A DNA stretch of 64,000 nt from Erythrobacter sp. SD-21. Lineage in GTDB: Bacteria > Pseudomonadota > Alphaproteobacteria > Sphingomonadales > Sphingomonadaceae. Positions 1 to 64,000 of the stretch are shown in pieces. The position numbers were made by a program, and so were the translations under genes. Location of the stretch: contig NZ_ABCG01000004.1 in NCBI RefSeq assembly GCF_000181515.1, forward strand, positions 24,001 to 88,000, written 5' to 3'. The notes beneath the pieces were generated by a model, which searched no databases, was not told the DNA's origin, and saw nothing but the letters and a program-made list of their open reading frames with translations. Numbering within the stretch: the stretch's first letter is position 1; every line of letters starts with the position of its first letter.

Positions 1-363
1 GAAACGGGTCGGATCAGAGGTCTTTTCGAAACGACCGATATTCACACCGGGCACGCGCTGCAGCGTTTCCGCGACAGAACGGTCGGGCAAGGCGCCGATG
101 TCTTCTGCGGTGATCACGTCGACGACCGTGTCGGCGCGTTCCTTGATGCTTTGCGCAGTTTTCAACGACTCTGCAAAGCCGGTAACGATAATGACGTTCT
201 CGTCATCAAGCTCTTCCGGAGTGCCGCCAGCAGATTCTTCGGTGATGTCGCCATCGGTATCCTGCGCGAGCGCAGGATGCGCGGCGACAAGTGCCAGGCC
301 CGATGCGGTGGTGAGTGCGGCGGTACGCGAAAATGCGGCGACGCCAGTCGTTTTGCGAAACAT
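1..363 (-). CDS. TonB-dependent receptor, N-terminal part (runs off the window)
   Basis: The start ATG is at 363 on the minus strand and 121 codons are visible with no stop before the window edge. The protein begins with a signal peptide of about 34 residues ending in an AQ-D cleavage region. An acidic stretch follows, then a TonB-box-like VIIVTGF around residue 58. The start of a plug domain comes next (VDVITAEDIGALPDRSVAETL, then QRVPGVNI), typical of sphingomonad and Caulobacter outer-membrane receptors. It is divergent from a tryptophan-halogenase family gene, a common pairing in carbohydrate-uptake loci of Caulobacter, Xanthomonas and sphingomonads. The substrate cannot be read from this fragment. 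Confidence 0.9.
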   Translation of the reverse strand, partial: MFRKTTGVAAFSRTAALTTASGLALVAAHPALAQDTDGDITEESAGGTPEELDDENVIIVTGFAESLKTAQSIKERADTVVDVITAEDIGALPDRSVAETLQRVPGVNIGRFEKTSDPTRF

Positions 364-430
364 GTATCCTCCCTGGTCCCAAGCGATTCTTCAGGACGAA
401 TCCTGTGATCAATTTGTCATATATCGCTAC

Positions 431-468
431 TTGTTAGCGTTCACAACAATCAATATGAACGTTCACAA
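431..468. promoter_or_regulatory. Tandem LacI-like operator half-sites between divergent genes
   Basis: The 9-mer CGTTCACAA occurs twice (438-446 and 460-468), 22 bp or two helical turns apart. Each copy sits in an imperfect palindrome: TTGTTAGCGTTCACAA at 431-446, and a second containing the perfect palindrome TGAACGTTCA at 456-465. A central CG with A/T-rich arms resembles LacI/GalR-family operators. The position, between a TonB receptor and a halogenase-family gene, suits sugar-responsive control. No regulator gene is in view. Confidence 0.4.
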
Positions 469-517
469 GCACCGTGGCGGACTGGCAACAGTGCCGCTTT
501 GATGGCAAGGGATGCGC

Positions 518-2029
518 ATGGCTATCGAACATATCGTAATCGTCGGCGGCGGGACTGCAGGATGGATGGCGGCCGCCGCGCTGTCGCGTATCCGCGACGG
601 GCGCGACCTCAAGATCACGCTGGTCGAATCCGAACAGATCGGCACGGTCGGCGTCGGCGAGGCGACGATTCCACCCTTCGTCGAATTCCAGAACGCGCTC
701 GATATCGACGAGCGCGAGATGATGGCCGCGGTGCAGGGCACCTTCAAGCTGGGCATCCAGTTCGCCAATTGGGGCCAGGTCGGGGAAAGCTATATCCATC
801 CCTTCGGTGACTATGGCTACGAGCTGGGCGGCGTGCATTTCCACCAGGTCTGGCACGCCATGCGCGAACGCGGCGACAAGCGCCCGCTGCAGGTCTTCAA
901 CCTCGAGACCATGGCGGCCCATTTCGGCAAGTTCATGCGCTCGCAGGATTATGGCCGCGACGATCTGCCGCCGATGAACTACGCCTATCATATAGATGCG
1001 ACCGCCTATGCCCGCTTCCTGCGCGCTTATGCCGAAAAGCGCGGCGTGGTGCGGCGCGAAGGGCTGGTGAAGAACGTCGCCCTGCATCCCGAGACCGGCT
1101 TCGTCACAGGCATCACGCTCGACGATGGGGAAGAGATCGAAGGCGATTTCTTCGTCGATTGCTCGGGCTTCCGTGGACTGCTGATCGAACAGGCGCTGGA
1201 AACCGGTTATGAGGAATGGACCAGGTTCCTTCCCTGCGACCGCGCCGTGGCGCTGCCATGCAACCGCGACGACGGTTCTCCGCCGCCGCCTTTCACCAAG
1301 GCGACCGCGCACAAGGCCGGCTGGCAGTGGCAGGTTCCCTTGCAGACCCGCAACGGCAACGGCCATGTCTATTGCAGCGAATTCATGGAAGCCGACGAGG
1401 CGCATGACATCCTCGTCCAGAACCTCGCCGGCAAGCCGACCGCCGATCCCAATCACCTGCGGTTCGTGACGGGGCGCCGCAAGAAGTTCTGGAACAAGAA
1501 CGTCGTCGCGCTTGGCCTTGCTTCGGGCTTCATGGAACCGCTGGAATCGACCTCGATCCACCTCATCAACACCGGCGTGAACAAGCTCATCGCCACGCTC
1601 TCGCTCGACGGGGTGACCGAAGCGCAGGCGAGCACGTACAACCGCCTCACCGACAAGGAATACGAGCGCATCCGCGACTTCCTCGTGCTGCACTACAAGG
1701 TGACACGGCGCGACGATTCCGAATTTTGGAATTACGTCCGCACGATGGACGTGCCCGATACGCTCAGCGAGAAAATCGAGATTTTCAAGGCGAACGGCCA
1801 GGTCTTCCGCGAGGAGGACGAGCTATTTACGACCACCAGCTGGGCTGCGGTCATGCTGGGGCAGGGCATCACGATGGACGGCACCAGCCCGATGGCCGCC
1901 GGGGTGATCGATGGTGTGGCGAAAGAGGTCGACGAGATGGAACGCTCGATCAAGTGGCTTGTCCAGCAGATGCCGGGCCATGACCAGTACCTCCAGCGCT
2001 ATTGTCCGACCGGTGTGAAAGCCGCCTGA
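518..2029 (+). CDS. Tryptophan 7-halogenase family flavoprotein
   Basis: About 503 residues, the usual length of flavin-dependent tryptophan halogenases. The N-terminus carries the FAD-binding GGGTAGW motif (residues 10-16). A lysine at about residue 77 (GTFKLGI) fits the catalytic lysine. WQWQVP matches the WxWxIP signature, and PLESTSIH contains the expected glutamate. I chose ATG 518 because AAGGG at 507-511 gives 6 nt spacing; the in-frame ATG at 512 would touch the ribosome binding site. In Sphingomonadales such genes usually sit beside TonB receptors, and a halogenating activity is not proven for most of them. The flavin reductase 41 nt downstream could supply reduced FAD. Confidence 0.85.
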   Translation: MAIEHIVIVGGGTAGWMAAAALSRIRDGRDLKITLVESEQIGTVGVGEATIPPFVEFQNALDIDEREMMAAVQGTFKLGIQFANWGQVGESYIHPFGDYGYELGGVHFHQVWHAMRERGDKRPLQVFNLETMAAHFGKFMRSQDYGRDDLPPMNYAYHIDATAYARFLRAYAEKRGVVRREGLVKNVALHPETGFVTGITLDDGEEIEGDFFVDCSGFRGLLIEQALETGYEEWTRFLPCDRAVALPCNRDDGSPPPPFTKATAHKAGWQWQVPLQTRNGNGHVYCSEFMEADEAHDILVQNLAGKPTADPNHLRFVTGRRKKFWNKNVVALGLASGFMEPLESTSIHLINTGVNKLIATLSLDGVTEAQASTYNRLTDKEYERIRDFLVLHYKVTRRDDSEFWNYVRTMDVPDTLSEKIEIFKANGQVFREEDELFTTTSWAAVMLGQGITMDGTSPMAAGVIDGVAKEVDEMERSIKWLVQQMPGHDQYLQRYCPTGVKAA

Positions 2030-2070
2030 CGCTTGCTCTCGCACAAAGCTGGCTCTAGCGCAGCCTTCGC

Positions 2071-2661
2071 ATGTTCGATCCCATCGCCTTTCGCAGCGCG
2101 CTCGGCAGCTTTGCCACCGGCGTGACCATCGTTACCGCGCGCGATGCCTCCGGCGCGCCCGTGGGGCTGACGGCGAACAGCTTCAACTCGGTCAGCCTTG
2201 ACCCGCCGATGGTGCTGTGGAGCCTTTCGCTTCATTCGGGCAGCCTGCCGGTGTTCCGCGATGCGCAGAACTGGGCGGTCCATGTGCTGGCGGCCGACCA
2301 GCAGGCGATGTCCGACCGCTTCGCCACCCCCGCTATCGACAAGTTCGAAGGCCTCTCGCTCGGCGATGGTCCCGAAGGCGCGCCGCTGATCGAAGGCTGC
2401 GCGGCGCGTTTCGGCTGCCGGGCGCGGTTCGAATATGAGGGCGGCGATCACGCGATCTTCCTCGGCGAAGTGGTCGATTTCGACCGGCGCGAGGCCGAGC
2501 CCCTGATCTACCACGGCGGGCAATACGGCCGCATCATGCGCGCACCCACCGGCGCGGACCTGGAACGCGAGGGGCTGGCCGAGGATACCGCCGCCGGCCT
2601 TTCCCTTACGGATCGCGGCCGCGACTTGCTGCGCGCGCTGGAGCGGGTCGCGAAGCGCTAG
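2071..2661 (+). CDS. Flavin reductase-like, FMN-binding split-barrel protein
   Basis: A 196-residue protein of the DIM6/NTAB flavin reductase family. It starts FDPIAFRSALGSFATGVTIVTA, the typical first helix and strand, and continues with the VGLTANSFNSVSLDPPMVL flavin-binding stretch. The last roughly 40 residues (from about 155) form a short extension beyond the flavin reductase domain. The family uses NAD(P)H to reduce free FMN or FAD for a partner monooxygenase or halogenase. It follows the halogenase-family gene by 41 nt on the same strand, so a two-component pairing is plausible but inferred. No strong ribosome binding site is visible before this ATG. Confidence 0.8.
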   Translation: MFDPIAFRSALGSFATGVTIVTARDASGAPVGLTANSFNSVSLDPPMVLWSLSLHSGSLPVFRDAQNWAVHVLAADQQAMSDRFATPAIDKFEGLSLGDGPEGAPLIEGCAARFGCRARFEYEGGDHAIFLGEVVDFDRREAEPLIYHGGQYGRIMRAPTGADLEREGLAEDTAAGLSLTDRGRDLLRALERVAKR

Positions 2662-2719
2662 ACTTGAGCACCTCCCGCCGATACCGGTTGCAAAACGCAA
2701 CACGAAGGGAGAACGCCCC

Positions 2720-3697
2720 ATGAAGACCGCCATCACCGAAATGTTCGGTATCGAGCATCCGATCATCCAGGGCGGCATGCATTATGTCGGCTTTGCGGAA
2801 ATGGCGGCGGCGGTCTCCAACGCAGGCGGGCTCGGCATCATCACCGGCCTCACACAGGGGACGCCCGAAAAGCTCGCCAACGAGATCGCGCGCTGCAAGG
2901 ACATGACCGACAAGCCCTTCGGCGTGAACCTGACCTTCCTGCCGACGGTCAACGCGCCCGATTATCCGGGCCTCGTGCGAACCATCATCGAAGGCGGGGT
3001 GAAGATCGTCGAGACGGCTGGCAACAACCCGGCGCAGGTCCTGCCTTTCTTCAAGGACGCGGGCGTCAAGGTGATCCACAAATGCACCAGCGTGCGCCAC
3101 AGCCTAAAGGCTCAGTCGATCGGCTGCGATGCGGTGAGCGTCGACGGCTTCGAATGCGGCGGCCATCCGGGCGAGGACGATATCCCGAACATGATTTTGC
3201 TCCCGCGCGCGGCGGACGAGCTGGAAATGCCCTTCGTCGCCAGCGGCGGGATGGCCGATGGACGCAGCCTTGTCGCCGCGCTCGCCATGGGGGCGGACGG
3301 GATGAACATGGGCACGCGCTTCATCGCCACCAAGGAAGCACCGGTGCATGAAAACGTGAAGGCGGCGATCGTCGCGGCGAGTGAACTCGACACCCGCCTC
3401 GTCATGCGCCCGCTGCGCAACACCGAGCGTGTGATGACCAACGACGCGGTCGAGGAACTGCTCAAGATCGAGCAGGAGAAGGGTGCTCACCTCAAGTTTG
3501 AGGACATCATCGAACAGGTCGCAGGCGTCTATCCGCGCATCATGACCGAAGGCGATATGGACGCAGGCGCATGGTCCTGCGGCATGGTGGCAGGCCTCAT
3601 CAACGACATCCCGACCTGCCAGGAACTCATCGACAACATCATGGCCGAGGCCGACGCGATCATCACCCAGCGCCTCGCGGGCTTCCAGGCAGCATGA
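2720..3697 (+). CDS. Nitronate monooxygenase family (FMN TIM-barrel) protein
   Basis: 325 residues with the family start MFGIEHPIIQGGM, the phosphate-binding VASGGMADGRSLVAALAMGADG segment (split here by eye at about residue 170-195) and the HPGEDD region. These flavoproteins oxidise nitronates or reduce enone-type substrates using FMN; the real substrate cannot be assigned by reading. An AAGGGAG ribosome binding site precedes the ATG. The stop overlaps the start of the next dehydrogenase (ATGA), so the two are translationally coupled. Confidence 0.85.
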   Translation: MKTAITEMFGIEHPIIQGGMHYVGFAEMAAAVSNAGGLGIITGLTQGTPEKLANEIARCKDMTDKPFGVNLTFLPTVNAPDYPGLVRTIIEGGVKIVETAGNNPAQVLPFFKDAGVKVIHKCTSVRHSLKAQSIGCDAVSVDGFECGGHPGEDDIPNMILLPRAADELEMPFVASGGMADGRSLVAALAMGADGMNMGTRFIATKEAPVHENVKAAIVAASELDTRLVMRPLRNTERVMTNDAVEELLKIEQEKGAHLKFEDIIEQVAGVYPRIMTEGDMDAGAWSCGMVAGLINDIPTCQELIDNIMAEADAIITQRLAGFQAA

Positions 3698-4425
3698 GCG
3701 ACCCGCTCGACTATTCCGGCAAGACCGTCCTCGTCGTCGGAGGCACCAGCGGCATCGGCAACGGCATCGCGCAGGGCTTCCGCGAGCGCGGCGCGACGGT
3801 CCATGTGACCGGCACGCACGCTTCGGCGGAAGACTATCCCGACAGCGAGATGGAGGGCCTCGCCTTCCATTCGCTCGATGTCGCGGATCGCGAAGCCGTG
3901 GATACGTTCGGCTGGCCTGACAGGCTCGATGTCGTGGTGCTGTGCCAGGGCATTGCGCGCTATGGCCGCGAGGAATTCACCCGCGAGGGATGGGATGCGG
4001 TGATGGCGGTGAACCTCGACAGCCTGCTCGATTGCGCCAACGCGGTTCGGCGGAAACTGGCCGACACGGGCGGATCGCTGCTGATCGTAAGCTCCATCGG
4101 CGGCTATCGCGGCCTCGTCGGCAACCCGGCCTATGGCGCGAGCAAGGCAGGCGCGATCAGCATGGTGAAATCGCTGGGCGTGGCCTTTGCGGGCGACGGC
4201 ATCTGCGTGAACGGCATCGCGCCGGGCTATGTCCACACCAAGATAAACGACGCCTTCCTCAAGGACGAGAAGACCCAGAAGCACATCATCTCCGAAACGC
4301 CGCGAGGGCGGCTGGGCCTGCCCGAGGACATGGCGGGCGTTGCGCTCTTCCTCGCCTCGCCCTTGGCGGATTACGTGGTCGGCCAGACGATCAGCGTCGA
4401 TGGCGGGATGAGCGTGGGCGGCTGA
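3694..4425 (+). CDS. Short-chain dehydrogenase/reductase (SDR)
   Basis: A 243-residue classical SDR. The start at 3694 overlaps the upstream stop by 4 nt. Near the N-terminus is the nucleotide-binding GGTSGIG motif. The catalytic serine lies in VSSIGG and the Tyr-Lys pair in YGASKAG. The C-terminus has the usual VDGGMSVGG ending. The upstream extension in the same frame lies inside the previous gene and is not expected to be translated. Substrate unknown; the run of flavin, SDR and aldo-keto enzymes suggests a small catabolic operon. Confidence 0.85.
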   Translation: MSDPLDYSGKTVLVVGGTSGIGNGIAQGFRERGATVHVTGTHASAEDYPDSEMEGLAFHSLDVADREAVDTFGWPDRLDVVVLCQGIARYGREEFTREGWDAVMAVNLDSLLDCANAVRRKLADTGGSLLIVSSIGGYRGLVGNPAYGASKAGAISMVKSLGVAFAGDGICVNGIAPGYVHTKINDAFLKDEKTQKHIISETPRGRLGLPEDMAGVALFLASPLADYVVGQTISVDGGMSVGG

Positions 4426-4431
4426 GCGGGA

Positions 4432-5454
4432 ATGGAATACACCAATCTCGGACCCAGCGGCCTCAAGGTCTCGCGCCTGTGCCTTGGCTGCATGAGCTAT
4501 GGCGACACGACCAAGGGCTGGCACGGCGACTGGGTGCTGGGCGAAGAAGAAAGCCGACCCTTCTTTCGGGAGGCGGTGGAAGCGGGGATCAACTTCTTCG
4601 ACACCGCCAACATGTATTCAAAGGGCGCGTCGGAAGAACTGGTGGGCAAGCTGCTGCCCGAGTTCACCCATCGCGACGAAATCGTGGTGGCCACCAAGGC
4701 CTTCCTGCCCTGGCGCAACACGCCCAACGCGGGCGGGCTTTCGCGCAAGAGTCTGTTCCAAGCCGTCGACGACAGCCTTCGCCGGCTGGGCATGGATTAT
4801 GTCGACCTGTTCCAGATCCACCGCTGGGACGAAACCACGCCGATCGAAGAGACGATGGAAGCGCTGCACGACATCGTGAAGGCGGGCAAGGCGCGTTATA
4901 TCGGCGCGTCCTCGATGCAGGCGTGGCAATTCGCCAAGGCGCAGGAAGTCGCCCGCCGCCGTGGGTGGACGACGTTCATCTCGATGCAGAACCACGTGAA
5001 CCTGCTCTACCGCGAGGAAGAGCGCGAAATGATCCCGCTGTGCGAGGACCAAGGCGTGAGCCTCATCCCATGGTCGCCGCTGGCGCGCGGACGGCTGGCG
5101 CGGGGCTGGGACGAAAGCACCGTGCGAAGCGAGACGGACGGCTTCGGCAAGATGCTCTACACGCAGAATATCGAGGCCGACCGCGCCGTGATCGAGGCGG
5201 TGGGCTCGATTGCCGAGGAACGCGGCGTATCGCGCGCGAGTGTGGCGCTCGGCTGGCATTTCGCCAAGGGCATCACCGCCCCCATTGTCGGGGCCACCAA
5301 GCCGGGTCACATCGGCGCCGCGGTCGATGCCATCACGCTCGATCTGACTGAAGTAGAGGTCGAGCGGCTGGAGAAACCCTATCTGCCGAAAATGCCGGTC
5401 GGCGTTGCCTCGACCGCGCCTTCCTTCGGGCCCGTCACCCTGCGCGAAAGCTGA
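4432..5454 (+). CDS. Aldo/keto reductase
   Basis: 340 residues. The catalytic tetrad of aldo/keto reductases is visible: Asp in NFFDTANMYS together with its Tyr, Lys in VVATKAF and His in FQIHRW. It begins with the Tas/YakC-like MEYTNLGPSGLKVSRLCLGC. The gene starts 6 nt after the SDR stop and is the last gene of the set. The family reduces aldehydes or ketones with NADPH; the specific substrate is not readable. Confidence 0.88.
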   Translation: MEYTNLGPSGLKVSRLCLGCMSYGDTTKGWHGDWVLGEEESRPFFREAVEAGINFFDTANMYSKGASEELVGKLLPEFTHRDEIVVATKAFLPWRNTPNAGGLSRKSLFQAVDDSLRRLGMDYVDLFQIHRWDETTPIEETMEALHDIVKAGKARYIGASSMQAWQFAKAQEVARRRGWTTFISMQNHVNLLYREEEREMIPLCEDQGVSLIPWSPLARGRLARGWDESTVRSETDGFGKMLYTQNIEADRAVIEAVGSIAEERGVSRASVALGWHFAKGITAPIVGATKPGHIGAAVDAITLDLTEVEVERLEKPYLPKMPVGVASTAPSFGPVTLRES

Positions 5455-5485
5455 AGTTTACGACTGTTACAGCCATGCGCGCCAA

Positions 5486-5502
5486 GGTCACAAACCGGTC
5501 AC
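5486..5502 (+). promoter_or_regulatory. 11-bp direct repeat GGTCAC (PhoB/OmpR-type box) upstream of the regulator
   Basis: GGTCAC occurs at 5486-5491 and again at 5497-5502, exactly 11 bp apart, 49 nt before the GTG start of the response regulator. An 11-bp direct repeat is the classical layout for PhoB/OmpR-family winged-helix proteins. Similar GTCAC or GTCAT pairs lie near 10.8 and 11.45 kb. Autoregulation is an inference. Confidence 0.45.
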
Positions 5503-5550
5503 ATCCATGCGCCATCGCTGGCCCACCATCAGGGGGCAAGGGACGCGTTC

Positions 5551-6225
5551 GTGGCCGTCATCTATATACTCATGACCGACCCGCAGGTCGAACGATACGA
5601 CAATTTCGACAATGGCGAGACGACCTATGTTTTCGACCGTCTCGCGTCGGGCGGGCCGCGGCGTTTGCTCGAAGGCCCGGTATGCGTTTTCGTCGACTGG
5701 GTGCTGGAAGATCTATCCGGTCTCGAAATGTGCCGTCGCCTGCGCGCCGATAGTCGGACGGGCGATGCCCACATCACCATGGTGCTGGAAAGCTGCGATG
5801 CCGAGAACAAGCGCCGGGCGCTGGCGGCGGGCGCCGACGATTATGTGCTCGGCCCGATCGACCGCACCAGCGTGCTCGACCGGGTGCTGGCCCTCGGCAG
5901 CGGAAGGGTAGCGCAGGCCAGCACGCGCCCATTCCGTCTGGGCGACCTCGAAATCGACATGCCTGCCTTGCAGGCGCGCTGGAAGGACCAGCCCATTCCC
6001 CTGCGCCCTAACGAGTTCCGCCTGCTCCGCTTCTTCGCCGAGAACGCCGACCGTGTCCTCGGCCGCAGCGAACTCATCGACGGGCTGGGTAAGCAGGACC
6101 CGCCCATCGACGAGCGAACGGTCGATGTCTGGATCGGCCGGTTGCGGCGGGCGCTGCGGCAGGTCGGGGTGGGCGATCCCATCCGCACGGTCCGCTCGCT
6201 CGGCTATGTTTACGACAGCCACTGA
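5551..6225 (+). CDS. Orphan OmpR/PhoB-family response regulator with degenerate receiver
   Basis: 224 residues, GTG start, purine-rich GGGGGCAAGGGA upstream. Residues 1-115 are receiver-like with a candidate phosphoacceptor D49 in VFVDWVLEDLSG. The usual N-terminal acidic pair is reduced to a single TD, and the conserved KP lysine is replaced by glycine (LGPID, about residue 101). Residues 125-224 form a clear winged-helix DNA-binding domain (LRPNEFRLLRFF, RTVDVWIGRLRRAL, TVRSLGYVY). No histidine kinase is adjacent. The receiver may not work by normal phosphorylation. It converges on the TonB receptor gene and could control that cluster. Confidence 0.85.
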   Translation: MAVIYILMTDPQVERYDNFDNGETTYVFDRLASGGPRRLLEGPVCVFVDWVLEDLSGLEMCRRLRADSRTGDAHITMVLESCDAENKRRALAAGADDYVLGPIDRTSVLDRVLALGSGRVAQASTRPFRLGDLEIDMPALQARWKDQPIPLRPNEFRLLRFFAENADRVLGRSELIDGLGKQDPPIDERTVDVWIGRLRRALRQVGVGDPIRTVRSLGYVYDSH

Positions 6226-6252
6226 CACGGTCCCACCGCACCTCTGAACATG

Positions 6253-6280
6253 AAAAAAGGGCCGCTCCGAAGAGCGGTCC
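6253..6280 (-). terminator. Rho-independent terminator of the TonB receptor gene
   Basis: On the minus strand a 9-bp GC-rich stem (GGACCGCTC / GAGCGGCCC, one G-T pair) with a TTCG loop is followed by six T residues. It lies about 27 nt after the receptor stop codon. Confidence 0.8.
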
Positions 6281-6306
6281 TTTCGAGTCTATCCGAGGAG
6301 GATACC

Positions 6307-9060
6307 TCAGAATTTGATCGATGCGCCGAGGCTGAAGCTGCGCCCGACTTCGTAACTGTTGATCTCGATCCGGTCGGTCCCGTTGGTCTGGAATTCCTCG
6401 TGATCCTGCCCGGTGAGGTTGCGGGCCTCGAACTTCATCTCGACTTCGGAACCGGCGAGCTCGAAGCCCTGGCGCACCACGAAGTCGAGGCTGATGCCCG
6501 GTTCTTCGATGATGTCGGGCAGCGGGCCTGCGCCGCGGCTGGTGACGCGTTCGCTGGCGTATTTGAACAGCAGCGTGAACTGGCTCAGGCGGTCGAGATC
6601 CTCGAGGCCTAGCTGGAGGTTCACGAGGTGGTCCGACTGGCCGGTCAGCGACACGCCGTCGTCGAAGAAGTTGGCGGCCGGCTGATCGGCGAAGGGGAAG
6701 ACCCGCGCGGTGTCGTCGGCCCCGACTTTGATCTCGGACTGGGTGTAGGTGTAGTTCGCGATTGCGACGAGCTGCTGGCTCTCGAACCAGCCGCCAAGAT
6801 CGAACAGGTCGAAATTGTACTGGAATTCCGCTTCTGCCCCGTAGAGTTCGGCCTGCGGCGCGTTGGCGAAGCCGCTGATGATTTCGTTGTCGGAGAAGCT
6901 GGTGAAGACTTCGATCGGGTTTTCGATGTCCTTGTAGAACCCGGCCACGCTCGCCCGGCTGCCGCCGCCGAAGTAATATTCGGCACGGGCCTCGTAATTC
7001 GTCAGCTGGCTGTCGACGAGACGCGGGTTGCCGTTGAACTGGCGGTTGGTTTCCGGATCGAAATAGGTCTGGAAGATCAGCTCGCGGAACTGCGGGCGGG
7101 CAATGGTCCTCGAGGCGCTGGCGCGCAGCTGGAAACTGTCGGTGACTTCCCAGGTCAGCGTGCCGCCCGGAAGCCAGTAATCGTTTTCCAGCAGGGTTGC
7201 GCTGCTCGAGCCGAGCGGCTCGGCGAAGACCTCGATGGCGTCGACCGACTGGACGGCGGTTTCGTAGCGGACGCCGACATCGAGCGAGAGACGGTCGATC
7301 GGGCGCAGGTTCACCTTGCCGTAGCCGGCGTGGATTTCCAGCGCCGCTGCGAAGGCCGGGTCGGCTTGCGTCGTCTCGAAGATGTTGAGCTCGTACGGGC
7401 CGATGCCGCCGGCGGCCTGCGCGTCGCGGTCGAAGGCAAGGTCGATCAAGGCATCGCCGAGAAGGTTGTCGGGGCGAAACACGCCGAGGCCTTCGGGGAA
7501 GCCGGAGGACGCGCGGATGTCGAACTCGCGCCGCGTGGAGGTGCGGTCGGTATCCGTATAGGCATAGCCTATCGTCGCGCTCAGCCAGTCGGTAAAGACA
7601 TAGCCGACGTCGATCCCGCCATACCAGAGATCTTCGGTCAGGTCGCTGAAGGCCACCGTGGCGCGGCCACGCTGGTTGTCGAGCAGGTTGAGATAGAGCT
7701 CGCCGAACGGATCGTTGGGGCTGTTGACCGGGCGCGAATAGGCGAAGGTCCATTCGAAAGGCGCTTCACGCTGCGTCTGGGCATAGCCGCCGCGCAGATC
7801 GACCGAGAGATCGCCGAACTCGAGTTCGCCCACGAACTGGCTGTTGAACAGCTGGCGCTCGAACCACGAGGTGTCCTGGATGAGGTCTTGGTCGTCGTTC
7901 TGGAAGTCGATACCTTCTTCGATCGACGCGCGCTTCAGCGTGTCGTGGATGTAGAAGTTGGTAAAGCGGAACTTGTGCTCCGCAATCTCGAAGCCGAAGC
8001 CCAGCAGGCCGTTGACAAGCACGCGGTTGTCGGTGGCGAATTCGCGGAAATCGCTGTCGAGTTCCAGCTCGGCGTTGGAAGCCGTCTGCTTGGTGATCAG
8101 GCGGTTGCGCCACTTGTTGCTGATCGAGCCGGTAGCGATGATGCCGAGCATTCCGTCGGCACCCACATCGAAGGAGGTACCGGCCGTGATGCCTGCGCTG
8201 AAATTCGCCGGCAGGTCGCCGATCTTCTGGACCAGATAGAGATTGGGGTCATTGATGTCCTTCAGGATCGCCCTTGTGTCGACACCCTCGTCGTTGATGC
8301 GTGCACCGCTGTCGAAGAAGCCCTGGAACGCGCCGTAATTCTCGACATTGCGGCGGCCCTGGTCGAAGCCGGTCCAGTCCCAGTCGCCGCCGAAATAGCT
8401 GTAACCGGGGCCGAAGGTGGTTTCGCTGTCGCCCGAAAGCGAACCGCTGACGGTCACGAAACTCTCAGTGGGGATGGCGCGGGTGGTCAGGTTGACGACA
8501 CCGCCGCCGAACTCACCCGGGAAGTTGGGCGAATAGGTCTTCTGCACGAGGCTGGAGGCGACCACGCTGGTCGGGAAGATGTCGAGCGGGACCACGCGGC
8601 TGAGCGGTTGCGGCGAGGGCAGCGGAAGGCCGTTGAGCAGCGCCAGCGAATAGCGATCGCCAAGACCGCGGACATAGACGAGGCCACCCTGCTGCGAGAG
8701 GCCCGTGGTGCGCCCCAGCGCGCCGGCAATGTCGCCTTCGCCGGTACGCGCGATGGTCGCGGTGTCGAGCACGGTGACGACCTGCGGGGAGGCGCGCGTC
8801 ACGTCGCGGTTGCGGCGACCGGTGACGACGATGGTGCCGCCGGGAACGGAAATGTCGGGTTCGGCCTGTTCTTCCTCGGCGATATCGCCGGGGACGGTGT
8901 CGTTCGCGTCCTCGACATCCTGCGTCAGTTCCTCGTCGGGAACTTCCTCTTCGGTCGGCGGCGGGCCTTCGGCACCCGTGCTCTGCGCGGTCGCGGCAAC
9001 GGGGAAGGTCAGGGCGGTGGAGAGCAGGAGCAGGGCGGTGAGCTGCTTGCCGGATGACAT
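6307..9060 (-). CDS. TonB-dependent outer-membrane receptor
   Basis: 917 residues from ATG 9060, chosen because GAGGGG precedes it and a signal peptide follows at once (MSSGKQLTALLLLSTALTF...). An acidic linker comes next, then the TonB-box-like GTIVVTGRR. The plug (LGRTTGLSQQGGLVYVRGLG) and a long beta-barrel end in the terminal phenylalanine of outer-membrane proteins (GASIKF). It follows the beta-helix lipoprotein gene at 9157 on the same strand, separated by a 96-nt spacer with a hairpin. The two are probably one surface uptake unit. The substrate is unknown. Confidence 0.9.
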   Translation of the reverse strand: MSSGKQLTALLLLSTALTFPVAATAQSTGAEGPPPTEEEVPDEELTQDVEDANDTVPGDIAEEEQAEPDISVPGGTIVVTGRRNRDVTRASPQVVTVLDTATIARTGEGDIAGALGRTTGLSQQGGLVYVRGLGDRYSLALLNGLPLPSPQPLSRVVPLDIFPTSVVASSLVQKTYSPNFPGEFGGGVVNLTTRAIPTESFVTVSGSLSGDSETTFGPGYSYFGGDWDWTGFDQGRRNVENYGAFQGFFDSGARINDEGVDTRAILKDINDPNLYLVQKIGDLPANFSAGITAGTSFDVGADGMLGIIATGSISNKWRNRLITKQTASNAELELDSDFREFATDNRVLVNGLLGFGFEIAEHKFRFTNFYIHDTLKRASIEEGIDFQNDDQDLIQDTSWFERQLFNSQFVGELEFGDLSVDLRGGYAQTQREAPFEWTFAYSRPVNSPNDPFGELYLNLLDNQRGRATVAFSDLTEDLWYGGIDVGYVFTDWLSATIGYAYTDTDRTSTRREFDIRASSGFPEGLGVFRPDNLLGDALIDLAFDRDAQAAGGIGPYELNIFETTQADPAFAAALEIHAGYGKVNLRPIDRLSLDVGVRYETAVQSVDAIEVFAEPLGSSSATLLENDYWLPGGTLTWEVTDSFQLRASASRTIARPQFRELIFQTYFDPETNRQFNGNPRLVDSQLTNYEARAEYYFGGGSRASVAGFYKDIENPIEVFTSFSDNEIISGFANAPQAELYGAEAEFQYNFDLFDLGGWFESQQLVAIANYTYTQSEIKVGADDTARVFPFADQPAANFFDDGVSLTGQSDHLVNLQLGLEDLDRLSQFTLLFKYASERVTSRGAGPLPDIIEEPGISLDFVVRQGFELAGSEVEMKFEARNLTGQDHEEFQTNGTDRIEINSYEVGRSFSLGASIKF

Positions 9061-9108
9061 GGAATTGACCCCCTCAGATAAGGTCGGGAATTGGAAACTT
9101 TGCAAATG

Positions 9109-9144
9109 AGGATGGGGACGCGCTCTGACGCGCGCCCCCATCCT
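9109..9144 (-). other. Intercistronic hairpin between lipoprotein and receptor genes
   Basis: The arms AGGATGGGG (9109-9117) and CCCCATCCT (9136-9144) are perfectly complementary, and inner CGCG arms extend the stem. No T-run follows in the direction of transcription. It could attenuate read-through or protect the upstream lipoprotein mRNA so that the two products differ in amount. Confidence 0.45.
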
Positions 9145-9156
9145 GCTGGATCGGGA

Positions 9157-10728
9157 TCAGTCGTAGACCGGCAGGCTGGTGCAGGCCGACGTCGCGCTGT
9201 CGAAAGTCACCGTGCTCGAGGTACAGGTCCAGCCGTTCACCCAGCTGGCGTTGCTGTCGAAGACAGCGCCGATATTGTCGGGCAGGGTGAAGAAGGGTGC
9301 CCAGGCGGTCACGTCGAAGACCATCACGCCATTTTCGTTGCTGCCGTTGAGGAACAGCGACTGCAGCGTGTTGGTGAACATCGAATTGTTGTTCGTGCCG
9401 TTGTCGAAGACGCCCAGGATTTCCGCTGCGGTCGCGCCCGAGCTGTCGCGGAACGGGGTGGCGCAGTCGAGCACGACGCTGTCGAAGGAGACCGGGCCGC
9501 TTTCGTCCGGGCCGGTGGTCTGGGAGAGCTCTTCCTGGCCGTCGATGCGCAGGCAGGCGGTGTCCTGTGCCGACACGATGACCGAGTTGGCGATCGAGTA
9601 GTCGGCATGGCCGCGGATGCGGATGACCTGGTCGTTGGCGTTCTGGTGCACGAAGGTGGCGTTCGAGATACGCGTGTTCTGACGCGGCGTGCTCTCGTTG
9701 AAGGCGTTGTCCGAATCCGCTTCGATGATCGTGTCGCCGGCGCCGGGGCGCTGGATCGCGATCACGTACTGGAGGTTGGCTTTCACGCCGGTATCGGTGT
9801 CGATGCTGTCGTCTTCCGCGCCGACCACGATGAGGTTGGTCATGTTGACGCGGCCGCCGAAGAATTCGACGCCGTCATCCGAGCTGTTGTAGCTCATGAT
9901 GTGGCTGAGGTTGGTGCCCTTACCGATGCCGCCGGTGGTCAGCGACTGGAGCTCGCTGTCCCCCGAAAGGACGAAGCCCGAATAGCGGATCTGGACGTAT
10001 TCCATGCTGCCCGAGCTGTCGTCGATGCGCGCACCGCCGTAGATGGCCGGCTGGGCGGCGCCTTCGACTTGGCGTTCGCAGTTGACGGTACCGGGCGTGG
10101 CGCCGGCGGCGATGCAGTCGGTGATCGGGGCGCGGCCCGATAGGACGACGCCGCCCCACTGGCCCGACGAGGTGTCGGTGTTGAGGCCCTGGACGTTGTC
10201 GCGGCTGGTGAAGACGATCGGGCGGGCGGCGGTGCCGTTCGCCTGGATGGTGTTGCCGCGGTTGACGTTGAGGAAACTCGAACCCGAGGCATAGACGATA
10301 ACGCCCGGCTCGATGGTAAGTTCGACATCGGTGTCGTCGAGACCGTCGCTGGTGTCGGCTGCCGGGCCGCCGTCGGTGCCGACATCGACGCGGCCGTTCA
10401 TGCGGTAGAGCAGGCCTTCGATATAGGGCAGGGTCGAGCTGGCGCTGAAGCGCGCGGGCATGGTGCAGACGCGGTATTCCCCGGTCGGGCCGGAGATCGT
10501 GCCGCTGTCGGTGAGGCCGACCGGATCGCTGATCGTGGGGCAGCCGGCAGCCGGGGTCACCAGCGTGGCACCCGGGGTCGGGGTGGGCGTCGGGGCCGGG
10601 GTGCCGCCACCGCCGTTGTTGATGGTCACGTTGCCGCCGGTGCCGGGCGAAACGATTTCGTCGGCGCCGCAAGCCGAAAGGGCGATTGCGGACGCGCCGA
10701 GGATAAGCGAGCGATGAAGATTGGTCAC
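9157..10728 (-). CDS. Surface lipoprotein with right-handed beta-helix-like repeats
   Basis: 523 residues, GTG start at 10728 preceded by GAGGGG at 9 nt. A lipoprotein signal peptide ends in LSACG, so the mature N-terminus is a lipidated cysteine at about residue 20. A Gly/Thr/Pro-rich linker follows (about residues 30-52), suited to display on the surface. The rest has the strand-turn rhythm of parallel beta-helices (NTIQANGTAARPIVFTSRDN, WGGVVLSGRAPI, NLSHIMSYNSSDDGVEFFGG). No enzyme motif is evident. Pairing with a TonB receptor suggests a substrate-capturing partner, by analogy with SusD-type lipoproteins rather than homology. Confidence 0.75.
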   Translation of the reverse strand: MTNLHRSLILGASAIALSACGADEIVSPGTGGNVTINNGGGGTPAPTPTPTPGATLVTPAAGCPTISDPVGLTDSGTISGPTGEYRVCTMPARFSASSTLPYIEGLLYRMNGRVDVGTDGGPAADTSDGLDDTDVELTIEPGVIVYASGSSFLNVNRGNTIQANGTAARPIVFTSRDNVQGLNTDTSSGQWGGVVLSGRAPITDCIAAGATPGTVNCERQVEGAAQPAIYGGARIDDSSGSMEYVQIRYSGFVLSGDSELQSLTTGGIGKGTNLSHIMSYNSSDDGVEFFGGRVNMTNLIVVGAEDDSIDTDTGVKANLQYVIAIQRPGAGDTIIEADSDNAFNESTPRQNTRISNATFVHQNANDQVIRIRGHADYSIANSVIVSAQDTACLRIDGQEELSQTTGPDESGPVSFDSVVLDCATPFRDSSGATAAEILGVFDNGTNNNSMFTNTLQSLFLNGSNENGVMVFDVTAWAPFFTLPDNIGAVFDSNASWVNGWTCTSSTVTFDSATSACTSLPVYD

Positions 10729-10812
10729 GGGTTCGGTCCCCTCAAAAAACCGGATTGAGTCGAAATTCGAAGTGCGAATTCGTTGATCGCGACTCGCCAG
10801 CTAGGAGCGCTG

Positions 10813-10917
10813 TGTGACAGTTTGTGTCGCTACGTGACCGTTATGTTGCAGTTTCAACAGATAACCGGACGAACCGCGCACATTTCAGAATTGTGACAAT
10901 GTTACGGTTTTGTTGCA
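10813..10917. promoter_or_regulatory. Divergent control region with repeated GTGAC-type half-sites
   Basis: Between the lipoprotein gene (minus) and the TPR gene (plus), GTGAC-like pentamers recur with helical phasing: GTGAC at 10814, GTGTC at 10824, GTGAC at 10834, GTTGC at 10845. A second group is GTGAC at 10893, GTTAC at 10901, GTTGC at 10912. On the minus strand they read GTCAC, the same half-site as the perfect 11-bp repeat at 5486. This looks like binding sites for an OmpR/PhoB-type regulator serving both promoters. Which regulator binds is inferred. Confidence 0.4.
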
Positions 10918-10967
10918 GGAGCCGAAATATTGCGGCATTTTCACCCTACAAGTTTGGGAGAAATCAA

Positions 10968-11351
10968 ATGTCGCTTATCGCTGCCGCCGCGCTTCTGGTC
11001 GCTGCTGACGGACCTGTAATGATCGTTTCCGCACCGGAAGCGGACTGCACCATGGGTTATGAAGAACTCGTCTCGGGCGAGGGGCGCGAAGCGCTCCGGG
11101 CCATTGAGCAATGCGGCGCGGCCGCCTCGGACGATCCGGCGCTGCAGATCAACCACGGCGTCGCCCTCGCGCGCGTGGGCGAATTTGATGCAGCGCGCGA
11201 AAGCTTCACCGCCGCCGTCCGCCACGCCGACCGTTTCGACCTTGAGACCGCCAGCGGCGACTGGGTCGATTCGCGCGTGCTCGCCAGGAAGGGCCTTGCC
11301 ATGCTCGATAGCGGCAAATTCCGCGGCTACGAGGCGCTTGCCGTGCGCTGA
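10968..11351 (+). CDS. Small exported TPR-like protein
   Basis: 127 residues from ATG 10968, with GGGAG 7 nt upstream; the longer frame starting at 10824 runs through the control region and is unlikely. The N-terminus is hydrophobic (MSLIAAAALLVAADG) and may act as a signal peptide. The middle matches a tetratricopeptide repeat (ALQINHGVALARVGEFDAARESFTAAV). The function is unknown. It is divergent from the lipoprotein-receptor pair, shares its control region, and ends at a strong terminator. Confidence 0.7.
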   Translation: MSLIAAAALLVAADGPVMIVSAPEADCTMGYEELVSGEGREALRAIEQCGAAASDDPALQINHGVALARVGEFDAARESFTAAVRHADRFDLETASGDWVDSRVLARKGLAMLDSGKFRGYEALAVR

Positions 11352-11384
11352 TTTTCCCGCCGAACGACCGGGGATATCCAACAT

Positions 11385-11423
11385 GGCCCGCGTTTCCTTG
11401 CCGAAACGCGGGCCGTTTGTTTG
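11385..11423 (+). terminator. Strong rho-independent terminator after the TPR gene
   Basis: A perfect 12-bp stem (GGCCCGCGTTTC / GAAACGCGGGCC) with a 6-nt loop is followed by GTTTGTTTG. It separates the TPR gene from the type IV secretion operon. Confidence 0.8.
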
Positions 11424-11444
11424 CAGGAGGATATTCAGCTATTT

Positions 11445-11460
11445 GTCACCCCAGTGTCAT
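11445..11460 (+). promoter_or_regulatory. PHO-box-like repeat before the type IV secretion operon
   Basis: TGTCAC at 11444-11449 and TGTCAT at 11455-11460 are 11 bp apart, close to the CTGTCAT-N4-CTGTCAT layout of PhoB boxes. The site is 40 nt before the start of the first operon gene. It resembles the repeats near 5.49 and 10.8 kb. Confidence 0.4.
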
Positions 11461-11499
11461 GTAGGGTATCCAATGGGGCTGCACGGAGGGTGTCCGACC

Positions 11500-12132
11500 A
11501 TGATTCGCGCACACTTGGCGCTTGTTGCAGGATTGGCCTGCATCGCGCTGACCGCCTTCCCGGCGAAGGCGGATGTCTTGGAGATCGACGCGGACGGCGC
11601 GCGCTGGAAGGCTGGCGGGCAGGCCACGATGGCTCCTGCCCAGGCGATCGAGCTCGGCGCGGGCGAAGCGCTTGCCGAAGTGCCGGCAGAGATCGACGTG
11701 CCGGAAAATATCGTGGGCGACCCTGCCGATCACGCGGCCGACGTTCCGCAGGCCTACAAGGCGAAGGTCGCCGAACTGGCCGCACGCTACGACCTCAGCC
11801 CCTCGCTGATCGAGGCAATGGTCTGGCAGGAAAGCCGCTGGCGGCATGACGCCGTATCGCCCGCCGGCGCGCAGGGCCTTGCGCAGCTGATGCCTGGAAC
11901 CGCGCGCGACCTGGGCGTCGATCCGCGCGATCCCTTCGCCAACCTCGAAGGCGGGGCGCGTTACCTTCGTGCCCAGCTCGACCGGTTCGACGGCGATCTC
12001 GAAAAGGCGCTGGCCGCTTATAACGCCGGCCCCGGCCGGGTGGAGCGCGCAGGAGGCATCCCGCGCATCCGCGAAACACAGAATTACGTGGCCTCGATCA
12101 TGGGCCGCCTTGCCGATCACTCACGGGAGTAG
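11500..12132 (+). CDS. virB1: VirB1-like lytic transglycosylase
   Basis: 210 residues from ATG 11500 (GGAGGG upstream, signal peptide of about 24 residues after it). The C-terminal half is an SLT domain with the catalytic glutamate at about residue 111 (MVWQESRW), then SPAGAQGLAQLMPGTA and AYNAGPGRV. Such enzymes open peptidoglycan so that a secretion apparatus can be assembled. The VirB2-like gene starts 6 nt downstream, so it is taken as the first gene of the secretion operon. SLT enzymes are common, so the VirB1 name rests on context. Confidence 0.85.
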   Translation: MIRAHLALVAGLACIALTAFPAKADVLEIDADGARWKAGGQATMAPAQAIELGAGEALAEVPAEIDVPENIVGDPADHAADVPQAYKAKVAELAARYDLSPSLIEAMVWQESRWRHDAVSPAGAQGLAQLMPGTARDLGVDPRDPFANLEGGARYLRAQLDRFDGDLEKALAAYNAGPGRVERAGGIPRIRETQNYVASIMGRLADHSRE

Positions 12133-12138
12133 AGTAAC

Positions 12139-12444
12139 TTGAAATCGCTTATCGCCAGGCTTGCGGTCCTCGCCGCGCTTCTCAACCCTTCGACTGCCTT
12201 TGCGCAGGCCTTGCAGCAGGATCCGGCGGGCTCAGGCCCGGTGGTCAACGCGCTGGCCTGGCTTCAGGGCACGCTGCTGGGCAATGTCGCGACTGCTGTG
12301 GCTGTAATGGCGGTGGCCGCCGTCGGTTTCATGATGCTGACCGGCCGGCTCAACTGGCGCTTCGGCGCGACCGTAATCCTCGGGGTATTCATCCTGTTCG
12401 GCGCAGGCACGATCGTGGCCGGTATCCAGGGCGCGGCAGGCTAG
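12139..12444 (+). CDS. virB2: VirB2/TrbC-type pilin subunit
   Basis: 101 residues with a TTG start and GGGAG upstream. A signal peptide ends near FAQA. Two long hydrophobic helices follow (about residues 50-68 and 75-95) with a short polar loop between (GRLNWR), the VirB2/TrbC pilin layout. It is the expected main subunit of a pilus or channel lining. It is followed after one base by the VirB3-like gene. Confidence 0.85.
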   Translation: MKSLIARLAVLAALLNPSTAFAQALQQDPAGSGPVVNALAWLQGTLLGNVATAVAVMAVAAVGFMMLTGRLNWRFGATVILGVFILFGAGTIVAGIQGAAG

Positions 12445-12445
12445 T

Positions 12446-12730
12446 ATGACCGCGCTCGTCCGCCACCCCGTCCACAGAGCGCTCACCCGCCCGCAGATGT
12501 TTGCGGGCGTGACGCTAAACTATTTCGTGATCAACGGGATCGTGACGACCGAAGTCTTCCTTATCACCGGCAGCTTCTGGGCCCTGCTCGCCGCACTCGT
12601 GATGCACGGTGTCGGCTATTTCGCCTGCCTGCGCGAACCGCGCATTTTCGACCTCTGGATCACCAAGGTTTCGAAGTGCCCGCGCGTTGCAAACTACAAG
12701 CGCTGGGGGTGCAATTCCTATGCCGCGTAA
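12446..12730 (+). CDS. virB3: VirB3-like inner-membrane protein
   Basis: 94 residues. The N-terminus (VRHPVHRALTRPQMFAGV) and following transmembrane helices are typical of VirB3/TrbD, and EPRIFDLW near residue 75 is a family signature. Its end overlaps the VirB4-like start by 11 nt, so the two are co-translated. VirB3 works with VirB4 and VirB6 at the inner membrane during pilus assembly. Confidence 0.85.
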   Translation: MTALVRHPVHRALTRPQMFAGVTLNYFVINGIVTTEVFLITGSFWALLAALVMHGVGYFACLREPRIFDLWITKVSKCPRVANYKRWGCNSYAA

Positions 12731-15152
12731 GACCAAGTGGATCGGCCCCGCCGCCTGGAGCGAGAAGGAAGCCCGCGCGGGCGACCGCCTGCCCTATGCA
12801 AAGCTGGTCGATGAGAACACAGTGCTGCTGCGCGACGGCAGCGTGATGACCGCGATCCAGGTTCCCGGCCTCCTGTTCGAGACCGAGGATAGCGAGGCGC
12901 TAAACGCCCATGCGGCAACGCGCGAGGTGATGCTGCGTTCGACGCTCGACGCGCGCTTCGTTATGTATCACCATGTCATCCGCCGCCGCGTGTCGGTGGA
13001 ACTGGATGCGGAATTCCCCGATCCGATCAGCCGCCACATCGATGCGCGCTGGAAAGAGCGGTTGGGCTCGGGCCAGCTGTTCGTGAACGACCAGTTCATC
13101 ACCCTGATCCGTCGCCCCGCACGCGGCAAGGCGGGCCTTGTCGAGCGGATTTCGAAAAAGGCGAAGGGGCGCAAGCACCAGTTCGAAGCGGACCCCAAGG
13201 ATCTGCGCGGACTTCGCGCGGCGGCGCAAGGGCTGGTGGCTTCGCTACAGGCCTATGGCGCGAGTGTGCTAGGCGATTACGTCGGGCCGCAGGGCGCGGT
13301 AAACTCCGAAATGCTGGAGCTGCTCTCGGCGCTTTACAACGGCGAGATGCGCCCTGTCCGCAAGCCTTCGGACGATGTCGATCTTGGCATGATGCTGCCT
13401 TACCGCCGTGTCAGTTTCGGTCTCGACGCGCTGGAAATGCGCGGCTCGGGCTCGCCCGATTTCGGCGCCATACTGGGCCTCAAGGACTATCCCGAAGCGA
13501 CCAGTCCTGGCCTGCTCGACGGGCTGCTGCGGCTCCCGTTCGAAATGGTCGTTTCGGAAAGCTACGCACCCGCAGAACGCCAGACCGCGCGTGAACGCAT
13601 GGACCTTGCCATCCGCCGCCTGAAAAGCGCGGATGAGGACGCCATCGCCGAGCGCGCCGACATGATGGCGGCGCGCGACGAACTGGGGGCAGGGGCCGTC
13701 GGTTTCGGCGATCATCATCTCACCGTGATGGTCAAAGAAACGAGCCTGGCCCGCCTCGACGATGCGACCGCCGCCTGCGCCGCCTCGCTGGGCGATACCG
13801 GCGCGATCGCCGTGCGCGAGGACACCAATCTCGAACCCGCCTTCTGGGGCCAGTTCCCCGGCAACGAGGGCTATCTCGTCCGCCGCGCGCTGATTTCCAG
13901 CGCCAATATGGCGAGCTTCGGTTCGCTTCACGGCTTCGCGCTGGGGCAGGCGCAGGGCAATCACTGGGGCGAAGCGGTGACGCTGCTGGAGACCACCAGC
14001 GCGACGCCCTTCTTCTTCAACTTCCACCATGGCGACCTCGGCAATTTCTCGGTCATCGGGCCGTCGGGGTCGGGCAAGACCGTGGTGATGAACTTCCTCG
14101 CCGCGCAGGCGCAGAAGTTCGCGCCCCGCACCATATTGTTCGATAAGGACCGCGGCGCGGAACTCTTCGTGCGCGGGATCGGTGGGCGCTACGACAGCAT
14201 CCGCGCGGGTGAGCCGACCGGCTTCAACCCGATGGCGCTGCCCGATACGCCGGGCAACCGCGCCTTCCTGCGCGACTGGCTGGGCGTGCTATTGAAGGCA
14301 GAGGGTCCGGAGGAAGAGGCCACCATCGCGTCTGCGGTCGATGCGGCCTATGCCAATGATCCGAGCTTGCGCCGCATGCGTCATTTCAAGGAGCTGCTTT
14401 CGGGCAGCAAGCGTCCGCAACCGGGCGATCTTGCCGACCGTCTGGGCGCATGGATCGGTGAGGGCGAGAACGCCTGGCTCTTCGATAACGCTGAAGACAA
14501 GCTCGACCTGACCGCACGCGTGCTCGGCTCCGACATGACCGCGCTGCTCGAGAACCCGAAGCTGCGCACACCGGTGATGATGTACCTCTTCCACCGGATC
14601 GAGGAGCGCCTCGACGGCAAGCCGACGATGATCCTCATCGACGAGGGCTGGAAGGCGCTCGACGACGAGATTTTCGCCGCGCGCATCCGCGACTGGCTCA
14701 AGACGTTGCGCAAGCGCAACGCGCTGGTCGGCTTCGCCACACAGTCGGCGCGTGATGCCTTGGAAAGCCGTATTTCCACCGCATTGGTCGAGCAGACCGC
14801 GACCATGGTCTTCATGCCCAACAGCCGCGCCCGCATGGAGGATTATTGCGATGGCTTCGGCCTTACAAGCCACGAGCTCGCGCTGATCCGCACTCTGCCG
14901 GCGCACAGCCGCTGTTTCCTCGTGCGCCAGCCCGATGCGAGCGTGGTGGTGCGCCTCGACCTGTCGGGCGCGCCCGAAGTGCTGACGCTGCTTTCAGGCC
15001 GCGAAAGCTCGGTCCGCCGTCTCGACCTGCTGCGCGAAGCGATGGGCGATGCGCCCGCCGACTGGTTCCCCGCGCTCACCGGTACGGCTTGGCCGGGCGG
15101 TCCGGACCACGCCCAGGGTGACGAGCCGGTGATCGGATTGGCGGCGGAATGA
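12720..15152 (+). CDS. virB4: VirB4 type IV secretion ATPase
   Basis: 810 residues from ATG 12720; the in-frame extension to 12609 lies inside the VirB3 gene. Walker A GPSGSGKT is near residue 446 and Walker B MILIDEGW near 636, followed by a TQSARDAL segment typical of the C-terminal ATPase domain. The length matches the family. It powers assembly and substrate transfer at the inner membrane. Its stop overlaps the VirB6-like start (ATGA). Confidence 0.93.
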   Translation: MPRKTKWIGPAAWSEKEARAGDRLPYAKLVDENTVLLRDGSVMTAIQVPGLLFETEDSEALNAHAATREVMLRSTLDARFVMYHHVIRRRVSVELDAEFPDPISRHIDARWKERLGSGQLFVNDQFITLIRRPARGKAGLVERISKKAKGRKHQFEADPKDLRGLRAAAQGLVASLQAYGASVLGDYVGPQGAVNSEMLELLSALYNGEMRPVRKPSDDVDLGMMLPYRRVSFGLDALEMRGSGSPDFGAILGLKDYPEATSPGLLDGLLRLPFEMVVSESYAPAERQTARERMDLAIRRLKSADEDAIAERADMMAARDELGAGAVGFGDHHLTVMVKETSLARLDDATAACAASLGDTGAIAVREDTNLEPAFWGQFPGNEGYLVRRALISSANMASFGSLHGFALGQAQGNHWGEAVTLLETTSATPFFFNFHHGDLGNFSVIGPSGSGKTVVMNFLAAQAQKFAPRTILFDKDRGAELFVRGIGGRYDSIRAGEPTGFNPMALPDTPGNRAFLRDWLGVLLKAEGPEEEATIASAVDAAYANDPSLRRMRHFKELLSGSKRPQPGDLADRLGAWIGEGENAWLFDNAEDKLDLTARVLGSDMTALLENPKLRTPVMMYLFHRIEERLDGKPTMILIDEGWKALDDEIFAARIRDWLKTLRKRNALVGFATQSARDALESRISTALVEQTATMVFMPNSRARMEDYCDGFGLTSHELALIRTLPAHSRCFLVRQPDASVVVRLDLSGAPEVLTLLSGRESSVRRLDLLREAMGDAPADWFPALTGTAWPGGPDHAQGDEPVIGLAAE

Positions 15153-16318
15153 CCAGCGCCACCTGCCAGCAGGCTGCCGAACAGGTAGGCAACGGGGTCG
15201 CAGCCGCGCTGCGAGGCGTCGACTGCGTGGCAGGCGAGGCGAGCGCGGCGGCCTTCGGCAAGCTCTTTGCTTCGGGCGGCGCGCTCAGCTATGCGCTGAC
15301 GGCGCTGCTCACCATCTACATCGCGATCTTCGGCTTCCTGCTGCTGACGGGCCGCACCAATATTGGCGTGCGCAGCCTCGTGCCGCGCATGATGACACTG
15401 GGCCTCGTGCTAACTTTTGCGACCAGCTGGGTTGCCTACCAGAGCGTGGTGTGGAACCTCTTCGTCTTCACGCCGGACTGGCTGGCGGGTGTGCTCACCG
15501 GCGTGCAGGGCTCGGCGACCAACGTCTTCGCGCAGAAGATCGACGTGGTCTTCATCGCCATCCAGGAGGCGAGTGGCAGCGAGAGCGATTTCTCGGCCTT
15601 CTCGCCCAAGGGGATGATGTGGCTGGGCGCCATGCTCTTCATGCTTAGCACGGTCGGCCTGCTGGTGACGACCAAGATCGCGCTTGGTATCCTCGTGGCG
15701 CTAGGGCCGGTCTTCGTGGTTCTAGCGCTGTTCAACGGCACGCGCGGCCTCTTCACCGGCTGGCTCAAGGGCGTGGTGATGTGCGCGCTCGCGCCGCTGT
15801 TCGCGGTGCTCGGCGGCTCGATCATGCTCGAGCTTTCGGTCCCGATCCTTTCCGCGCTGACGGCTAATCCGGGCACCGTCCCGGCGCAGGCGGGCATGGC
15901 GTTCTTCATGATCGGCGCGGTGCATGTCGCGCTGATGGTAATGGTGTTCAAGGTGGCCGGTGCCATGGTGTCGGGCTGGAGCGTGTTCGGCCTCGTCCCC
16001 TCGGCGGAAACCGCATCCGCCACTCCGGCAGCGTCCCCGGCGCCCGCGCCGCAGGTCGTCCAGCCGCTCGCTCAGGCGCAGGCCGCCACGCAGGCGAGCG
16101 ATCAGGCGCGGCGGATCGACGTTTCAGCTGTTGCGACCGGCGCTGCGGCCAACGACAGCGCGAGTTCCGTCTCGCGCACCACCAAGGTTTACGCGACTGC
16201 TTCAGGCGGCGCTCAGACGGGACCTGCCAGTAAGGGTCCCAGCCGCACGACGGGGATCGGCAGCCGGTTCAAGTCCGCCCCGCCGCGCAGTCTCGGTTCT
16301 ACGGAGAAAAGCTCATGA
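15149..16318 (+). CDS. virB6: VirB6/TrbL-type polytopic channel protein
   Basis: 389 residues. Several transmembrane helices lie between about residues 40 and 275. A Pro/Ala/Gln-rich and then basic soluble tail covers about residues 285-389. The IFGFLLLTGRTNIGVRSLVPRMM stretch, read in two parts, is a VirB6/TrbL feature. Coupled by 4-nt overlaps to virB4 and virB9. The long tail has no domain I can name. Confidence 0.85.
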   Translation: MTSATCQQAAEQVGNGVAAALRGVDCVAGEASAAAFGKLFASGGALSYALTALLTIYIAIFGFLLLTGRTNIGVRSLVPRMMTLGLVLTFATSWVAYQSVVWNLFVFTPDWLAGVLTGVQGSATNVFAQKIDVVFIAIQEASGSESDFSAFSPKGMMWLGAMLFMLSTVGLLVTTKIALGILVALGPVFVVLALFNGTRGLFTGWLKGVVMCALAPLFAVLGGSIMLELSVPILSALTANPGTVPAQAGMAFFMIGAVHVALMVMVFKVAGAMVSGWSVFGLVPSAETASATPAASPAPAPQVVQPLAQAQAATQASDQARRIDVSAVATGAAANDSASSVSRTTKVYATASGGAQTGPASKGPSRTTGIGSRFKSAPPRSLGSTEKSS

Positions 16319-17082
16319 AACGCGTCGCTCTCGCCGCGCTCTCCCTCTCGCTCCTCGCCACCCCGGCGCTGGCTGATCCGCGCCTGCAGGAAGTGTTGTA
16401 CGACGAATATTCGGTCGTCACCCTGCCGGGCCGCGTGAACGTGCAGGCCAGCATCGTCTTCGGTGAGGACGAGACGATCGAGAATGTCGCCATCGGCAAT
16501 TCGCAAAGCTGGCAGGTCACGCCGAACAAGCGCGCCAATATCCTTTTCGTGAAGCCGCTCGAACCGCGCGCCGCGACCAACCTGACGGTCGTCACGACCA
16601 AGCGCACCTATCTCTTCGACCTGGTCGCCAGCCCGACGGCCAAGCCGCTCTACGTTCTGCGCTTCGATTATCCGGTCGATCCGGAAGAAGAAGCGCGCAA
16701 GGCCCGCATGGCCGATGCCGCCGCGACGCAGGCAGCGCCGGCTGATCCTTTCTCCGCCGTCGATCCGGCAGACCTCAACTTCGCCTGGAACGGCGAGGGC
16801 GCACCCACGCTCCTCCCCGAACGCGCGTTCGACGATGGCGAAGCGACCTTCCTCACCTGGCCCACCGGGCGCGAGGTTCCCGCGATCCTCGTCGCCAACG
16901 CCAAGGGCGTAGAGGGGCCGGTCAACTACACCGTACGCGGCGACACCGTGGTCATCGACGGCGTGCCGCGCTCGATCATCCTGCGCTCTGGCGACGAGAG
17001 CGCAACGCTGGTCAACACCGGGCCCGAACGCGCCGCCGTGCCGCTCGGCGAAACGGGCCTTGCCCGCAAGGGAGACAACTGA
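16315..17082 (+). CDS. virB9: VirB9/TrbG outer-membrane core component
   Basis: 255 residues with a signal peptide of about 20 residues ending in ALAD. The N-terminal domain contains NILFVKPLEPRAATNLTVVT and TYLFDL, hallmarks of VirB9/TrbG/CagX. The C-terminal domain (about 155-255) ends in the strand-rich region that binds the VirB10 barrel. No VirB7 lipoprotein gene is adjacent. It overlaps the next start by one base. Confidence 0.88.
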   Translation: MKRVALAALSLSLLATPALADPRLQEVLYDEYSVVTLPGRVNVQASIVFGEDETIENVAIGNSQSWQVTPNKRANILFVKPLEPRAATNLTVVTTKRTYLFDLVASPTAKPLYVLRFDYPVDPEEEARKARMADAAATQAAPADPFSAVDPADLNFAWNGEGAPTLLPERAFDDGEATFLTWPTGREVPAILVANAKGVEGPVNYTVRGDTVVIDGVPRSIILRSGDESATLVNTGPERAAVPLGETGLARKGDN

Positions 17083-18191
17083 TGCGTCTTGCAAACCGAA
17101 TCCCCGAGACCAGCAAGGTCGCCAACGACACCGACCCGCGCGACGAGAGCGACGCCGAAGTCATCGACCTTGCGCAGCGCAACGCCTTTCCCGCCGTGGC
17201 CCGACCGGGCGGCAAGGGTGAAGCCATGGGCATGGTCGCCGGCATCGCCATTGTGGCGGGCTTGGGCGCGGTGACCCTGTGGAGCATGAACGCCTCGCGC
17301 CTGCCCGAGCAGCCGAGCGTCGGCAGCCCGCAGGTGGCGGCACCATCGGTCGCTGCACCGGCCTCAAAGCCGGCGATCACGATCGAACGTCCGACGCAGG
17401 CGCAGCAGGCCGCCATGGCCGCTCCCGCCCCGGCGCCCGTGCTCGCTGCGCCGCCGCAGGTCGAGCCGGGCGGCAATCCCTACAGCAACCCGACCGTGGT
17501 CTTCGACGCCGGCAGCGCGCCCGCAGGAGCCGCCGCGGGCGAGGCTGTTGCGGCCGGTGAGTCTGGCGCTGCCAACGGCAATTCGGCAAGCGATTTCGCC
17601 AGCCGCGTCGGCGGTGTCGGCGGCGCTCCGGCGCAGGCCAAGGCGATGAGCAATCCCGCGACCACGGTAACGCAAGGCACGCTGATCCCCGCGATCCTCG
17701 AAACCGCGATCGACACCAACGTACCGGGCTATGTCCGCGCCGTGGTCAGCCAGGATGTGCGCAGCTTCGACGGCACACGGGTGCTGGTGCCGCGTTCGAG
17801 CCGCCTCATCGGCCAGTACCAGTCGGGCATGCAGAACGGCCAGAAACGCGCCTATGTCATCTGGACACGCCTGATCCGGCCCGATGGCGCCTCGGTAAAC
17901 CTCGCCTCGCCCGCCATCGGCTTCGACGGCACGACGGGCCTCGAAGGCAAGGTCTCGGGCAACGGCTTCTTCAAGCGCTTCGGTTCGGCCATGCTGCTGT
18001 CGGTCGTCGGCGGCCTCGGCACGCTGGCAACCGGTGGTGCCGGCGCGGTCGTGCTGGGCGGCAGCGGGGCCTCGGCGGCCGCCTCCGCAGCCGAGCAGGA
18101 CGGCAAGCGTTCGCCCACCGTGCGCGTGCGACAGGGCGAGCCGATCCGCATCTTCACCGCGCGCGACCTCGATTTCTCGCGCGTAAGCTGA
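17082..18191 (+). CDS. virB10: VirB10/TrbI envelope-spanning protein
   Basis: 369 residues. A cytoplasmic segment is followed by one transmembrane helix at about residues 47-64 and a Pro/Ala-rich periplasmic linker to about 150. The C-terminal TrbI beta-barrel includes QGTLIPAILETAIDTNVPG and VLVPRSSRLIGQYQSG. This protein spans both membranes and senses energy from the ATPases. It is 13 nt upstream of virB11. Confidence 0.92.
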   Translation: MRLANRIPETSKVANDTDPRDESDAEVIDLAQRNAFPAVARPGGKGEAMGMVAGIAIVAGLGAVTLWSMNASRLPEQPSVGSPQVAAPSVAAPASKPAITIERPTQAQQAAMAAPAPAPVLAAPPQVEPGGNPYSNPTVVFDAGSAPAGAAAGEAVAAGESGAANGNSASDFASRVGGVGGAPAQAKAMSNPATTVTQGTLIPAILETAIDTNVPGYVRAVVSQDVRSFDGTRVLVPRSSRLIGQYQSGMQNGQKRAYVIWTRLIRPDGASVNLASPAIGFDGTTGLEGKVSGNGFFKRFGSAMLLSVVGGLGTLATGGAGAVVLGGSGASAAASAAEQDGKRSPTVRVRQGEPIRIFTARDLDFSRVS

Positions 18192-18204
18192 GGCGAGGGC
18201 CCCG

Positions 18205-19230
18205 GTGACCGCGGACATCCACCCCTTCCTGCCGGATGAGCATCCGGAGGAGGACGCGCCCAACGTCGACCTGCATGGCGAGCGCAGCGTCTATCTCGAC
18301 GCCTATCTCAAGCCCTTCGCCGAATGGCTGGAGCGCGACACGGTCACCGAGATCCTCGTCAACCGGCCCGGTGAGGTCTGGATCGAAGACGCCGGTGCCG
18401 GCGGTATGCAGAAGGTCCTGCGGCCCGAGATCGACGACCGCCTGATCCAGCGCCTTGCCGAACAGGTGGCGCGGGTTAGCCACCAGGGCATCAACCGCGA
18501 ACACCCGCTGCTGGGCGCAACCCTGCCCGACGGTGCGCGCGTCCAGTTCTGCGGCCCCCCGGCCGCGCGCAAGCACTGGGCCATGGCGATCCGCCGCCAC
18601 CGCCGGCTGGACTTGCCGCTCGATGCCTATGACACAGGTCCGCTCACGCCAACCCAGCCCGGGCCCATGCCCGATCCGCAGACCGAGCCGGTGGCCTTCC
18701 TGCGCGAGGCGATCCGCCAGCGCCGCACAATCCTTGTCTCGGGCGGCACCAGCACCGGCAAGACGACTTTCCTCAACGCCATGCTCGGCGAGATCCCGAA
18801 GCACGAGCGCGTGGTGCTGGTCGAGGATACGCCCGAACTGAAGCTTCCCGGCGAGAACGGCGTCGGCCTCGTCGCAGTGAAGGGCGAGCTGGGCGAGGCC
18901 AAGGTCACCGCCAACGAGTTGCTCCAGGCCGCGCTGCGCCTGCGCCCCGACCGCATCGTGCTGGGCGAATTGCGCGGAGCGGAAAGCGTGAGCTTCCTGC
19001 GCGCGATCAACACCGGCCATCCGGGCAGCTTCTCGACCATCCATGCCAATTCCTTGCGCGGCGCGCTCGAGCAATTGCCGCTGATGGTCATGCAGACCGG
19101 GATCGGACTGACGCGGTCGGACACCATCGCCTATGCGGCCAGCGTGATCGACGTGGTGGTGCAATTGTCGCGCGATTCGAGCGGACGACGCGGTATTGCG
19201 CAGATCGCGCAGAGCCACGAGCTCGTCTGA
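18205..19230 (+). CDS. virB11: VirB11 type IV secretion ATPase
   Basis: 341 residues with a GTG start. Walker A GGTSTGKTTF is at about residue 180, an Asp box EDTPEL follows, and the GELRGAESVSFLRAINTGHPG segment gives Walker B and the His box. The N-terminal domain has the TEILVNRPGEVWIE signature of the VirB11/PulE group. It is the last gene of the operon; 209 nt of non-coding DNA follow. Confidence 0.92.
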   Translation: MTADIHPFLPDEHPEEDAPNVDLHGERSVYLDAYLKPFAEWLERDTVTEILVNRPGEVWIEDAGAGGMQKVLRPEIDDRLIQRLAEQVARVSHQGINREHPLLGATLPDGARVQFCGPPAARKHWAMAIRRHRRLDLPLDAYDTGPLTPTQPGPMPDPQTEPVAFLREAIRQRRTILVSGGTSTGKTTFLNAMLGEIPKHERVVLVEDTPELKLPGENGVGLVAVKGELGEAKVTANELLQAALRLRPDRIVLGELRGAESVSFLRAINTGHPGSFSTIHANSLRGALEQLPLMVMQTGIGLTRSDTIAYAASVIDVVVQLSRDSSGRRGIAQIAQSHELV

Positions 19231-19439
19231 CCAAACCTGCAATGCCGTAAAGGAACCCGGTTGGCGTCCCGCCATGCCGTAACGTCAGTTGCATTTCGTG
19301 AAATTGCTGCACTGCAATAAGTGGTCGCAAATCCGCATTTTTGCGTAACAATCCTGCGCCAGAACTTGCACGCATACGAATGTGTGTTAGCTTCGCATCA
19401 GGCCGCCGTCATGAGCGGCCGGGGATGAGGAGAGGGTTT

Positions 19440-22376
19440 ATGAGGATCAGGGCTACCCTGATGGCCGGCATCTGTGCCGGTGCACTTGCAGTTCCGGCAT
19501 ACGCTCAGGACGTCACCGGAGACGATAGCGAATCCGGCATCGCGGAAACCACCGACAACCAGCGCATCATCATCGTGACCGCGCAGCGCCAGGCCCAGAG
19601 CCTGCAGGAAGTGCCGATCGCGGTCAGCGCCTTTGACAGCGAAGCGCTCGAAGCGCAGCAGATCGAGAATGCCAGCGACCTCCAACTCACCCTTCCGAAC
19701 GTATCCTTCACCAAGTCGAACTTCACTGCGTCCAGCTTTACGATCCGCGGCATCGGCGACTTGTGCGTAGGCGTCTCGTGCGACAGCGCGACTGCCATCC
19801 ACCTCAATTCCGCACCATTGTTCAACACGCGCCTGTTCGAAACGGAATATTTCGATCTCGAACGGGTCGAAGTCCTTCGCGGGCCGCAGGGCACTTTGTT
19901 CGGACGCAACGCCACCTCTGGCGTGGTCAATGTGGTGACCGCCAAGCCCGACCTTTCGGGATTCGGCGCTGCTGCCGAATTCGAATATGGTAATTTTAAT
20001 TCGCTCAAAGCCAAGGGTATGGTCAACGTGCCGGTCGGTGATGCCATCGGTGTGCGGGTCGCTGGTTTCTGGCTGGACCGGGACGGCTACACCGAGAACC
20101 TCTTCGACGGTAACGACATCGACGACCGCGAAATGTACGCGATCCGCGGCTCGTTGAGGTTCGAGCCCGGCGCGAACACTACCATTGATCTGATGGGCTA
20201 TTATTTCCGTGAAGACGATAATCGCCTTCGCATCCAGAAGCAGCAATGCCAGCGCGACCCGACCGGCGTGCTCGGCTGCCTCAACTCGCGCAGGGATTTC
20301 GCCAAAACGAATTCCAATTCGACCTTCACGGGCACTCTTGGTTCGTCTGAATTCCTTGCCATCAACGGAATTCCGGCATCCTTCGGTCTCAATAGTCTCT
20401 ACGGCCCGGATGCTTACGCGAATTTCGAAGAGCCTGCCGATGTTCGCGTGGTGAACACCGAATTCACTCCGGACTATTTCGCCGACGAATTGCAACTGCA
20501 GGCTCATCTCGAGCAGGTTTTCGGTTCGTTCACGCTCGGCGTGACCGGCACGTATCAGGAAACCAGCGTTGATTCCCGACAGGACTACAATCTCGGTGTC
20601 GGTGCAATTCCCAATGCGGCTATTGCCTTTCCGACCTTGCAGGCTTTCGCCGCCGGGGCAGCTGGCCCCGGTACAGGAGCCTACTTCCAGCCGATCGTAG
20701 ATGCGTTGTTCGACGGATCGAACCTGTGCGTTTCCGATACGAACCTCAACAATCTGGGCGCTTTCGGTGGCGAACGCGTTTGCACGCCGAACGGTACGCA
20801 ATTCGACCGCTCGAACCAGGAAAATGAATCCTTCTCGGTCGAAGCCATCCTTTCTTCCGATTTCGACGGGCCCTTCAATTTCCTTGTCGGCGGGATTTAC
20901 GCGGAATCCAAGGTGCTGGAAAACAGCTATTTCGTGAACTCCTTCGCGATCGACTATGTCAGCTCGGTCTTGGGATCCTTCACTTCGCTCGGTGGCGGCT
21001 TGCCCCCCAGCTATCTTGGAACCTCGTTCTTCCGAAACAATACCGACGACTTCAAACTGGAAAGCTTCGGCATTTTCGGCGAGGTCTATTTCGATGTATC
21101 CGACCGGCTGAGCATCACTGGCGGTCTGCGCTACAATGACGATACCAAGTCAATTCGCGCACGTTCCACGCTGGCGAGTTTCCTTGTCCCGTACGGTACG
21201 GATCCCTTCGAAACACCCTTCGGGGCGGATTTCGATGCCGATCCCGGTACGCCCTGTACAGCTGGGTCGCCGGTCGGTCCGATCGGCTCGGTTGCCGGGT
21301 GCGAGGCTTTCCAGGAGCGGGAGGTAAGCTTCAACGAGATAACCGGTCGCTTCGTGGTCGACTTCGAAGTGACCCCCGACAACCATCTCTATGCCTCCTA
21401 TTCGCGTGGCTACAAATCGGGCGGTATCAACCCGCCGTTGCAGCCGATCTTCCAGGTGGCCGACAGCTTCGGTTCGGAAAGCATCGACGCTTTCGAAATC
21501 GGCTCGAAGAACACCTTCGGGGGTGGGAGCCTGCAGTTGAATGCTACTGCGTTCTACTACAAGTATTCCGACCTGCAGCTAAGCCGGATCATCGCGCGTA
21601 CTTCGGTCAATGATACGATCGATGCCAATATCTGGGGTGTCGAACTGGAGGGAATTATCAGCCCGAGCTACAACTGGCTGATCAATATGAACTTCAGCTA
21701 CCTCAATGCAGAGGTGGCGGGTGACCAGTTCTTCTCGAATCCGCGCGACCCGGGTGGCGGCGATCCAGACGCTGTCATCATCAAGGACATCACCAATGGT
21801 GCGCTGTGCGCAGTGACCGGCGCGGGTGCGAATGCCTTCGTTGCTGCAGTCAATCCGGGCCTTGGCCTGCAAGGCCCCACTGCCTTCCCTGAAGATGGCG
21901 GGATTGCGTCGACCGGCGCATTCAGCATCTGTAGCGTGCTCGAGGACCAGGCAGCCGCCATCGGCGAAGTTTTTGGTGGTGTCGAAGTGCTCAGTCCTGG
22001 TGTTGAAATCAACCTGAAGGGCAACAAGCTGCCCCAGGCGCCGACCACTAAGGCATCGGTCGGCGTGCAGTACACTGCGGAGTTCGGCGGAGGTGCCACC
22101 TTGGTGCCGCGCTTCGACGTCGCCTTTACCGGCGAACAGTATGGCAATGTCTTTAACGGGAACGTGAACCGGATCGAGCCTTTCGTCCAGGCGAATGCGC
22201 AAATCCAATTCAACGATGCGAGCGAGCGATTCTACATCCGTGGCTTCGTTCAGAACATCTTCGACTCGGACTCGGTGACCGGTCTCTACGTCACAGATGC
22301 GAGCTCGGGCCTGTTCACCAACATCTTCACGCTCGACCCGCGCCGCTATGGCGTGGCGATCGGCGCGAAGTTCTAG
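19440..22376 (+). CDS. Large TonB-dependent receptor
   Basis: 978 residues from ATG 19440, placed by GGAGAGGG 5 nt upstream and the signal peptide that follows (cleavage near AYAQ-D). A TonB-box-like IIIVTAQR is at about residue 40. The plug contains a Cys pair (LCVGVSC) and the LRGPQGTLFGRNATSG signature. The barrel ends YGVAIGAKF. It resembles the large sphingomonad receptors for unknown organic nutrients. It is preceded by a 209-nt gap and followed by a strong terminator, so it is probably monocistronic. Confidence 0.92.
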   Translation: MRIRATLMAGICAGALAVPAYAQDVTGDDSESGIAETTDNQRIIIVTAQRQAQSLQEVPIAVSAFDSEALEAQQIENASDLQLTLPNVSFTKSNFTASSFTIRGIGDLCVGVSCDSATAIHLNSAPLFNTRLFETEYFDLERVEVLRGPQGTLFGRNATSGVVNVVTAKPDLSGFGAAAEFEYGNFNSLKAKGMVNVPVGDAIGVRVAGFWLDRDGYTENLFDGNDIDDREMYAIRGSLRFEPGANTTIDLMGYYFREDDNRLRIQKQQCQRDPTGVLGCLNSRRDFAKTNSNSTFTGTLGSSEFLAINGIPASFGLNSLYGPDAYANFEEPADVRVVNTEFTPDYFADELQLQAHLEQVFGSFTLGVTGTYQETSVDSRQDYNLGVGAIPNAAIAFPTLQAFAAGAAGPGTGAYFQPIVDALFDGSNLCVSDTNLNNLGAFGGERVCTPNGTQFDRSNQENESFSVEAILSSDFDGPFNFLVGGIYAESKVLENSYFVNSFAIDYVSSVLGSFTSLGGGLPPSYLGTSFFRNNTDDFKLESFGIFGEVYFDVSDRLSITGGLRYNDDTKSIRARSTLASFLVPYGTDPFETPFGADFDADPGTPCTAGSPVGPIGSVAGCEAFQEREVSFNEITGRFVVDFEVTPDNHLYASYSRGYKSGGINPPLQPIFQVADSFGSESIDAFEIGSKNTFGGGSLQLNATAFYYKYSDLQLSRIIARTSVNDTIDANIWGVELEGIISPSYNWLINMNFSYLNAEVAGDQFFSNPRDPGGGDPDAVIIKDITNGALCAVTGAGANAFVAAVNPGLGLQGPTAFPEDGGIASTGAFSICSVLEDQAAAIGEVFGGVEVLSPGVEINLKGNKLPQAPTTKASVGVQYTAEFGGGATLVPRFDVAFTGEQYGNVFNGNVNRIEPFVQANAQIQFNDASERFYIRGFVQNIFDSDSVTGLYVTDASSGLFTNIFTLDPRRYGVAIGAKF

Positions 22377-22400
22377 ATCCCCCGGTCTTCAGGGGTATCT

Positions 22401-22433
22401 GGGGGCGGTTCCTTCGGGGGCCGCCCCTTTTTT
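22401..22433 (+). terminator. Rho-independent terminator of the TonB receptor gene
   Basis: A GC-rich stem at 22401-22427 (arms GGGGCGG and CCGCCCC, TTCG-containing loop) is followed by six T residues at 22428-22433. The T-run touches the stop of the opposing transporter gene. Confidence 0.8.
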
Positions 22434-23170
22434 CATCGGCTGGCTTGCGAGTTGGCGAAAGGTGAGAAGTCCGTATCGGTATCGAATATCTCGATACCCT
22501 CGGCTCGCTTGAGCTTGTTCACCACCAGATAAGTCAACGGCGTCAGCAAGGCTTCCCAAGCCGTCTTGATCAGCCATTGCGACAGGATCACCTGCCACAA
22601 GAGCTCGACCGGCCAGCCAGCCAGGCCCCAGAAAGCGAGCGGGTAGAAGAGCAGGCTGTCGAGCCCCTGTCCGACGACGGTTGAACCAATTGTGCGCGCC
22701 CACAGATGCTTTCCGGCGGTCCAGACCTTCATCTTGGCAAGCACGAAACTGTTGGCGAACTCGCCCGCCCAGAAGGCCACCATCGAGGCGAGCACGATGC
22801 GCCAGCTGTTGCCGAAGACGAATTCGTAGGATTCCTGCCCCGGCCAGCCTTCCGCCGGCGGCAACTGCACCACGACCCAGGCCATGAAGGCCATGAACAG
22901 CAGCGCAGCGAAACCCGTCCAGATCACCCGCCGCGCACGGGCGTAACCATACACTTCTGTCAGGATATCTCCGATGATGTAGCTCACCGGGAAGAACAAT
23001 ACGCCCGCACCGAAGGACCATTGGCCCACCCATGGCAGGGTGACGTAGCTGGGCTTGGAAGCCCCGATCAGGTTGGAAAGCAGCAGGATCGTGACGAAAG
23101 CCGCCATCACGAGGTCGTAATATTTGAATCGGGGCGGGGCGGGCTGGGCCAAGTCGGGGGCTTTTTCCAT
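22433..23170 (-). CDS. Queuosine precursor transporter (VUT/YhhQ family)
   Basis: 245 residues with about six transmembrane helices. Family signatures are LLLSNLIGASK near residue 35, SYIIGDILTEVYGYARARRVIW around 65-85 and a FWAGEFANSFVLAKMK segment. YhhQ proteins import 7-cyano- or 7-aminomethyl-7-deazaguanine for queuosine in tRNA. The gene sits 60 nt from the tRNA-Arg on the opposite strand. Confidence 0.88.
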   Translation of the reverse strand: MEKAPDLAQPAPPRFKYYDLVMAAFVTILLLSNLIGASKPSYVTLPWVGQWSFGAGVLFFPVSYIIGDILTEVYGYARARRVIWTGFAALLFMAFMAWVVVQLPPAEGWPGQESYEFVFGNSWRIVLASMVAFWAGEFANSFVLAKMKVWTAGKHLWARTIGSTVVGQGLDSLLFYPLAFWGLAGWPVELLWQVILSQWLIKTAWEALLTPLTYLVVNKLKRAEGIEIFDTDTDFSPFANSQASR

Positions 23171-23230
23171 AACGCGCTGCCTATCGCCGATTGGCGCTTC
23201 GGCAAAGTCGCGTTATGGCGATCAGGGCGC

Positions 23231-23307
23231 GCGCCCGTAGCTCATCTGGATAGAGCGCGAGACTTCTAATCTTGAGGCAGCAGGTTCGAGTCCTGCCGGG
23301 CGCGCCA
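23231..23307 (+). tRNA. tRNA-Arg (anticodon TCT)
   Basis: 77 nt with encoded CCA. The acceptor arms GCGCCCG / CGGGCGC pair perfectly. The D arm is GCTC/GAGC, the anticodon loop is CTTCTAA with TCT, and the T arm GCAGG/CCTGC encloses TTCGAGT. Decodes AGA. An integrase remnant begins about 150 nt downstream, so the 3' end was probably used as an attachment site. Confidence 0.95.
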
Positions 23308-23455
23308 TTAGCGAAAATCCGCTGTTGGGACAACCTTACCGTGACCCAGTCGCAACCTTGATGTGACCTTTTCGCAGATTTGTGTCACGCTTTAAGGGCC
23401 TACTTCGGAAATTAAGACGGCGAGTGACCGCTTTGCGCCCCCATCCAAGATGTAG

Positions 23456-23770
23456 CAATCTGATATCCTAGGTTCTGAAAGCCGACATTCTTCTAAGCCA
23501 ATCCGGCCAGGGAGAAAGAAGACGCGGCATCTAAGCACACGCCAGTATGCTCGACTTGTAGACGAATGGGTCGAGAGCATCGGATTGAATCCAGAGGAAT
23601 ACGGCACCCATTCACTTCGTCGAACCAAAGCTTCCATCATCTACAAAGCCACGGGAAACATCCGTGCGATCCAGATCCTGTTAGGGCATTCGAAGATCGA
23701 AAACACCGTGCGATATTTGGGCGTCGATATAGAAGACGCCCTCACTCTCGCAGAGAAGACCGAGATTTGA
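23456..23770 (+). pseudogene. Tyrosine recombinase (integrase) C-terminal remnant
   Basis: After an in-frame TAG at 23453, an open frame without a credible start encodes about 104 residues. It carries the catalytic C-terminus of phage-type integrases: THSLRRTKAS (His-x-x-Arg), LLGHSKIENTVRYLG (Gly-His and the tyrosine). The N-terminal and central catalytic parts are missing. A TTG start at 23585 would yield only a 61-residue fragment. It is taken as a dead integrase of the element that entered at the tRNA. Confidence 0.8.
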
Positions 23771-23805
23771 CTACCGATCTTAACGCGGATCTTGGGCGAC
23801 CGTAA

Positions 23806-23840
23806 AGAAGGCCTCCGCCCCTGAAATGGCGCGGAGGCCT
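23806..23840 (-). terminator. Terminator-like hairpin after the antitoxin-like gene
   Basis: The arms AGGCCTCCGC (23809-23818) and GCGGAGGCCT (23831-23840) pair perfectly. On the minus strand the stem is followed by TCTTT. It lies about 80 nt past the stop of the small minus-strand gene at 23923. Confidence 0.5.
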
Positions 23841-23922
23841 ATAGTCGAGGTTGGCACTACGAACGTCGCAGTGCCGCCCTTCGGGTCGCCTTTGTGCAGG
23901 GCTGCTGCTGTCTGGAAACTTG

Positions 23923-24165
23923 CTAAAGCATACTGCGTTCGCCCGACGGGTTGCAGCGCTCGGAAAGCGCCAGCTCAACTCGGGAACGTCCCTCGTCGCT
24001 CGCAATCGCCAAGTCGATGGGACGCCCTCCCAAATCATCGTGATGTGCGTTCATGAATTCGATCGCCGCTTCTCTCCCAAGAAGCATCATCGCCATGCGA
24101 GCCGTTTCGCCTTGGCGACGCGAAGCTGCGGGCGTGAGGCGAATGCTCGGCTTGGGACGCCTCAC
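23923..24165 (-). CDS. Small MbcA/ParS/Xre antitoxin C-terminal-domain-like protein
   Basis: 80 residues, GTG start. Residues about 27-67 (LLGREAAIEFMNAHHDDLGG, then RPIDLAIASDEGRSRVELAL) fit the DUF2384-type toxin-binding domain of RES-Xre systems: a helix, a LGGR turn and a DLA...EGR...V helix. No helix-turn-helix and no RES toxin gene is adjacent, so it may be an orphan or have another role. An overlapping plus-strand frame (23851-24288) lacks family features and is considered a shadow. Confidence 0.5.
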   Translation of the reverse strand: MRRPKPSIRLTPAASRRQGETARMAMMLLGREAAIEFMNAHHDDLGGRPIDLAIASDEGRSRVELALSERCNPSGERSML

Positions 24166-24457
24166 AGCGGGCGCCGTGATATAGGGAAATTTACGGCTAA
24201 GGTCGGACAGGCCAAGATTTGCTCCTCTTCAAAAGCGGGAGCACAAACCGGTCTCTCTGTCGCAGATGCTAGATGTTCCCTGCGATAGGCAGTTGCCTAC
24301 CATAACATTTGATGCATGTATTGCGATTTCTTGCCGCCCGTTTTGCGGCCTGCAATCAAACACACTGTGAGCCGTTCCGGAACCGCTTCACGAACCCCGG
24401 CGCTCGAAGGATGTCGTTCCAGAAGGCGGAGGGGCTGTCCCAGAAGGAACGTTCCCC

Positions 24458-24823
24458 ATGCATTCTTCCGATGCCGTCATCCTCGTAGTCGAGGACGAAA
24501 TTCTGATCCGCATGGATGTCGTTGATCAATTGACGGGTCTTGGTTACAGCGTAATTGAAGCATCGACCGGATGCGAGGCGCTCGAAACGCTCACGACAGG
24601 CGATGGTGTTTGTATCCTATTCACCAACGTCGACATGCGGGGAGACCTGGATGGCATCATGTTGGCGCATGAGGTTTGTCGGACACGGCCGGAGATCGGC
24701 ATAATCGTTACGTCCGGCAAAACAGCGCTCGGTGAGGACGCGCTGCCCGAAGGTTCGAGATTTTATTCGAAGCCTTATATGCGAGCTACGGTCCACGCCG
24801 CGATACAGGAAATGCTACCTTGA
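24458..24823 (+). CDS. CheY-like response regulator lacking the phosphoacceptor aspartate
   Basis: 121 residues, a single receiver domain. Acidic residues E12, D13 and the switch region (IVTSGKT) are normal and the conserved lysine is present (YSKPY). At the phosphorylation site the family motif FTDxDMxG reads FTNVDMRGDLDG, with Asn57 in place of Asp. D59 remains but is normally a second, non-phosphorylated residue. The gene converges on an HWE kinase gene 21 nt away. It may act without phosphorylation or be decaying. Confidence 0.85.
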   Translation: MHSSDAVILVVEDEILIRMDVVDQLTGLGYSVIEASTGCEALETLTTGDGVCILFTNVDMRGDLDGIMLAHEVCRTRPEIGIIVTSGKTALGEDALPEGSRFYSKPYMRATVHAAIQEMLP

Positions 24824-24844
24824 TAGGGTCAAAGCTGGAGCGGC

Positions 24845-26051
24845 CTATTCGGCAACCGACGCGCGCGGCAAGATAATCGTCACGCCAAGGCCATCAGCTC
24901 GCCAATCATAGTCGATTGTCGCACCGAGCTGGCGGATTGTCGATGCGACAAGGCGAGTGCCAAAATTCTGGCTCTCTGGAGGTGTGGTTGTCGGGCCTCC
25001 ACTTTCGGTCCACTCGATTTTCAGACCTTCCGCGGTTCGCAGCCAATCGATCGAAACCTTGCCACCCATATCTTTCAGAGCACCGTATTTGATCGCATTG
25101 GTGGCGAGTTCATGAAACACCATGGCCAGTCCAGAAAGCGACTGGGCATCGACCGTCTGTTCATCGCCATTCAGGCTAATGCGATCGTCTGCATCCCCAT
25201 GGCCCAATGGCCCAAGGATCGTTGCTAGCAGCGTATGGATTGATGTCATTTCATCCGAACGCCCGGCCGCGTTGCGAATAATTATGAGATCTTGAGCGGA
25301 CGCAATCGCTCGAAGCTTTCCGTTGACCTTGTCTGCCAGGTCCCGGGCGCTCAGCGCCGCCGGCACGTTCAGGTTGATAAGGCTCTGCGCGAGGGCGAAC
25401 GCGTTCTTCACGCGATGCTGAAGTTCTTCCAGAATGAGCGCCTTGGCCTCTTCGGCACGGTTGCGCATCCGCTCTAGGCGCATCCGCTCGACGGCGATCG
25501 ATGTTGTTAGCGCGATCGCTTCGATGATGGCGCGATCAAGGTCGGAGGGCTGTCGGGGTTCGGAATAGTAATTCGCAAAAGTGCCGAGCACGCTGCCGTC
25601 GCCCGCCTTTATCGGCACCGACCAACAAGCGCCCAGACCATGCGATAGTGCCAGATCGCGAAAATCGGCCCAGAGCGGATCGGTAGCGATGTCATCGACG
25701 AAGATAGCTTGGCCAGTCGCGGCGGCGGTACCGCAGGACCCCGCTCCGTCTCCTATCGCCATCCCTTCGATCGCGGCATTGTATTCGTCGGGCAGACTCG
25801 GAGCACCACCCAGTTCGAGATGCTGCCCGTCTTCTGTCAGCAAAAGGATCGAGGCCAGCATGCCGTCCCCGGTCTGTTCTTCGGCGAGGCGGACTATGTC
25901 GCAGAGTAGGTTCGCGGTCGCCCCCAAGCGCCACACGACCAAGTATCTGTTGCTGGCGACGCCAGACCTCTGCGAGATACTTTTCTGACAATGGGTGAGA
26001 AGGGGCTGCGAGAGGATTACCGGTCTGCAACTTTTCGATGACCGACTCCAC
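24845..26051 (-). CDS. GAF-HWE/HisKA_2 sensor histidine kinase with an apparent frameshift
   Basis: The frame covering about 24845-25930 encodes a GAF domain (DIVRLAEEQTGDGML to IAVERMRLERM) and an HWE-type kinase. The His box is ELQHRVKNAFALAQSL, the N box HELATNAIKYGAL, then GTRLVASTIRQLGA. The N-terminus is sensible in another frame from GTG 26051 (MESVIEKLQTGN... YLAEVWRRQQQILGRVALG) and joins the GAF frame if one base is removed from the five-C run at 25921-25925. Read without correction, the N-terminus would be nonsense back to a TTG at 26101. Either a real frameshift or a sequencing error. Confidence 0.75.
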
Positions 26052-26116
26052 TCAAGTTTAGGCAGACTAACTGAATTAAGGGAGCTTACCGGAGATAACA
26101 AGCACGTGGCCGTGGA

Positions 26117-26353
26117 TCACGGGGCTGCCTTTCTTTCCGGCTCTAGCATCGCGAAACTTTGGAGTTCCCGCGCCCGACGAGCTTTCTCGCGCTCCTTTTG
26201 CATTCTTAGAGTGCGGTCAGCCATTTCGCGCCACGCAGCTTCAGACCGAAGTGCGCGCAGCCTGGCATTCTCCAGTGCAGCCTCTCCGGCCTCTATCGCA
26301 GCCGCGTCTGCTTGCGCGACCTGAAAATCGTAGGTTTGGGATATTGCCGTCAC
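26117..26353 (-). CDS. Small charged helical protein
   Basis: 78 residues, GTG start. It is almost wholly helical and charged (DAAAIEAGEAALENARLRAL, then ADRTLRMQKEREKARRAREL), suggesting a coiled coil. The AGGAG before the GTG is very close, so the start is uncertain; a stop lies four codons upstream. It precedes the HWE kinase on the same strand by about 65 nt. No family name can be given. Confidence 0.5.
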   Translation of the reverse strand: MTAISQTYDFQVAQADAAAIEAGEAALENARLRALRSEAAWREMADRTLRMQKEREKARRARELQSFAMLEPERKAAP

Positions 26354-26416
26354 TCCTAAAGGTCAAAACCGGGAGCTCCGGACCACATTTGAAAGCAATC
26401 CGGAGCAAGAAACCTC

Positions 26417-26626
26417 TCAATTGGCGGCGGACAGGTTCACGGCGCTGGCCTTGCCATTGCGGCCAGTCTCGACCTCGTAATTGAGGCGCTGGTCCTTATC
26501 GAGCGTTGTCATGCCTGCCGCCTGGACAGCTGAGATGTGGACGAAGCTGTCGGCAGAGCCGTCATCGGGCTGGATGAAGCCATAACCCTTGTCGCCATTG
26601 AAGAATTTTACTGTACCGGTAGTCAT
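26417..26626 (-). CDS. Cold-shock protein (CspA family)
   Basis: 69 residues, the length of single-domain cold-shock proteins. The RNA-binding motifs are KGYGFI (RNP1 region) and SFVHIS (RNP2), with start MTTGTVKFFNGDKGYGF. A GAAAGGA ribosome binding site precedes the ATG. Members bind single-stranded RNA and prevent secondary structure. It sits in the island near a second translation gene, infA. Confidence 0.93.
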   Translation of the reverse strand: MTTGTVKFFNGDKGYGFIQPDDGSADSFVHISAVQAAGMTTLDKDQRLNYEVETGRNGKASAVNLSAAN

Positions 26627-26728
26627 ATTCGCTTCCTTTCAAGAAACGGTTGTGTTCGGCGCGCGAGATTGCGAACCGAGGTTGTGCGTCAAGTCGTCAA
26701 TTGAAAGGAGTTCGTCATATTCAAGGCG

Positions 26729-26752
26729 CGAAAACCGGAATTCTCCGGTTTC
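26729..26752 (-). terminator. Palindromic hairpin, possible terminator
   Basis: The arms AAACCGGA and TCCGGTTT flank a 4-nt loop at 26732-26751, about 100 nt past the stop of the 65-codon minus-strand gene. Only a short T stretch follows, so termination is uncertain. It also lies upstream of cspA and could be an operator. Confidence 0.35.
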
Positions 26753-26848
26753 CTAACCAGGCGTCGATATCCGTCGAAATTTAACGTGAGCAGATTTGAT
26801 CGGGCGAGCTTCGTGCGAACTAGACGATCGCTTCGGAGCCCGCTTTTG

Positions 26849-27043
26849 TCAGAACCGAGTTGGAAACTGGGACTTGCTCCAGGCACAGGCTGCGGCAGCG
26901 CCCAGTCCATGCTGGAAGTCGCTGATACGACCCGCGATGCGAGAAGCCTTCGCCAGTTTGGCCAAGCGATCGTCATGGTTTGCGGCGCCGTCAGCACCCA
27001 TAAGGGCTCGCTGGTGCTCGGCATATTGCAGGTTCAGGTCCAT
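26849..27043 (-). CDS. Small conserved-looking protein of unknown function
   Basis: 64 residues from ATG 27043, supported by GGAGA 5 nt upstream. The sequence starts MDLNLQYAEHQRALMGADGA and continues with a helical stretch ending AAAACAWSKSQF. It looks like the small unnamed proteins often found near stress genes in sphingomonads. No domain can be assigned. Confidence 0.55.
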   Translation of the reverse strand: MDLNLQYAEHQRALMGADGAANHDDRLAKLAKASRIAGRISDFQHGLGAAAACAWSKSQFPTRF

Positions 27044-27299
27044 GTCAGTTCTCCGGCTGTGGCGGGAATGCTGAGGCATGGCCGCGAGTTATGTATGTCG
27101 CTCAGTCGATCATCGTTGCGACAAGACGTCGCAGCTCGGCGGTCGGCATGTGACTGGGATTTGTCCGATCCCGGTCCGCCCGCTGTGCATGGATTGCGCC
27201 ATAGCGCAGCGAAAGTTTAGGGCGCGACGTATCGCGCAGGTTCAATGCATTCATTATTCTTATGTTCGGCAGGTCCTGCCCGCCGCCTTCTTGTCAGTC

Positions 27300-27566
27300 T
27301 CAGCGCCTGTATCCGCGCTTGCGAGCACCAGCGGGTCCTTGCCCGGGTGTTCGTTCGCGGAAGACGATCCGACCCTTGGTCAGATCGTATGGCGTCATCT
27401 CGACATGTACGCGGTCTCCTACGACCGATCGGATACGATAGCGACGCATCTTGCCTGCAGTGTAACAGATCAGACGATGCTCATTATCGAGGGTGACGCC
27501 GAAACGTCCGTCGGGCAGGATCTCGTCGATCTCACCCTCCATCGTAATGAGCTCTTCCTTCGCCAA
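27300..27566 (-). CDS. infA: Translation initiation factor IF-1 (additional-type copy)
   Basis: 88 residues, TTG start with AAGGA upstream. It follows IF-1 closely: [46 protein letters not shown]. Canonical IF-1 is 72 residues and ends soon after RITYR. This one continues with [17 protein letters not shown], a basic tail. IF-1 binds the 30S A site at initiation. Its place in an island next to cspA suggests an accessory copy; the housekeeping copy would be elsewhere. Confidence 0.88.
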
Positions 27567-27734
27567 TCGGTTTTCCTTGCGTACGAAAAATCATCCGCAC
27601 GGACACATTCCGCTGCGGAGCCATGCTCCATGTAATGGAAGTGGTGCCGATATCGCGCTTGGGCGCAAACTGCGGCAATCATAATCCGTCGCAAACGACG
27701 CTAGGCAATTTCTATATAGCAGCGTACAAAAAAA

Positions 27735-27934
27735 TTACAATGGAGTTGGCCGAATGGACTGGAAGTTGTCGGCGAGCTTTCCGTTGTCGAGGAAGATTGC
27801 CTGCTGCCCGTCGCGCACGGTCAGGTTCGCGCCGTACTGGATTTCGTTATCCTCGACCGGGAAACGCCACGCCAGCTGGCCGGGCTTCTCCTCCCATTCG
27901 AGCACATCGATCAGTTGCTTGGAAACCAGCCCAT
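27735..27934 (-). pseudogene. Frameshifted, truncated SPFH-domain protein fragment
   Basis: ATG 27934 (GGAGGGA upstream) begins MGWFPSN and hits a stop. Adding one T to the TTT run restores MGWFSKQLIDVLEWEEKPGQ and continues RFPVEDNEIQYGANLTVRDG, then QQAIFLDNGKLADNF, the N-terminus of SPFH/YdjI-like proteins. Homology ends at about residue 57 and the frame stops at 27735. So the gene has both a one-base deletion and loss of its 3' portion. The break marks the distal island edge. Confidence 0.7.
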
Positions 27935-28040
27935 CTGCGTCCCTCCGTTTTGCGCGACATAGCCCGCGCTCTGCGGAACCTAACCAAGCGCAGGAGAGGA
28001 AACAATTGCTACCCGGGCCAAGACTGTCGAAATTCCTTGT

Positions 28041-29351
28041 TCAGGCGGTTCCGTACTTGGTTTCGACTTCGATCCCGGATTCCTTGAGGAAGCCGGTTGG
28101 CAGGATACCGCCCACGCAAATGATGACGTAGTCGTTGGCCAGCGTCTCGATACCGTCTTCGGTGGTCAGGTCCACTTCGTCTTCGCGGATTTCCGCGACC
28201 TGGCTCTTCAGCCGCTGTTCGATCACGCCTTTCTCGACGAGTTCGATGAAGCGGTTGCGGTTCTTCTTGCGGGCACGGGCGAAAGCGTCGGAGCGGTAGG
28301 ACAGCGTGACCTTCGTGTCGCTCTGCTCGGCAATCTGGATCGCGGCCTCCAGCGCGCTGTCGCCGCCGCCCACCACTAGCACTTTGGCGCCGACATATTG
28401 TTCGGGATCGATCAGGCGATAGACGACCTTGGGCAGCTTTTCTCCTGGCACATCCAGCGTGCGCGGCGTGCCCCTGCGGCCAATGGCGAGAAGGACGGTT
28501 TTGGCTTCGATATCGCCCTTGCTGGTTTCGAGACGGAAGCCGGTCGCGGTCTTGCGCACGGCCTCGACGTTGACGCCGGTGCGTATCTGGAGACCGGTCT
28601 TTTCGACCACGCCCTGCCAGAAGGAAATCAGCTCTTCCTTCTGGACCTCGCCGAATTTTACCGTTCCGATGATCGGCAATTCGGCGGGCGAGGTCATGAC
28701 CATTTTCCCGCGCGGGAACTGCGCCACCGTGCCGCCGAGGTCCGACTGGTCGAGCAGCACGTAGTCCAGCTTGCGTTCGATCGCGCCGAGCCCTGCGGAA
28801 ATGCCCGCCGGGCCGCTGCCGACGATGGCGATGTCATGATGCCCGGGCGCATTGGGCAGGCTGGCGATTTTCTGGGCCGCAAAGCCGATCGCCTGGCGTC
28901 CCTGTTCGATGGCGTTCTTGACCAGTCCCATCCCGCCCAGTTCACCGGCGATGAAGATGCCCGGCACGTTGGTTTCGAACTCGGGGGAGAGCGGCGGGAT
29001 GTCGACGCCGCGTTCCTCGGTTCCGAAGACGAGATCAATGGCGTCGAAAGGGCAGGCGGCCTGGCACGCGCCGTGCCCGACGCAGGAGGTCGGCTCCACC
29101 AGTGCGGCCTTGCCGTCGATCAGGGCGAGGATCTTCTTTTCAGGGCAAGCGATGACGCAGGCCCCGCAGCCAAGGCACAGGTCGGGGTTGATTAATGGAT
29201 GGAGCGAAGGCGGATGCGCGAGCCCCGCCTGGAGATTGTCTTCCAGGATCGCACGCGCCTTGGCTGACCGCTTTCGCTTATAGAGGCTCCACACAAGCCA
29301 TATCAGGAACAGCGGGACCAGATAGACGAGTTCGAGTTGCCAGGTCGGCAT
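28041..29351 (-). CDS. Membrane-anchored ferredoxin-flavin NAD(P)H oxidoreductase
   Basis: 436 residues from ATG 29351. An N-terminal membrane helix (about 5-24) is followed by two ferredoxin motifs: CLGCGACVIACP (normal four Cys) and CVGHGACQAACP, in which the second Cys is His. A TNVPGIFIAGELGG segment, usually found at the C-terminal end of such flavoproteins, comes next. Then a thioredoxin-reductase-like fold has FAD motif VGSGPAG and NAD(P) motif VGGGDSA. The redox CxxC of thioredoxin reductase is absent. It probably moves electrons between NAD(P)H and the cytochromes or a quinone. Only 5 nt separate it from the TPR gene. Confidence 0.85.
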   Translation of the reverse strand: MPTWQLELVYLVPLFLIWLVWSLYKRKRSAKARAILEDNLQAGLAHPPSLHPLINPDLCLGCGACVIACPEKKILALIDGKAALVEPTSCVGHGACQAACPFDAIDLVFGTEERGVDIPPLSPEFETNVPGIFIAGELGGMGLVKNAIEQGRQAIGFAAQKIASLPNAPGHHDIAIVGSGPAGISAGLGAIERKLDYVLLDQSDLGGTVAQFPRGKMVMTSPAELPIIGTVKFGEVQKEELISFWQGVVEKTGLQIRTGVNVEAVRKTATGFRLETSKGDIEAKTVLLAIGRRGTPRTLDVPGEKLPKVVYRLIDPEQYVGAKVLVVGGGDSALEAAIQIAEQSDTKVTLSYRSDAFARARKKNRNRFIELVEKGVIEQRLKSQVAEIREDEVDLTTEDGIETLANDYVIICVGGILPTGFLKESGIEVETKYGTA

Positions 29352-29356
29352 GGCGG

Positions 29357-30403
29357 TCAGGGAACTCCTACCTCGCTCGCGGTCGCGTTGACGAGGGCTA
29401 GGCCCTGACTGTTGCCTGCCAGCGCCTTTCGCGCAGTGGCGAGGTCGGCCTTCGCCTGCTCGGCCTGTCCGCGGACCATGCGCGACCGGATGAGACGCGC
29501 CCAGCCTTCGGGATCGTCGGGATTGGACTTGAGGCGCGTAGCAAGGCCCTCGACCATTTTCTCGATCATCGCTTCCTGTTCCGAAGGCGGGAGCGAGTTT
29601 GCCGCCTGCACGGTTGCCGCATCGAGCGCCGGCGGCTGACCGGTCATGGACGGTGGGGGGCTGGCGTTGAGGCGGCCGGAGACATCCGTACCGAGTTCGC
29701 CCGCCAGTTGGTTTATGTCGCGGCGTACGTCGGCCTGCCAGGGGGCGTCGGGCGAGGCGGAGTTGGCGAGGTCGATCCACAGGTCGAGCGCCTCCTGCTG
29801 CCGGCCCTGCTGCGCCAGCAAGCGCCCGCGAAAATAGCGCGCGCGCGGTTCGGTGGGGTCGATAGCCAGCGCTTGCTCAAAGGCCTGCCGGGCGTCGCGC
29901 GTTACCTCTCCCTTGGCCAGCGCCACGAGCGCTTCGCCATAGCCAGACCGGGCCGCAGCGCTCTGCGGCAGCAATTCTATCGCGCGCTCGAAAGGAGCGA
30001 TCGCCTCTTGTGGCCGGTTGGTCATGAGATAGGACCAGCCCAGCATCCGGAAGCCTTCACCGTCCTCGGGGTTTGCCTCGAGCCGGGCGGCAAGCCGTTC
30101 GATCATGGTGTCGACGTCTTCAAGTTGCTGGCTGTTCTGGTTGAGCGCGATCGCACTACCCGGCGCTGCGCCGGTGCCGTCGTCGTCGGGCTTGATGAGC
30201 AGGACGGCCAGAGTCGCAGCGACGAGCACCCCGGCCCCGATCAACAGCACGCGCGTGCGGTCGAAGTTCAGCTTCGGCGTATCGACACCGGCTCCCCCGT
30301 CCGAGGAAGCATTCGCACTAGCCGTCTGGCTTTGTTGCCATAGGCGCATGCCGACGATGCCGACGGCGATCCCGGCAAGGGCGGTCAGGATTGTAGCTAG
30401 CAC
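29357..30403 (-). CDS. CcmI/CycH-like TPR protein
   Basis: 348 residues from GTG 30403 (GGGAG 7 nt upstream). Two membrane helices lie near residues 2-20 and about 50-70. Periplasmic TPR repeats follow (GWSYLMTNRPQEAIAPFERA, RARYFRGRLLAQQGRQQEAL) and a second TPR-like block at the C-terminus. CcmI presents apocytochromes to the CcmF/CcmH heme lyase. The usual CcmI membrane hairpin is also encoded, separately, at 41738, so CcmI function seems split across this locus. Divergent from the b-type cytochrome gene. Confidence 0.8.
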   Translation of the reverse strand: MLATILTALAGIAVGIVGMRLWQQSQTASANASSDGGAGVDTPKLNFDRTRVLLIGAGVLVAATLAVLLIKPDDDGTGAAPGSAIALNQNSQQLEDVDTMIERLAARLEANPEDGEGFRMLGWSYLMTNRPQEAIAPFERAIELLPQSAAARSGYGEALVALAKGEVTRDARQAFEQALAIDPTEPRARYFRGRLLAQQGRQQEALDLWIDLANSASPDAPWQADVRRDINQLAGELGTDVSGRLNASPPPSMTGQPPALDAATVQAANSLPPSEQEAMIEKMVEGLATRLKSNPDDPEGWARLIRSRMVRGQAEQAKADLATARKALAGNSQGLALVNATASEVGVP

Positions 30404-30579
30404 TCCACATCTCCCAATTCCTACACTGTGCGACCGCTTCTGGCTCTTTGCCACTTGGCCTGCACTATACTAACGCGCACATTCTTGGCCATGAAATATC
30501 CGAAAACTTGCGTGATGATTGGTCGTTACGTAAATGCGCTGCGGTCGCGCGATGCTCAGAAGGAGCCTAATTTGCCTCC

Positions 30580-31437
30580 ATGGATACGATAACGACCCAG
30601 CCAGTTCGCGGTATTCGTCGCCTACGCCTGCGCCCTGGGCAGCTGGAGCGGGTGCTTTCGGTCCTTGTCCTCGCCGGCGTCCTCGCGGCGCTGATCTATG
30701 GTTTCATCAACAGGGACGACCCGAGGCTCGATCCTGAAGACGGGATCGGATACTGGCTTGGCATAATCGGCAGTTCGATGATGCTGATCCTGCTCATCTA
30801 TCCCTTGCGCAAGCGCAATCCCAAGCTGCGCAGTCTGGGATCGGTCGGGTTCTGGTTCCGCTTTCACATGCTCCTCGGGCTGCTGGGCCCTGTGACGATC
30901 CTTTATCATTCGCGTTTCGGCTGGGGCTCGCTGAACAGCGCGACGGCGCTCGGGGCGATGATCATCGTTGCCTCGAGCGGCCTAATCGGCCGCTTTCTCT
31001 ATTCACGGGTTCACCGGGGCTATTCTACCCGGACCATCGCCATCCGAGACCTGAAAAGAGAAATGGATGCATTGCTCGACGATCTCGAGCACGAGCATAT
31101 CGGCGACAGCTATATCATGGATACGCTGCACGATCTCGAGGACCGCGCCATCGCTTCGGGGAAATCCTTCTGGGCGGGCGCCCGATCCTTCGTGAGCCTG
31201 CGTCTCAGATCGCTGATTATCGGGCGCGAGGTGCGAAGGCAGTTGCAGGACCCCGACGCGGAACATCGGCAGGCGTTGCTGCAGGGGTTGGAGGACTTTT
31301 TCCGTGCGACCAGGCGCGCTTCGAGCTTTGCCTTCTACAGCCGTCTCCTGCGATTCTGGCATTATCTGCACCTGCCGCTTTTCATCCTGCTGGTCGCAGC
31401 AGTCACTCTCCACATCGTCGCGGTCCACCAATACTGA
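30580..31437 (+). CDS. b-type cytochrome-like integral membrane protein
   Basis: 285 residues. Hydrophobic helices are near residues 25-45, 60-78, 88-110, 120-140 and 255-282. His residues sit within or at the ends of helices (FRFHMLLGLLGPVTILYH; HYLHLPLFILLVAAVTLHIV), as in di-heme b561- or ferric-reductase-like proteins. A soluble charged stretch lies between the last two helices. It overlaps the start of the 24-heme cytochrome by one base. It is the natural candidate for passing electrons from quinol or the flavoprotein to the periplasmic cytochrome. Confidence 0.75.
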   Translation: MDTITTQPVRGIRRLRLRPGQLERVLSVLVLAGVLAALIYGFINRDDPRLDPEDGIGYWLGIIGSSMMLILLIYPLRKRNPKLRSLGSVGFWFRFHMLLGLLGPVTILYHSRFGWGSLNSATALGAMIIVASSGLIGRFLYSRVHRGYSTRTIAIRDLKREMDALLDDLEHEHIGDSYIMDTLHDLEDRAIASGKSFWAGARSFVSLRLRSLIIGREVRRQLQDPDAEHRQALLQGLEDFFRATRRASSFAFYSRLLRFWHYLHLPLFILLVAAVTLHIVAVHQY

Positions 31438-33212
31438 TGCGCGGCCTGCGCGCCTTTATTGCTCTCTTGCTGCTGATGGTCGCAGCGCCGGCCCTTGGAC
31501 AGACGATCATCGAGCGGCTGGTTACGCCCGGCCCCCTGTCGCAGCCGCACGCAAAGCTCGAGGACAGCTGCAACTCGTGCCACACGAATTTCCGCAAGGA
31601 GGCGCAGAACTCCAAGTGCCTCGCCTGCCACACCGATGTCGCGTCGGACATCCGGGCCGGTGCAGGCTATCACGGGCGCAGTTCCAACGCACGGCGCAGC
31701 ACCTGCAAGAGCTGCCATACCGAGCATAAGGGCCGGCGCTTCGACATCGTCCGCCTCAACACGCGAAGCTTCAATCACGACCTCACCGATTTCCCGCTGC
31801 GGGGCGGCCATGCAAAGGTGTCTTGCGCTTCGTGCCACACGGGAGGGAAAGCCTATCGCCTCGCGCCGACGACCTGTCGCGGGTGCCACGAAAGCGATGA
31901 TCCGCACAAGGGCCGCCTCGGACCGCGCTGCCAGGACTGCCACCAGGTTTCCGACTGGAAATCCCTGAAGCCCTTCGATCACTCCAAGACCGGATATCCC
32001 CTCACCGGCGCGCATTCGCGTACGAGTTGCATGTCGTGCCACAAGGGCCAGCGATGGGAGGGGCTGACGACCAGTTGCTATGGCTGCCACAAGCAGGACG
32101 ACGCCCACAATGGATCGCGCGGAACCAATTGTTCGAGCTGCCATACGACGTCGTCCTGGCGCCAGGTCAAATTCGACCATGACACGACAGGCTTCTCACT
32201 TATCGGCGCGCATGCGCAGGCAAGTTGTACCTCGTGTCACGGGGCAAACAATTCGATCAAGAACCCGCCGACGACTTGCTACGGTTGCCACCAGAAGGAC
32301 GATTCCCACGAGGGCGCCAACGGGAAGCAGTGCGAGGATTGCCACACGCCCCGATCCTGGACCCGGATCCAGTTCGATCACGACCGGCTGACCGATTTCC
32401 CCCTGCGCGGGGCGCATCGGCAGGCGACTTGCGAGAGCTGCCATGTCCAGCCACCAAGGGTTGCCGCCCCGCCGACCACCTGTTTCGGTTGTCATGAGGA
32501 GGACGACAGTCACAAGGGCGGCAACGGCACCGATTGCGCGCGCTGCCATACGGAGACCGATTGGGAAGCGGTGGAATTCGACCACGCGACCATGACCGGC
32601 TTCCCCTTGCTCGGGAAGCATGCGGAGGCGCGCTGCGAGGACTGCCACGTAGAGGCCTCGGACCAGGTGAAGCTCGTGCCGGAGTGCGCCTCCTGCCACT
32701 ATGAGGACGACGTCCACAAGGCGGAACTGGGCCCCTCATGCGGGCGCTGTCACGATTCTAATGACTGGACTACCAACATCAGCTTCGACCATGCGCTGAC
32801 CAGTTTCCCGCTACTTGGCAAGCATGCCGATATCGATTGCACGGATTGCCACGCGGACCAGACATTCACCGTCAAGGGGCCGCAATGCGCCGATTGCCAT
32901 GTGGACGAGCACCACGAAGGCCGTCTCGGCACGCCCGCGCAATGCGGCGATTGCCACAACGCCAACGACTGGAAGGCGTGGAGTTTCAATCACGATACGC
33001 AGACGCAATTCCCCCTCACCGGCAAGCACAAGGGGCTGGTGTGCGGGTCCTGTCACGCGAGAGCGGGGGACCCGGCCGAACTATCAGCGACTTGCGCCGA
33101 TTGTCACCGCCGCGATGACGTCCACCGCGGGGAATTCGGGACCGATTGCCAGCGTTGTCATGTGACGGATGACTGGTCGAAGGTCTCCTTACCCGAGGAT
33201 CGCAGCAAGTAA
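31437..33212 (+). CDS. 24-heme c-type cytochrome (cytochrome c3-like repeats)
   Basis: 591 residues with a signal peptide (cleavage near ALGQ). I count 24 CxxCH motifs, one per about 24 residues. From about residue 145 a module of about 69 residues repeats. It has three hemes and three spaced His: CxGCHxxDDxHxG, then CxxCHxxxxW, then FDHxxTxFPLxGxHxxxxCxxCH. The His in DDxH, FDH and GxH are likely distal ligands, giving bis-His hemes. Exported and probably periplasmic or surface-exposed. Between the membrane cytochrome and the 35-heme protein, it should carry electrons across the periplasm. Confidence 0.9.
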   Translation: MRGLRAFIALLLLMVAAPALGQTIIERLVTPGPLSQPHAKLEDSCNSCHTNFRKEAQNSKCLACHTDVASDIRAGAGYHGRSSNARRSTCKSCHTEHKGRRFDIVRLNTRSFNHDLTDFPLRGGHAKVSCASCHTGGKAYRLAPTTCRGCHESDDPHKGRLGPRCQDCHQVSDWKSLKPFDHSKTGYPLTGAHSRTSCMSCHKGQRWEGLTTSCYGCHKQDDAHNGSRGTNCSSCHTTSSWRQVKFDHDTTGFSLIGAHAQASCTSCHGANNSIKNPPTTCYGCHQKDDSHEGANGKQCEDCHTPRSWTRIQFDHDRLTDFPLRGAHRQATCESCHVQPPRVAAPPTTCFGCHEEDDSHKGGNGTDCARCHTETDWEAVEFDHATMTGFPLLGKHAEARCEDCHVEASDQVKLVPECASCHYEDDVHKAELGPSCGRCHDSNDWTTNISFDHALTSFPLLGKHADIDCTDCHADQTFTVKGPQCADCHVDEHHEGRLGTPAQCGDCHNANDWKAWSFNHDTQTQFPLTGKHKGLVCGSCHARAGDPAELSATCADCHRRDDVHRGEFGTDCQRCHVTDDWSKVSLPEDRSK

Positions 33213-33403
33213 CTGGGATGCCAGTCCGGTTTATTGGGCTTATAGCCGACGAAGCGAGCCCCGCTTGCGACGAACCGATAAGCGGACTCTATCGCTATGC
33301 CGGTCAGTCTGACAGTTTGCAGCGCGAGTGGCTGGGGGCTGCCGCTTGATGAAAGAAGATCATGTCGGTTTTCTCGGGTCGTCGAGTTGCCGAGGGCACC
33401 CCA

Positions 33404-35920
33404 GTGTTGAACAAGCTTTCGACACTAATCCTGATGACCTTGGCCAGCTTTGTGCTTCTGGCCGCCACTTCGTTCGGCCAGCAGGAATCGCGTTTCGAAA
33501 ACTTCGATCACTTTTCCACCGGGTTCCCGCTTACAGGTCAGCACGCGACCGTCCGATGCGAATCCTGCCACATAGACGGGCAATTCAAGGGCACGCCGAC
33601 ACGCTGTGCGGACTGCCACAATTCGGTGAGAGCGGAAGGCAAGCCCGCCAGCCACCCGCAAACGCAGGCCAATTGCGATAGCTGCCACGCCACCAGCCAA
33701 TGGGCGATCGCCCGCTTCGACCACAGCGGCGTCACCGAACGCTGCGCTTCCTGCCACAACGGAATCCAGTCGAGCGGCAAGCCGGCCAACCACGTGCCGA
33801 GCTCGCAAGAATGCGAAAACTGCCACACCACGTCCAACTGGACCAACGCTACCTTCGATCACAGCGCGGTCACCGGCAATTGCGTGTCCTGTCACAACGG
33901 GACAACTGCGACCGGCAAGCCGGCCAATCATATCCCTTCGAGCAATGTCTGCGAAGATTGTCACCGGACCACCGCCTGGGTCCCCGCAAGCTTCGACCAC
34001 GCAGGGATCACTGGCAATTGCTCAAGTTGCCACAATGGGACAACTGCGACCGGCAAGCCCGCCAACCACATCCCCTCAAGCAATGTCTGCGAAGACTGCC
34101 ACCGGACGATGTCCTGGGTCCCGGCAGAGTTCAGCCATGCTGGGATTACGGGAAATTGCACCAGTTGCCACAACGGCACCACGGCGCCCGGCAAGTCGTC
34201 CAGCCACCCTCCGACAAGCAACACCTGCGAAGCGTGCCACAACACGAGCGACTGGTCGCAGGTCCGGTTCGATCATCGCGCCACCAGCGCTACCTGCTCG
34301 ACCTGCCACAACGGCACGATTGCCGAGGGCAAGGGGCCGACCCACATCCAGACGACCGCACAATGCGACAGTTGTCACACAACCAATGCGTGGAGTCCCG
34401 CGAGATTCTCGCATGAAGGGATAACCGGCAATTGCTCTTCCTGTCACAACGGCAGCACGGCTACCGGCAAGCACGCCAATCATGTCAGTTCCACCAATGC
34501 CTGCGAGGATTGCCACACGACCAACGCGTGGAGCCCGGCTCGCTTCGATCACAGCGCCGCTTCTGGTTCGTGTTTCTCCTGCCACAATGGCACGACGGCG
34601 ACGGGCAAGCATGCGAACCACATTGCCTCGTCCAACGCCTGCGCCGATTGCCATGTCACCAACGGCTGGACACCTGCGCGCTTCGACCATTCGGGCGTAA
34701 CCGGGTCCTGCTTCAGTTGCCACAACGGGACGACGGCGACCGGCAAGCACGCAACGCATGTCGCATCCGCCAACACCTGCGACGATTGCCATACGACCAA
34801 TGCATGGGTCCCCGCCCGGTTCGATCACAGCGCGGTCACCGGGACCTGTTTCAGTTGCCACAATGGCACGACGGCAACCGGTAAGCATGCCGCGCACGTC
34901 GCCTCGACGAATTCCTGCGCCGATTGCCACTCCACCAATGCATGGGTTCCGGCCAATTTCGATCACAGCTCGGTCACCGGGACCTGTTTCAGTTGTCACA
35001 ACGGCACCACCGCAACGGGCAAGCATCCGGCCCACGTCTCTTCGACCAACACCTGCGACGATTGCCACACGACTAACGCCTGGGTGCCGGCGCGCTTCGA
35101 CCACAGCGCTGCGACGGGGACCTGCTCGAGCTGCCACAACGGCACGACCGCCACCGGCAAGCACCCTGCGCACATCGCTTCGAGCAATTCCTGCGGCGAT
35201 TGCCACACCACCAACGCATGGACCCCGGCCAATTTCAACCACGACAACATATCGGGGTCCTGTTCCTCCTGTCACAACGGCACGACCGCCACCGGCAAGC
35301 ATGCGGCCCATCTCAACACCACGAACACCTGCGAAGACTGTCACCGCGTGACCAGCTGGGTTCCTGCGAACTTCAATCACGCGGCGGCCAACGGCACCTG
35401 TTCCAGCTGTCACAACGGAACGGCGGCGCCCGGCAAGACGCCGTCGCATCCCAACACGACCAACCAGTGCGATTTCTGCCATGTGACGAGCAGCTGGGCT
35501 ACGGTGCGCATGGACCATTCGCAGGCGCTCGGCACCTGTTCCAGCTGCCACAACAACACTCTGGCGACCGGCAAGCCGCCTTCGCATATCGCCACCACGG
35601 CGCAGTGCGATTCGTGTCACAGCACCAACGCCTGGACTCCGGCCAGCTTCAGCCACGATGGCGTGACGGGCAATTGCGTCAGCTGCCACAACGGGACGAC
35701 CGCCACCGGCAAGCCCCCAACGCACCCGGGCACCACGAATGTCTGCGAAAATTGCCACCGGACGACCAACTGGACGACGATCAGGATGTCGCATGGTGAT
35801 GTCACAGGTCGTTGTGATGCCTGCCACAACGGCACGATCGCCGAGGGCAAGCCCAACGATCATCCCAACACGTCGCAGGATTGCGGCGCCTGCCACGACA
35901 CCCGGAACTGGGACGACTAG
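33404..35920 (+). CDS. 35-heme c-type cytochrome built of 23-residue single-heme repeats
   Basis: 838 residues from GTG 33404 (GAGGG 6 nt upstream, signal peptide directly after); ATG 33362 would add 14 residues. I count 35 CxxCH motifs. After the first, the remaining 34 are exactly 23 residues apart with no insertion or deletion. Each unit is C1-x-x-C4-H5 with His at position 17, alternating NGTTATGKxxxH and TTNAWxPARFDH. So each heme has a proximal and a candidate distal His. The N-terminal part (FDHFSTGFPLTGQH...CESCH) matches the triheme module of the 24-heme protein. It looks like a rigid heme wire, periplasmic or extracellular. Confidence 0.92.
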   Translation: MLNKLSTLILMTLASFVLLAATSFGQQESRFENFDHFSTGFPLTGQHATVRCESCHIDGQFKGTPTRCADCHNSVRAEGKPASHPQTQANCDSCHATSQWAIARFDHSGVTERCASCHNGIQSSGKPANHVPSSQECENCHTTSNWTNATFDHSAVTGNCVSCHNGTTATGKPANHIPSSNVCEDCHRTTAWVPASFDHAGITGNCSSCHNGTTATGKPANHIPSSNVCEDCHRTMSWVPAEFSHAGITGNCTSCHNGTTAPGKSSSHPPTSNTCEACHNTSDWSQVRFDHRATSATCSTCHNGTIAEGKGPTHIQTTAQCDSCHTTNAWSPARFSHEGITGNCSSCHNGSTATGKHANHVSSTNACEDCHTTNAWSPARFDHSAASGSCFSCHNGTTATGKHANHIASSNACADCHVTNGWTPARFDHSGVTGSCFSCHNGTTATGKHATHVASANTCDDCHTTNAWVPARFDHSAVTGTCFSCHNGTTATGKHAAHVASTNSCADCHSTNAWVPANFDHSSVTGTCFSCHNGTTATGKHPAHVSSTNTCDDCHTTNAWVPARFDHSAATGTCSSCHNGTTATGKHPAHIASSNSCGDCHTTNAWTPANFNHDNISGSCSSCHNGTTATGKHAAHLNTTNTCEDCHRVTSWVPANFNHAAANGTCSSCHNGTAAPGKTPSHPNTTNQCDFCHVTSSWATVRMDHSQALGTCSSCHNNTLATGKPPSHIATTAQCDSCHSTNAWTPASFSHDGVTGNCVSCHNGTTATGKPPTHPGTTNVCENCHRTTNWTTIRMSHGDVTGRCDACHNGTIAEGKPNDHPNTSQDCGACHDTRNWDD
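33614..35915 (+). repeat. 138-bp coding tandem repeat, 17 copies in register
   Basis: The TGCCACAA-type segment (Cys-His-Asn codons) recurs at 33614, 33752, 33890, 34028, 34166, 34304, 34442, 34580, 34718, 34856, 34994, 35132, 35270, 35408, 35546, 35684 and 35822, always 138 bp apart. Each unit encodes 46 residues and two hemes. Neighbouring copies near 33.9-34.1 kb are nearly identical at the DNA level, as expected after recent unit duplication. The edges are more diverged. Confidence 0.95.
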
Positions 35921-35941
35921 CCCCATGAATGTCGAGAGGAG

Positions 35942-38833
35942 ATGCGTTTGCAAAAGCACGTCTGGCTGAAAAGCGTCGCCACGATCGCGCTGACAATCGG
36001 TACGGCGACCAGCCTTGCAGGAACGGCCCATGCACAAGCCGTTACCGATCAGACGCTTTCCGATCTGCGCGTGGAGAGGGTGGGAACCTGCACGACGCTG
36101 ACGGTCGAATTCAACATCCGCCTGCAGATCCTCAGCTACTATCCCAGCCGGCCCGGGCGCGAATTGTACATCCGGGTCCGGCCACTCGATCCTTCGGCCA
36201 ATCTCGCAGCTCGTGACGCGCTGCGCCCGCCGGGCAGCCTGCCCGAATTGCGCTCTATCGAATACGACGGCACCGATCCGGGCGGTCCGCTGGTCTCGCT
36301 CTATTTCCAGCAGGACATGCAGTTCGAGGTCGAGGGGGGACCCCGGCCGGATTCGCTGGTCATCAAGCTTTTTCAGCCCGGAGAAGACCGCGCTTGCTCG
36401 CTGGCGCAGGCGCCGGCGGCCTCGACGGTCGTTGCTACGCCGGGGCCAGGCCCAGCCGTGACCGTTGCGGCCGAGCCGGATATTCCCCCCGGCCGTTTCG
36501 TCGTCAACGCGATCTCCGCTCCCGGTTCGATCGGCGAACTATCGCGCGAGCAGCGGGCCGCCATCGACGACCGTGTGGCGTACGACAGCCCGGTTGATCG
36601 CGAGGGCGAGGAATGGCACCGGTTGCGGCTCGGTTTCTACGAGACCAAGGAAGAAGCCGATGCGGCCGCTGCCAGTTTGGCGGACCTGTTTCCGGGTGCC
36701 TTCGCGATCGAGGTCTCGCCCGATGAGAGGGAAGAGGCCATTGCCACCCGCATGCCGATCGCTCCACCTGCCGACGTGAGCCTGGCCGGCGGAGAGGCCG
36801 GCATTCCGCCCGGGCTCTATATCGTCAACGCCCTTTCCAGCCCGGCCGAACTCGGCGATCTAAGCCCCGAGCAACAGGGAGCGATCAGCGGCCGCGTTGC
36901 CTATGACAGCGTTGTCGAGCGCGACGGCGAGGAATGGCATCGCCTGCGTGTCGGCTTCTTCGAGACCAAGGAGCAGGCCGAGGCCGCCGCCGCGCAGCTC
37001 GAGGAGGTCTTTCCGGCCGCCTGGACCTTGCGCATCTCGCCCGAGGAGCGCGCCGAGGGGATCGCTGCCCGCATGGACACGGGCGAGCTCATCGTCTCGC
37101 GCACCACGCGCCCTTCTATCGTTGCCAGTCCGGAGCAATCGGCCGAAGTCGATCGGCTGATCCTCGAGGCTGAAGCGGCCATTGCGCTTGGCAATAACGA
37201 CCGCGCTATCCAGCTGCTTACCAACGCGCGCCGCCTGCCCGAGGCGCAGAACACGCCGCGCGCGATCGAACTGCTTGGTCTCACTCGCGAGCGCAAGCAG
37301 CAGGTCGCGCAGGCCCAGGCGGAATACGAGGAATATTTGCGCCGCTATCCCGAGGGCGAGGACGCCGAACGCGTGCGCCAGCGGCTCGCCGCCTTGTCCG
37401 GTCCGGTCCAGACCGCGGAACTGCGCGAGGCGGAGGGCGGCAATCCTGCGGCATGGACGTGGGACGTGCGCGGCAGTTTCTCGCAATTCTACTATCGCGA
37501 CCAGAGCCGGACGCGCTTCGTTGACGCCGCCGTGCCTGAAGAGGACCCCGACGAGGACGACCAGGTCAATCTCAACCAGCTCCTTACCTCCGCCGACATA
37601 GCGATCATGGCGGGCAACGACCGCGGGCAATTCGAGGCCCGCGCTTCGGGATCCTATGTGTGGAATTTCCGCTCGGGTGGGCGCGATTTGAAGGCGATCA
37701 CTGCGCTCTATGTGGGCGCTTCCGACGCTCGGAGCGGTATCCAGTCGCGCTTTGGACGCCAGACGCGCAATTCGGGCGGCGTATTCGGGCGCTTCGACGG
37801 CACCTGGGTCGGTTGGCAGGCGGACGAAAAGGTCAAGGTGAACGCGGTCGCGGGTTTTCCTGTCCTCACTTCGCGCCAGACCCGCATTCTGGACGAACGC
37901 CGCTTCTACGGCGCCAGCATCGACTATGGGGAGCGCAGCGATGCGGTGCAGGCGACAGCCTACTTCCTCAACCAGGAAGCGCGCGGGGGTTTTGTCGACC
38001 GCCGCTCGATCGGAGCCGAACTTCGGCTGCGCAAGGACCGTTTCAACGCCTTCGGGCTGCTCGATTACGACATTCATCACGAGGAAGTAAACCTCGCGCT
38101 GGCGACGCTTGCCTATACGGCGGAGGATGGCTCCAACCTCAGCATGACGGCGGATTATCGCCGCTCGCCGCTGCTGACGACCAGCAACGCGCTGATCGGC
38201 CAGATCGGGGTGATCGACGCGCTGCCCTTCACCGATCTGCGCGACCTTTTGCGGTTCTATACCGAGGACGAGATTTACCGGATCGCGCGCGATCGGACGC
38301 TCGTGACCAAGTCGCTCACCACCGCCTATTCGCGGCCCATCACCGAAAAACTGCAGGCGAATTTCGATTTCACCCTGACCGAAACCAGCGGCTCGCCGCT
38401 CATCCCTGCGACCGACGGGACGCAGGAAATCCCGGCGCTCGCCAGCACCGGAACCGAGTACTATTTCGGTGCCCAGGTGGTGGGCACCGGCTTCCTCTGG
38501 GACAACGACATCTACATCCTTTCGGGCCGCTACGCCGACACGCAGCGTTCCCACAGCTACACAGTCGACTTCAACGCACGCGTGCCGCTGACCGACAAGG
38601 TGCGCCTGACACCGCGGCTGCGGTACGGGCGGCGCGAGGACCGGATTTCGCAGACGACCTACGAACAGTTCCAGCCCAGTCTGCGCGTCAACATCTATCC
38701 CTTCCGCCACGGCGAGATTGAACTGGAGGCCGGAATGAACTTTGCCTCGCAGCGCATCCGCGATTTGATGGGTGTCTCGACATTCGACGAGACGGGGGTC
38801 ATATTCACTGCCGGCTACCGGCTTGATTTCTGA
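35942..38833 (+). CDS. Outer-membrane-barrel-like protein with SPOR-like and TPR modules
   Basis: 963 residues. A signal peptide ends near AHAQ. A beta-rich domain (about 35-150) is followed by two similar segments of about 85 residues (GRFVVNAISAPGSIGELS... and GLYIVNALSSPAELGDLS..., each with EEWHRLRxGFxETKE) that look like SPOR domains. A TPR-like helical part follows (about 400-480). From about 500 the sequence alternates short strands and ends YRLDF, typical of an outer-membrane barrel. AGGAG touches ATG 35942; TTG 35948 is an alternative start. As the gene after the two cytochromes it is the candidate porin sheath of a porin-cytochrome conduit. Confidence 0.75.
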   Translation: MRLQKHVWLKSVATIALTIGTATSLAGTAHAQAVTDQTLSDLRVERVGTCTTLTVEFNIRLQILSYYPSRPGRELYIRVRPLDPSANLAARDALRPPGSLPELRSIEYDGTDPGGPLVSLYFQQDMQFEVEGGPRPDSLVIKLFQPGEDRACSLAQAPAASTVVATPGPGPAVTVAAEPDIPPGRFVVNAISAPGSIGELSREQRAAIDDRVAYDSPVDREGEEWHRLRLGFYETKEEADAAAASLADLFPGAFAIEVSPDEREEAIATRMPIAPPADVSLAGGEAGIPPGLYIVNALSSPAELGDLSPEQQGAISGRVAYDSVVERDGEEWHRLRVGFFETKEQAEAAAAQLEEVFPAAWTLRISPEERAEGIAARMDTGELIVSRTTRPSIVASPEQSAEVDRLILEAEAAIALGNNDRAIQLLTNARRLPEAQNTPRAIELLGLTRERKQQVAQAQAEYEEYLRRYPEGEDAERVRQRLAALSGPVQTAELREAEGGNPAAWTWDVRGSFSQFYYRDQSRTRFVDAAVPEEDPDEDDQVNLNQLLTSADIAIMAGNDRGQFEARASGSYVWNFRSGGRDLKAITALYVGASDARSGIQSRFGRQTRNSGGVFGRFDGTWVGWQADEKVKVNAVAGFPVLTSRQTRILDERRFYGASIDYGERSDAVQATAYFLNQEARGGFVDRRSIGAELRLRKDRFNAFGLLDYDIHHEEVNLALATLAYTAEDGSNLSMTADYRRSPLLTTSNALIGQIGVIDALPFTDLRDLLRFYTEDEIYRIARDRTLVTKSLTTAYSRPITEKLQANFDFTLTETSGSPLIPATDGTQEIPALASTGTEYYFGAQVVGTGFLWDNDIYILSGRYADTQRSHSYTVDFNARVPLTDKVRLTPRLRYGRREDRISQTTYEQFQPSLRVNIYPFRHGEIELEAGMNFASQRIRDLMGVSTFDETGVIFTAGYRLDF

Positions 38834-38881
38834 TCGCGCCGCGCCGGAACGGAAACGGACCGCATTGGGGAGGGGGTTTCT

Positions 38882-40822
38882 ATGATTGCCGAGGCCGGAC
38901 TTGCAGCCCTGTGGCTGGCCGCCGCGCTGACTATTGCGCAGCTTGCGCTGGGCGTGCTCGGCCTGCGCCGTGCCGGGGAGGGGCTGGCCGAGGCAATCAT
39001 TCCCGTTTCCGTGCTGCAGGCTCTGCTGGTCACCTTCAGTTTCGTGTGTCTGGTGACGCTGTTCATGCGCTCCGACATGTCCGTGCTGCTGGTCGCCGCG
39101 AACAGCCATTCGGCCAAGCCCATGATCTACAAATTCGCCGGCACATGGGGCAATCACGAGGGCTCTATGCTGCTGTGGGTGACGATCCTCAGCATAGCGG
39201 GGGCGACCATCGCTGCGTTCGAGCGCAAGCTGCGGACCGACACCAAGGTCGCGACCCTAGCCGCGCAGGCGGCAATCGCGCTCGGCTTCTACGGATTCTT
39301 GCTGCTATCCTCCAACCCTTTCGAGCGGATCGAAAACGTGATCGAGGGGGCGGGACTCAACCCCCTGCTGCAGGACCCCGGCCTCGCCTTCCACCCACCC
39401 ACGCTTTACGCGGGCTATGTCGGCATGTCGGCGGCGTTCTCCTTCGCGGTTGGCGCGCTGGTCACCCGCGATGTCGGCCCGGAATTCGCCCGTGCGATGC
39501 GGCCGTGGATCCTCGCCTCGTGGATATTCCTCACCATCGGGATCGTGGCGGGCAGTTACTGGGCCTACTACACGCTGGGCTGGGGCGGCTGGTGGTTCTG
39601 GGACCCGGTCGAGAACGCCTCCCTCATGCCATGGCTGGCAACGACCGCGCTTCTCCATTCGGTCACGGTCCTCGCCACGCGCGACGGCTTGCGGGCGTGG
39701 ACGATCATGCTCGCCGTGCTGGCCTTCTCGATGTCGATGGTCGGCACGTTCCTCGTGCGCTCGGGCATCCTCACCAGCGTCCATTCCTTCGCCGTCGATC
39801 CGGAGCGCGGGGTTTTCATCCTCGGCCTGCTGGTGTTCTACATTTGCGGCGCCCTTGCGCTGTTCGCGCTGCGGATCGGGACCGTGCGCGAAGGCAGCCG
39901 GTTCGACCTTGTCAGCCGCGAATCCGCGCTGGTGATGAACAATCTGCTGCTCACCGTGATCCTTGTGGTGGTGCTGTGCGGCACGCTCTATCCGCTCGCG
40001 CTGGAGCTTGCGAATGGCGAGAAGATTTCGGTCGGCGCGCCTTATTTCAACGCGGTGGCGGGGCCGCTGGCGGTAATTCTCATGCTGATACTTGCGGCAG
40101 GACCGCTGCTGCGCTGGCGGACCGACAGCACGAAGAAGCTCGTCGACCGCATTGCCCTCGCGCTCGTGTCCGGGGCGGGGGCGGCGTTGCTGCTGGCGGT
40201 GTTTGCCGGAGACCTTGGCATCCTGCCCTATCTCGGCCTCGTTGTGGCCGCAGTCGTCGGTGTGGCGAGCGTCGCGCCCTTGTGGAAGCGCAATTTGCGC
40301 CGTACGCCGCTCTTCACCTGGGGCATGGTCATCGCACACCTCGGCTGCGCAGTCTCCATCGTCGGCATGGCCAGTGAGAGCGCGTTTACGCAAGAGAACC
40401 TCGTCGCGATGGAAATCGGCGAGACGCAGCGCATCCACGATTTCGAGGTCACGCTGGAGGATGTGCGCGAGGCGCCGGGACCCAATTACGCCGCGCTCGA
40501 AGCGGTAGCCGTCGTGCGCCGCGAGGGTGCCGAGCCGCTGCGCATGGTCCCGCAGCTGCATCAGTTCTCCGACCCGGTGATGCAGACCAACCAGGCCGCC
40601 ATCGAGACCTATTGGAACGGCCAGCTCTACATCGTAGTGGGCGACCGCTCGATCGGCAACCGCTTCCTGATGCGGCTGTGGTGGAAGCCGTGGGTGACCC
40701 TTATCTGGATCGGCGGGTTGATGATCGCGCTGGGGGGGCTGCTGGCGCTGCTCGGGCGCGTGCGGCGCGATATCGTGAGCCGCAAACCGGCTGCACCGGA
40801 ATTGAAAGGAGCGCCGGCATGA
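38882..40822 (+). CDS. ccmF: Cytochrome c heme lyase subunit CcmF
   Basis: 646 residues, the normal CcmF length, with many transmembrane helices. The heme-handling WWD motif is clear (GWGGWWFWDPVENASLMPWL), and conserved His residues occur in GTWGNHEGSM, FHPPTLY and the LLHSV loop. CcmF with CcmH ligates heme to CxxCH apocytochromes in the periplasm. It lies 48 nt after the barrel gene, and its stop overlaps ccmG (ATGA). Linked maturation genes fit the very high heme demand of this locus. ccmABCDE are not in the window. Confidence 0.95.
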   Translation: MIAEAGLAALWLAAALTIAQLALGVLGLRRAGEGLAEAIIPVSVLQALLVTFSFVCLVTLFMRSDMSVLLVAANSHSAKPMIYKFAGTWGNHEGSMLLWVTILSIAGATIAAFERKLRTDTKVATLAAQAAIALGFYGFLLLSSNPFERIENVIEGAGLNPLLQDPGLAFHPPTLYAGYVGMSAAFSFAVGALVTRDVGPEFARAMRPWILASWIFLTIGIVAGSYWAYYTLGWGGWWFWDPVENASLMPWLATTALLHSVTVLATRDGLRAWTIMLAVLAFSMSMVGTFLVRSGILTSVHSFAVDPERGVFILGLLVFYICGALALFALRIGTVREGSRFDLVSRESALVMNNLLLTVILVVVLCGTLYPLALELANGEKISVGAPYFNAVAGPLAVILMLILAAGPLLRWRTDSTKKLVDRIALALVSGAGAALLLAVFAGDLGILPYLGLVVAAVVGVASVAPLWKRNLRRTPLFTWGMVIAHLGCAVSIVGMASESAFTQENLVAMEIGETQRIHDFEVTLEDVREAPGPNYAALEAVAVVRREGAEPLRMVPQLHQFSDPVMQTNQAAIETYWNGQLYIVVGDRSIGNRFLMRLWWKPWVTLIWIGGLMIALGGLLALLGRVRRDIVSRKPAAPELKGAPA

Positions 40823-41349
40823 TGCGCAAACCGCTCCTCTGGCTGCCCATGGTGCTCGGCCTCGGGCTGTTCGTGCTGTTCTACCTCGGGCTCGAAAATC
40901 CCGGTCAGCGGATCATCAATTCCAACGTCATCGGCCGGGAACTGCCCGAATTCAGCACGCAGGTCGCCGTCGAAGGCGTGGAGCCGGTCAGCAGCGAAAA
41001 TCTGCGCGACGGAAACCCGCGGCTGGTCAATGTCTTCGCCAGCTGGTGCGCGCCGTGCATTCAGGAGATCCCGGTGCTGCTGCGCCTGCGCGCGCAGGGG
41101 ATCGAAATCGACGGCATAGCGGTGCACGACCGGCCCGCCGACATTTCGCGCTTCCTCGCGGAGAATGGCAATCCCTACCGCCGTATCGGGCTTGACAACG
41201 AAGGCCGCAGCCAGCTGGAAATCGGATCGTCGGGTGTGCCGGAAACCTTTGTGATCGATCGCGAGGGGCGGATCGTCTACCAGCACATCGGCATCGTGAC
41301 CGAGCAGGACATTCCCGAGATTCTCGCCCGGCTCGGGGGTACGGGATGA
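40819..41349 (+). CDS. ccmG: Thiol-disulfide oxidoreductase CcmG/DsbE
   Basis: 176 residues. A membrane anchor (about 5-24) precedes a thioredoxin fold with active site WCAPC (FASWCAPCIQE) and the cis-proline GVPETF. CcmG reduces apocytochrome CxxCH disulfides before heme attachment. Start overlaps ccmF and stop overlaps ccmH, both by 4 nt. The longer frame from 40612 lies inside ccmF and is not used. Confidence 0.93.
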   Translation: MMRKPLLWLPMVLGLGLFVLFYLGLENPGQRIINSNVIGRELPEFSTQVAVEGVEPVSSENLRDGNPRLVNVFASWCAPCIQEIPVLLRLRAQGIEIDGIAVHDRPADISRFLAENGNPYRRIGLDNEGRSQLEIGSSGVPETFVIDREGRIVYQHIGIVTEQDIPEILARLGGTG

Positions 41350-41738
41350 TGCGGCGGCTGCTCCTTGCGATCTTTCTCCTGACAGCAGCCCCGCTTGCGG
41401 CGCAGGACTATGCGCATGAAGCGCTGGCCGATCCGGCGCAGGAAGCCGCCGCAATCGAATTGATGGATTCGCTGCGCTGCGTGGTGTGCCAGGGCCAGCC
41501 GATTTCAGGAAGCAACGCCGACATAGCCGGCGATATGCGGCGTATTGTGCGCGAGCGGATCGCCGCGGGGGAAACGCCCGAGCAAGTGCGCGAATGGCTG
41601 ATTACCCGCTATGGTGATTTCGTGAGCTTCAAGCCGGTGGTGAAGCCGGCGACCTGGGGGCTGTGGCTGGTCCCGCTGGCGGCGCTGCTGCTCGGGCTTG
41701 TGCTGGTCTCGCGCCGGGTCAGGCTGAGGAGGAACTGA
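41346..41738 (+). CDS. ccmH: Cytochrome c maturation protein CcmH
   Basis: 130 residues, a typical short CcmH. A signal or anchor helix is followed by the redox motif LRCVVCQGQ and the three-helix domain (ERIAAGETPEQVREWLITRYGD in two parts), then a C-terminal membrane helix near 100-122. It works with CcmG and CcmF in heme ligation. Ends in a one-base overlap with the next ORF (TGATG). Confidence 0.93.
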   Translation: MMRRLLLAIFLLTAAPLAAQDYAHEALADPAQEAAAIELMDSLRCVVCQGQPISGSNADIAGDMRRIVRERIAAGETPEQVREWLITRYGDFVSFKPVVKPATWGLWLVPLAALLLGLVLVSRRVRLRRN

Positions 41739-41923
41739 TGGGCTGGCTCATAACCCTTGCGCTGACCGCGCTTTCCTTCGGCTTCCTCTATTTCAGTAAG
41801 CAATGTTCGCGGCAGGCGCTGGAAATCTGCGCAGCAGCCCTGTTGATCGGCATTGCGGGTTACGCCTGGCAGGGATCGCCGGAGATGGAGGGTAACCCGG
41901 TGAGCCGCGCCATCCCGCGCTGA
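41738..41923 (+). CDS. Short CcmI-like membrane hairpin protein (no TPR domain)
   Basis: 61 residues. Two helices (GWLITLALTALSFGFLYF and a second near 30-47) followed by AWQGSPEMEGNPV resemble the N-terminal membrane portion of CcmI in sphingomonads, but the periplasmic TPR domain is absent. GAGGA precedes the start. The stop directly abuts the opposing Nudix gene, so truncation by rearrangement is possible. The TPR gene at 29357 may complement it. Confidence 0.7.
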   Translation: MGWLITLALTALSFGFLYFSKQCSRQALEICAAALLIGIAGYAWQGSPEMEGNPVSRAIPR

Positions 41924-42706
41924 TCAGCCGCGCGCGACCGTGTCGAGCGGCTCGCCCGTGACCGGATAGCCGAGGTCCTCGCCGATCTCGAGCCAGCTTT
42001 TGCCTTCCCGCTCTCCCATGAACGGTGTGATGGTGCGCACGGGGATGCGGTCGGCCTGTTCCTTGGCTGCCGCGTAATCCTCGAACAGAGCGAGGCGCTC
42101 CAAATTGCGCCGAGTGGGGAAGATGATCTTGATATCGCCGCGCGATGCCGCGTCGAGCGCGCCTTGCGCGGTGGTCCAGAAAAGATGCGTGTTTTCCGAC
42201 AAATTGGCCTCGATCTCCACCGCACCGGTGCCGAGATCGGCGATATAGAAGCGCGTGTCGTAAACGCGCGAAAGCTTCTCGTTCTTGGGAAACCAGCGCG
42301 CGAAGGGCGTGAGTTGGGGAAGGTCCAACTCCCAGCCGAAATGATCGAGTACGCTTTCCAGATCGCCCGTCTGCATGAGATAGCGCCGCGCGGCGCGCGC
42401 CTTGTCGGCGTCGATATTGCCCGCAAGGCCAATGGCGAGACCGGTTTCCTCCAGCGTCTCGCGGACGACGGCGATCTGGTGCGCGGCTTCGTCGGCATCG
42501 AGCGGGCCGCCCATCATCGCGCCGAGATTGAAATCGGCCGGATCGACGCGGCCACCGGGGAAGACCGCCATGCCGCCTGCAAACACCATCTCGCGGCTGC
42601 GGATGGTCATCAGGATCTCGGGCGGTCCGCCGTCCCTGGCATTTCGGAAAATAACTACGGTTGCTGCGGGGATTCCATCGGGCGGGCTATTATGGTTCGC
42701 GCTCAT
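41924..42706 (-). CDS. Nudix hydrolase
   Basis: 260 residues, ATG at 42706. The Nudix box is present but stretched: GGRVDPADF is followed after an insert by VRETLEETGLA (the REx2EE metal site). The overall layout resembles NUDT19-like or CoA-pyrophosphatase-type members that carry an insert in this position. The exact nucleotide substrate is not readable. It is tail-to-tail with the ccm operon with no spacer. Confidence 0.85.
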   Translation of the reverse strand: MSANHNSPPDGIPAATVVIFRNARDGGPPEILMTIRSREMVFAGGMAVFPGGRVDPADFNLGAMMGGPLDADEAAHQIAVVRETLEETGLAIGLAGNIDADKARAARRYLMQTGDLESVLDHFGWELDLPQLTPFARWFPKNEKLSRVYDTRFYIADLGTGAVEIEANLSENTHLFWTTAQGALDAASRGDIKIIFPTRRNLERLALFEDYAAAKEQADRIPVRTITPFMGEREGKSWLEIGEDLGYPVTGEPLDTVARG

Positions 42707-42846
42707 GGCCGCCTATGTGCCGCCAAGCGGCGCGCTTGCCAAGCTGTGAAAGTTAACGCGGGGGAGTCGGGAAATTTTACACACGGGCCCTCGCGCAAAT
42801 CGACGTTAACCACTGGCTTGCGCGGGTTTGCGAGGCTTTTCGAGTT

Positions 42847-42862
42847 TGGCACGCGGTGTGCA
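42847..42862 (+). promoter_or_regulatory. Sigma-54 (RpoN) type promoter of the candidate small RNA
   Basis: TTGGCACGCGGTGTGCA matches the YTGGCACG-N4-TTGCW consensus with the -24 GG (42848-42849) and -12 GC (42860-42861) correctly 12 bp apart. The 15 bases TCGAGTTTGGCACGC are identical to the psp promoter at about 52.97 kb. Expected start of transcription is near 42873. Confidence 0.6.
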
Positions 42863-42872
42863 TAGTGTCCCG

Positions 42873-42978
42873 TGTCCCAAAAGTCTTCGAGAGGCGGACC
42901 GTCCCGGTCTCCAAGGTCCGCCTCCCCGATACAAAGAAACCCGCCCGGTCGTCCCACCGGGCGGGTTTTTGTTTTTTG
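42873..42978 (+). ncRNA. Candidate sigma-54-dependent small RNA
   Basis: About 106 nt. From the predicted start an A-rich single-stranded 5' part (GTGTCCCAAAAGTC) leads into a perfect 10-bp stem (GAGGCGGACC at 42891-42900, GGTCCGCCTC at 42915-42924) with a 14-nt loop. An unpaired CCCGATACAAAGAAA linker follows, then a strong terminator (42940-42965) with a T-rich tail. No open reading frame with a ribosome binding site fits inside. The psp-like promoter suggests induction by envelope stress through PspF. This is inference; no known RNA family was recognised. Confidence 0.5.
42940..42978 (+). terminator. Rho-independent terminator of the candidate small RNA
   Basis: The arms CCCGCCCGGT and ACCGGGCGGG enclose a short loop and are followed by TTTTTGTTTTTT. 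No protein gene on the plus strand ends before it, which is the main hint that a non-coding RNA is made here. Confidence 0.85.
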
Positions 42979-43128
42979 GTTGGCCTCAAGCGCCGGCGGC
43001 TCGCCTTCTGGCGCTGCTGCTGAAGGTCGATCTTGGTCACGGCAGTCAAAGGGCGACCGCCCGCCCGCAACGGGTGCAGCTTGCTGCACGTCTAGCGAGG
43101 ACGCTCGCACGCAGGTGCGAGCGAAAAA

Positions 43129-43458
43129 CTAAGACGCCTTGGCCACCTGCTTTTCGTCCATGAGCGTCTGCAATTCGCCAGCCTCGAACATTTCCATCAT
43201 GATGTCGCTGCCGCCGAGAAATTCGCCCTTCACGTAGAGCTGGGGAATGGTCGGCCAGTCGGAATAGGCCTTGATGCCCTGGCGGATTTCCATGTCCTGC
43301 AGCACGTCGACGCTGTCATAGGCGACACCGCAATGGTCGAGGATGGCCACCGCGCGGCTGGAAAAGCCGCACTGCGGGAAGAGCGGCGTGCCCTTCATGA
43401 AGAGGACGACGTCGTTTGCCTTGACGATGTCGGAGATGCGCGAATTTACGTCGGACAT
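43129..43458 (-). CDS. grxD: Monothiol glutaredoxin (Grx4/GrxD family)
   Basis: 109 residues with the CGFS active site (PQCGFSSRA) and the family motifs VVLFMKGTP and WPTIPQLYVKGEFLGGSDI. CGFS glutaredoxins carry [2Fe-2S] clusters and act with BolA proteins in iron-sulfur trafficking. The BolA gene lies 38 nt upstream on the same strand, the usual arrangement. Confidence 0.95.
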   Translation of the reverse strand: MSDVNSRISDIVKANDVVLFMKGTPLFPQCGFSSRAVAILDHCGVAYDSVDVLQDMEIRQGIKAYSDWPTIPQLYVKGEFLGGSDIMMEMFEAGELQTLMDEKQVAKAS

Positions 43459-43496
43459 GCTTGCCCTGCCTTTGAATTGCTAAATCTGGTGAGAGA

Positions 43497-43730
43497 TCAG
43501 TTGGGGGCTTGGGTGGTCAGTTGCAAGGCGTGGAGCTCGCCGCCCATACGCTCGCCCAAAGCCTCGTAGACCATCTTGTGCTGGGCGACGCGGGTCTTGC
43601 CGGCGAACTGCGGCGCAGTGACCTTGGCCGCCCAGTGATCGTCGTCGCCCGCAAGATCGCGCATCTCGACAACCGCGCCCGGAAGCGCGGCTTCGATCAG
43701 CGCCACGATGTCTTCGGCTGGCATCGGCAT
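43497..43730 (-). CDS. BolA family protein
   Basis: 77 residues with the BolA fold signature: VEMRDLAGDDDHWAAKVTAPQF and HKMVYEALGERMGGELHAL. The His residues are potential cluster ligands with the CGFS glutaredoxin encoded next. It follows the zeta-subunit gene by 4 nt. Confidence 0.93.
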   Translation of the reverse strand: MPMPAEDIVALIEAALPGAVVEMRDLAGDDDHWAAKVTAPQFAGKTRVAQHKMVYEALGERMGGELHALQLTTQAPN

Positions 43731-43734
43731 GGGA

Positions 43735-44061
43735 TCAGTTCTCGTCGCTCATGTACTGGCGGCGCGCCTCGATCTGGCATTCGTCGAGCTTGGCGCGGAT
43801 GTCTGCCTCGCTGACGTCGCAATCGGAAGCCGTCAGGTCGCCGAGCAGCTTGCGGATCACGTCCTCATCGCCCGCTTCCTCGAAATCGGCCTGTACGACC
43901 GCCTTCTTGTAAGCGTCGGTTTCTTCTTCGGTCAGGCCCATCAGCCCCGCGGCCCATTCGCCCAGCAGGCGGTTGCGGCGCGCGGCGATCTTGAATTCGG
44001 TTTCCTGGTCGAAAGCGTACTTGGTTTCCTCGCCGCGTTCGCGATCCTTGAAGTCGGTCAT
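43735..44061 (-). CDS. F1-ATPase inhibitor zeta subunit (DUF1476)
   Basis: 108 residues, start MTDFKDRERGEETKYAFDQE, then FKIAARRNRLLGEWAA and a four-helix bundle region ending in SDCDVSEADIRAKLDEC. This family is the alphaproteobacterial zeta subunit that blocks ATP hydrolysis by F1FO-ATP synthase, using its N-terminal segment. It leads the bolA-grxD set. Confidence 0.9.
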   Translation of the reverse strand: MTDFKDRERGEETKYAFDQETEFKIAARRNRLLGEWAAGLMGLTEEETDAYKKAVVQADFEEAGDEDVIRKLLGDLTASDCDVSEADIRAKLDECQIEARRQYMSDEN

Positions 44062-44133
44062 GTCTTTCCCCTTGGAAGGTGTCGCTTATCGAATAGGGAC
44101 GCCCATCGGGCGCGGCAAGGGCGCAAGCGCGGT

Positions 44134-45132
44134 TTAATCCATCGTCACTACGAGCTTGCCGATCGCGCCGCGGTTTTCCAGCTTGGCGATGGCTTCGTGC
44201 GCGCGATCGATGGGGTAGGTTTCGGAAACCAGCGGGTTGATCTTGCCCGCCTTCCACAGGTCGAACAACTCGGCGATATTGGCGTTGTTCTTTTCCGGCT
44301 CGCGCGCGGTGAAGGCGCCCCAGAACACGCCGCGAATGTCGCAGCTTTTCAGGAGCGTAAGGTTCAAGGGCATTTTGGCGATCCCGGCGGGGAAGCCGAT
44401 GACCAGGAAGCGTCCTTCCCACGCGATCGAGCGCAGGGCGGGTTCGGAATAGTCGCCGCCGACGATGTCGTAGACGATGTCCGCGCCATTGGGGCCGACG
44501 GCGGCCTTGAAATCATTCGCGAGCTGTTTGGAGGTATCCTTGTCGAAGGGCGCGCGGGGGTAAATCACCACCTCGTCCGCACCGGCCTGCTTCGCGACCT
44601 CGCCTTTCTCTTCGGTGGAGACGGCTGCGACCACGTGGCAGCCATAGGCTTTGGCGAGTTCGACCGCCGAGAGGCCCACACCGCCTGCCGCGCCGAGCAC
44701 AAGGACGGTCTCGCCCTCCTTGATGTCGCCGCGATCCTTGAGGCCGTGGATGGTCGTGCCATAGGTCATCAGGAGCGCGGAGGCCTGCACCAGATCGATG
44801 CCTTCGGGCACCTCAAACAGGCGAGCCGCGGCCACCGCGACTTTTTCCTGCAGGCCACCATTGCCGACGCCGCAGATCACCCTGTCGCCGACGGCAAAGC
44901 CTTCCACGCCTTCGCCCAGCGCCTCGATTGTGCCGGAAATCTCGCCGCCCGGAGCAAAGGGACGGGGCGGCTTGAACTGATACATGTCACGAATGATCAG
45001 CGTGTCCGGAAAATTGATGGCGCAGGCCGCGACATCGATCAGCACCTCGCCCTTGCCGGGGGTGGGCGCCTCGATGTTCTCGACGACGAGGGTTTCTGGG
45101 CCGCCGGTCTCTTTCGACAGGACTGCTTTCAT
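44134..45132 (-). CDS. Zinc-independent NADPH:quinone oxidoreductase
   Basis: 332 residues of the MDR superfamily. GROES-like N-terminal domain ([15 protein letters not shown]) and NADPH motif [15 protein letters not shown]. The zinc-binding Cys/His residues of alcohol dehydrogenases are missing, as in the QOR group. The start overlaps the end of leuD by 4 nt, so it is transcribed with the leucine genes although it has no known role in leucine synthesis. Confidence 0.88.
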
Positions 45133-45740
45133 GCGTGCTCTCTCCGGTTTCGTGTCGGCGCGTCCAGCCAGGGAAGGCTGTCGGCGCGCTCTTTCTCATG
45201 CGTTTCAATTGCTGCATCGCGTTCCAGCGTCAGGCCGATCTCGTCGAGACCGTTGAGGAGGCAATGCTTGCGAAAAGGATCCACTTCGAAGGCGAAGCGA
45301 TCCTGGAAGGGGGTGGTGACGAACTGGTTCTCAAGGTCGATGGTGATGGGGTGGTCCTTGGCAACCTCCAGCAAGCGGTCGACCTGCTCCTGCGGCAGTT
45401 CGACCGCAAGGATGCCGTTCTTGAAGGCGTTGCCCGAGAAGATGTCCGAGAAGCTTGGCGCGATCACGGCGGTAAGCCCCATGTCGAGCATTGCCCATGC
45501 GGCGTGCTCGCGGCTGGAGCCGCAACCGAAATTATCGCCCGCGATCAGGATTGGCGCACCGGCGAAATCCTCGACATCGAAGGGGTTTCCAGGCGTCTGG
45601 CGGATCGACTCGAACGCGCCCTTGCCAAGCCCCTCGCGACTGACCGTCTTCAGCCAGTGTGCGGGAATGATGACATCGGTGTCGACATTCTTGAGGCCCA
45701 GCGGGATCGCCCGGCCCGAAATGGTCGACACCTGTTTCAT
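45129..45740 (-). CDS. leuD: 3-isopropylmalate dehydratase small subunit
   Basis: 203 residues from ATG 45740, which overlaps the stop of the small upstream ORF (TGATG). Signatures: [19 protein letters not shown] near the N-terminus and [18 protein letters not shown] in the middle. With LeuC it isomerises 2- to 3-isopropylmalate in leucine biosynthesis. Confidence 0.95.
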
Positions 45741-45898
45741 CAATCGGTCTCCGGTTTCTCGCCCGACGGGATCGGCCCGGGCTGTTCGGGTTGGTTCTTC
45801 TTTTCACGGCGCTTGTTCGCATAGAGAAGCGCGGCGGCGATGGCGGCGGAACCGATCGCACCTGCGATGGCGGCCTTGCCTTTGGGGAGTTTGGTCAT
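45740..45898 (-). CDS. Small membrane-anchored protein between leuC and leuD
   Basis: 52 residues from ATG 45898. One hydrophobic segment ([20 protein letters not shown]) is followed by a basic patch (NKRREKKN) and a Pro/Glu-rich tail. Stop overlaps the leuD start, so it is translationally coupled. Function unknown. Confidence 0.6.
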
Positions 45899-45937
45899 GA
45901 CCCCCTCATGGTGTTTGCGCGAGGCGAGGGCAAGGGG

Positions 45938-47374
45938 TCACACGTCCAACAGCTTGCGGACATCGGTAAGCCGTCCGGTCACGGCAGCGGCGGCGGCCAT
46001 GGCGGGGCTGAGCAAGTGCGTGCGCGAGCCCGGCCCCTGTCTGCCGACGAAATTTCGGTTGGAAGTCGAGGCGCAGCGTTCGCCCGGCGGGACCTTGTCG
46101 GGGTTCATCGCGAGGCAGGCCGAACAGCCCGGCTCGCGCCATTCGAAACCGGCGTCTGTAAAGATGCGATCAAGCCCCTCTTCCTCGGCCTGCCGCTTGA
46201 CGAGGCCTGATCCCGGTACGGCGATGGCCCAGCGCACGTTGTGTGCCTTTGTGCGCCCCTTGAGGATCGCTGCGGCCGCGCGCAGATCCTCGATCCGGCT
46301 GTTGGTGCAGGAGCCGATGAAAATGTTTTCGACCTCGACTTGCTCCAGCGGCATGCCCGGGGAAAGGCCCATGTAGTCGAGGCTCTTGCGCGCCGCTTCC
46401 TGCTTGGACAGGTCGGCGAAACTTTCGGGCGCAGGCACCTCGCCGCCAATAGGCACGACGTCCTCGGGACTGGTGCCCCAGGTGACCGTCGGCTCGACGT
46501 GCGACGCATCGATCACGACGGACTTGTCGAAGGTGGCGCATTCGTCGGTGGCGAGCGAGCGCCACCAATCGACCGCCTTGTCCCACGCTTCGTCCGTAGG
46601 CGCATAGGGGCGGCCTTCGAGGTAATCGAATACGGTCTGGTCTGGCGCGATGAGCCCGGCGCGCGCGCCGCCCTCAATGCTCATGTTGCAAACGGTCAGG
46701 CGGCCTTCGACGCTCATCCGCTCGAACACCGGCCCTCGGTATTCGATGACGTGGCCCGTGCCGCCCGCCGTGCCGATCACGCCGATGATGTGAAGGATCA
46801 GATCCTTGGGCGTCACGCCGGGGCCAAGTTCGCCTTCGACACGCACTTCCATGGTCTTGCTCGGGCGCAGGAGCAGGGTCTGCGTGGCGAGGACGTGCTC
46901 GACCTCGCTGGTGCCGATCCCGAAGGCGAGCGCGCCGATACCGCCATGCGCGGCGGTGTGGCTGTCGCCGCACACGATGGTCGTGCCGGGAAGCGAGAAA
47001 CCCTGCTCGGGCCCGACAACATGGACGATGCCCTGCTCGGGCGCGACCGCGTCGATATATTCGATGCCGAAAGAAGGCGCGTTGGCCTCAAGCGCGGCCA
47101 GCTGCGCGGCGCTTTGCGCATCGGCGACCGGCAGGCGGGAGCCGTCGGGCGCGAGGCGCGGCGTGGTTGGAAGGTTATGATCAGGAACCGCGAGGGTCAG
47201 GTCTGGCCGGCGCACTTTGCGGCCTGAGAGTCGCAATGCTTCGAATGCCTGCGGGCTGGTGACTTCATGGACGAGGTGCCGGTCGATGTAGATCAGGCAG
47301 GTGCCATCCTCCTGCCGTTCGACGACATGGGCGTCCCAGATTTTCTCGTACAGAGTGCGCGGTTTGCTCGGCAT
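45938..47374 (-). CDS. leuC: 3-isopropylmalate dehydratase large subunit
   Basis: 478 residues from ATG 47374 ([18 protein letters not shown]); the 20-codon extension upstream lacks support. The [4Fe-4S] cysteines are in IGSCTNSR and [31 protein letters not shown] and [12 protein letters not shown] are aconitase-family motifs. First gene of leuC-orf-leuD-qor. Confidence 0.96.
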
Positions 47375-47464
47375 ACCCGACCTTGTGCTCCCGGATCGGG
47401 ACGGGCGCAAAAAGGTAAATCCAGAGTCTTCCAAACTTCATCTTTCTGTGCTTTACTTACACTC

Positions 47465-47884
47465 ATGTCAGCAAAGCCATTCTCCTTTCCGATCAAGGTC
47501 CTGCCCACCGATATCGATTTCATGGGCCACGTGAACAACGCGCGCTACCTGAACTGGGTGCAGGATACGGTGCTGGCGCACTGGCAGAAACTCGCGCCTG
47601 CCGAGGAAGTGGCGAGCAAGGCGTGGGTCGCGCTCAAGCACGAGATCACCTATCGCAAACCGGCTTTCCTCGATGACGAGGTGATTGCCGAAACCGTGCT
47701 CGAAAAGATCAAGGGCGCGCGCAGTTTCTACAACACGGTGATTCGCCGCGGCGAGGACGTGCTGGCCGAAGTGAAGAGCATGTGGTGCTGCCTCGACAGC
47801 GACACCCACCGGCCCGCGCGCATCAGCGCCGAAGTGGCGGAGCGGTATTTCGGCATCACCCGCAAGGGCGCTACGGCCGAGTAA
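47465..47884 (+). CDS. Hotdog-fold acyl-CoA thioesterase
   Basis: 139 residues from ATG 47465, divergent from leuC. The 4-hydroxybenzoyl-CoA thioesterase-type motif DIDFMGHVNNARYLNW places the catalytic Asp near residue 15. Similar to YbgC/FcbC enzymes that hydrolyse short- or medium-chain acyl-CoA. crtZ follows by 38 nt on the same strand. Confidence 0.85.
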   Translation: MSAKPFSFPIKVLPTDIDFMGHVNNARYLNWVQDTVLAHWQKLAPAEEVASKAWVALKHEITYRKPAFLDDEVIAETVLEKIKGARSFYNTVIRRGEDVLAEVKSMWCCLDSDTHRPARISAEVAERYFGITRKGATAE

Positions 47885-47922
47885 CCTTTGCGCTGCCCCG
47901 GTGCAGCGCCTATATCGTGGCC

Positions 47923-48441
47923 ATGGAAATTCTCGTCCCCGTCCTGATCGTAATTGCGACCGTGCTTGGCATGGAATGGGTTGCGTGGGCGAGCCACAAA
48001 TACATCATGCACGGCTCCGGCTGGGGTTGGCACCGCGACCACCACGAACCGCACGACAACGTCCTCGAAAAGAACGATCTCTACGCCATCGTCGGCGCGG
48101 CAATGAGCATTTCGATGTTCGCGCTTGGCAGCGAAGTGGTGCTGGGCGAGAACGCCTGGTGGCCAGCCACATTCATCGGCATCGGCATCCTCATCTACGG
48201 AATTGTTTATACGCTGGTCCACGACGGCCTCGTCCACCAGCGCTATTTCCGCTGGGTGCCGAAGAAGGGCTATGCCAAGCGGCTGGTACAGGCACACAAG
48301 CTACACCATGCGACCATCGGCAAGGAAGGCGGGGTGAGCTTCGGCTTCATCCTCGCCGCCGATCCGGCCAAGCTGAAGGCGGAATTGAAGCGCCAGCGTG
48401 AGGCAGGCGAAGCCGTAGTACGCGAAAGCGCCGGAACGTAG
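47923..48441 (+). CDS. crtZ: Beta-carotene hydroxylase
   Basis: 172 residues, ATG 47923. All four His motifs of CrtZ/fatty acid hydroxylases are present: HKYIMHG, HRDHHEPHDN, HDGLVHQRY and HKLHHA, within a membrane protein of about four helices. It hydroxylates the beta-ionone rings of carotenoids to give zeaxanthin-type pigments, as expected of yellow-orange Erythrobacteraceae. The rest of the carotenoid pathway is not in view. Confidence 0.92.
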   Translation: MEILVPVLIVIATVLGMEWVAWASHKYIMHGSGWGWHRDHHEPHDNVLEKNDLYAIVGAAMSISMFALGSEVVLGENAWWPATFIGIGILIYGIVYTLVHDGLVHQRYFRWVPKKGYAKRLVQAHKLHHATIGKEGGVSFGFILAADPAKLKAELKRQREAGEAVVRESAGT

Positions 48442-48478
48442 AGAAGCCCCGGCGCTTCGCTCGATCGCTTGTGCGATC

Positions 48479-48637
48479 CTATCGCGCGTAATTCACATAC
48501 AGTCCGTGGATCAGACCCGGGATGAAGCCGAGCAGGGTCAGCACGAGATTGATCAGCGTCGTCTTGCCGAGCCCATGCTTGGCTGCAACGCCGAGCGGGG
48601 GCAGCAGGATCGTCGCGATCAGGATGAGAATAGCCAT
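48479..48637 (-). CDS. YqaE/Pmp3 family small membrane protein
   Basis: 52 residues from ATG 48637, supported by AAAGGAC 8 nt upstream. Two helices with the family hallmark ILLPPLGVAAKHGLG and LLGFIPGLIHGLYV. Members are stress-induced membrane proteins thought to influence membrane potential or salt tolerance. Confidence 0.9.
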   Translation of the reverse strand: MAILILIATILLPPLGVAAKHGLGKTTLINLVLTLLGFIPGLIHGLYVNYAR

Positions 48638-48712
48638 GGAAGAGTGTCCTTTCGTTCGCCCTCCCGTCGTATGTCTTATCAATGGTCTGGACGTCGCCGG
48701 GTTCCTTCAAAC

Positions 48713-49060
48713 CTATTCGTTGCGGGTGGCGATCCACGCGCCGGCGATCACCAGTATGGCGATGGAGATGTAGTAATAGGGCGCGCCGAGCGTGTACCAA
48801 GTCACCACCGCGCCCACCGCCATTGCGCCGATCGCCATGGTCTTGGCCGGCCGGCTGATCGCGCGGCGTTCGCGCCAGTCCTGCACCTGCGGACCCCAAT
48901 GGGGATGATCGAGGATCTTCCGTTCGAGTTCGGGGCTGGAACGGGCGAAGAAATAGACTGCCACCAGCAGGAAGGGGACGGTCGGCATGATCGGCAGGAC
49001 CGCGCCGATGAGGGCCAGCGCCGAGGCGATATAGCCCAGGACACGATAGGCCAGCCGCAT
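48713..49060 (-). CDS. DUF454 (YbaN family) inner-membrane protein
   Basis: 115 residues. The start RLAYRVLGYIASALALIGAV and PTVPFLLVAVYFFARSSPEL are characteristic of DUF454, followed by HPHWGPQVQDW and two more helices. Its physiological role is not known. It follows the sufE gene after one base. Confidence 0.9.
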   Translation of the reverse strand: MRLAYRVLGYIASALALIGAVLPIMPTVPFLLVAVYFFARSSPELERKILDHPHWGPQVQDWRERRAISRPAKTMAIGAMAVGAVVTWYTLGAPYYYISIAILVIAGAWIATRNE

Positions 49061-49061
49061 A

Positions 49062-49469
49062 TCAAACGTCCGCGATCCGGGCGGCGTGCTCCTTTACCAG
49101 CGCGATCATGTTGGGCACGCCTTGCGTGCGGTTGCTTGAAAGCTGGTTCTTCAGATCGAAGGGCTGGAGCGCCTCGTGGATGTCCATCGCGGCAACCTCG
49201 CTCGCCGGCTTGTCCTGGACGGCAGCGATGACCAGCGCGACGATGCCCTTGGTGATCGCGGCGTTGCTGTCGGCAAGGAAGTGCAGGCGCTCGGCATCGC
49301 CGGTGGGATAGACCCAGACGCTGGCCGAACAGCCGCGCACAAGCGTGGCGTCGGTCTTCAGCGCTTTGGGCATCTCATCGAGCTCGCGGCCCAGTTCGAT
49401 CAGCAGGCGATAGCGTTCGTCGCCTTCGAGGAAGTCGTATTCTTCGGCTATGTCGGAAAGGGTTCGCAT
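49062..49469 (-). CDS. sufE: SufE family sulfur acceptor protein
   Basis: 135 residues from ATG 49469; the extension to 49559 overlaps the neighbouring small gene and reads as low-complexity. Core motif VRGCSASVWVYP contains the sulfur-accepting Cys, and IEEY-like helices plus FDLKNQLSSNRTQGVPNM end the protein. It activates the cysteine desulfurase SufS for iron-sulfur assembly. Confidence 0.92.
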   Translation of the reverse strand: MRTLSDIAEEYDFLEGDERYRLLIELGRELDEMPKALKTDATLVRGCSASVWVYPTGDAERLHFLADSNAAITKGIVALVIAAVQDKPASEVAAMDIHEALQPFDLKNQLSSNRTQGVPNMIALVKEHAARIADV

Positions 49470-49512
49470 GGCGGCGCGCTCTAGCGAGCCGTAGGCTTTG
49501 CGTCCATCGTGC

Positions 49513-49686
49513 TCAGCCGGCGAGGCCGCCGGGGCGGGTGAAAGCGTGGTAGATGACATAGATCCAGCTGATGAAGCCGTGGAAGATCGCCCAAAGGATC
49601 GACTGGTTCTGCGACCAGGAGATCGCCACCGCGATCGCGCTGCCGAGACCGATGCCGGCCTTGGCGGCGTCGGTTCCGCCGCTCAC
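49513..49686 (-). CDS. Small membrane protein at the end of the psp gene array
   Basis: 57 residues, GTG start at 49686. A glycine-rich N-terminus precedes a hydrophobic stretch (SILWAIFHGFISWIYVIYHAF). The start overlaps the stop of the upstream small gene by 4 nt, so it belongs to the psp operon. It lacks the coiled-coil ERI motif of its neighbours. Function unknown. Confidence 0.6.
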   Translation of the reverse strand: MSGGTDAAKAGIGLGSAIAVAISWSQNQSILWAIFHGFISWIYVIYHAFTRPGGLAG

Positions 49687-49919
49687 AGGTCGACCCCGCT
49701 GGCGATGTTTTCGAGTTTCCTGATGCGTTCTTTCAGGTCGGCCAGCTCGATGCGGGCGGCGCCCATGGACGAGCCTTCTTCGGCACGCGGGCCGCTGTGG
49801 CCTTCAAGCTCGCTGCGTTTGAGATCCAGCCAGCCCTGCCAGCCGCGCAGCATGGCCGCAGCCACGATAAGCAGGCCGGTGAGAGCCGCTGCCGCAATGA
49901 TGATTGTCGGGTCGAACAT
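49683..49919 (-). CDS. PspB-like small membrane protein (array member 5)
   Basis: 78 residues. An N-terminal membrane helix (TIIIAAAALTGLLIVAAAM) is followed by a charged region and a C-terminal coiled coil ending ELADLKERIRKLENIASGVDL, the same layout as PspB (helix, then ...RIxxLExI). It is shorter than the other members. Confidence 0.65.
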   Translation of the reverse strand: MFDPTIIIAAAALTGLLIVAAAMLRGWQGWLDLKRSELEGHSGPRAEEGSSMGAARIELADLKERIRKLENIASGVDL

Positions 49920-49960
49920 TTTCCCTATGTCCTCCTTGAACCTGTCTGTTTCCTGCCGCC

Positions 49961-50248
49961 TCAGTCGGCCTGCCTGTCCCGCAGAGCTTCAATCTCGGCG
50001 GAAATCCTCTTGGTTTCCTGCGCGTCGAGCGAATTGCCGTCGGTGGCGATCCGTTCCAACACCTTTATGCGTTCGCGCAGGGCCTCGATTTCCTTCTCTG
50101 TTTCCGCATCGCGAGCCTGCGGCGCGTAATGCTCGTTGCCTTCCTTGTCTGTCAGCACGCCGCGCTCCGCCCGGTGGCGGGCCTTGGCCATCTGAACCAC
50201 GCCCCACACCACAACGGCGATCACGGCTACGATGGCCCAACTGCTCAC
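49961..50248 (-). CDS. PspB-like small membrane protein (array member 4)
   Basis: 95 residues. Membrane helix at 4-20 (AIVAVIAVVVWGVVQMA), a charged linker, then EKEIEALRERIKVLERIATD, followed by IEALRD. The motif LERIATD...IExLRD recurs in the neighbours. Start overlaps the upstream stop by 4 nt. Confidence 0.7.
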   Translation of the reverse strand: MSSWAIVAVIAVVVWGVVQMAKARHRAERGVLTDKEGNEHYAPQARDAETEKEIEALRERIKVLERIATDGNSLDAQETKRISAEIEALRDRQAD

Positions 50249-50541
50249 GACGCCTTCTCCTCGGCCGCGTCGAGCTGGCGCAGCTCCTCGATCTGCGAGG
50301 CGAGCGCATGGTTGCTGTCGGTCGCGATCCGTTCGAGCACGCGAACGCGCTCTTCCATCTTGGAATAGTCGCCGTTCTCAAAGCGGGCCTGCTGCGCCTT
50401 GGCTTCCTCGATCCGCGCCTTCATCTCCAGCTTGCGTTCGTCATGGCGAAGCTGGCTGCGGTGGTGGAAGAGACCGGCACTAAGCCCCATGATAATAATC
50501 GAGAGAATGAAGCCGAAAATCATGATCAATTCGAGGTCCAT
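50245..50541 (-). CDS. PspB-like small membrane protein (array member 3)
   Basis: 98 residues. Membrane helix at about 5-25, basic and coiled-coil middle, then MEERVRVLERIATDSNHALA and QIEELRQ. Shares one base with the upstream stop. Resembles PspB in topology: N-terminal helix with a cytoplasmic coiled coil. Confidence 0.7.
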   Translation of the reverse strand: MDLELIMIFGFILSIIIMGLSAGLFHHRSQLRHDERKLEMKARIEEAKAQQARFENGDYSKMEERVRVLERIATDSNHALASQIEELRQLDAAEEKAS

Positions 50542-50849
50542 CAGTTGGCCTCCGACTTGTCGCGCAGCTGCTCGATCTCGCTGGTGAGATGGTAGCCGCT
50601 ATCGGTCACGATGCGCTCGACATTGCCGAGCCGGTCCTTGAGCGAGCCGAGTTCGGCACGCAGTTCGGCGTTTTCCTGGGTGAGCAGCTTGACCCGCTCC
50701 ACCGCCTGGTCGTTCTTGGGATAGACCGCCTTGCCCCAACTATTTTCCAGCGGATAGCCGTTCTTCATCCGCATCCAAGTGTTTGTAATCCAACCGCCCG
50801 TAATGATGGCGACGCCCGCGATGATCGCGGTTTCGGATAGGAATTCCAT
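50541..50849 (-). CDS. PspB-like small membrane protein (array member 2)
   Basis: 102 residues. Membrane helix near 7-24, then a coiled coil with LTQENAELRAELGSLKDRLG and the shared motif VERIVTDSGYHLTSEIEQLRD. Overlaps both neighbours by one base. Confidence 0.7.
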   Translation of the reverse strand: MEFLSETAIIAGVAIITGGWITNTWMRMKNGYPLENSWGKAVYPKNDQAVERVKLLTQENAELRAELGSLKDRLGNVERIVTDSGYHLTSEIEQLRDKSEAN

Positions 50850-51157
50850 TATACGCTCTCCTTCGAGATACTGTCGATGGACACGCCGCTGTCCGCCTCG
50901 TCCACCCGGCGCTCGTCGCGCAGGGCCTCGATCTGGGTGGCGACGTCATAGCCCTTATCGGTGACGATGCGTTCGAGGACGCGGACGCGGTCCTCAAGCT
51001 GTGCCACGCGGCTGGCGTATTGCGCGGCCTGTTCGGCCGTCTGGCTCGCGGTCGCCTCGATCCGTTTTTCTTCGAGTGACTTCTGGTGCTTGGACCAGAC
51101 GATGAACGCAACCATCAGGAAAGGCGCCAGCGGTATCAGTAAAGCCATGTCGAACAT
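50849..51157 (-). CDS. PspB-like small membrane protein (array member 1)
   Basis: 102 residues. Membrane helix near 4-21 (MALLIPLAPFLMVAFIVW), an Ala/Gln-rich coiled coil, then DRVRVLERIVTDKGYDVA and QIEALRDER. It follows pspC by 32 nt and begins the array of overlapping paralogues. Confidence 0.7.
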   Translation of the reverse strand: MFDMALLIPLAPFLMVAFIVWSKHQKSLEEKRIEATASQTAEQAAQYASRVAQLEDRVRVLERIVTDKGYDVATQIEALRDERRVDEADSGVSIDSISKESV

Positions 51158-51189
51158 TGTCTTGTTATCCCCTCAAATGGCTGGCGCGC

Positions 51190-51567
51190 TTAGCGGAGCC
51201 GTTCGATTTCGGCCGTCAGGCGCGGATTGCTGCTGACGTAGTAGGTTTCGACCTCGGCCAGGCGGCGATCAACGTCCTTCATCTTGGCGCGGATTTCGCG
51301 GGCTGTGCGCTTCGGATTCTGGCGCACGCGCTGCCAGTAACGCTGCTCGTCCGGTTCCGAATAGAGATGCGCGGGCTTCTTGTTGAGCAGGATGCCGGCC
51401 AGGAAGTAGAACGGGATCGTCGAGCCGCCGCTGATGAATGTAAGGGCAAGGAAGCCAAGGCGAACCCAGAAGGCATCGACGCCGGTATAATCCGCGATGC
51501 CCGAGCACACGCCCATCAGCTTCGCATTCTGCTTGTCGCGATAGAGGGTGGTACGGGGGCTATTCAC
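51190..51567 (-). CDS. pspC: Phage shock protein C
   Basis: 125 residues. The PspC domain opens LYRDKQNAKLMGVCSGIADY, then VRLGFLALTF and a second membrane segment (IPFYFLAGILLNKKP). The C-terminal cytoplasmic part carries VETYYVSSNPRLTAEIERLR, similar to the motif of the small array proteins. PspC senses envelope stress together with PspB. Start overlaps pspB by 4 nt. Confidence 0.93.
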   Translation of the reverse strand: MNSPRTTLYRDKQNAKLMGVCSGIADYTGVDAFWVRLGFLALTFISGGSTIPFYFLAGILLNKKPAHLYSEPDEQRYWQRVRQNPKRTAREIRAKMKDVDRRLAEVETYYVSSNPRLTAEIERLR

Positions 51568-51860
51568 TTTGCTGCTCCTTTTTTCTCGGCGATGAGCTGC
51601 TCGAGTTCGCGCAGCTGCTGGTTGTCCTGTTCGCTGTCGTGGACGAGGCGCGCGGGACGAAAATCGGGATTGTCGGATGCGACAAGGCGCTCGACCGTGT
51701 CCATCCGCTCGTCGAGGCGCTTGGCGAGGTTGTAGAGTTCCTCGAGCAGGGCCTCGTCATCGGTGGTGATGGTCGCCGAGGTCTTCCACTTTGTGATGTA
51801 ATGGAGCACGATCCACGGCAAGGCGATGAAGATGGCGACAATGGCTAGTACTTCTTCCAC
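51564..51860 (-). CDS. pspB: Phage shock protein B
   Basis: 98 residues. One membrane helix (VLAIVAIFIALPWIVLHYI), linker, then LYNLAKRLDERMDTVERLVASDNPDFRP, matching the PspB C-terminal signature (xRIxxLExILDxxxPxWR). It lies 3 nt after pspA. Confidence 0.88.
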   Translation of the reverse strand: MEEVLAIVAIFIALPWIVLHYITKWKTSATITTDDEALLEELYNLAKRLDERMDTVERLVASDNPDFRPARLVHDSEQDNQQLRELEQLIAEKKGAAK

Positions 51861-51863
51861 GGA

Positions 51864-52553
51864 TCAATCCTCTTTCTGGGCGTCGTCGTTCATGCCGAGC
51901 GCCTTTTTCATTTCGGCGAGTTCATCGTCGATCGCATCGGCGCCTTCCAGCGCGGCGATCTCGTCTGCGAGGCTCGGCTTGCTGTTGCCTTCGATGGCCA
52001 GTGCATCGGCGCGGCCCTCGGCATAGTCGACGCGGCGTTCGAGCTGGTCGAACCGGCTCAGCGCGTCGTCGACCCGGTCTTCGGTCATCAGGCTGCGCAG
52101 CTTAACGCGATTCTCGGCGCTTTCGAGACGCGCCGCGATGGCGGTCTGGCGGCTGCGGGCTTCGCGCAGGCGGTTCTGCAGCTTGTGAATGTCCTTCTCA
52201 TAGGCACGCAGCGCATCGTCTAGCACCGAGATTTCCTGCTTAAGCTGGTCGGCCATGTCGGCGGCCTTCTTCTTTTCAATCAGAGCGGCACGTGCAAGGT
52301 CCTCGCGGTCCTTCGACAGCGCGAGCTGCGCCTTCTCGCCCCAGTCGGCCTGGAGCTTGTCCAGCTTCACCGTGTGGCGGTGCATTTCCTTCTGGTCGGC
52401 AATGGTGCGCGCCGCGCTGGCGCGGACCTCGACGAGCGTTTCCTCCATCTCGAGGATGATCATGCGGATCATCTTCTGCGGGTCGTCCGCCTTGTCGAGC
52501 ATGTCGTTGAAATTGGCCGCGATGATGTCGCGGGTACGGCTGAAGATTCCCAT
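51864..52553 (-). CDS. pspA: Phage shock protein A
   Basis: 229 residues from ATG 52553 (GGAG 8 nt upstream); the frame stays open to 52766 but that stretch is low-quality coding. The start GIFSRTRDIIAANFNDMLDK is the PspA amphipathic helix and helix 1. Long coiled coils follow. PspA is an ESCRT-III-like protein that coats damaged inner membrane and, in enterobacteria, inhibits PspF. Confidence 0.95.
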   Translation of the reverse strand: MGIFSRTRDIIAANFNDMLDKADDPQKMIRMIILEMEETLVEVRASAARTIADQKEMHRHTVKLDKLQADWGEKAQLALSKDREDLARAALIEKKKAADMADQLKQEISVLDDALRAYEKDIHKLQNRLREARSRQTAIAARLESAENRVKLRSLMTEDRVDDALSRFDQLERRVDYAEGRADALAIEGNSKPSLADEIAALEGADAIDDELAEMKKALGMNDDAQKED

Positions 52554-52762
52554 CAAAGGTGCTCCACTGGAGAAAAAGTCTTGGGCCCGGCCTGGTCCCT
52601 TGCCCTGGGTCGGCGTAGGCGAACGACGGAGCCGTTCTACCTCACTGTCGAGCCGCGACAAGGTTACGCGGTTGGGGCGGGCCGAAGCGCCTGAAGCGCG
52701 AGGGGTGCGCTGGGGACTGTCGGGAGACAGGCGCTCCGGCCCGAGGGGGTGCTTGTTTTCAG

Positions 52763-52915
52763 TCACGCGATTTCCATCTGCTGGATCGCGGCGAGCGCCG
52801 GCATCGGCGTCGTCACTGCAATCTGCGAGCTCAGAGCCACGAAGGCGGTCATCATCGCGATGCTTGCGAGGGCGGCCTTGCCGAGCGTGGTGCTGAAGAA
52901 CTGGCGGTTATACAT
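52763..52915 (-). CDS. Short exported peptide heading the psp transcript
   Basis: 50 residues from ATG 52915, with GGGAGG 6 nt upstream. The sequence is a short basic start (MYNRQFFSTTLGKAALA), a hydrophobic stretch (SIAMMTAFVALSSQI) and a possible signal-peptidase site near MPALAA. It lies between the sigma-54 promoter and pspA, so it is the first product of the operon. No family was recognised. Confidence 0.6.
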   Translation of the reverse strand: MYNRQFFSTTLGKAALASIAMMTAFVALSSQIAVTTPMPALAAIQQMEIA

Positions 52916-52957
52916 GTTTGTCCTCCCTTGGACGAATGTGCTTGTTGCCCCCTGTTC

Positions 52958-52974
52958 AGCAAGCGGCGTGCCAA
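52958..52974 (-). promoter_or_regulatory. Sigma-54 promoter of the psp operon
   Basis: On the minus strand TTGGCACGCCGCTTGCT matches YTGGCACGRNNNTTGCW at all but one position, with -24 GG at 52972-52971 and -12 GC at 52960-52959. It lies about 43 nt before the small exported ORF. The neighbouring divergent gene encodes the sigma-54 activator PspF, which fits. Confidence 0.85.
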
Positions 52975-53073
52975 ACTCGATTTTCGGGAGATTTTCGCGG
53001 CTTTGGCATTTATCGACCAACGACATGATGGCGGCTATTGCCAACCCTTGGTGTAAAATCCTATATCTTGGGT

Positions 53074-54102
53074 ATGGAGAGGGAAAATCAGTTCATAGGG
53101 CAGTCCGGGGCGTTCCTCGATGCAGTCGAGCGGACCAGCCGCGCGGCCCCGATGCGGCGCCCTGTACTCGTCATCGGCGAGCGCGGAACCGGCAAGGAGC
53201 TGATCGCCGAGCGCCTCCATCGTCTTTCTACACGCTGGGGCGAGCCGCTCGTCACCATGAATTGCGCCGCGCTGCCCGAAACTCTGATCGAAGCGGAGCT
53301 GTTCGGCCACGAGGCGGGTGCGTTCACGGGTGCTACCAAACAACGCGTCGGACGGTTCGAGGAAGCCGACAAGGGCACGTTATTCCTCGACGAACTGGGC
53401 ACTTTGTCGATGGGTGCGCAAGAGCGCCTGTTGCGCGCTGTGGAATATGGCGAGGTCACTCGCATCGGGTCCTCGCGTCCGCTGCGCGTCGACGTGCGCA
53501 TTGTGGCGGCGACCAACGAAGATTTGCCGGCCAAGGCGGCGCGCGGCGACTTCCGCCTCGATCTGCTCGACCGTCTGAGCTTCGAGGTCATCACCCTGCC
53601 ACCCTTGCGCGTGCGCGAGGGTGACATCGGCGTGCTTGCCGAATATTTCGGTCGGCGCATGGGCGCGGAACTGGGCTGGGAGGTCTGGCCGGGCTTTGCC
53701 GAGCACGTCGCCCAGGAGCTGGAGAACCATCAGTGGCCGGGCAATGTGCGCGAGCTACGCAACGTGGTGGAGCGCGCGGTCTATCGCTGGGACAATTGGG
53801 ACACGCCCATCGGTCACGTCCAGTTCGATCCCTTCGATAGTCCGTGGAAACCGGCAGCGCCTCCGCTGCCGAAATCCCAGTCCGCTCCTGCACAGGCGGT
53901 ACCGGCTTCTGCGACAACCGGACCCGATCTCGACGCCATCGACGATCTGCGCAACGCAGTGGATGAGCATGAGAAGACAATCATAGAGCACGCGCTCGGC
54001 AAGCATCGCTGGAATCAGCGACAGACGGCCAAGGCCCTGGGTCTGAGCTATGACCAGCTGCGCCATGCGATCAAGAAGCACGGCCTGACCGACGACGACT
54101 GA
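53074..54102 (+). CDS. pspF: Sigma-54-dependent activator PspF
   Basis: 342 residues from ATG 53074. There is no N-terminal regulatory domain; the AAA+ domain begins at once. Walker A is GERGTGKE, the sigma-54 contact loop is GAFTGA, Walker B is GTLFLDE, and the arginine-finger region LDRLSFEV is present. A Fis-type helix-turn-helix ends the protein (RQTAKALGLSYDQLRHAIKKHG). The single-domain layout and divergence from pspA identify PspF. The linker (about 250-285) is Pro/Ala-rich. Confidence 0.93.
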   Translation: MERENQFIGQSGAFLDAVERTSRAAPMRRPVLVIGERGTGKELIAERLHRLSTRWGEPLVTMNCAALPETLIEAELFGHEAGAFTGATKQRVGRFEEADKGTLFLDELGTLSMGAQERLLRAVEYGEVTRIGSSRPLRVDVRIVAATNEDLPAKAARGDFRLDLLDRLSFEVITLPPLRVREGDIGVLAEYFGRRMGAELGWEVWPGFAEHVAQELENHQWPGNVRELRNVVERAVYRWDNWDTPIGHVQFDPFDSPWKPAAPPLPKSQSAPAQAVPASATTGPDLDAIDDLRNAVDEHEKTIIEHALGKHRWNQRQTAKALGLSYDQLRHAIKKHGLTDDD

Positions 54103-54239
54103 TAGACGCTTGCAATTCGCAAGACTCGCGCCTATCTCGCCAGCCATCCCGACATTGTCGCGACACTGGAGGGGCTGGCGCCGGAAGGGGCCGGCACGAA
54201 AACCCGTTGTCGCCGTGTATGTCCGAAACTGGAGTGCGA

Positions 54240-54797
54240 ATGGCCGATCTTGAACGTCTCACCGAAGTCATCGAACCCGAAGCGCAGGCGCTGGGTTTCG
54301 AGCTCGTGCGCGTCAAGATGGTCCCGTCCGAAGCCGGCGACGGCGGGATGGCTCTCCAGATCATGGCAGAAGACCCGGCCACCGGCCAGCTCGTGATCGA
54401 ACAATGCGCCGCGCTCTCGCGCCGCGTGTCCGATATGCTCGACCAGCTGGAAGAGCAGGGCGAGGTACTGGTGCCCGGCGCCTATCACCTCGAAGTGTCG
54501 AGCCCCGGCATCGACCGGCCGCTGACCCGTGCCAAGGATTTCGAAAACTGGGCGGGCCACGAGGCCAAGATTGCTCTGACCGAGAAGGTCCATGGCTATC
54601 GCACGGTGAAGGGCGAACTCAAGGGCATCGATGGCGACATGGTCACCGTCGACATCCCGGGCGCGAAGGAAGTTTCCTTCCCCCGCAATCTCATTCATTC
54701 GGCGAAGCTCGTCTTGACCGACGAACTGATTGCCGCCACCCAGCCGCTCGATACGAGCGGTGCCGACGACATCGAAGAAGAAAAGGCAGACGACTGA
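54240..54797 (+). CDS. rimP: Ribosome maturation factor RimP
   Basis: 185 residues from ATG 54240, with GGAG 5 nt upstream. Contains LEVSSPGIDRPLTRAKDFENW and the N-terminal alpha-beta domain (LTEVIEPEAQALGFELVRV). Needed for 30S assembly. Overlaps nusA by one base, as in most proteobacteria. Confidence 0.94.
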   Translation: MADLERLTEVIEPEAQALGFELVRVKMVPSEAGDGGMALQIMAEDPATGQLVIEQCAALSRRVSDMLDQLEEQGEVLVPGAYHLEVSSPGIDRPLTRAKDFENWAGHEAKIALTEKVHGYRTVKGELKGIDGDMVTVDIPGAKEVSFPRNLIHSAKLVLTDELIAATQPLDTSGADDIEEEKADD

Positions 54798-56461
54798 TGG
54801 CCAGTGCCATTTCCGCCAACAAGGCTGAACTCCTTGCAATCGCGAACGCGGTCGCATCGGAAAAGATGATCGACAAATCCATTGTGATCGAAGCGATGGA
54901 AGAGGCGATCCAGAAGTCCGCCCGCAATCGCTACGGCGCGGAGAACGACATCCGCGCCAAGCTCGACCCGCAGACCGGCGACCTTCGCCTGTGGCGCGTC
55001 GTCGAGGTGGTCGAAGAGGTCGAGGACTACTTCAAGCAGGTCGATCTGAAGGCCGCTCAGAAGCTCGAAGCCGACGCCAGGATCGGCGACTTCATCGTCG
55101 ATCCGCTGCCCCCGGTCGATCTCGGCCGCATCGACGCGCAGTCGGCCAAGCAGGTGATCTTCCAGAAGGTCCGCGATGCCGAGCGCGAGCGCCAGTTCAA
55201 CGAATTCCAGGACCGCGCAGGCGAAGTCATCACCGGCGTAATCAAGTCGGTCGAATTCGGCCATGTGATCGTCAACCTCGGCCGCGCCGAGGGCGTCATC
55301 CGCCGCGACCAGCAGATCCCCCGTGAAGCTGCGCGTGTCGGCGAGCGTGTTCGGGCGCTCATCACCAAGGTCGAGCGTAACAACCGCGGCCCGCAGATCT
55401 TCCTCAGCCGTGCGCATCCCGACTTCATGAAGAAGCTCTTCGCGCAGGAAGTGCCCGAAATCTACGACGGCATCATCGAGATCAAAGCCGCTGCCCGCGA
55501 TCCGGGCAGCCGCGCCAAGATCGGCGTCATCAGCCACGACAGCAGCATCGACCCTGTCGGCGCCTGCGTCGGCATGAAGGGTAGCCGCGTGCAGGCTGTC
55601 GTGCAGGAACTTCAGGGCGAGAAGATCGACATCATTCCCTGGTCGGAAGACGGCGCGACCTTCATCGTGAACGCGCTCCAGCCGGCCACCGTCAGTCGCG
55701 TGGTCCTCGACGAGGAAGATGGCCGCATCGAAGTTGTCGTCCCCGACGACCAGCTTTCGCTCGCCATTGGCCGCCGCGGCCAAAATGTGCGTCTCGCCAG
55801 CCAGCTGACCGGCAACCAGATCGACATCATGACCGAGGAAGAAGCCTCGGAGAAGCGCCAGAAGGAGTTCGCAGAGCGCTCGAAGATGTTCGAAGAGGAA
55901 CTGGACGTCGACGAAACGCTCTCGCAGCTGCTCGTCGCCGAAGGGTTCGCCGAGCTTGAAGAAGTCGCCTATGTCGAGCTGGAAGAGCTCGCCAGCATCG
56001 AAGGCTTCGACGAGGAACTGGCCGAAGAACTCCAGAGCCGCGCTCAGGAAGCGCTCGACCGCCAGGAAGCCGCGCACCGCGAAGTGCGTCAGGAACTCGG
56101 TGTCGACGATGCGCTCGCCGAACTGCCGCACATGACCGAAGCGATGCTGGTCACGCTCGGCAAGGCGGGTCTCAAGACGCTCGACGATGTGGCCGATCTC
56201 GCCACCGACGAACTTATCGCCAAGAAGCGTGAGGCTCCGCGCCGCCGGAACAACAATCCCGACGGCCCGCCGATGCGCCGCGATCGTCCGATGCGCGAGC
56301 AGGACAAGGGCGGTGTGCTCGGCGAATACGGTTTGACCGAAGAGCAGGGCAACGAGATCATCATGGCTGCCCGCGCGCACTGGTTCGAAGATGAGGACGA
56401 AGCGGCCCCGGCGGCTTCGGCAGACACTCAGGAGGCCGCCGATGCGGACTCCACACAATGA
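54797..56461 (+). CDS. nusA: Transcription termination/antitermination factor NusA
   Basis: 554 residues. The N-terminal polymerase-binding domain is followed by an S1 domain (GEVITGVIKSVEFGHVIVNL), KH domains (VGACVGMKGSRVQAVVQEL; LAIGRRGQNVRLASQLTG) and acidic C-terminal helix-hairpin repeats. A Lys/Arg/Asn-rich insert near 475-495 (KKREAPRRRNNNPD) interrupts the last repeat region. It overlaps the YlxR gene by 20 nt. Confidence 0.96.
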   Translation: MASAISANKAELLAIANAVASEKMIDKSIVIEAMEEAIQKSARNRYGAENDIRAKLDPQTGDLRLWRVVEVVEEVEDYFKQVDLKAAQKLEADARIGDFIVDPLPPVDLGRIDAQSAKQVIFQKVRDAERERQFNEFQDRAGEVITGVIKSVEFGHVIVNLGRAEGVIRRDQQIPREAARVGERVRALITKVERNNRGPQIFLSRAHPDFMKKLFAQEVPEIYDGIIEIKAAARDPGSRAKIGVISHDSSIDPVGACVGMKGSRVQAVVQELQGEKIDIIPWSEDGATFIVNALQPATVSRVVLDEEDGRIEVVVPDDQLSLAIGRRGQNVRLASQLTGNQIDIMTEEEASEKRQKEFAERSKMFEEELDVDETLSQLLVAEGFAELEEVAYVELEELASIEGFDEELAEELQSRAQEALDRQEAAHREVRQELGVDDALAELPHMTEAMLVTLGKAGLKTLDDVADLATDELIAKKREAPRRRNNNPDGPPMRRDRPMREQDKGGVLGEYGLTEEQGNEIIMAARAHWFEDEDEAAPAASADTQEAADADSTQ

Positions 56462-57170
56462 GCGCCTGACGTCCGACATCGTTGAAGCGCCCAAGGCACG
56501 GAAAGCTTCCGAGCCTGAACGGCGCTGCATACTGACCGGAGAGACGGACTCGCGCGATGCGCTGGTCCGCCTCGCCGCTTCGCCTTCCGGTCTGGTCCTG
56601 CCCGACGCGCAGGAAAAGGCTCCGGGGAGAGGCGCCTGGGTGTGCTCCTCGCGCTCCGCGATCGAGGAAGCGCAAGGCAACGGCAGACTGAAGGCGGGCC
56701 TTTCGCGCGCCTTCAAGACCGGCGACCTCGAAATACCGGAAGAACTCCCACAGAAGATCGAGGATGCGCTCAAACGCGTATTTCTCGACCGGCTGGGTCT
56801 CGAAATGCGCGTCGGAGCCCTTATCTTGGGTACTCAGCGCATTGCCGAGACGGCCCGTTCGGGCGGCATCTTGGCCTTGTTCCATGCCAGCGACGCGAGC
56901 GAGGACGGGCGCAAGAAGCTCGACCAGGCCTGGCGCGTCGGGCGCGATGCGGAAGGCAGCGGGATGCGCGGCTGGACGCTGCCACTGGACCGCGACGCAC
57001 TGTCTGTGGCATTGGGCCGCGACAATGTGGTCCATCTGGGCCTTGCGAACGATGCGGCAGCCGCTCGGGTGATGAAGCCCTTGAAGCGGCTGATGCATTA
57101 TGTGGGGCAGGACATCCCCGAAGAATTCGGGCGTGCGCCTTCGCGCCGCCCTGACGATACGAACGATTGA
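56442..57170 (+). CDS. YlxR (DUF448) RNA-binding protein with L7Ae-like C-terminus
   Basis: 242 residues from ATG 56442 (AGGAGG 6 nt upstream), inside the end of nusA. The N-terminal DUF448 domain shows RRCILTGETDSRDALVRLA and GRGAWVCSS. The C-terminal half (SGGILALFHASDASEDGRKK and VVHLGLANDAAAARVMKPL) resembles the L7Ae-like part found in alphaproteobacterial versions. Conserved position between nusA and infB. Confidence 0.9.
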   Translation: MRTPHNERLTSDIVEAPKARKASEPERRCILTGETDSRDALVRLAASPSGLVLPDAQEKAPGRGAWVCSSRSAIEEAQGNGRLKAGLSRAFKTGDLEIPEELPQKIEDALKRVFLDRLGLEMRVGALILGTQRIAETARSGGILALFHASDASEDGRKKLDQAWRVGRDAEGSGMRGWTLPLDRDALSVALGRDNVVHLGLANDAAAARVMKPLKRLMHYVGQDIPEEFGRAPSRRPDDTND

Positions 57171-57190
57171 ACGAAGAGAAACGAGCCAGA

Positions 57191-59695
57191 ATGAGCGACG
57201 ACGAAAAGAAACCTGCCCGTAAACCGTTGACCCTGAAGGGCGCGCAGCCGGGCGAGGTCAAGCAGACCTTCAGCCACGGCCGCACCAATAAGGTGGCGGT
57301 CGAGGTTAAGCGCCGCCGCAAGCTCACCAAGCCCGGCGAGACCCCGCCGCCGCCTCCGCCGCCCGCGGCCGAAGAGGCTCCGGCACCCGCGCCTGCGGCC
57401 AAGGCGCCTGCGCCCAAGAAGCCCGCGGCTCCGTCGGAAACCCCGCAGGAACGCGTCGCGCGTCTCCAGCGAGAGGCCGAGGAAGAGCGCCTGCGCCTTG
57501 CCGAGGAAGCGCGCAAGCGTGACGAGGAAAACGCCAAGAAAGCGGCCGAGGACGAGAAGAAGCGCGTCGCGGATAACAAGAAGGCCGAAGCCGAAGCCGC
57601 GAAGAAGGCGAAAGAAGAGGCCGCCAAGCCCAAGGAAGAATCGGCCCCTGCCGCAGAAGAGGCTCCCGAGGAGACCTCCGACGGCGCGAGCGCGGCTCCG
57701 GCAGCGCGCAAGTTCACCCCCGTCAAGCGCCCGGAAATCAAGAAGCCGGAGCGCAAGAAGAAAGAAGACAAGCCTGCGCGCGCGGAAGAAAAGCCCGACA
57801 AGCGTCGTTCGGGCAAGCTTTCGGTCAAGAAGGCCCTCAACGAGGACGAAGGCCGCCGCGCCCGCAGCCTCGCCGCGCTCAAGCGTGCCCGCGAAAAGGA
57901 ACGTCGCCTGCAGGGTGGCGGTTCGAACAAGCCGCGCGAGAAGCAGGTCCGCGACGTGGTCGTGCCGGAAGCCATCACGGTTGGCGAGCTCGCCAAGCGT
58001 ATGGGCGAGAAGGGTGCCGACCTCGTGAAGGAACTCTTCAATCTCGACATGATGGTCACCGTCAACCAGACTATCGACCAGGATACGGCCGAACTGCTCG
58101 TCGAACAGTTCGGTCATAACATCCAGAAGGTGTCCGAGGCAGATGTCGACATCACCAACGACGAGGATGTCGATCCGGAAGAAACGCTGAAGCCGCGTCC
58201 GCCGGTCGTCACCATCATGGGCCATGTCGACCACGGCAAGACCTCGCTGCTCGACGCGCTCCGCGGTGCCAATGTCACCAAGGGCGAAGCGGGCGGCATC
58301 ACGCAGCACATCGGCAGCTACCAGGTGAAAACCAAGGGCGGCGACGAGATTACCTTCCTCGACACGCCGGGCCACGCTGCCTTCACCCAGATGCGCCAGC
58401 GCGGTGCCAACATCACCGATATCGTGGTGCTGGTGGTTGCCGCCGATGACGGCATCATGCCGCAGACCATCGAGGCCATCAATCACACCAAGGCCGCTGG
58501 CGTTCCGATGATCGTTGCCATCAACAAGATGGACAAGCCGGAAGCCGACCCGAACAGTGTCCGCACCCGCCTGCTCGAACACGAGGTTATCGTGGAATCG
58601 ATGTCGGGCGACGTGCAGGATGTGGAAATCTCGGCCAAGGCGAAGACGGGTCTCGACGACCTGCTGGAGAAGATCGCGCTGCAGGCCGAACTGCTGGAAC
58701 TGAAGGCCAACCCCGACCGCATGGCCGAGGCGACTGTCATCGAAGCGCAGCTCGACAAGGGCCGTGGCCCGGTGGCCACCGTGCTCGTCACGCGCGGTAC
58801 GCTGGAGCGTGGCAACACTTTCGTGGTCGGCACCCAGAGCGGCCGCGTCCGCGCGATCGTCGACGACCAGGGCAAGCAGATCAAGAAGGCCGGACCTTCG
58901 ATGCCGGTCGAGGTCCTCGGGCTTGGCGGTGTGCCGAGCGCTGGCGACGTCCTGACCGTTGTCGAAAACGAACAGCGCGCCCGTGAAGTTGCGTCCTATC
59001 GCCAGGAAAAGGCGACCGAGAAGCGGACCGCTCTCGCTCCGACCAGCTTCGACACGATGTTCAACAACCTCGCGTCCAATCTTGTCGAATTCCCGGTTCT
59101 GGTGAAGGCCGACGTCCAGGGTTCGGTCGAGGCGATCACCACCGCCCTGCACAACCTCGGCAACGACCTGATCAAGGTCCGCGTGCTTCACGCAGGCGTG
59201 GGTGCAATCACCGAAAGCGACGTGCAACTGGCGTCGGCGTCCAACGCGCCGATCATCGGCTTCAACGTCCGCCCGAACGCCAAGGCCCGTGAGCTGGTGA
59301 AGCGCGACGGTGTGGAGATGAAGTATTACGACGTCATCTACCACCTGACCGAGGAAATCGCCAAGGAGATGGCGGGCGAGCTTGGCCCGGAGCGGATCGA
59401 ACACGTCGTCGGTCGTGCCGCGGTCAAGGAAGTCTTCAAGTCGGGCAAGAAGGACAAGGCCGCCGGCCTGCTGGTCGAGGAAGGTGTTATCCGCAAGGGT
59501 CTCTACGCACGTCTCACGCGCGAAGATGTCATTGTCTCGGCCACGACCATTGCCTCGCTGCGTCGCTTCAAGGACGATGTGGACGAGGTCCGCGCTGGTC
59601 TCGAATGCGGTGTGGTCCTCGCCGACACGAACGACATCAAGGCGGGCGACCAGCTTGAAGTCTTCGAGGTCGAGGAGCGCGAACGCACGCTATAG
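57191..59695 (+). CDS. infB: Translation initiation factor IF-2
   Basis: 834 residues from ATG 57191. A long charged, Ala/Pro/Lys-rich N-terminal region (about 1-250) precedes the IF2_N segment ([20 protein letters not shown]) and the G domain: GHVDHGKT near residue 343, [14 protein letters not shown]. Domains II-IV follow. It brings initiator tRNA to the 30S subunit. A weak stem-loop lies after the stop. Confidence 0.97.
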
Positions 59696-59733
59696 GGTTT
59701 CGTCGATAGTGATACTTTCGACGAGGAGGTTGG

Positions 59734-59853
59734 ATGGCATACCGACCTGATAGACGGCCGAAAATTATCGCTGTCATGGTGCTGGCGCCAGTCGCTCTCC
59801 TTATGACGATTTTCGGCCTCTATCTACTTTGGGGTGCGGGCGTGGGCCTCTGA
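59734..59853 (+). CDS. Very small membrane protein
   Basis: 39 residues. GAGGAGG is 4 nt upstream of the ATG, a strong ribosome binding site. A basic start (MAYRPDRRPK) is followed by one membrane helix (IIAVMVLAPVALLMTIFGLY). Stop is one base before the thioesterase ATG. Function unknown. Confidence 0.6.
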   Translation: MAYRPDRRPKIIAVMVLAPVALLMTIFGLYLLWGAGVGL

Positions 59854-59854
59854 T

Positions 59855-60268
59855 ATGACTCAGAATACAAAGCACGCCCTCGGCGCGGCACATGCTGACC
59901 TGATGGGTGTGGAGTTCGACAGCTTCGATGCGTCGCGCGAGGAAATCACCCTGCGCTTCACCGCACCGGACAGCTTCATCACCCCGCGCGGAACCGTGCA
60001 GGGCGGGTTGGTGGCGGGCTTCCTCGACGAGGTCATGGGCTGGGCGCATGTCTGGGCCACCGACCATGCCGAGGCACCGCTCAACCTTGAAATCTCGATG
60101 ACACTGCTGCGCCCGGTTATGGCCGGGCCGCTGATGGGCAAGGGCCGTGTCGTCCGCCGGGGGCGCCGCGTGATTTTCCTCGAAGGCGAGCTGTTCGACG
60201 AGGGCGGCAATCTGCTTGCCCGTTCGACCAGCACGGCCATCCCGACACCGCGTCCGGGAGCGGATTGA
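59855..60268 (+). CDS. PaaI-type hotdog thioesterase
   Basis: 137 residues from ATG 59855. The hotdog core has TPRGTVQGGLVAGFLDEVMGWA (catalytic region) and LNLEISMTLLRPV. Members hydrolyse aromatic or other acyl-CoA. A GTG at 59834 would add seven residues. Coupled to the small gene before it and the next gene. Confidence 0.85.
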   Translation: MTQNTKHALGAAHADLMGVEFDSFDASREEITLRFTAPDSFITPRGTVQGGLVAGFLDEVMGWAHVWATDHAEAPLNLEISMTLLRPVMAGPLMGKGRVVRRGRRVIFLEGELFDEGGNLLARSTSTAIPTPRPGAD

Positions 60269-60270
60269 GC

Positions 60271-60753
60271 ATGCGCGAGACCTTCCCGCTGCGCTGGGCC
60301 TTCATCGGTGTTGCGGCCATCCTGCTCGCCTTCAGCGGCGGCGGTGTCGTGTGGTGGTCGCAGGGCGAAGCGGACCGGAGCGAGTCGGAGAACACGGTCC
60401 AGAGCTGCGTATCCGAAATGGCCCGCCGCGACCCCCTGGCCGAAGCCCGCGCCGATCTCGCCCGCGGGGAGGACCGGCCGCTGCTGGTCTATCACAATGG
60501 CGAAGCGCCGTTCTTCGGCGCGGACGGCATCCCGGAATGCGGCTTCCTGCCGTCACCGCCCCATTCGCGCTATGCCCATTTCGACCTCGGGCCGACGACC
60601 GACGAAGTGGCCCCGTGCTGCGACCGCGACCCGATGCCGAACCCTTGCGGTAAGGCCCAGATGGACTGGACCCGCGCCTACAACGCAGAGCTGGCACGGT
60701 TGAAGCCGGAGATCGTCGGGAAATATTGCACGGCGCGCAAAGGCAATTCGTGA
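60271..60753 (+). CDS. Membrane-anchored cysteine-containing protein, unknown function
   Basis: 160 residues from ATG 60271 (GGGAG upstream). One membrane helix near 9-28 is followed by an exported domain with several Cys (QSCVSE, PECGF, APCCDRDPMPNPCG, KYCTA) that could form disulfides. No family name can be given. Stop overlaps the next start by 3 nt. Confidence 0.65.
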   Translation: MRETFPLRWAFIGVAAILLAFSGGGVVWWSQGEADRSESENTVQSCVSEMARRDPLAEARADLARGEDRPLLVYHNGEAPFFGADGIPECGFLPSPPHSRYAHFDLGPTTDEVAPCCDRDPMPNPCGKAQMDWTRAYNAELARLKPEIVGKYCTARKGNS

Positions 60754-61292
60754 CCGCCTACCTCGCCTTGCTGGGATCGATCAACGTCGGCGGCAACCGC
60801 ATCAGGATGGCGGATCTGCGCGCGCGGATGGAGGAGCGTGGCTTTGGCCGCGTTGAGACGGTGGCTGCCAGCGGGAACGTCATCCTCGCCAGTGAGGAAA
60901 CAGAAGACGCTCTTTGTAAGGGGATTGCGGCGCTGATCGAGGAGGATTTCGGCATTGCCGGTTTCGTCGTCGTACGCACGCTACAACAGGTCCGCTCGGC
61001 CATTGAGGACAATCCCTTCCATGGCGAGGGATCGGACAAGATGGTCCATACAGTCCTCCTCGCGCACGCGCCGGTCGAGGGCGGGTTCGATGCCCTGCTC
61101 GAGGAGCATCGGGGCCGCGGCGGCGAAAGGCTCGCGCTGGGTGACCGCGCGCTTTATGTCGACTATGTGCACGGCGTCGGCGTCTCCGACCTCACCGGGC
61201 GCTTCATCGAAAAGCGTCTCGGCTGCCGGGGCACGGCGCGGAACATGACCTCGCTCAAACGCATTCTTGGAAAGATGGAAACATTCGCCTGA
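60750..61292 (+). CDS. DUF1697 family protein
   Basis: 180 residues, GTG start inside the previous stop. Family signatures are [36 protein letters not shown] and the C-terminal [20 protein letters not shown]. The function of the family is unknown. Overlaps rbfA by one base. Confidence 0.88.
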
Positions 61293-61693
61293 TGGCAAAG
61301 CACCAGCAATCGACCCCCGAACAGCTATCGGTCCGCGTCCTCAAGGTGGGCGAGCGGGTCCGGCATATCCTGTCCGAGCTGCTCGCGCGCGGCGAGGCGC
61401 ATGACGACGTGCTGCGCGCGCATAACATCGCCGTAACCGAGGTGCGGATGACGCCCGACCTGCGCAACGCCAAGGCCTATGTGAAGCCGCTGCTGGGGAA
61501 GGACGAGGCGGAAGTGCTCAAGGCCTTGCGGACTAACACGGCCTTTTTCCAGAAAGAGGTCGCCCAGCGGCTCGGCCTGAAATTCGCGCCCAAGCTCTCC
61601 TTCAAGCCGGACGAGAGCTTTGACGAGGCCGGCCGGATCGAGCGCCTGCTCGACGATCCGCGCGTGGCCCGTGATCTCGACGAGGAAGAGTGA
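61292..61693 (+). CDS. rbfA: Ribosome-binding factor A
   Basis: 133 residues. RbfA KH-like fold: [20 protein letters not shown], then [19 protein letters not shown]-like strand and the C-terminal [21 protein letters not shown] cold-shock-related 30S maturation factor. Its stop directly abuts the stop of the opposing YceI gene. Confidence 0.94.
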
Positions 61694-62257
61694 TCAGCCC
61701 GGCGTCATCCGCGCCCTGATCTCGATATCGACCTTTTTTCCGACGATCAGCGAATAGGCCGTCATCCCGAACTCGCGCCGGTCGATTGTCGTCGTGCCGG
61801 TGAGCCGAAGCGGCGCGACCGCTTCCGCATCGCGCGGCGGCGTGTCGAAGGTAATCTGGAGGCGGACCGGGCGGGTGACCCCGCGCGCCGTCAGCTGGCC
61901 TTCGACATGGCCGCGGCGTGCGTCGGTGAGTTCGAGGCCGCTCCCACGGAAACGCACAGTGGGGTATTTCTCCACCCAGAAGAACTTCTCGCCCCGCAGC
62001 TTTCGCAGCGTCACCCTGTCGGGCGCTTGCAGGGCGCGCGCGTCGAGCGTCACGTCGAGGCGCATGGATTGCGGATCGGCTGGCGACAGCGTCGCGCCGC
62101 CCGTGACCTTGGGGAACTCGGCCGTCTTGCTGGCGAGGCCCAGGAAGGCGACCTTGGCCGACACCGACGTCGCGCCCGTGTCGACGACGTAGCGGATCGG
62201 TCCCGGTGCCGCGGCCAGCAGCAGGAGGGTGATGGGGAGCAGGGCAATCCGGGGCAT
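61694..62257 (-). CDS. YceI family periplasmic protein
   Basis: 187 residues. Signal peptide of about 18 residues, then the YceI lipocalin-like barrel (YVVDTGATSVSAKVAFLG, VRFRGSGLEL, GTTTIDRREFGMTAYS). Members bind isoprenoid-like lipids. 45 nt separate its start from the AbgT gene's stop upstream. Confidence 0.9.
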   Translation of the reverse strand: MPRIALLPITLLLLAAAPGPIRYVVDTGATSVSAKVAFLGLASKTAEFPKVTGGATLSPADPQSMRLDVTLDARALQAPDRVTLRKLRGEKFFWVEKYPTVRFRGSGLELTDARRGHVEGQLTARGVTRPVRLQITFDTPPRDAEAVAPLRLTGTTTIDRREFGMTAYSLIVGKKVDIEIRARMTPG

Positions 62258-62302
62258 CGTCAGTCTCTCCTTTGCCCCTGCTAGAACCCGCCTCCCTTCA
62301 GG

Positions 62303-63940
62303 CTACCCCGCGTTGCCGGGAAGCGCATAGCCCACCGGCGCATCGGGTCCGAGCGGGATACCGAGATAGAACCATACCACGATCAGCACCGTGCCCGAAA
62401 TCAGCAGCCAGACCGAATAGGGCAGCATCATCGCGGTCAGGCTGCCGAGCCCGAAATCCTTCTGCCAGCGCTGGGCGAAGACGAGGATCAGCGGGAAATA
62501 GACCATCAGCGGGGTGATGATATTGGTCGCGCTGTCGCCCACGCGGTAGGCAGCCGTCGCGCCTTCCGGGCTGATGCCGAGCAGCATGAGCATCGGCACG
62601 AGGATCGGTGCGAGGAGCGCCCATTTGGCGCTCGCCGAGCCCACGAACAGGTTCAGCAGCGCGGCGAACAGCACCATCAGGCCGAGCACGAGCGGCAGCG
62701 GCAGCCCGGTGCTCTCGATGCCCGCAGCGCCATGGACGGCGGTGATGAGGCCGAGGTTCGACCAGCCGAACATCGCCACGAAATGCGCCGCAGCGAAGGC
62801 GAGGACGAGGTAATAGCCCATGTCCTTCATGCTCTCGGCCATCATGTTCACGAGGTCGCGGTGGTCCTTGATCGTGCCTGCCGCGCGGCCATAGGCCCAG
62901 CCGGTCAGGAGGAAGAGCAGGAAGAAGGCCGCGACCAGCGACTGGTAGAGCGGCGCAAGCTCGGTGTGGATCGAGCAGTCGGCGATCGCGGAGCCATCTT
63001 CGGCAATACAGGCGGCTTCGTTGACCAGCGGCGTGCCCGGGGCGAAGACCATGATCAGCCAGAGCGCAACGACGCCCAGCGCGGCAAGACCGGCGGCGCG
63101 CAGGCCTTTCGAAGCGGCGGCGTCGTCATGTTCGGTGGGATCGGGGCTGGTGTCGGTAGCATCGACACCGGCGGTCGCGCCGCCCTTCCAGGGGCCTAGG
63201 CGCGGCTCAATCACATTGTCGGTGACGTACCAGATGATCGGCAGGAAGACGAAGGTCATCGCGCTGATGAAGTACCAATTGCCTGCGATATTGGCGGTCC
63301 ATGCGGGGGCGAGGGCGCTGGCACCGACGGCTTCCTCGGTGATGCCGAACAGCAGCGCGTCGAGCTGGCCGGGCGAGATATTGGCCGAGAAACCGCCCGA
63401 AACACCGGCAAAAGCCGCGGCGATCCCGGCCAGAGGATGGCGACCGGCGGCGGCGAACAGGATGCCGGCCAGCGGGATCAGCACGACATAGCCTGCATCC
63501 GCGGCGTGATTGCCCAGCATGGCGACCAGAGCAACGACGGGAGTGAGAAGGGAGGTCGGAGCAGCCTTGACCGCCTTTGACATACCCGCGGCGAAAAAGC
63601 CCGAACGCTCGGCCACGCCTGCGCCCAGCATTACCACCAGCACGTATCCGAGCGGGTGGAAGTGGGTGAAGGTGGCGGGCATTTCGACCCATAGCCGCTG
63701 GATGTTCTCCGGTGAGAGCAGGCTGACCGCCTCGATTACCAGCGCGCCGCCGGTGCTTTCGTCGACGGCGGTCGGGTGGAGAGCAGAAACGCCGGTCAGC
63801 CCGGCGATGACCGAAACCACGACCAGCGCGATGATCAGGTAGAAAAAGATGAAGACCGGATCGGGCAGCTTGTTACCCGTCCGCTCGACCCAGCCGAGAA
63901 TGCCTGTCTGTTTACTGCCTGTCGCTGTCGCGTCTGCCAT
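62303..63940 (-). CDS. AbgT family transporter
   Basis: 545 residues from ATG 63940 (MADATATG); the 14-codon extension has no support. About 11-12 helices. Family motifs include GNKLPDPVFIFFYLI near the N-terminus, PLGYVLVVMLGAGVAERSGF and VGDSATNIITPLMVYFPLIL near the C-terminus. AbgT proteins import p-aminobenzoyl-glutamate or export sulfonamides. Upstream DNA to the window end shows only a CAGGGA ribosome binding site. Confidence 0.92.
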   Translation of the reverse strand: MADATATGSKQTGILGWVERTGNKLPDPVFIFFYLIIALVVVSVIAGLTGVSALHPTAVDESTGGALVIEAVSLLSPENIQRLWVEMPATFTHFHPLGYVLVVMLGAGVAERSGFFAAGMSKAVKAAPTSLLTPVVALVAMLGNHAADAGYVVLIPLAGILFAAAGRHPLAGIAAAFAGVSGGFSANISPGQLDALLFGITEEAVGASALAPAWTANIAGNWYFISAMTFVFLPIIWYVTDNVIEPRLGPWKGGATAGVDATDTSPDPTEHDDAAASKGLRAAGLAALGVVALWLIMVFAPGTPLVNEAACIAEDGSAIADCSIHTELAPLYQSLVAAFFLLFLLTGWAYGRAAGTIKDHRDLVNMMAESMKDMGYYLVLAFAAAHFVAMFGWSNLGLITAVHGAAGIESTGLPLPLVLGLMVLFAALLNLFVGSASAKWALLAPILVPMLMLLGISPEGATAAYRVGDSATNIITPLMVYFPLILVFAQRWQKDFGLGSLTAMMLPYSVWLLISGTVLIVVWFYLGIPLGPDAPVGYALPGNAG

Positions 63941-64000
63941 CGTCCGTCCCTGATTGTATTTGTGCCGGGGCGTCATCCCCAATCCTGTCTGTCGCCCTGC

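What the first reader, a model, noticed from the sequence alone, without database searches (positions are those of the whole stretch)
33404..35920. 35-heme cytochrome with an exact 23-residue heme period
After the first CxxCH, 34 hemes follow at a constant spacing of 23 residues, each unit having CxxCH at 1-5 and His at 17. Two alternating unit types give a 46-residue, 138-bp repeat that runs 17 times without a single insertion or deletion. This is far more regular than the multiheme cytochromes I know (MtrC, OmcS, tetraheme c3). It suggests a straight or helical heme stack acting as a molecular wire whose length can change by unit duplication.
Basis: seen in the sequence. Interest (0 to 1): 0.92.

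Follow-up and report, generated by a model that had tools for sequence, protein, structure and literature searches.

The report
35-heme wire protein of PCC3 cluster
This gene encodes a cytochrome with 35 evenly spaced hemes, very probably one arm of a known but still untested bacterial electron conduit (PCC3) that links the inner membrane to the outside of the cell, and its relatives show that such wires lengthen two hemes at a time.

Summary
In detail: 35 CXXCH motifs, first interval 16, then 33 intervals of exactly 23 residues, in two alternating unit types. It is not a new kind of system. The gene lies in a porin-cytochrome cluster of the type named PCC3 (He et al. 2017, PMC5566968): IMP, 24-heme MHC1, 35-heme MHC2, outer-membrane protein. 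The genome carries the MopA gene of the Mn(II) oxidizer Erythrobacter sp. SD-21; He et al. mention an Mn(II)-oxidizing Erythrobacter with PCC3, so this member is probably already in their table, which I could not see.

New, as far as my searches show: (1) MHC2 length is quantised: 44 of 44 complete 23/24-type proteins, window included, have an odd CXXCH count (at least 30 changes on the tree, all even); (2) MHC1 counts are multiples of three in 88 of 88 and vary far less (4 versus 27 changes on the same 41 rows), as expected of a fixed periplasmic spacer versus a free outer arm; (3) a ferredoxin-FAD reductase-like protein occurs in exactly the genomes that hold PCC3 (2 of 199; 6 of 398), a likely fifth component. 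Electron direction and structure remain unknown; AlphaFold models were too weak.

The parts
33404..35920 (+). MHC2: 35-heme cytochrome (PCC3 'extracellular' MHC type)
   Evidence: 35 CXXCH, 33 intervals of 23; Pfam Cytochrome_C7 157.4 bits; second MHC of the cluster as in relatives
33500..33619 (+). N-terminal adaptor: hemes 1-2 spaced 16, with FDH...GQH, the same pattern as an MHC1 triheme unit
   Evidence: spacing; distal His at -16 and -5 as in MHC1 units; conserved in A2, 43 rows
33605..35920 (+). array of 17 A/B two-heme units (46 aa, 138 bp), last one truncated
31437..33212 (+). MHC1: 24-heme cytochrome, triheme unit (17-18-33 spacing), PCC3 'periplasmic' MHC type
   Evidence: 24 CXXCH, spacing; 48 Cys = 24 x 2; homolog found in 99 of 100 loci
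30580..31437 (+). IMP: inner-membrane protein with WX3HX13H twice and SGXXG, probably b-type
   Evidence: W92 H96 H110, S133 G134 G137, W260 H264 H278 invariant in 9 sequences
35942..38833 (+). outer-membrane protein: two SPOR stretches, weak TPR, C-terminal ~480 aa barrel-like part ending in YRLDF
   Evidence: Pfam SPOR 55.9 bits; 40 of 47 complete homologous ORFs end in F; barrel not proven
28041..29351 (-). ferredoxin-FAD/NAD(P) reductase-like protein with an N-terminal hydrophobic stretch, probable fifth PCC3 component
   Evidence: Pfam Fer4_10 and Pyr_redox_3; one full CX2CX2CX3C motif, the second site with His for one Cys (sequence); co-occurrence with the PCC3 IMP (17, 63)
29357..30454 (-). 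TPR protein with CcmH/CycH TPR domain (CcmI-like)
   Evidence: Pfam TPR_CcmH_CycH 70.2 bits, cut-off 42
38882..40822 (+). CcmF, one of two copies in the genome
   Evidence: PF16327 at G000:C16:63821-64759 and a second on C11
40819..41349 (+). CcmG/DsbE-like thiol-disulfide protein (start inferred)
   Evidence: sequence by eye; homologs in 33 of 100 loci
41346..41738 (+). CcmH-like protein
   Evidence: sequence by eye; homologs in 26 of 100 loci

Best explanation
The 35-heme protein is the second multiheme cytochrome of a PCC3-type trans-envelope electron conduit. Shown: the gene cluster, the motifs, the array architecture, the counting rules in relatives and the co-occurrence with a ferredoxin-FAD reductase-like protein. 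Inferred: quinone- or NAD(P)H-linked electrons exchange at the inner membrane through the IMP (b hemes) and that reductase; the 24-heme MHC1, a stack of triheme units of nearly fixed number, carries them across the periplasm; MHC2 docks end-on in or on the outer-membrane protein through its MHC1-like first two hemes and extends the chain outside as a two-heme-repeat wire whose length is free to evolve. Scaling by MtrA (80 A for 10 hemes, PMC7198977, passage) gives roughly 200 A for MHC1 and 300 A for MHC2. The SPOR part of the outer-membrane protein probably holds the complex on peptidoglycan. Direction of flow is undecided.
For: Gene order IMP-MHC1-MHC2-outer-membrane protein with the components published for PCC3. 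A strain that He et al. name as a PCC3 carrier, Bradyrhizobium sp. STM 3843, turned up as L068 with a homologous IMP (39%) and an 18-heme MHC1. IMP motifs. Residue/heme ratio about 23; MHC2 rich in T/S/A/G (14.5/11.1/10.7/7.6%); heme repeats. MHC1 88 of 88 multiples of three (89 of 89 with the 9-heme piece of L118), 23/24-type MHC2 44 of 44 odd. On 41 rows MHC1 changes 4 times, MHC2 27 times. One conserved distal His per heme. Reductase-like protein in exactly the PCC3 genomes (2 of 199; 6 of 398). A second ccmF copy at the locus.
Against: No localisation, redox or genetic data. In Sideroxydans ES-1 both PCC3 clusters were lower on Fe(II) than thiosulfate (PMC8788666), and the extracellular MHC of one cluster (Slit_1448) scores 0 in all eight proteome columns shown (PMC12016527). 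AlphaFold models weak: pLDDT 60.9 and 69.7, pTM 0.29 both; no PDB fold match. The barrel signal is modest (6 alternating 9-mers versus 2.9 +/- 1.6 in shuffles). Four, not five, hydrophobic regions above threshold in the IMP, and He et al. find the IMP motifs in PCC4 too. 8 of 72 loci with 5 kb upstream lack the reductase-like gene there (two of these genomes have it elsewhere). MHC1 and MHC2 heme numbers correlate weakly (r 0.40).
Confidence: 0.8

Rival explanations
1. Both cytochromes stay in the periplasm: MHC2 is a redox capacitor or a lateral wire rather than a surface wire, and the outer-membrane protein serves another purpose.
For: MHC2 has no lipobox (all 70 Cys are in CXXCH); no exporter gene was noticed in the cluster (none was searched for); extracellular placement in the literature is by prediction (PMC5566968).
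Against: MHC2 length varies from 11 to 57 hemes while MHC1 stays at 18-24 in the same 41 rows, which suits an unconstrained outer arm; gene clustering with the outer-membrane protein.
Confidence: 0.15
2. MHC2 is a self-assembling filament subunit (a nanowire like OmcS, OmcE or OmcZ) and its array is the filament core.
For: Long repetitive heme chain; extracellular cytochrome filaments exist (review PMC12954529, abstract start, passages).
Against: No fold match to solved cytochromes, though with a weak model; one chain would reach about 300 A without polymerising; an outer-membrane-protein homolog lies in 61 of 100 loci, which points to a membrane complex.
Confidence: 0.07
3. The complex is specifically a Mn(II) or Fe(II) oxidase in this organism.
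For: The genome has the MopA gene of the Mn(II) oxidizer SD-21; PCC3 was found through iron oxidizers.
Against: MopA, a heme peroxidase capable of Mn(II) oxidation (PMC6247904), already offers an explanation for Mn(II); PCC3 is lower on Fe(II) in ES-1; He et al. know most carriers in their examples not as metal oxidizers; the reductase-like partner fits either direction.
Confidence: 0.2
4. The regularity is an assembly artefact of collapsed or expanded tandem repeats.
For: Tandem arrays are prone to it.
Against: Units are diverged (best pair 82.6%), longest exact repeat 29 nt, reading frame intact, and the same architecture occurs in dozens of other assemblies.
Confidence: 0.01

Closest known systems
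PCC3 porin-cytochrome complex (He et al. 2017, PMC5566968; Hoover et al. 2023, PMC10734462)
   Same: Gene set IMP, periplasmic-type MHC, extracellular-type MHC, outer-membrane protein; IMP motifs; many hemes; heme repeats; low residue/heme ratio
   Different: Exact 23-residue period without a single 24; no C-terminal CX3CH/CX4CH cap, which 34 of 44 complete proteins have; SPOR domains and the reductase-like partner not mentioned in the text I read
MtrCAB / DmsE-family MtrA
   Same: Linear multiheme wire with an outer-membrane protein; 6r2q_A is the best solved-structure match of the MHC2 profile, E 5.8e-09 (the file names another protein, its identity as MtrA is recalled)
   Different: DmsE model scores 143.7 bits, below its cut-off of 192.2; 35 and 24 hemes instead of 10 and 10; no lipobox in MHC2 (that MtrC is a lipoprotein is recalled)
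Dodecaheme c7-type 'nanowire' cytochrome GSU1996 (3ov0; name recalled)
   Same: c7-type heme repeat; best solved match of the MHC1 profile, E 1e-06
   Different: 12 hemes (recalled); nanowire_3heme model below cut-off (37.1 of 40 for MHC2, 24.2 of 40 for MHC1)
PCC4 (He et al. 2017)
   Same: IMP with the same motifs
   Different: Porin with three periplasmic MHCs and no extracellular MHC; here two MHC genes
6-7-heme cytochrome plus IMP paralog in the window's own family
   Same: IMP homolog, about 30% identical, beside a 6-7-heme cytochrome
   Different: The one scanned (L006) carries an FHA domain; no second MHC within the 1.5 kb held

Membership tests
PCC3 | IMP of about 300 aa with two WX3HX13H motifs and SGXXG (shared with PCC4) | tested here: met
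   285 aa; W92 H96 H110, S133 G134 G137, W260 H264 H278, all invariant in 9 sequences
PCC3 | IMP with five transmembrane helices | tested here: inconclusive
   Hydropathy gives four regions above threshold; the region of the first HX13H is below it
PCC3 | Two multiheme cytochromes with very many hemes (published medians 34 and 21) | tested here: met
   35 and 24
PCC3 | Residue/heme ratio 22-39 and heme-containing repeats | tested here: met
   813/35 = 23.2 and 570/24 = 23.8 from the lengths (signal cleavage assumed); repeats
PCC3 | Homology to a published carrier | tested here: met
   Bradyrhizobium sp. STM 3843, named in He et al., is L068: IMP 39%, MHC1 45% identical in the best segments
PCC3 | Porin with predicted beta-barrel | tested here: inconclusive
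   Gene in the right place; 40 of 47 complete ORFs end in F; alternating pattern 1.9 SD above shuffles; no barrel predictor at hand
PCC3 | One MHC extracellular, one periplasmic | not testable with these tools
   Needs localisation; only signal-peptide-like N-termini seen
PCC3 | Extracellular electron transfer activity | not testable with these tools
   PMC12442390 (2025) calls PCC3 functionally unverified (passage)
PCC4 | Porin plus three periplasmic MHCs, no extracellular MHC | tested here: not met
   Only two heme ORFs of 5 or more CXXCH in window 28001-40000, with 24 and 35
DmsE/MtrA family (TIGR03508) | Score above curated cut-off | tested here: not met
   143.7 against 192.2 bits
Cytochrome_C7 (PF14522) | Score above Pfam cut-off | tested here: met
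   157.4 bits, cut-off 24.8
OmcS/OmcE/OmcZ-type filament cytochromes | Fold match to solved filament subunits | tested here: inconclusive
   No Foldseek match, but model pLDDT 60.9

The most novel reading that the evidence does not exclude
PCC3 is a five-component, NAD(P)H-connected trans-envelope wire made of two quantised modules: a triheme-unit cytochrome whose unit number (6-9) is set by the width of the periplasm, a molecular ruler, and a diheme-unit cytochrome outside the outer membrane whose length evolves freely by duplication of whole two-heme units, so that its CXXCH count stays odd in the 23/24-type members.
Probability: 0.45. Interest if true: 0.75.

Novelty: new member of a known kind. 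Interest (0 to 1): 0.55.

Why it matters
PCC3 occurs in many proteobacteria but its function and structure are untested. The unit rules give exact, checkable predictions (MHC1 in steps of three hemes and tied to periplasm width, MHC2 in steps of two), and the reductase-like partner supplies a genetic handle and a possible link from the wire to NAD(P)H. A natural series of wires of 11 to 57 evenly spaced hemes on one repeat would allow conduction to be measured as a function of length.

Tried and rejected
Structure: AlphaFold2 of a 13-heme MHC2 fragment (43 rows) and of MHC1 (27 rows) gave pLDDT 60.9 and 69.7, pTM 0.29, no PDB match, and no coordinates reach the Python box, so heme spacing could not be measured; the lengths in the report are scaled from MtrA.

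Rejected: chance, misassembly, membership in the DmsE/MtrA family, plasmid carriage of the IMP (one 25% match among 72,556 plasmid records). A general odd-number law for all PCC3 was rejected: among 14 complete MHC2 of other spacing types 5 are even (34, 22, 46, 38, 70), and published counts for Gallionellaceae include even ones (28, 14, 12). If the CX3CH/CX4CH cap heme is counted, the capped proteins have an even total; the rule concerns CXXCH.

Of 80 MHC2-like ORFs 22 were cut by the end of the DNA; of the 58 complete, 14 were of other spacing types (L112 among them runs into N) and 44 remained, the window included. Three of the 44 (L060, L083, L124; 5, 9, 7 hemes) may be broken genes; without them 41 of 41 are odd. 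MHC1: 2 of 91 cut; L118 is a 9-heme piece of a broken gene. Seven further heme ORFs fitted neither pattern and were not counted (L079, L110 twice, L112 twice, L118, L124 with 36). My extraction of the L101 IMP failed, so L101 is off the tree. The relatives are the 80 closest of 296 found plus 14 from genome searches, so other groups, Gallionellaceae among them, are under-sampled. The reductase searches scored at most 8 or 4 first-look candidates per genome, so misses are possible; the two samples share the window's genome and others.

Full report
Observation. The ORF at 33362..35920 holds 35 CXXCH motifs, the first interval 16 residues and the next 33 exactly 23. Units alternate between two types, x(AB)17. 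All 70 cysteines belong to heme motifs. Each of hemes 3-35 has a His 7 residues upstream, and heme 1 has His at -16 and -5, so 35 candidate distal ligands match 35 hemes; 7 further His lie at -10. The 46-residue units are diverged (best 82.6% at DNA level) and the longest exact repeat is 29 nt, so this looks like an old, stable array and not an assembly artefact.

What it is. The neighbours on the same strand are a 285-aa membrane protein (30580), a 24-heme cytochrome (31437) and, downstream, a 963-aa outer-membrane protein (35942) with SPOR and weak TPR matches, followed by ccmF-, ccmG- and ccmH-like genes. These are the components of PCC3, described by He et al. 2017 (PMC5566968; section 15 read in full, passages). 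The IMP motifs that they report, WX3HX13H twice and SGXXG, are present and invariant in nine sequences; they are shared with PCC4, which differs by having three periplasmic MHCs. They report median heme numbers of 34 and 21, up to 85, with heme repeats and residue/heme ratios of 22-39. One carrier that they name, Bradyrhizobium sp. STM 3843, was found here as L068 with a homologous IMP and MHC1. Hoover et al. 2023 (PMC10734462, passages) modelled PCC3 cytochromes as long and mostly linear, and give 10-35 hemes for the extracellular one. The family has thus been described. Pfam places the cytochrome in Cytochrome_C7; the DmsE/MtrA model matches below its cut-off.

Organism. The window's genome has an ORF of 2138 aa that starts with the gene part of the forward MopA primer, and that of the reverse primer ends at codon 969, as printed for Erythrobacter sp. 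SD-21 (PMC6247904, passages). He et al. mention an Mn(II)-oxidizing Erythrobacter sp. with PCC3. This member is therefore probably already listed in their supplement, which I could not read.

Relatives. A profile of the IMP found 296 relatives in the genome collection, of which the best 80 were kept; 20 further regions came from genome searches, 6 of them duplicates, leaving 94 loci and the window. MHC1 was recognised in 91 of these 95 (89 complete): 18 hemes in 19, 21 in 41, 24 in 27, 27 in 1, and a 9-heme piece of a broken gene in L118; all are multiples of three, matching a triheme unit of about 17-18-33 spacing. Published values of 21, 24 and 27 agree. MHC2-like ORFs numbered 80, of which 58 were complete; 44 of these, the window included, have mostly 23/24 spacing and all 44 have an odd CXXCH count, from 5 to 57, with 21 distinct values. 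On a tree of the IMP the 44 counts need at least 30 changes, all even. If parity were free at each change the chance would be about 1e-9; the changes are a parsimony minimum on a quick tree in which 39 of 91 inner branches are weak, so this is only an order of magnitude. The 14 other complete MHC2, several of them from Bradyrhizobium and from one other, unnamed family, use other periods, and 5 are even. The rule is thus one of the 23/24 subfamily.

Growth of the array. L054 and L077 contain blocks identical at DNA level four hemes apart, and others exceed 90%, which fits recent duplication of two- or four-heme blocks (assembly effects in those records cannot be excluded). The window's array shows no such recent event. 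Among the 41 complete 23/24-type arrays of 11 or more hemes it is the only one without a departure from 23 after the first interval, but L064 has a longer run, 35 intervals. In 34 of the 44 complete proteins the C-terminus is a cap with spacing near 31-22 and a further CX3CH (32) or CX4CH (L070, L073) motif; the window and nine others lack it.

Fixed and free length. On the 41 rows with both proteins complete (MHC2 of 11 or more hemes), MHC1 changes 4 times and MHC2 27 times; the coefficients of variation are 0.08 and 0.39, and the two counts correlate weakly (r 0.40). I read this as a periplasmic spacer of near fixed length and a free outer arm. This is inference; it agrees with the published placement, which rests on prediction.

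A probable fifth component. On the opposite strand, one gene away from the IMP, lies a gene for a protein with an N-terminal hydrophobic stretch, a Pfam 4Fe-4S dicluster domain (one full cysteine motif, the other with a His in place of one Cys) and a pyridine-nucleotide reductase domain (28041..29351). A homolog is within the fetched DNA in 64 of 72 loci with at least 5 kb upstream of the IMP (one of the 64, L137, is a weak 27% hit; two of the 8 without it, G239 and G552, have it on another contig). In 199 genomes of the family it occurs (E <= 1e-60) in 2, exactly the two with a strong IMP match, E <= 1e-84; the IMP search also gave 70 genomes with weaker matches, E 3e-15 or worse, an IMP paralog that sits beside a 6-7-heme cytochrome in 27 of the 28 such loci viewed (L003-L030). 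In 398 genomes of the phylum it occurs in 6, exactly the six with the IMP at E <= 1e-20. A term search of He et al.'s main text showed no such protein for PCC3, and the passages seen of four later papers describe PCC3 without it. It may pass electrons between the wire and NAD(P)H; this is inference from domains.

Other parts. SPOR passes its Pfam cut-off in the window's outer-membrane protein and in 5 of 6 homologs scanned (not L071), which suggests peptidoglycan anchoring. The genome has two ccmF genes, one here, so the locus carries heme-attachment genes of its own. PCC3 is patchy: at least 20 same-genus genomes are listed without an IMP match at E <= 1e-20.

Limits. Direction of electron flow, location, pore formation and heme geometry were not shown. 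Models were weak. Published expression argues against Fe(II) oxidation as the role in Sideroxydans ES-1 (PMC8788666, passages). That the unit rules are not in print rests on the listings in an open-access library only.

Noticed in passing
L003-L030 (28 loci; viewed): In the window's family an IMP paralog (about 30% identical) sits beside a 6-7-heme cytochrome, mostly of about 510 aa, in 27 of 28 loci; the one scanned (L006) carries an FHA domain. It may be a separate, common inner-membrane redox pair.
   Followed up: partly
window 20001-28000: GC falls to 0.57-0.58 against 0.60-0.69 elsewhere in the window, around a tRNA-Arg at 23231-23307 and an HWE-type histidine kinase at 24848-26101 (-), just before the PCC3 cluster. 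Possibly an island; no integrase was sought.
   Followed up: partly
L093 and L105 (Bradyrhizobium): MHC2 genes with at least 90 and 98 CXXCH, both cut by the end of the fetched DNA, more than the 85 reported as the largest known in PMC5566968 in 2017.
   Followed up: no
L131: Two MHC2-like genes (11 and 13 hemes) lie on either side of the outer-membrane protein gene in one cluster.
   Followed up: no
6r2q_A in the solved-structure library: The chain is labelled cystathionine beta-synthase but matches as a multiheme cytochrome; I recall 6R2Q as the MtrCAB structure, so the label seems wrong.
   Followed up: no
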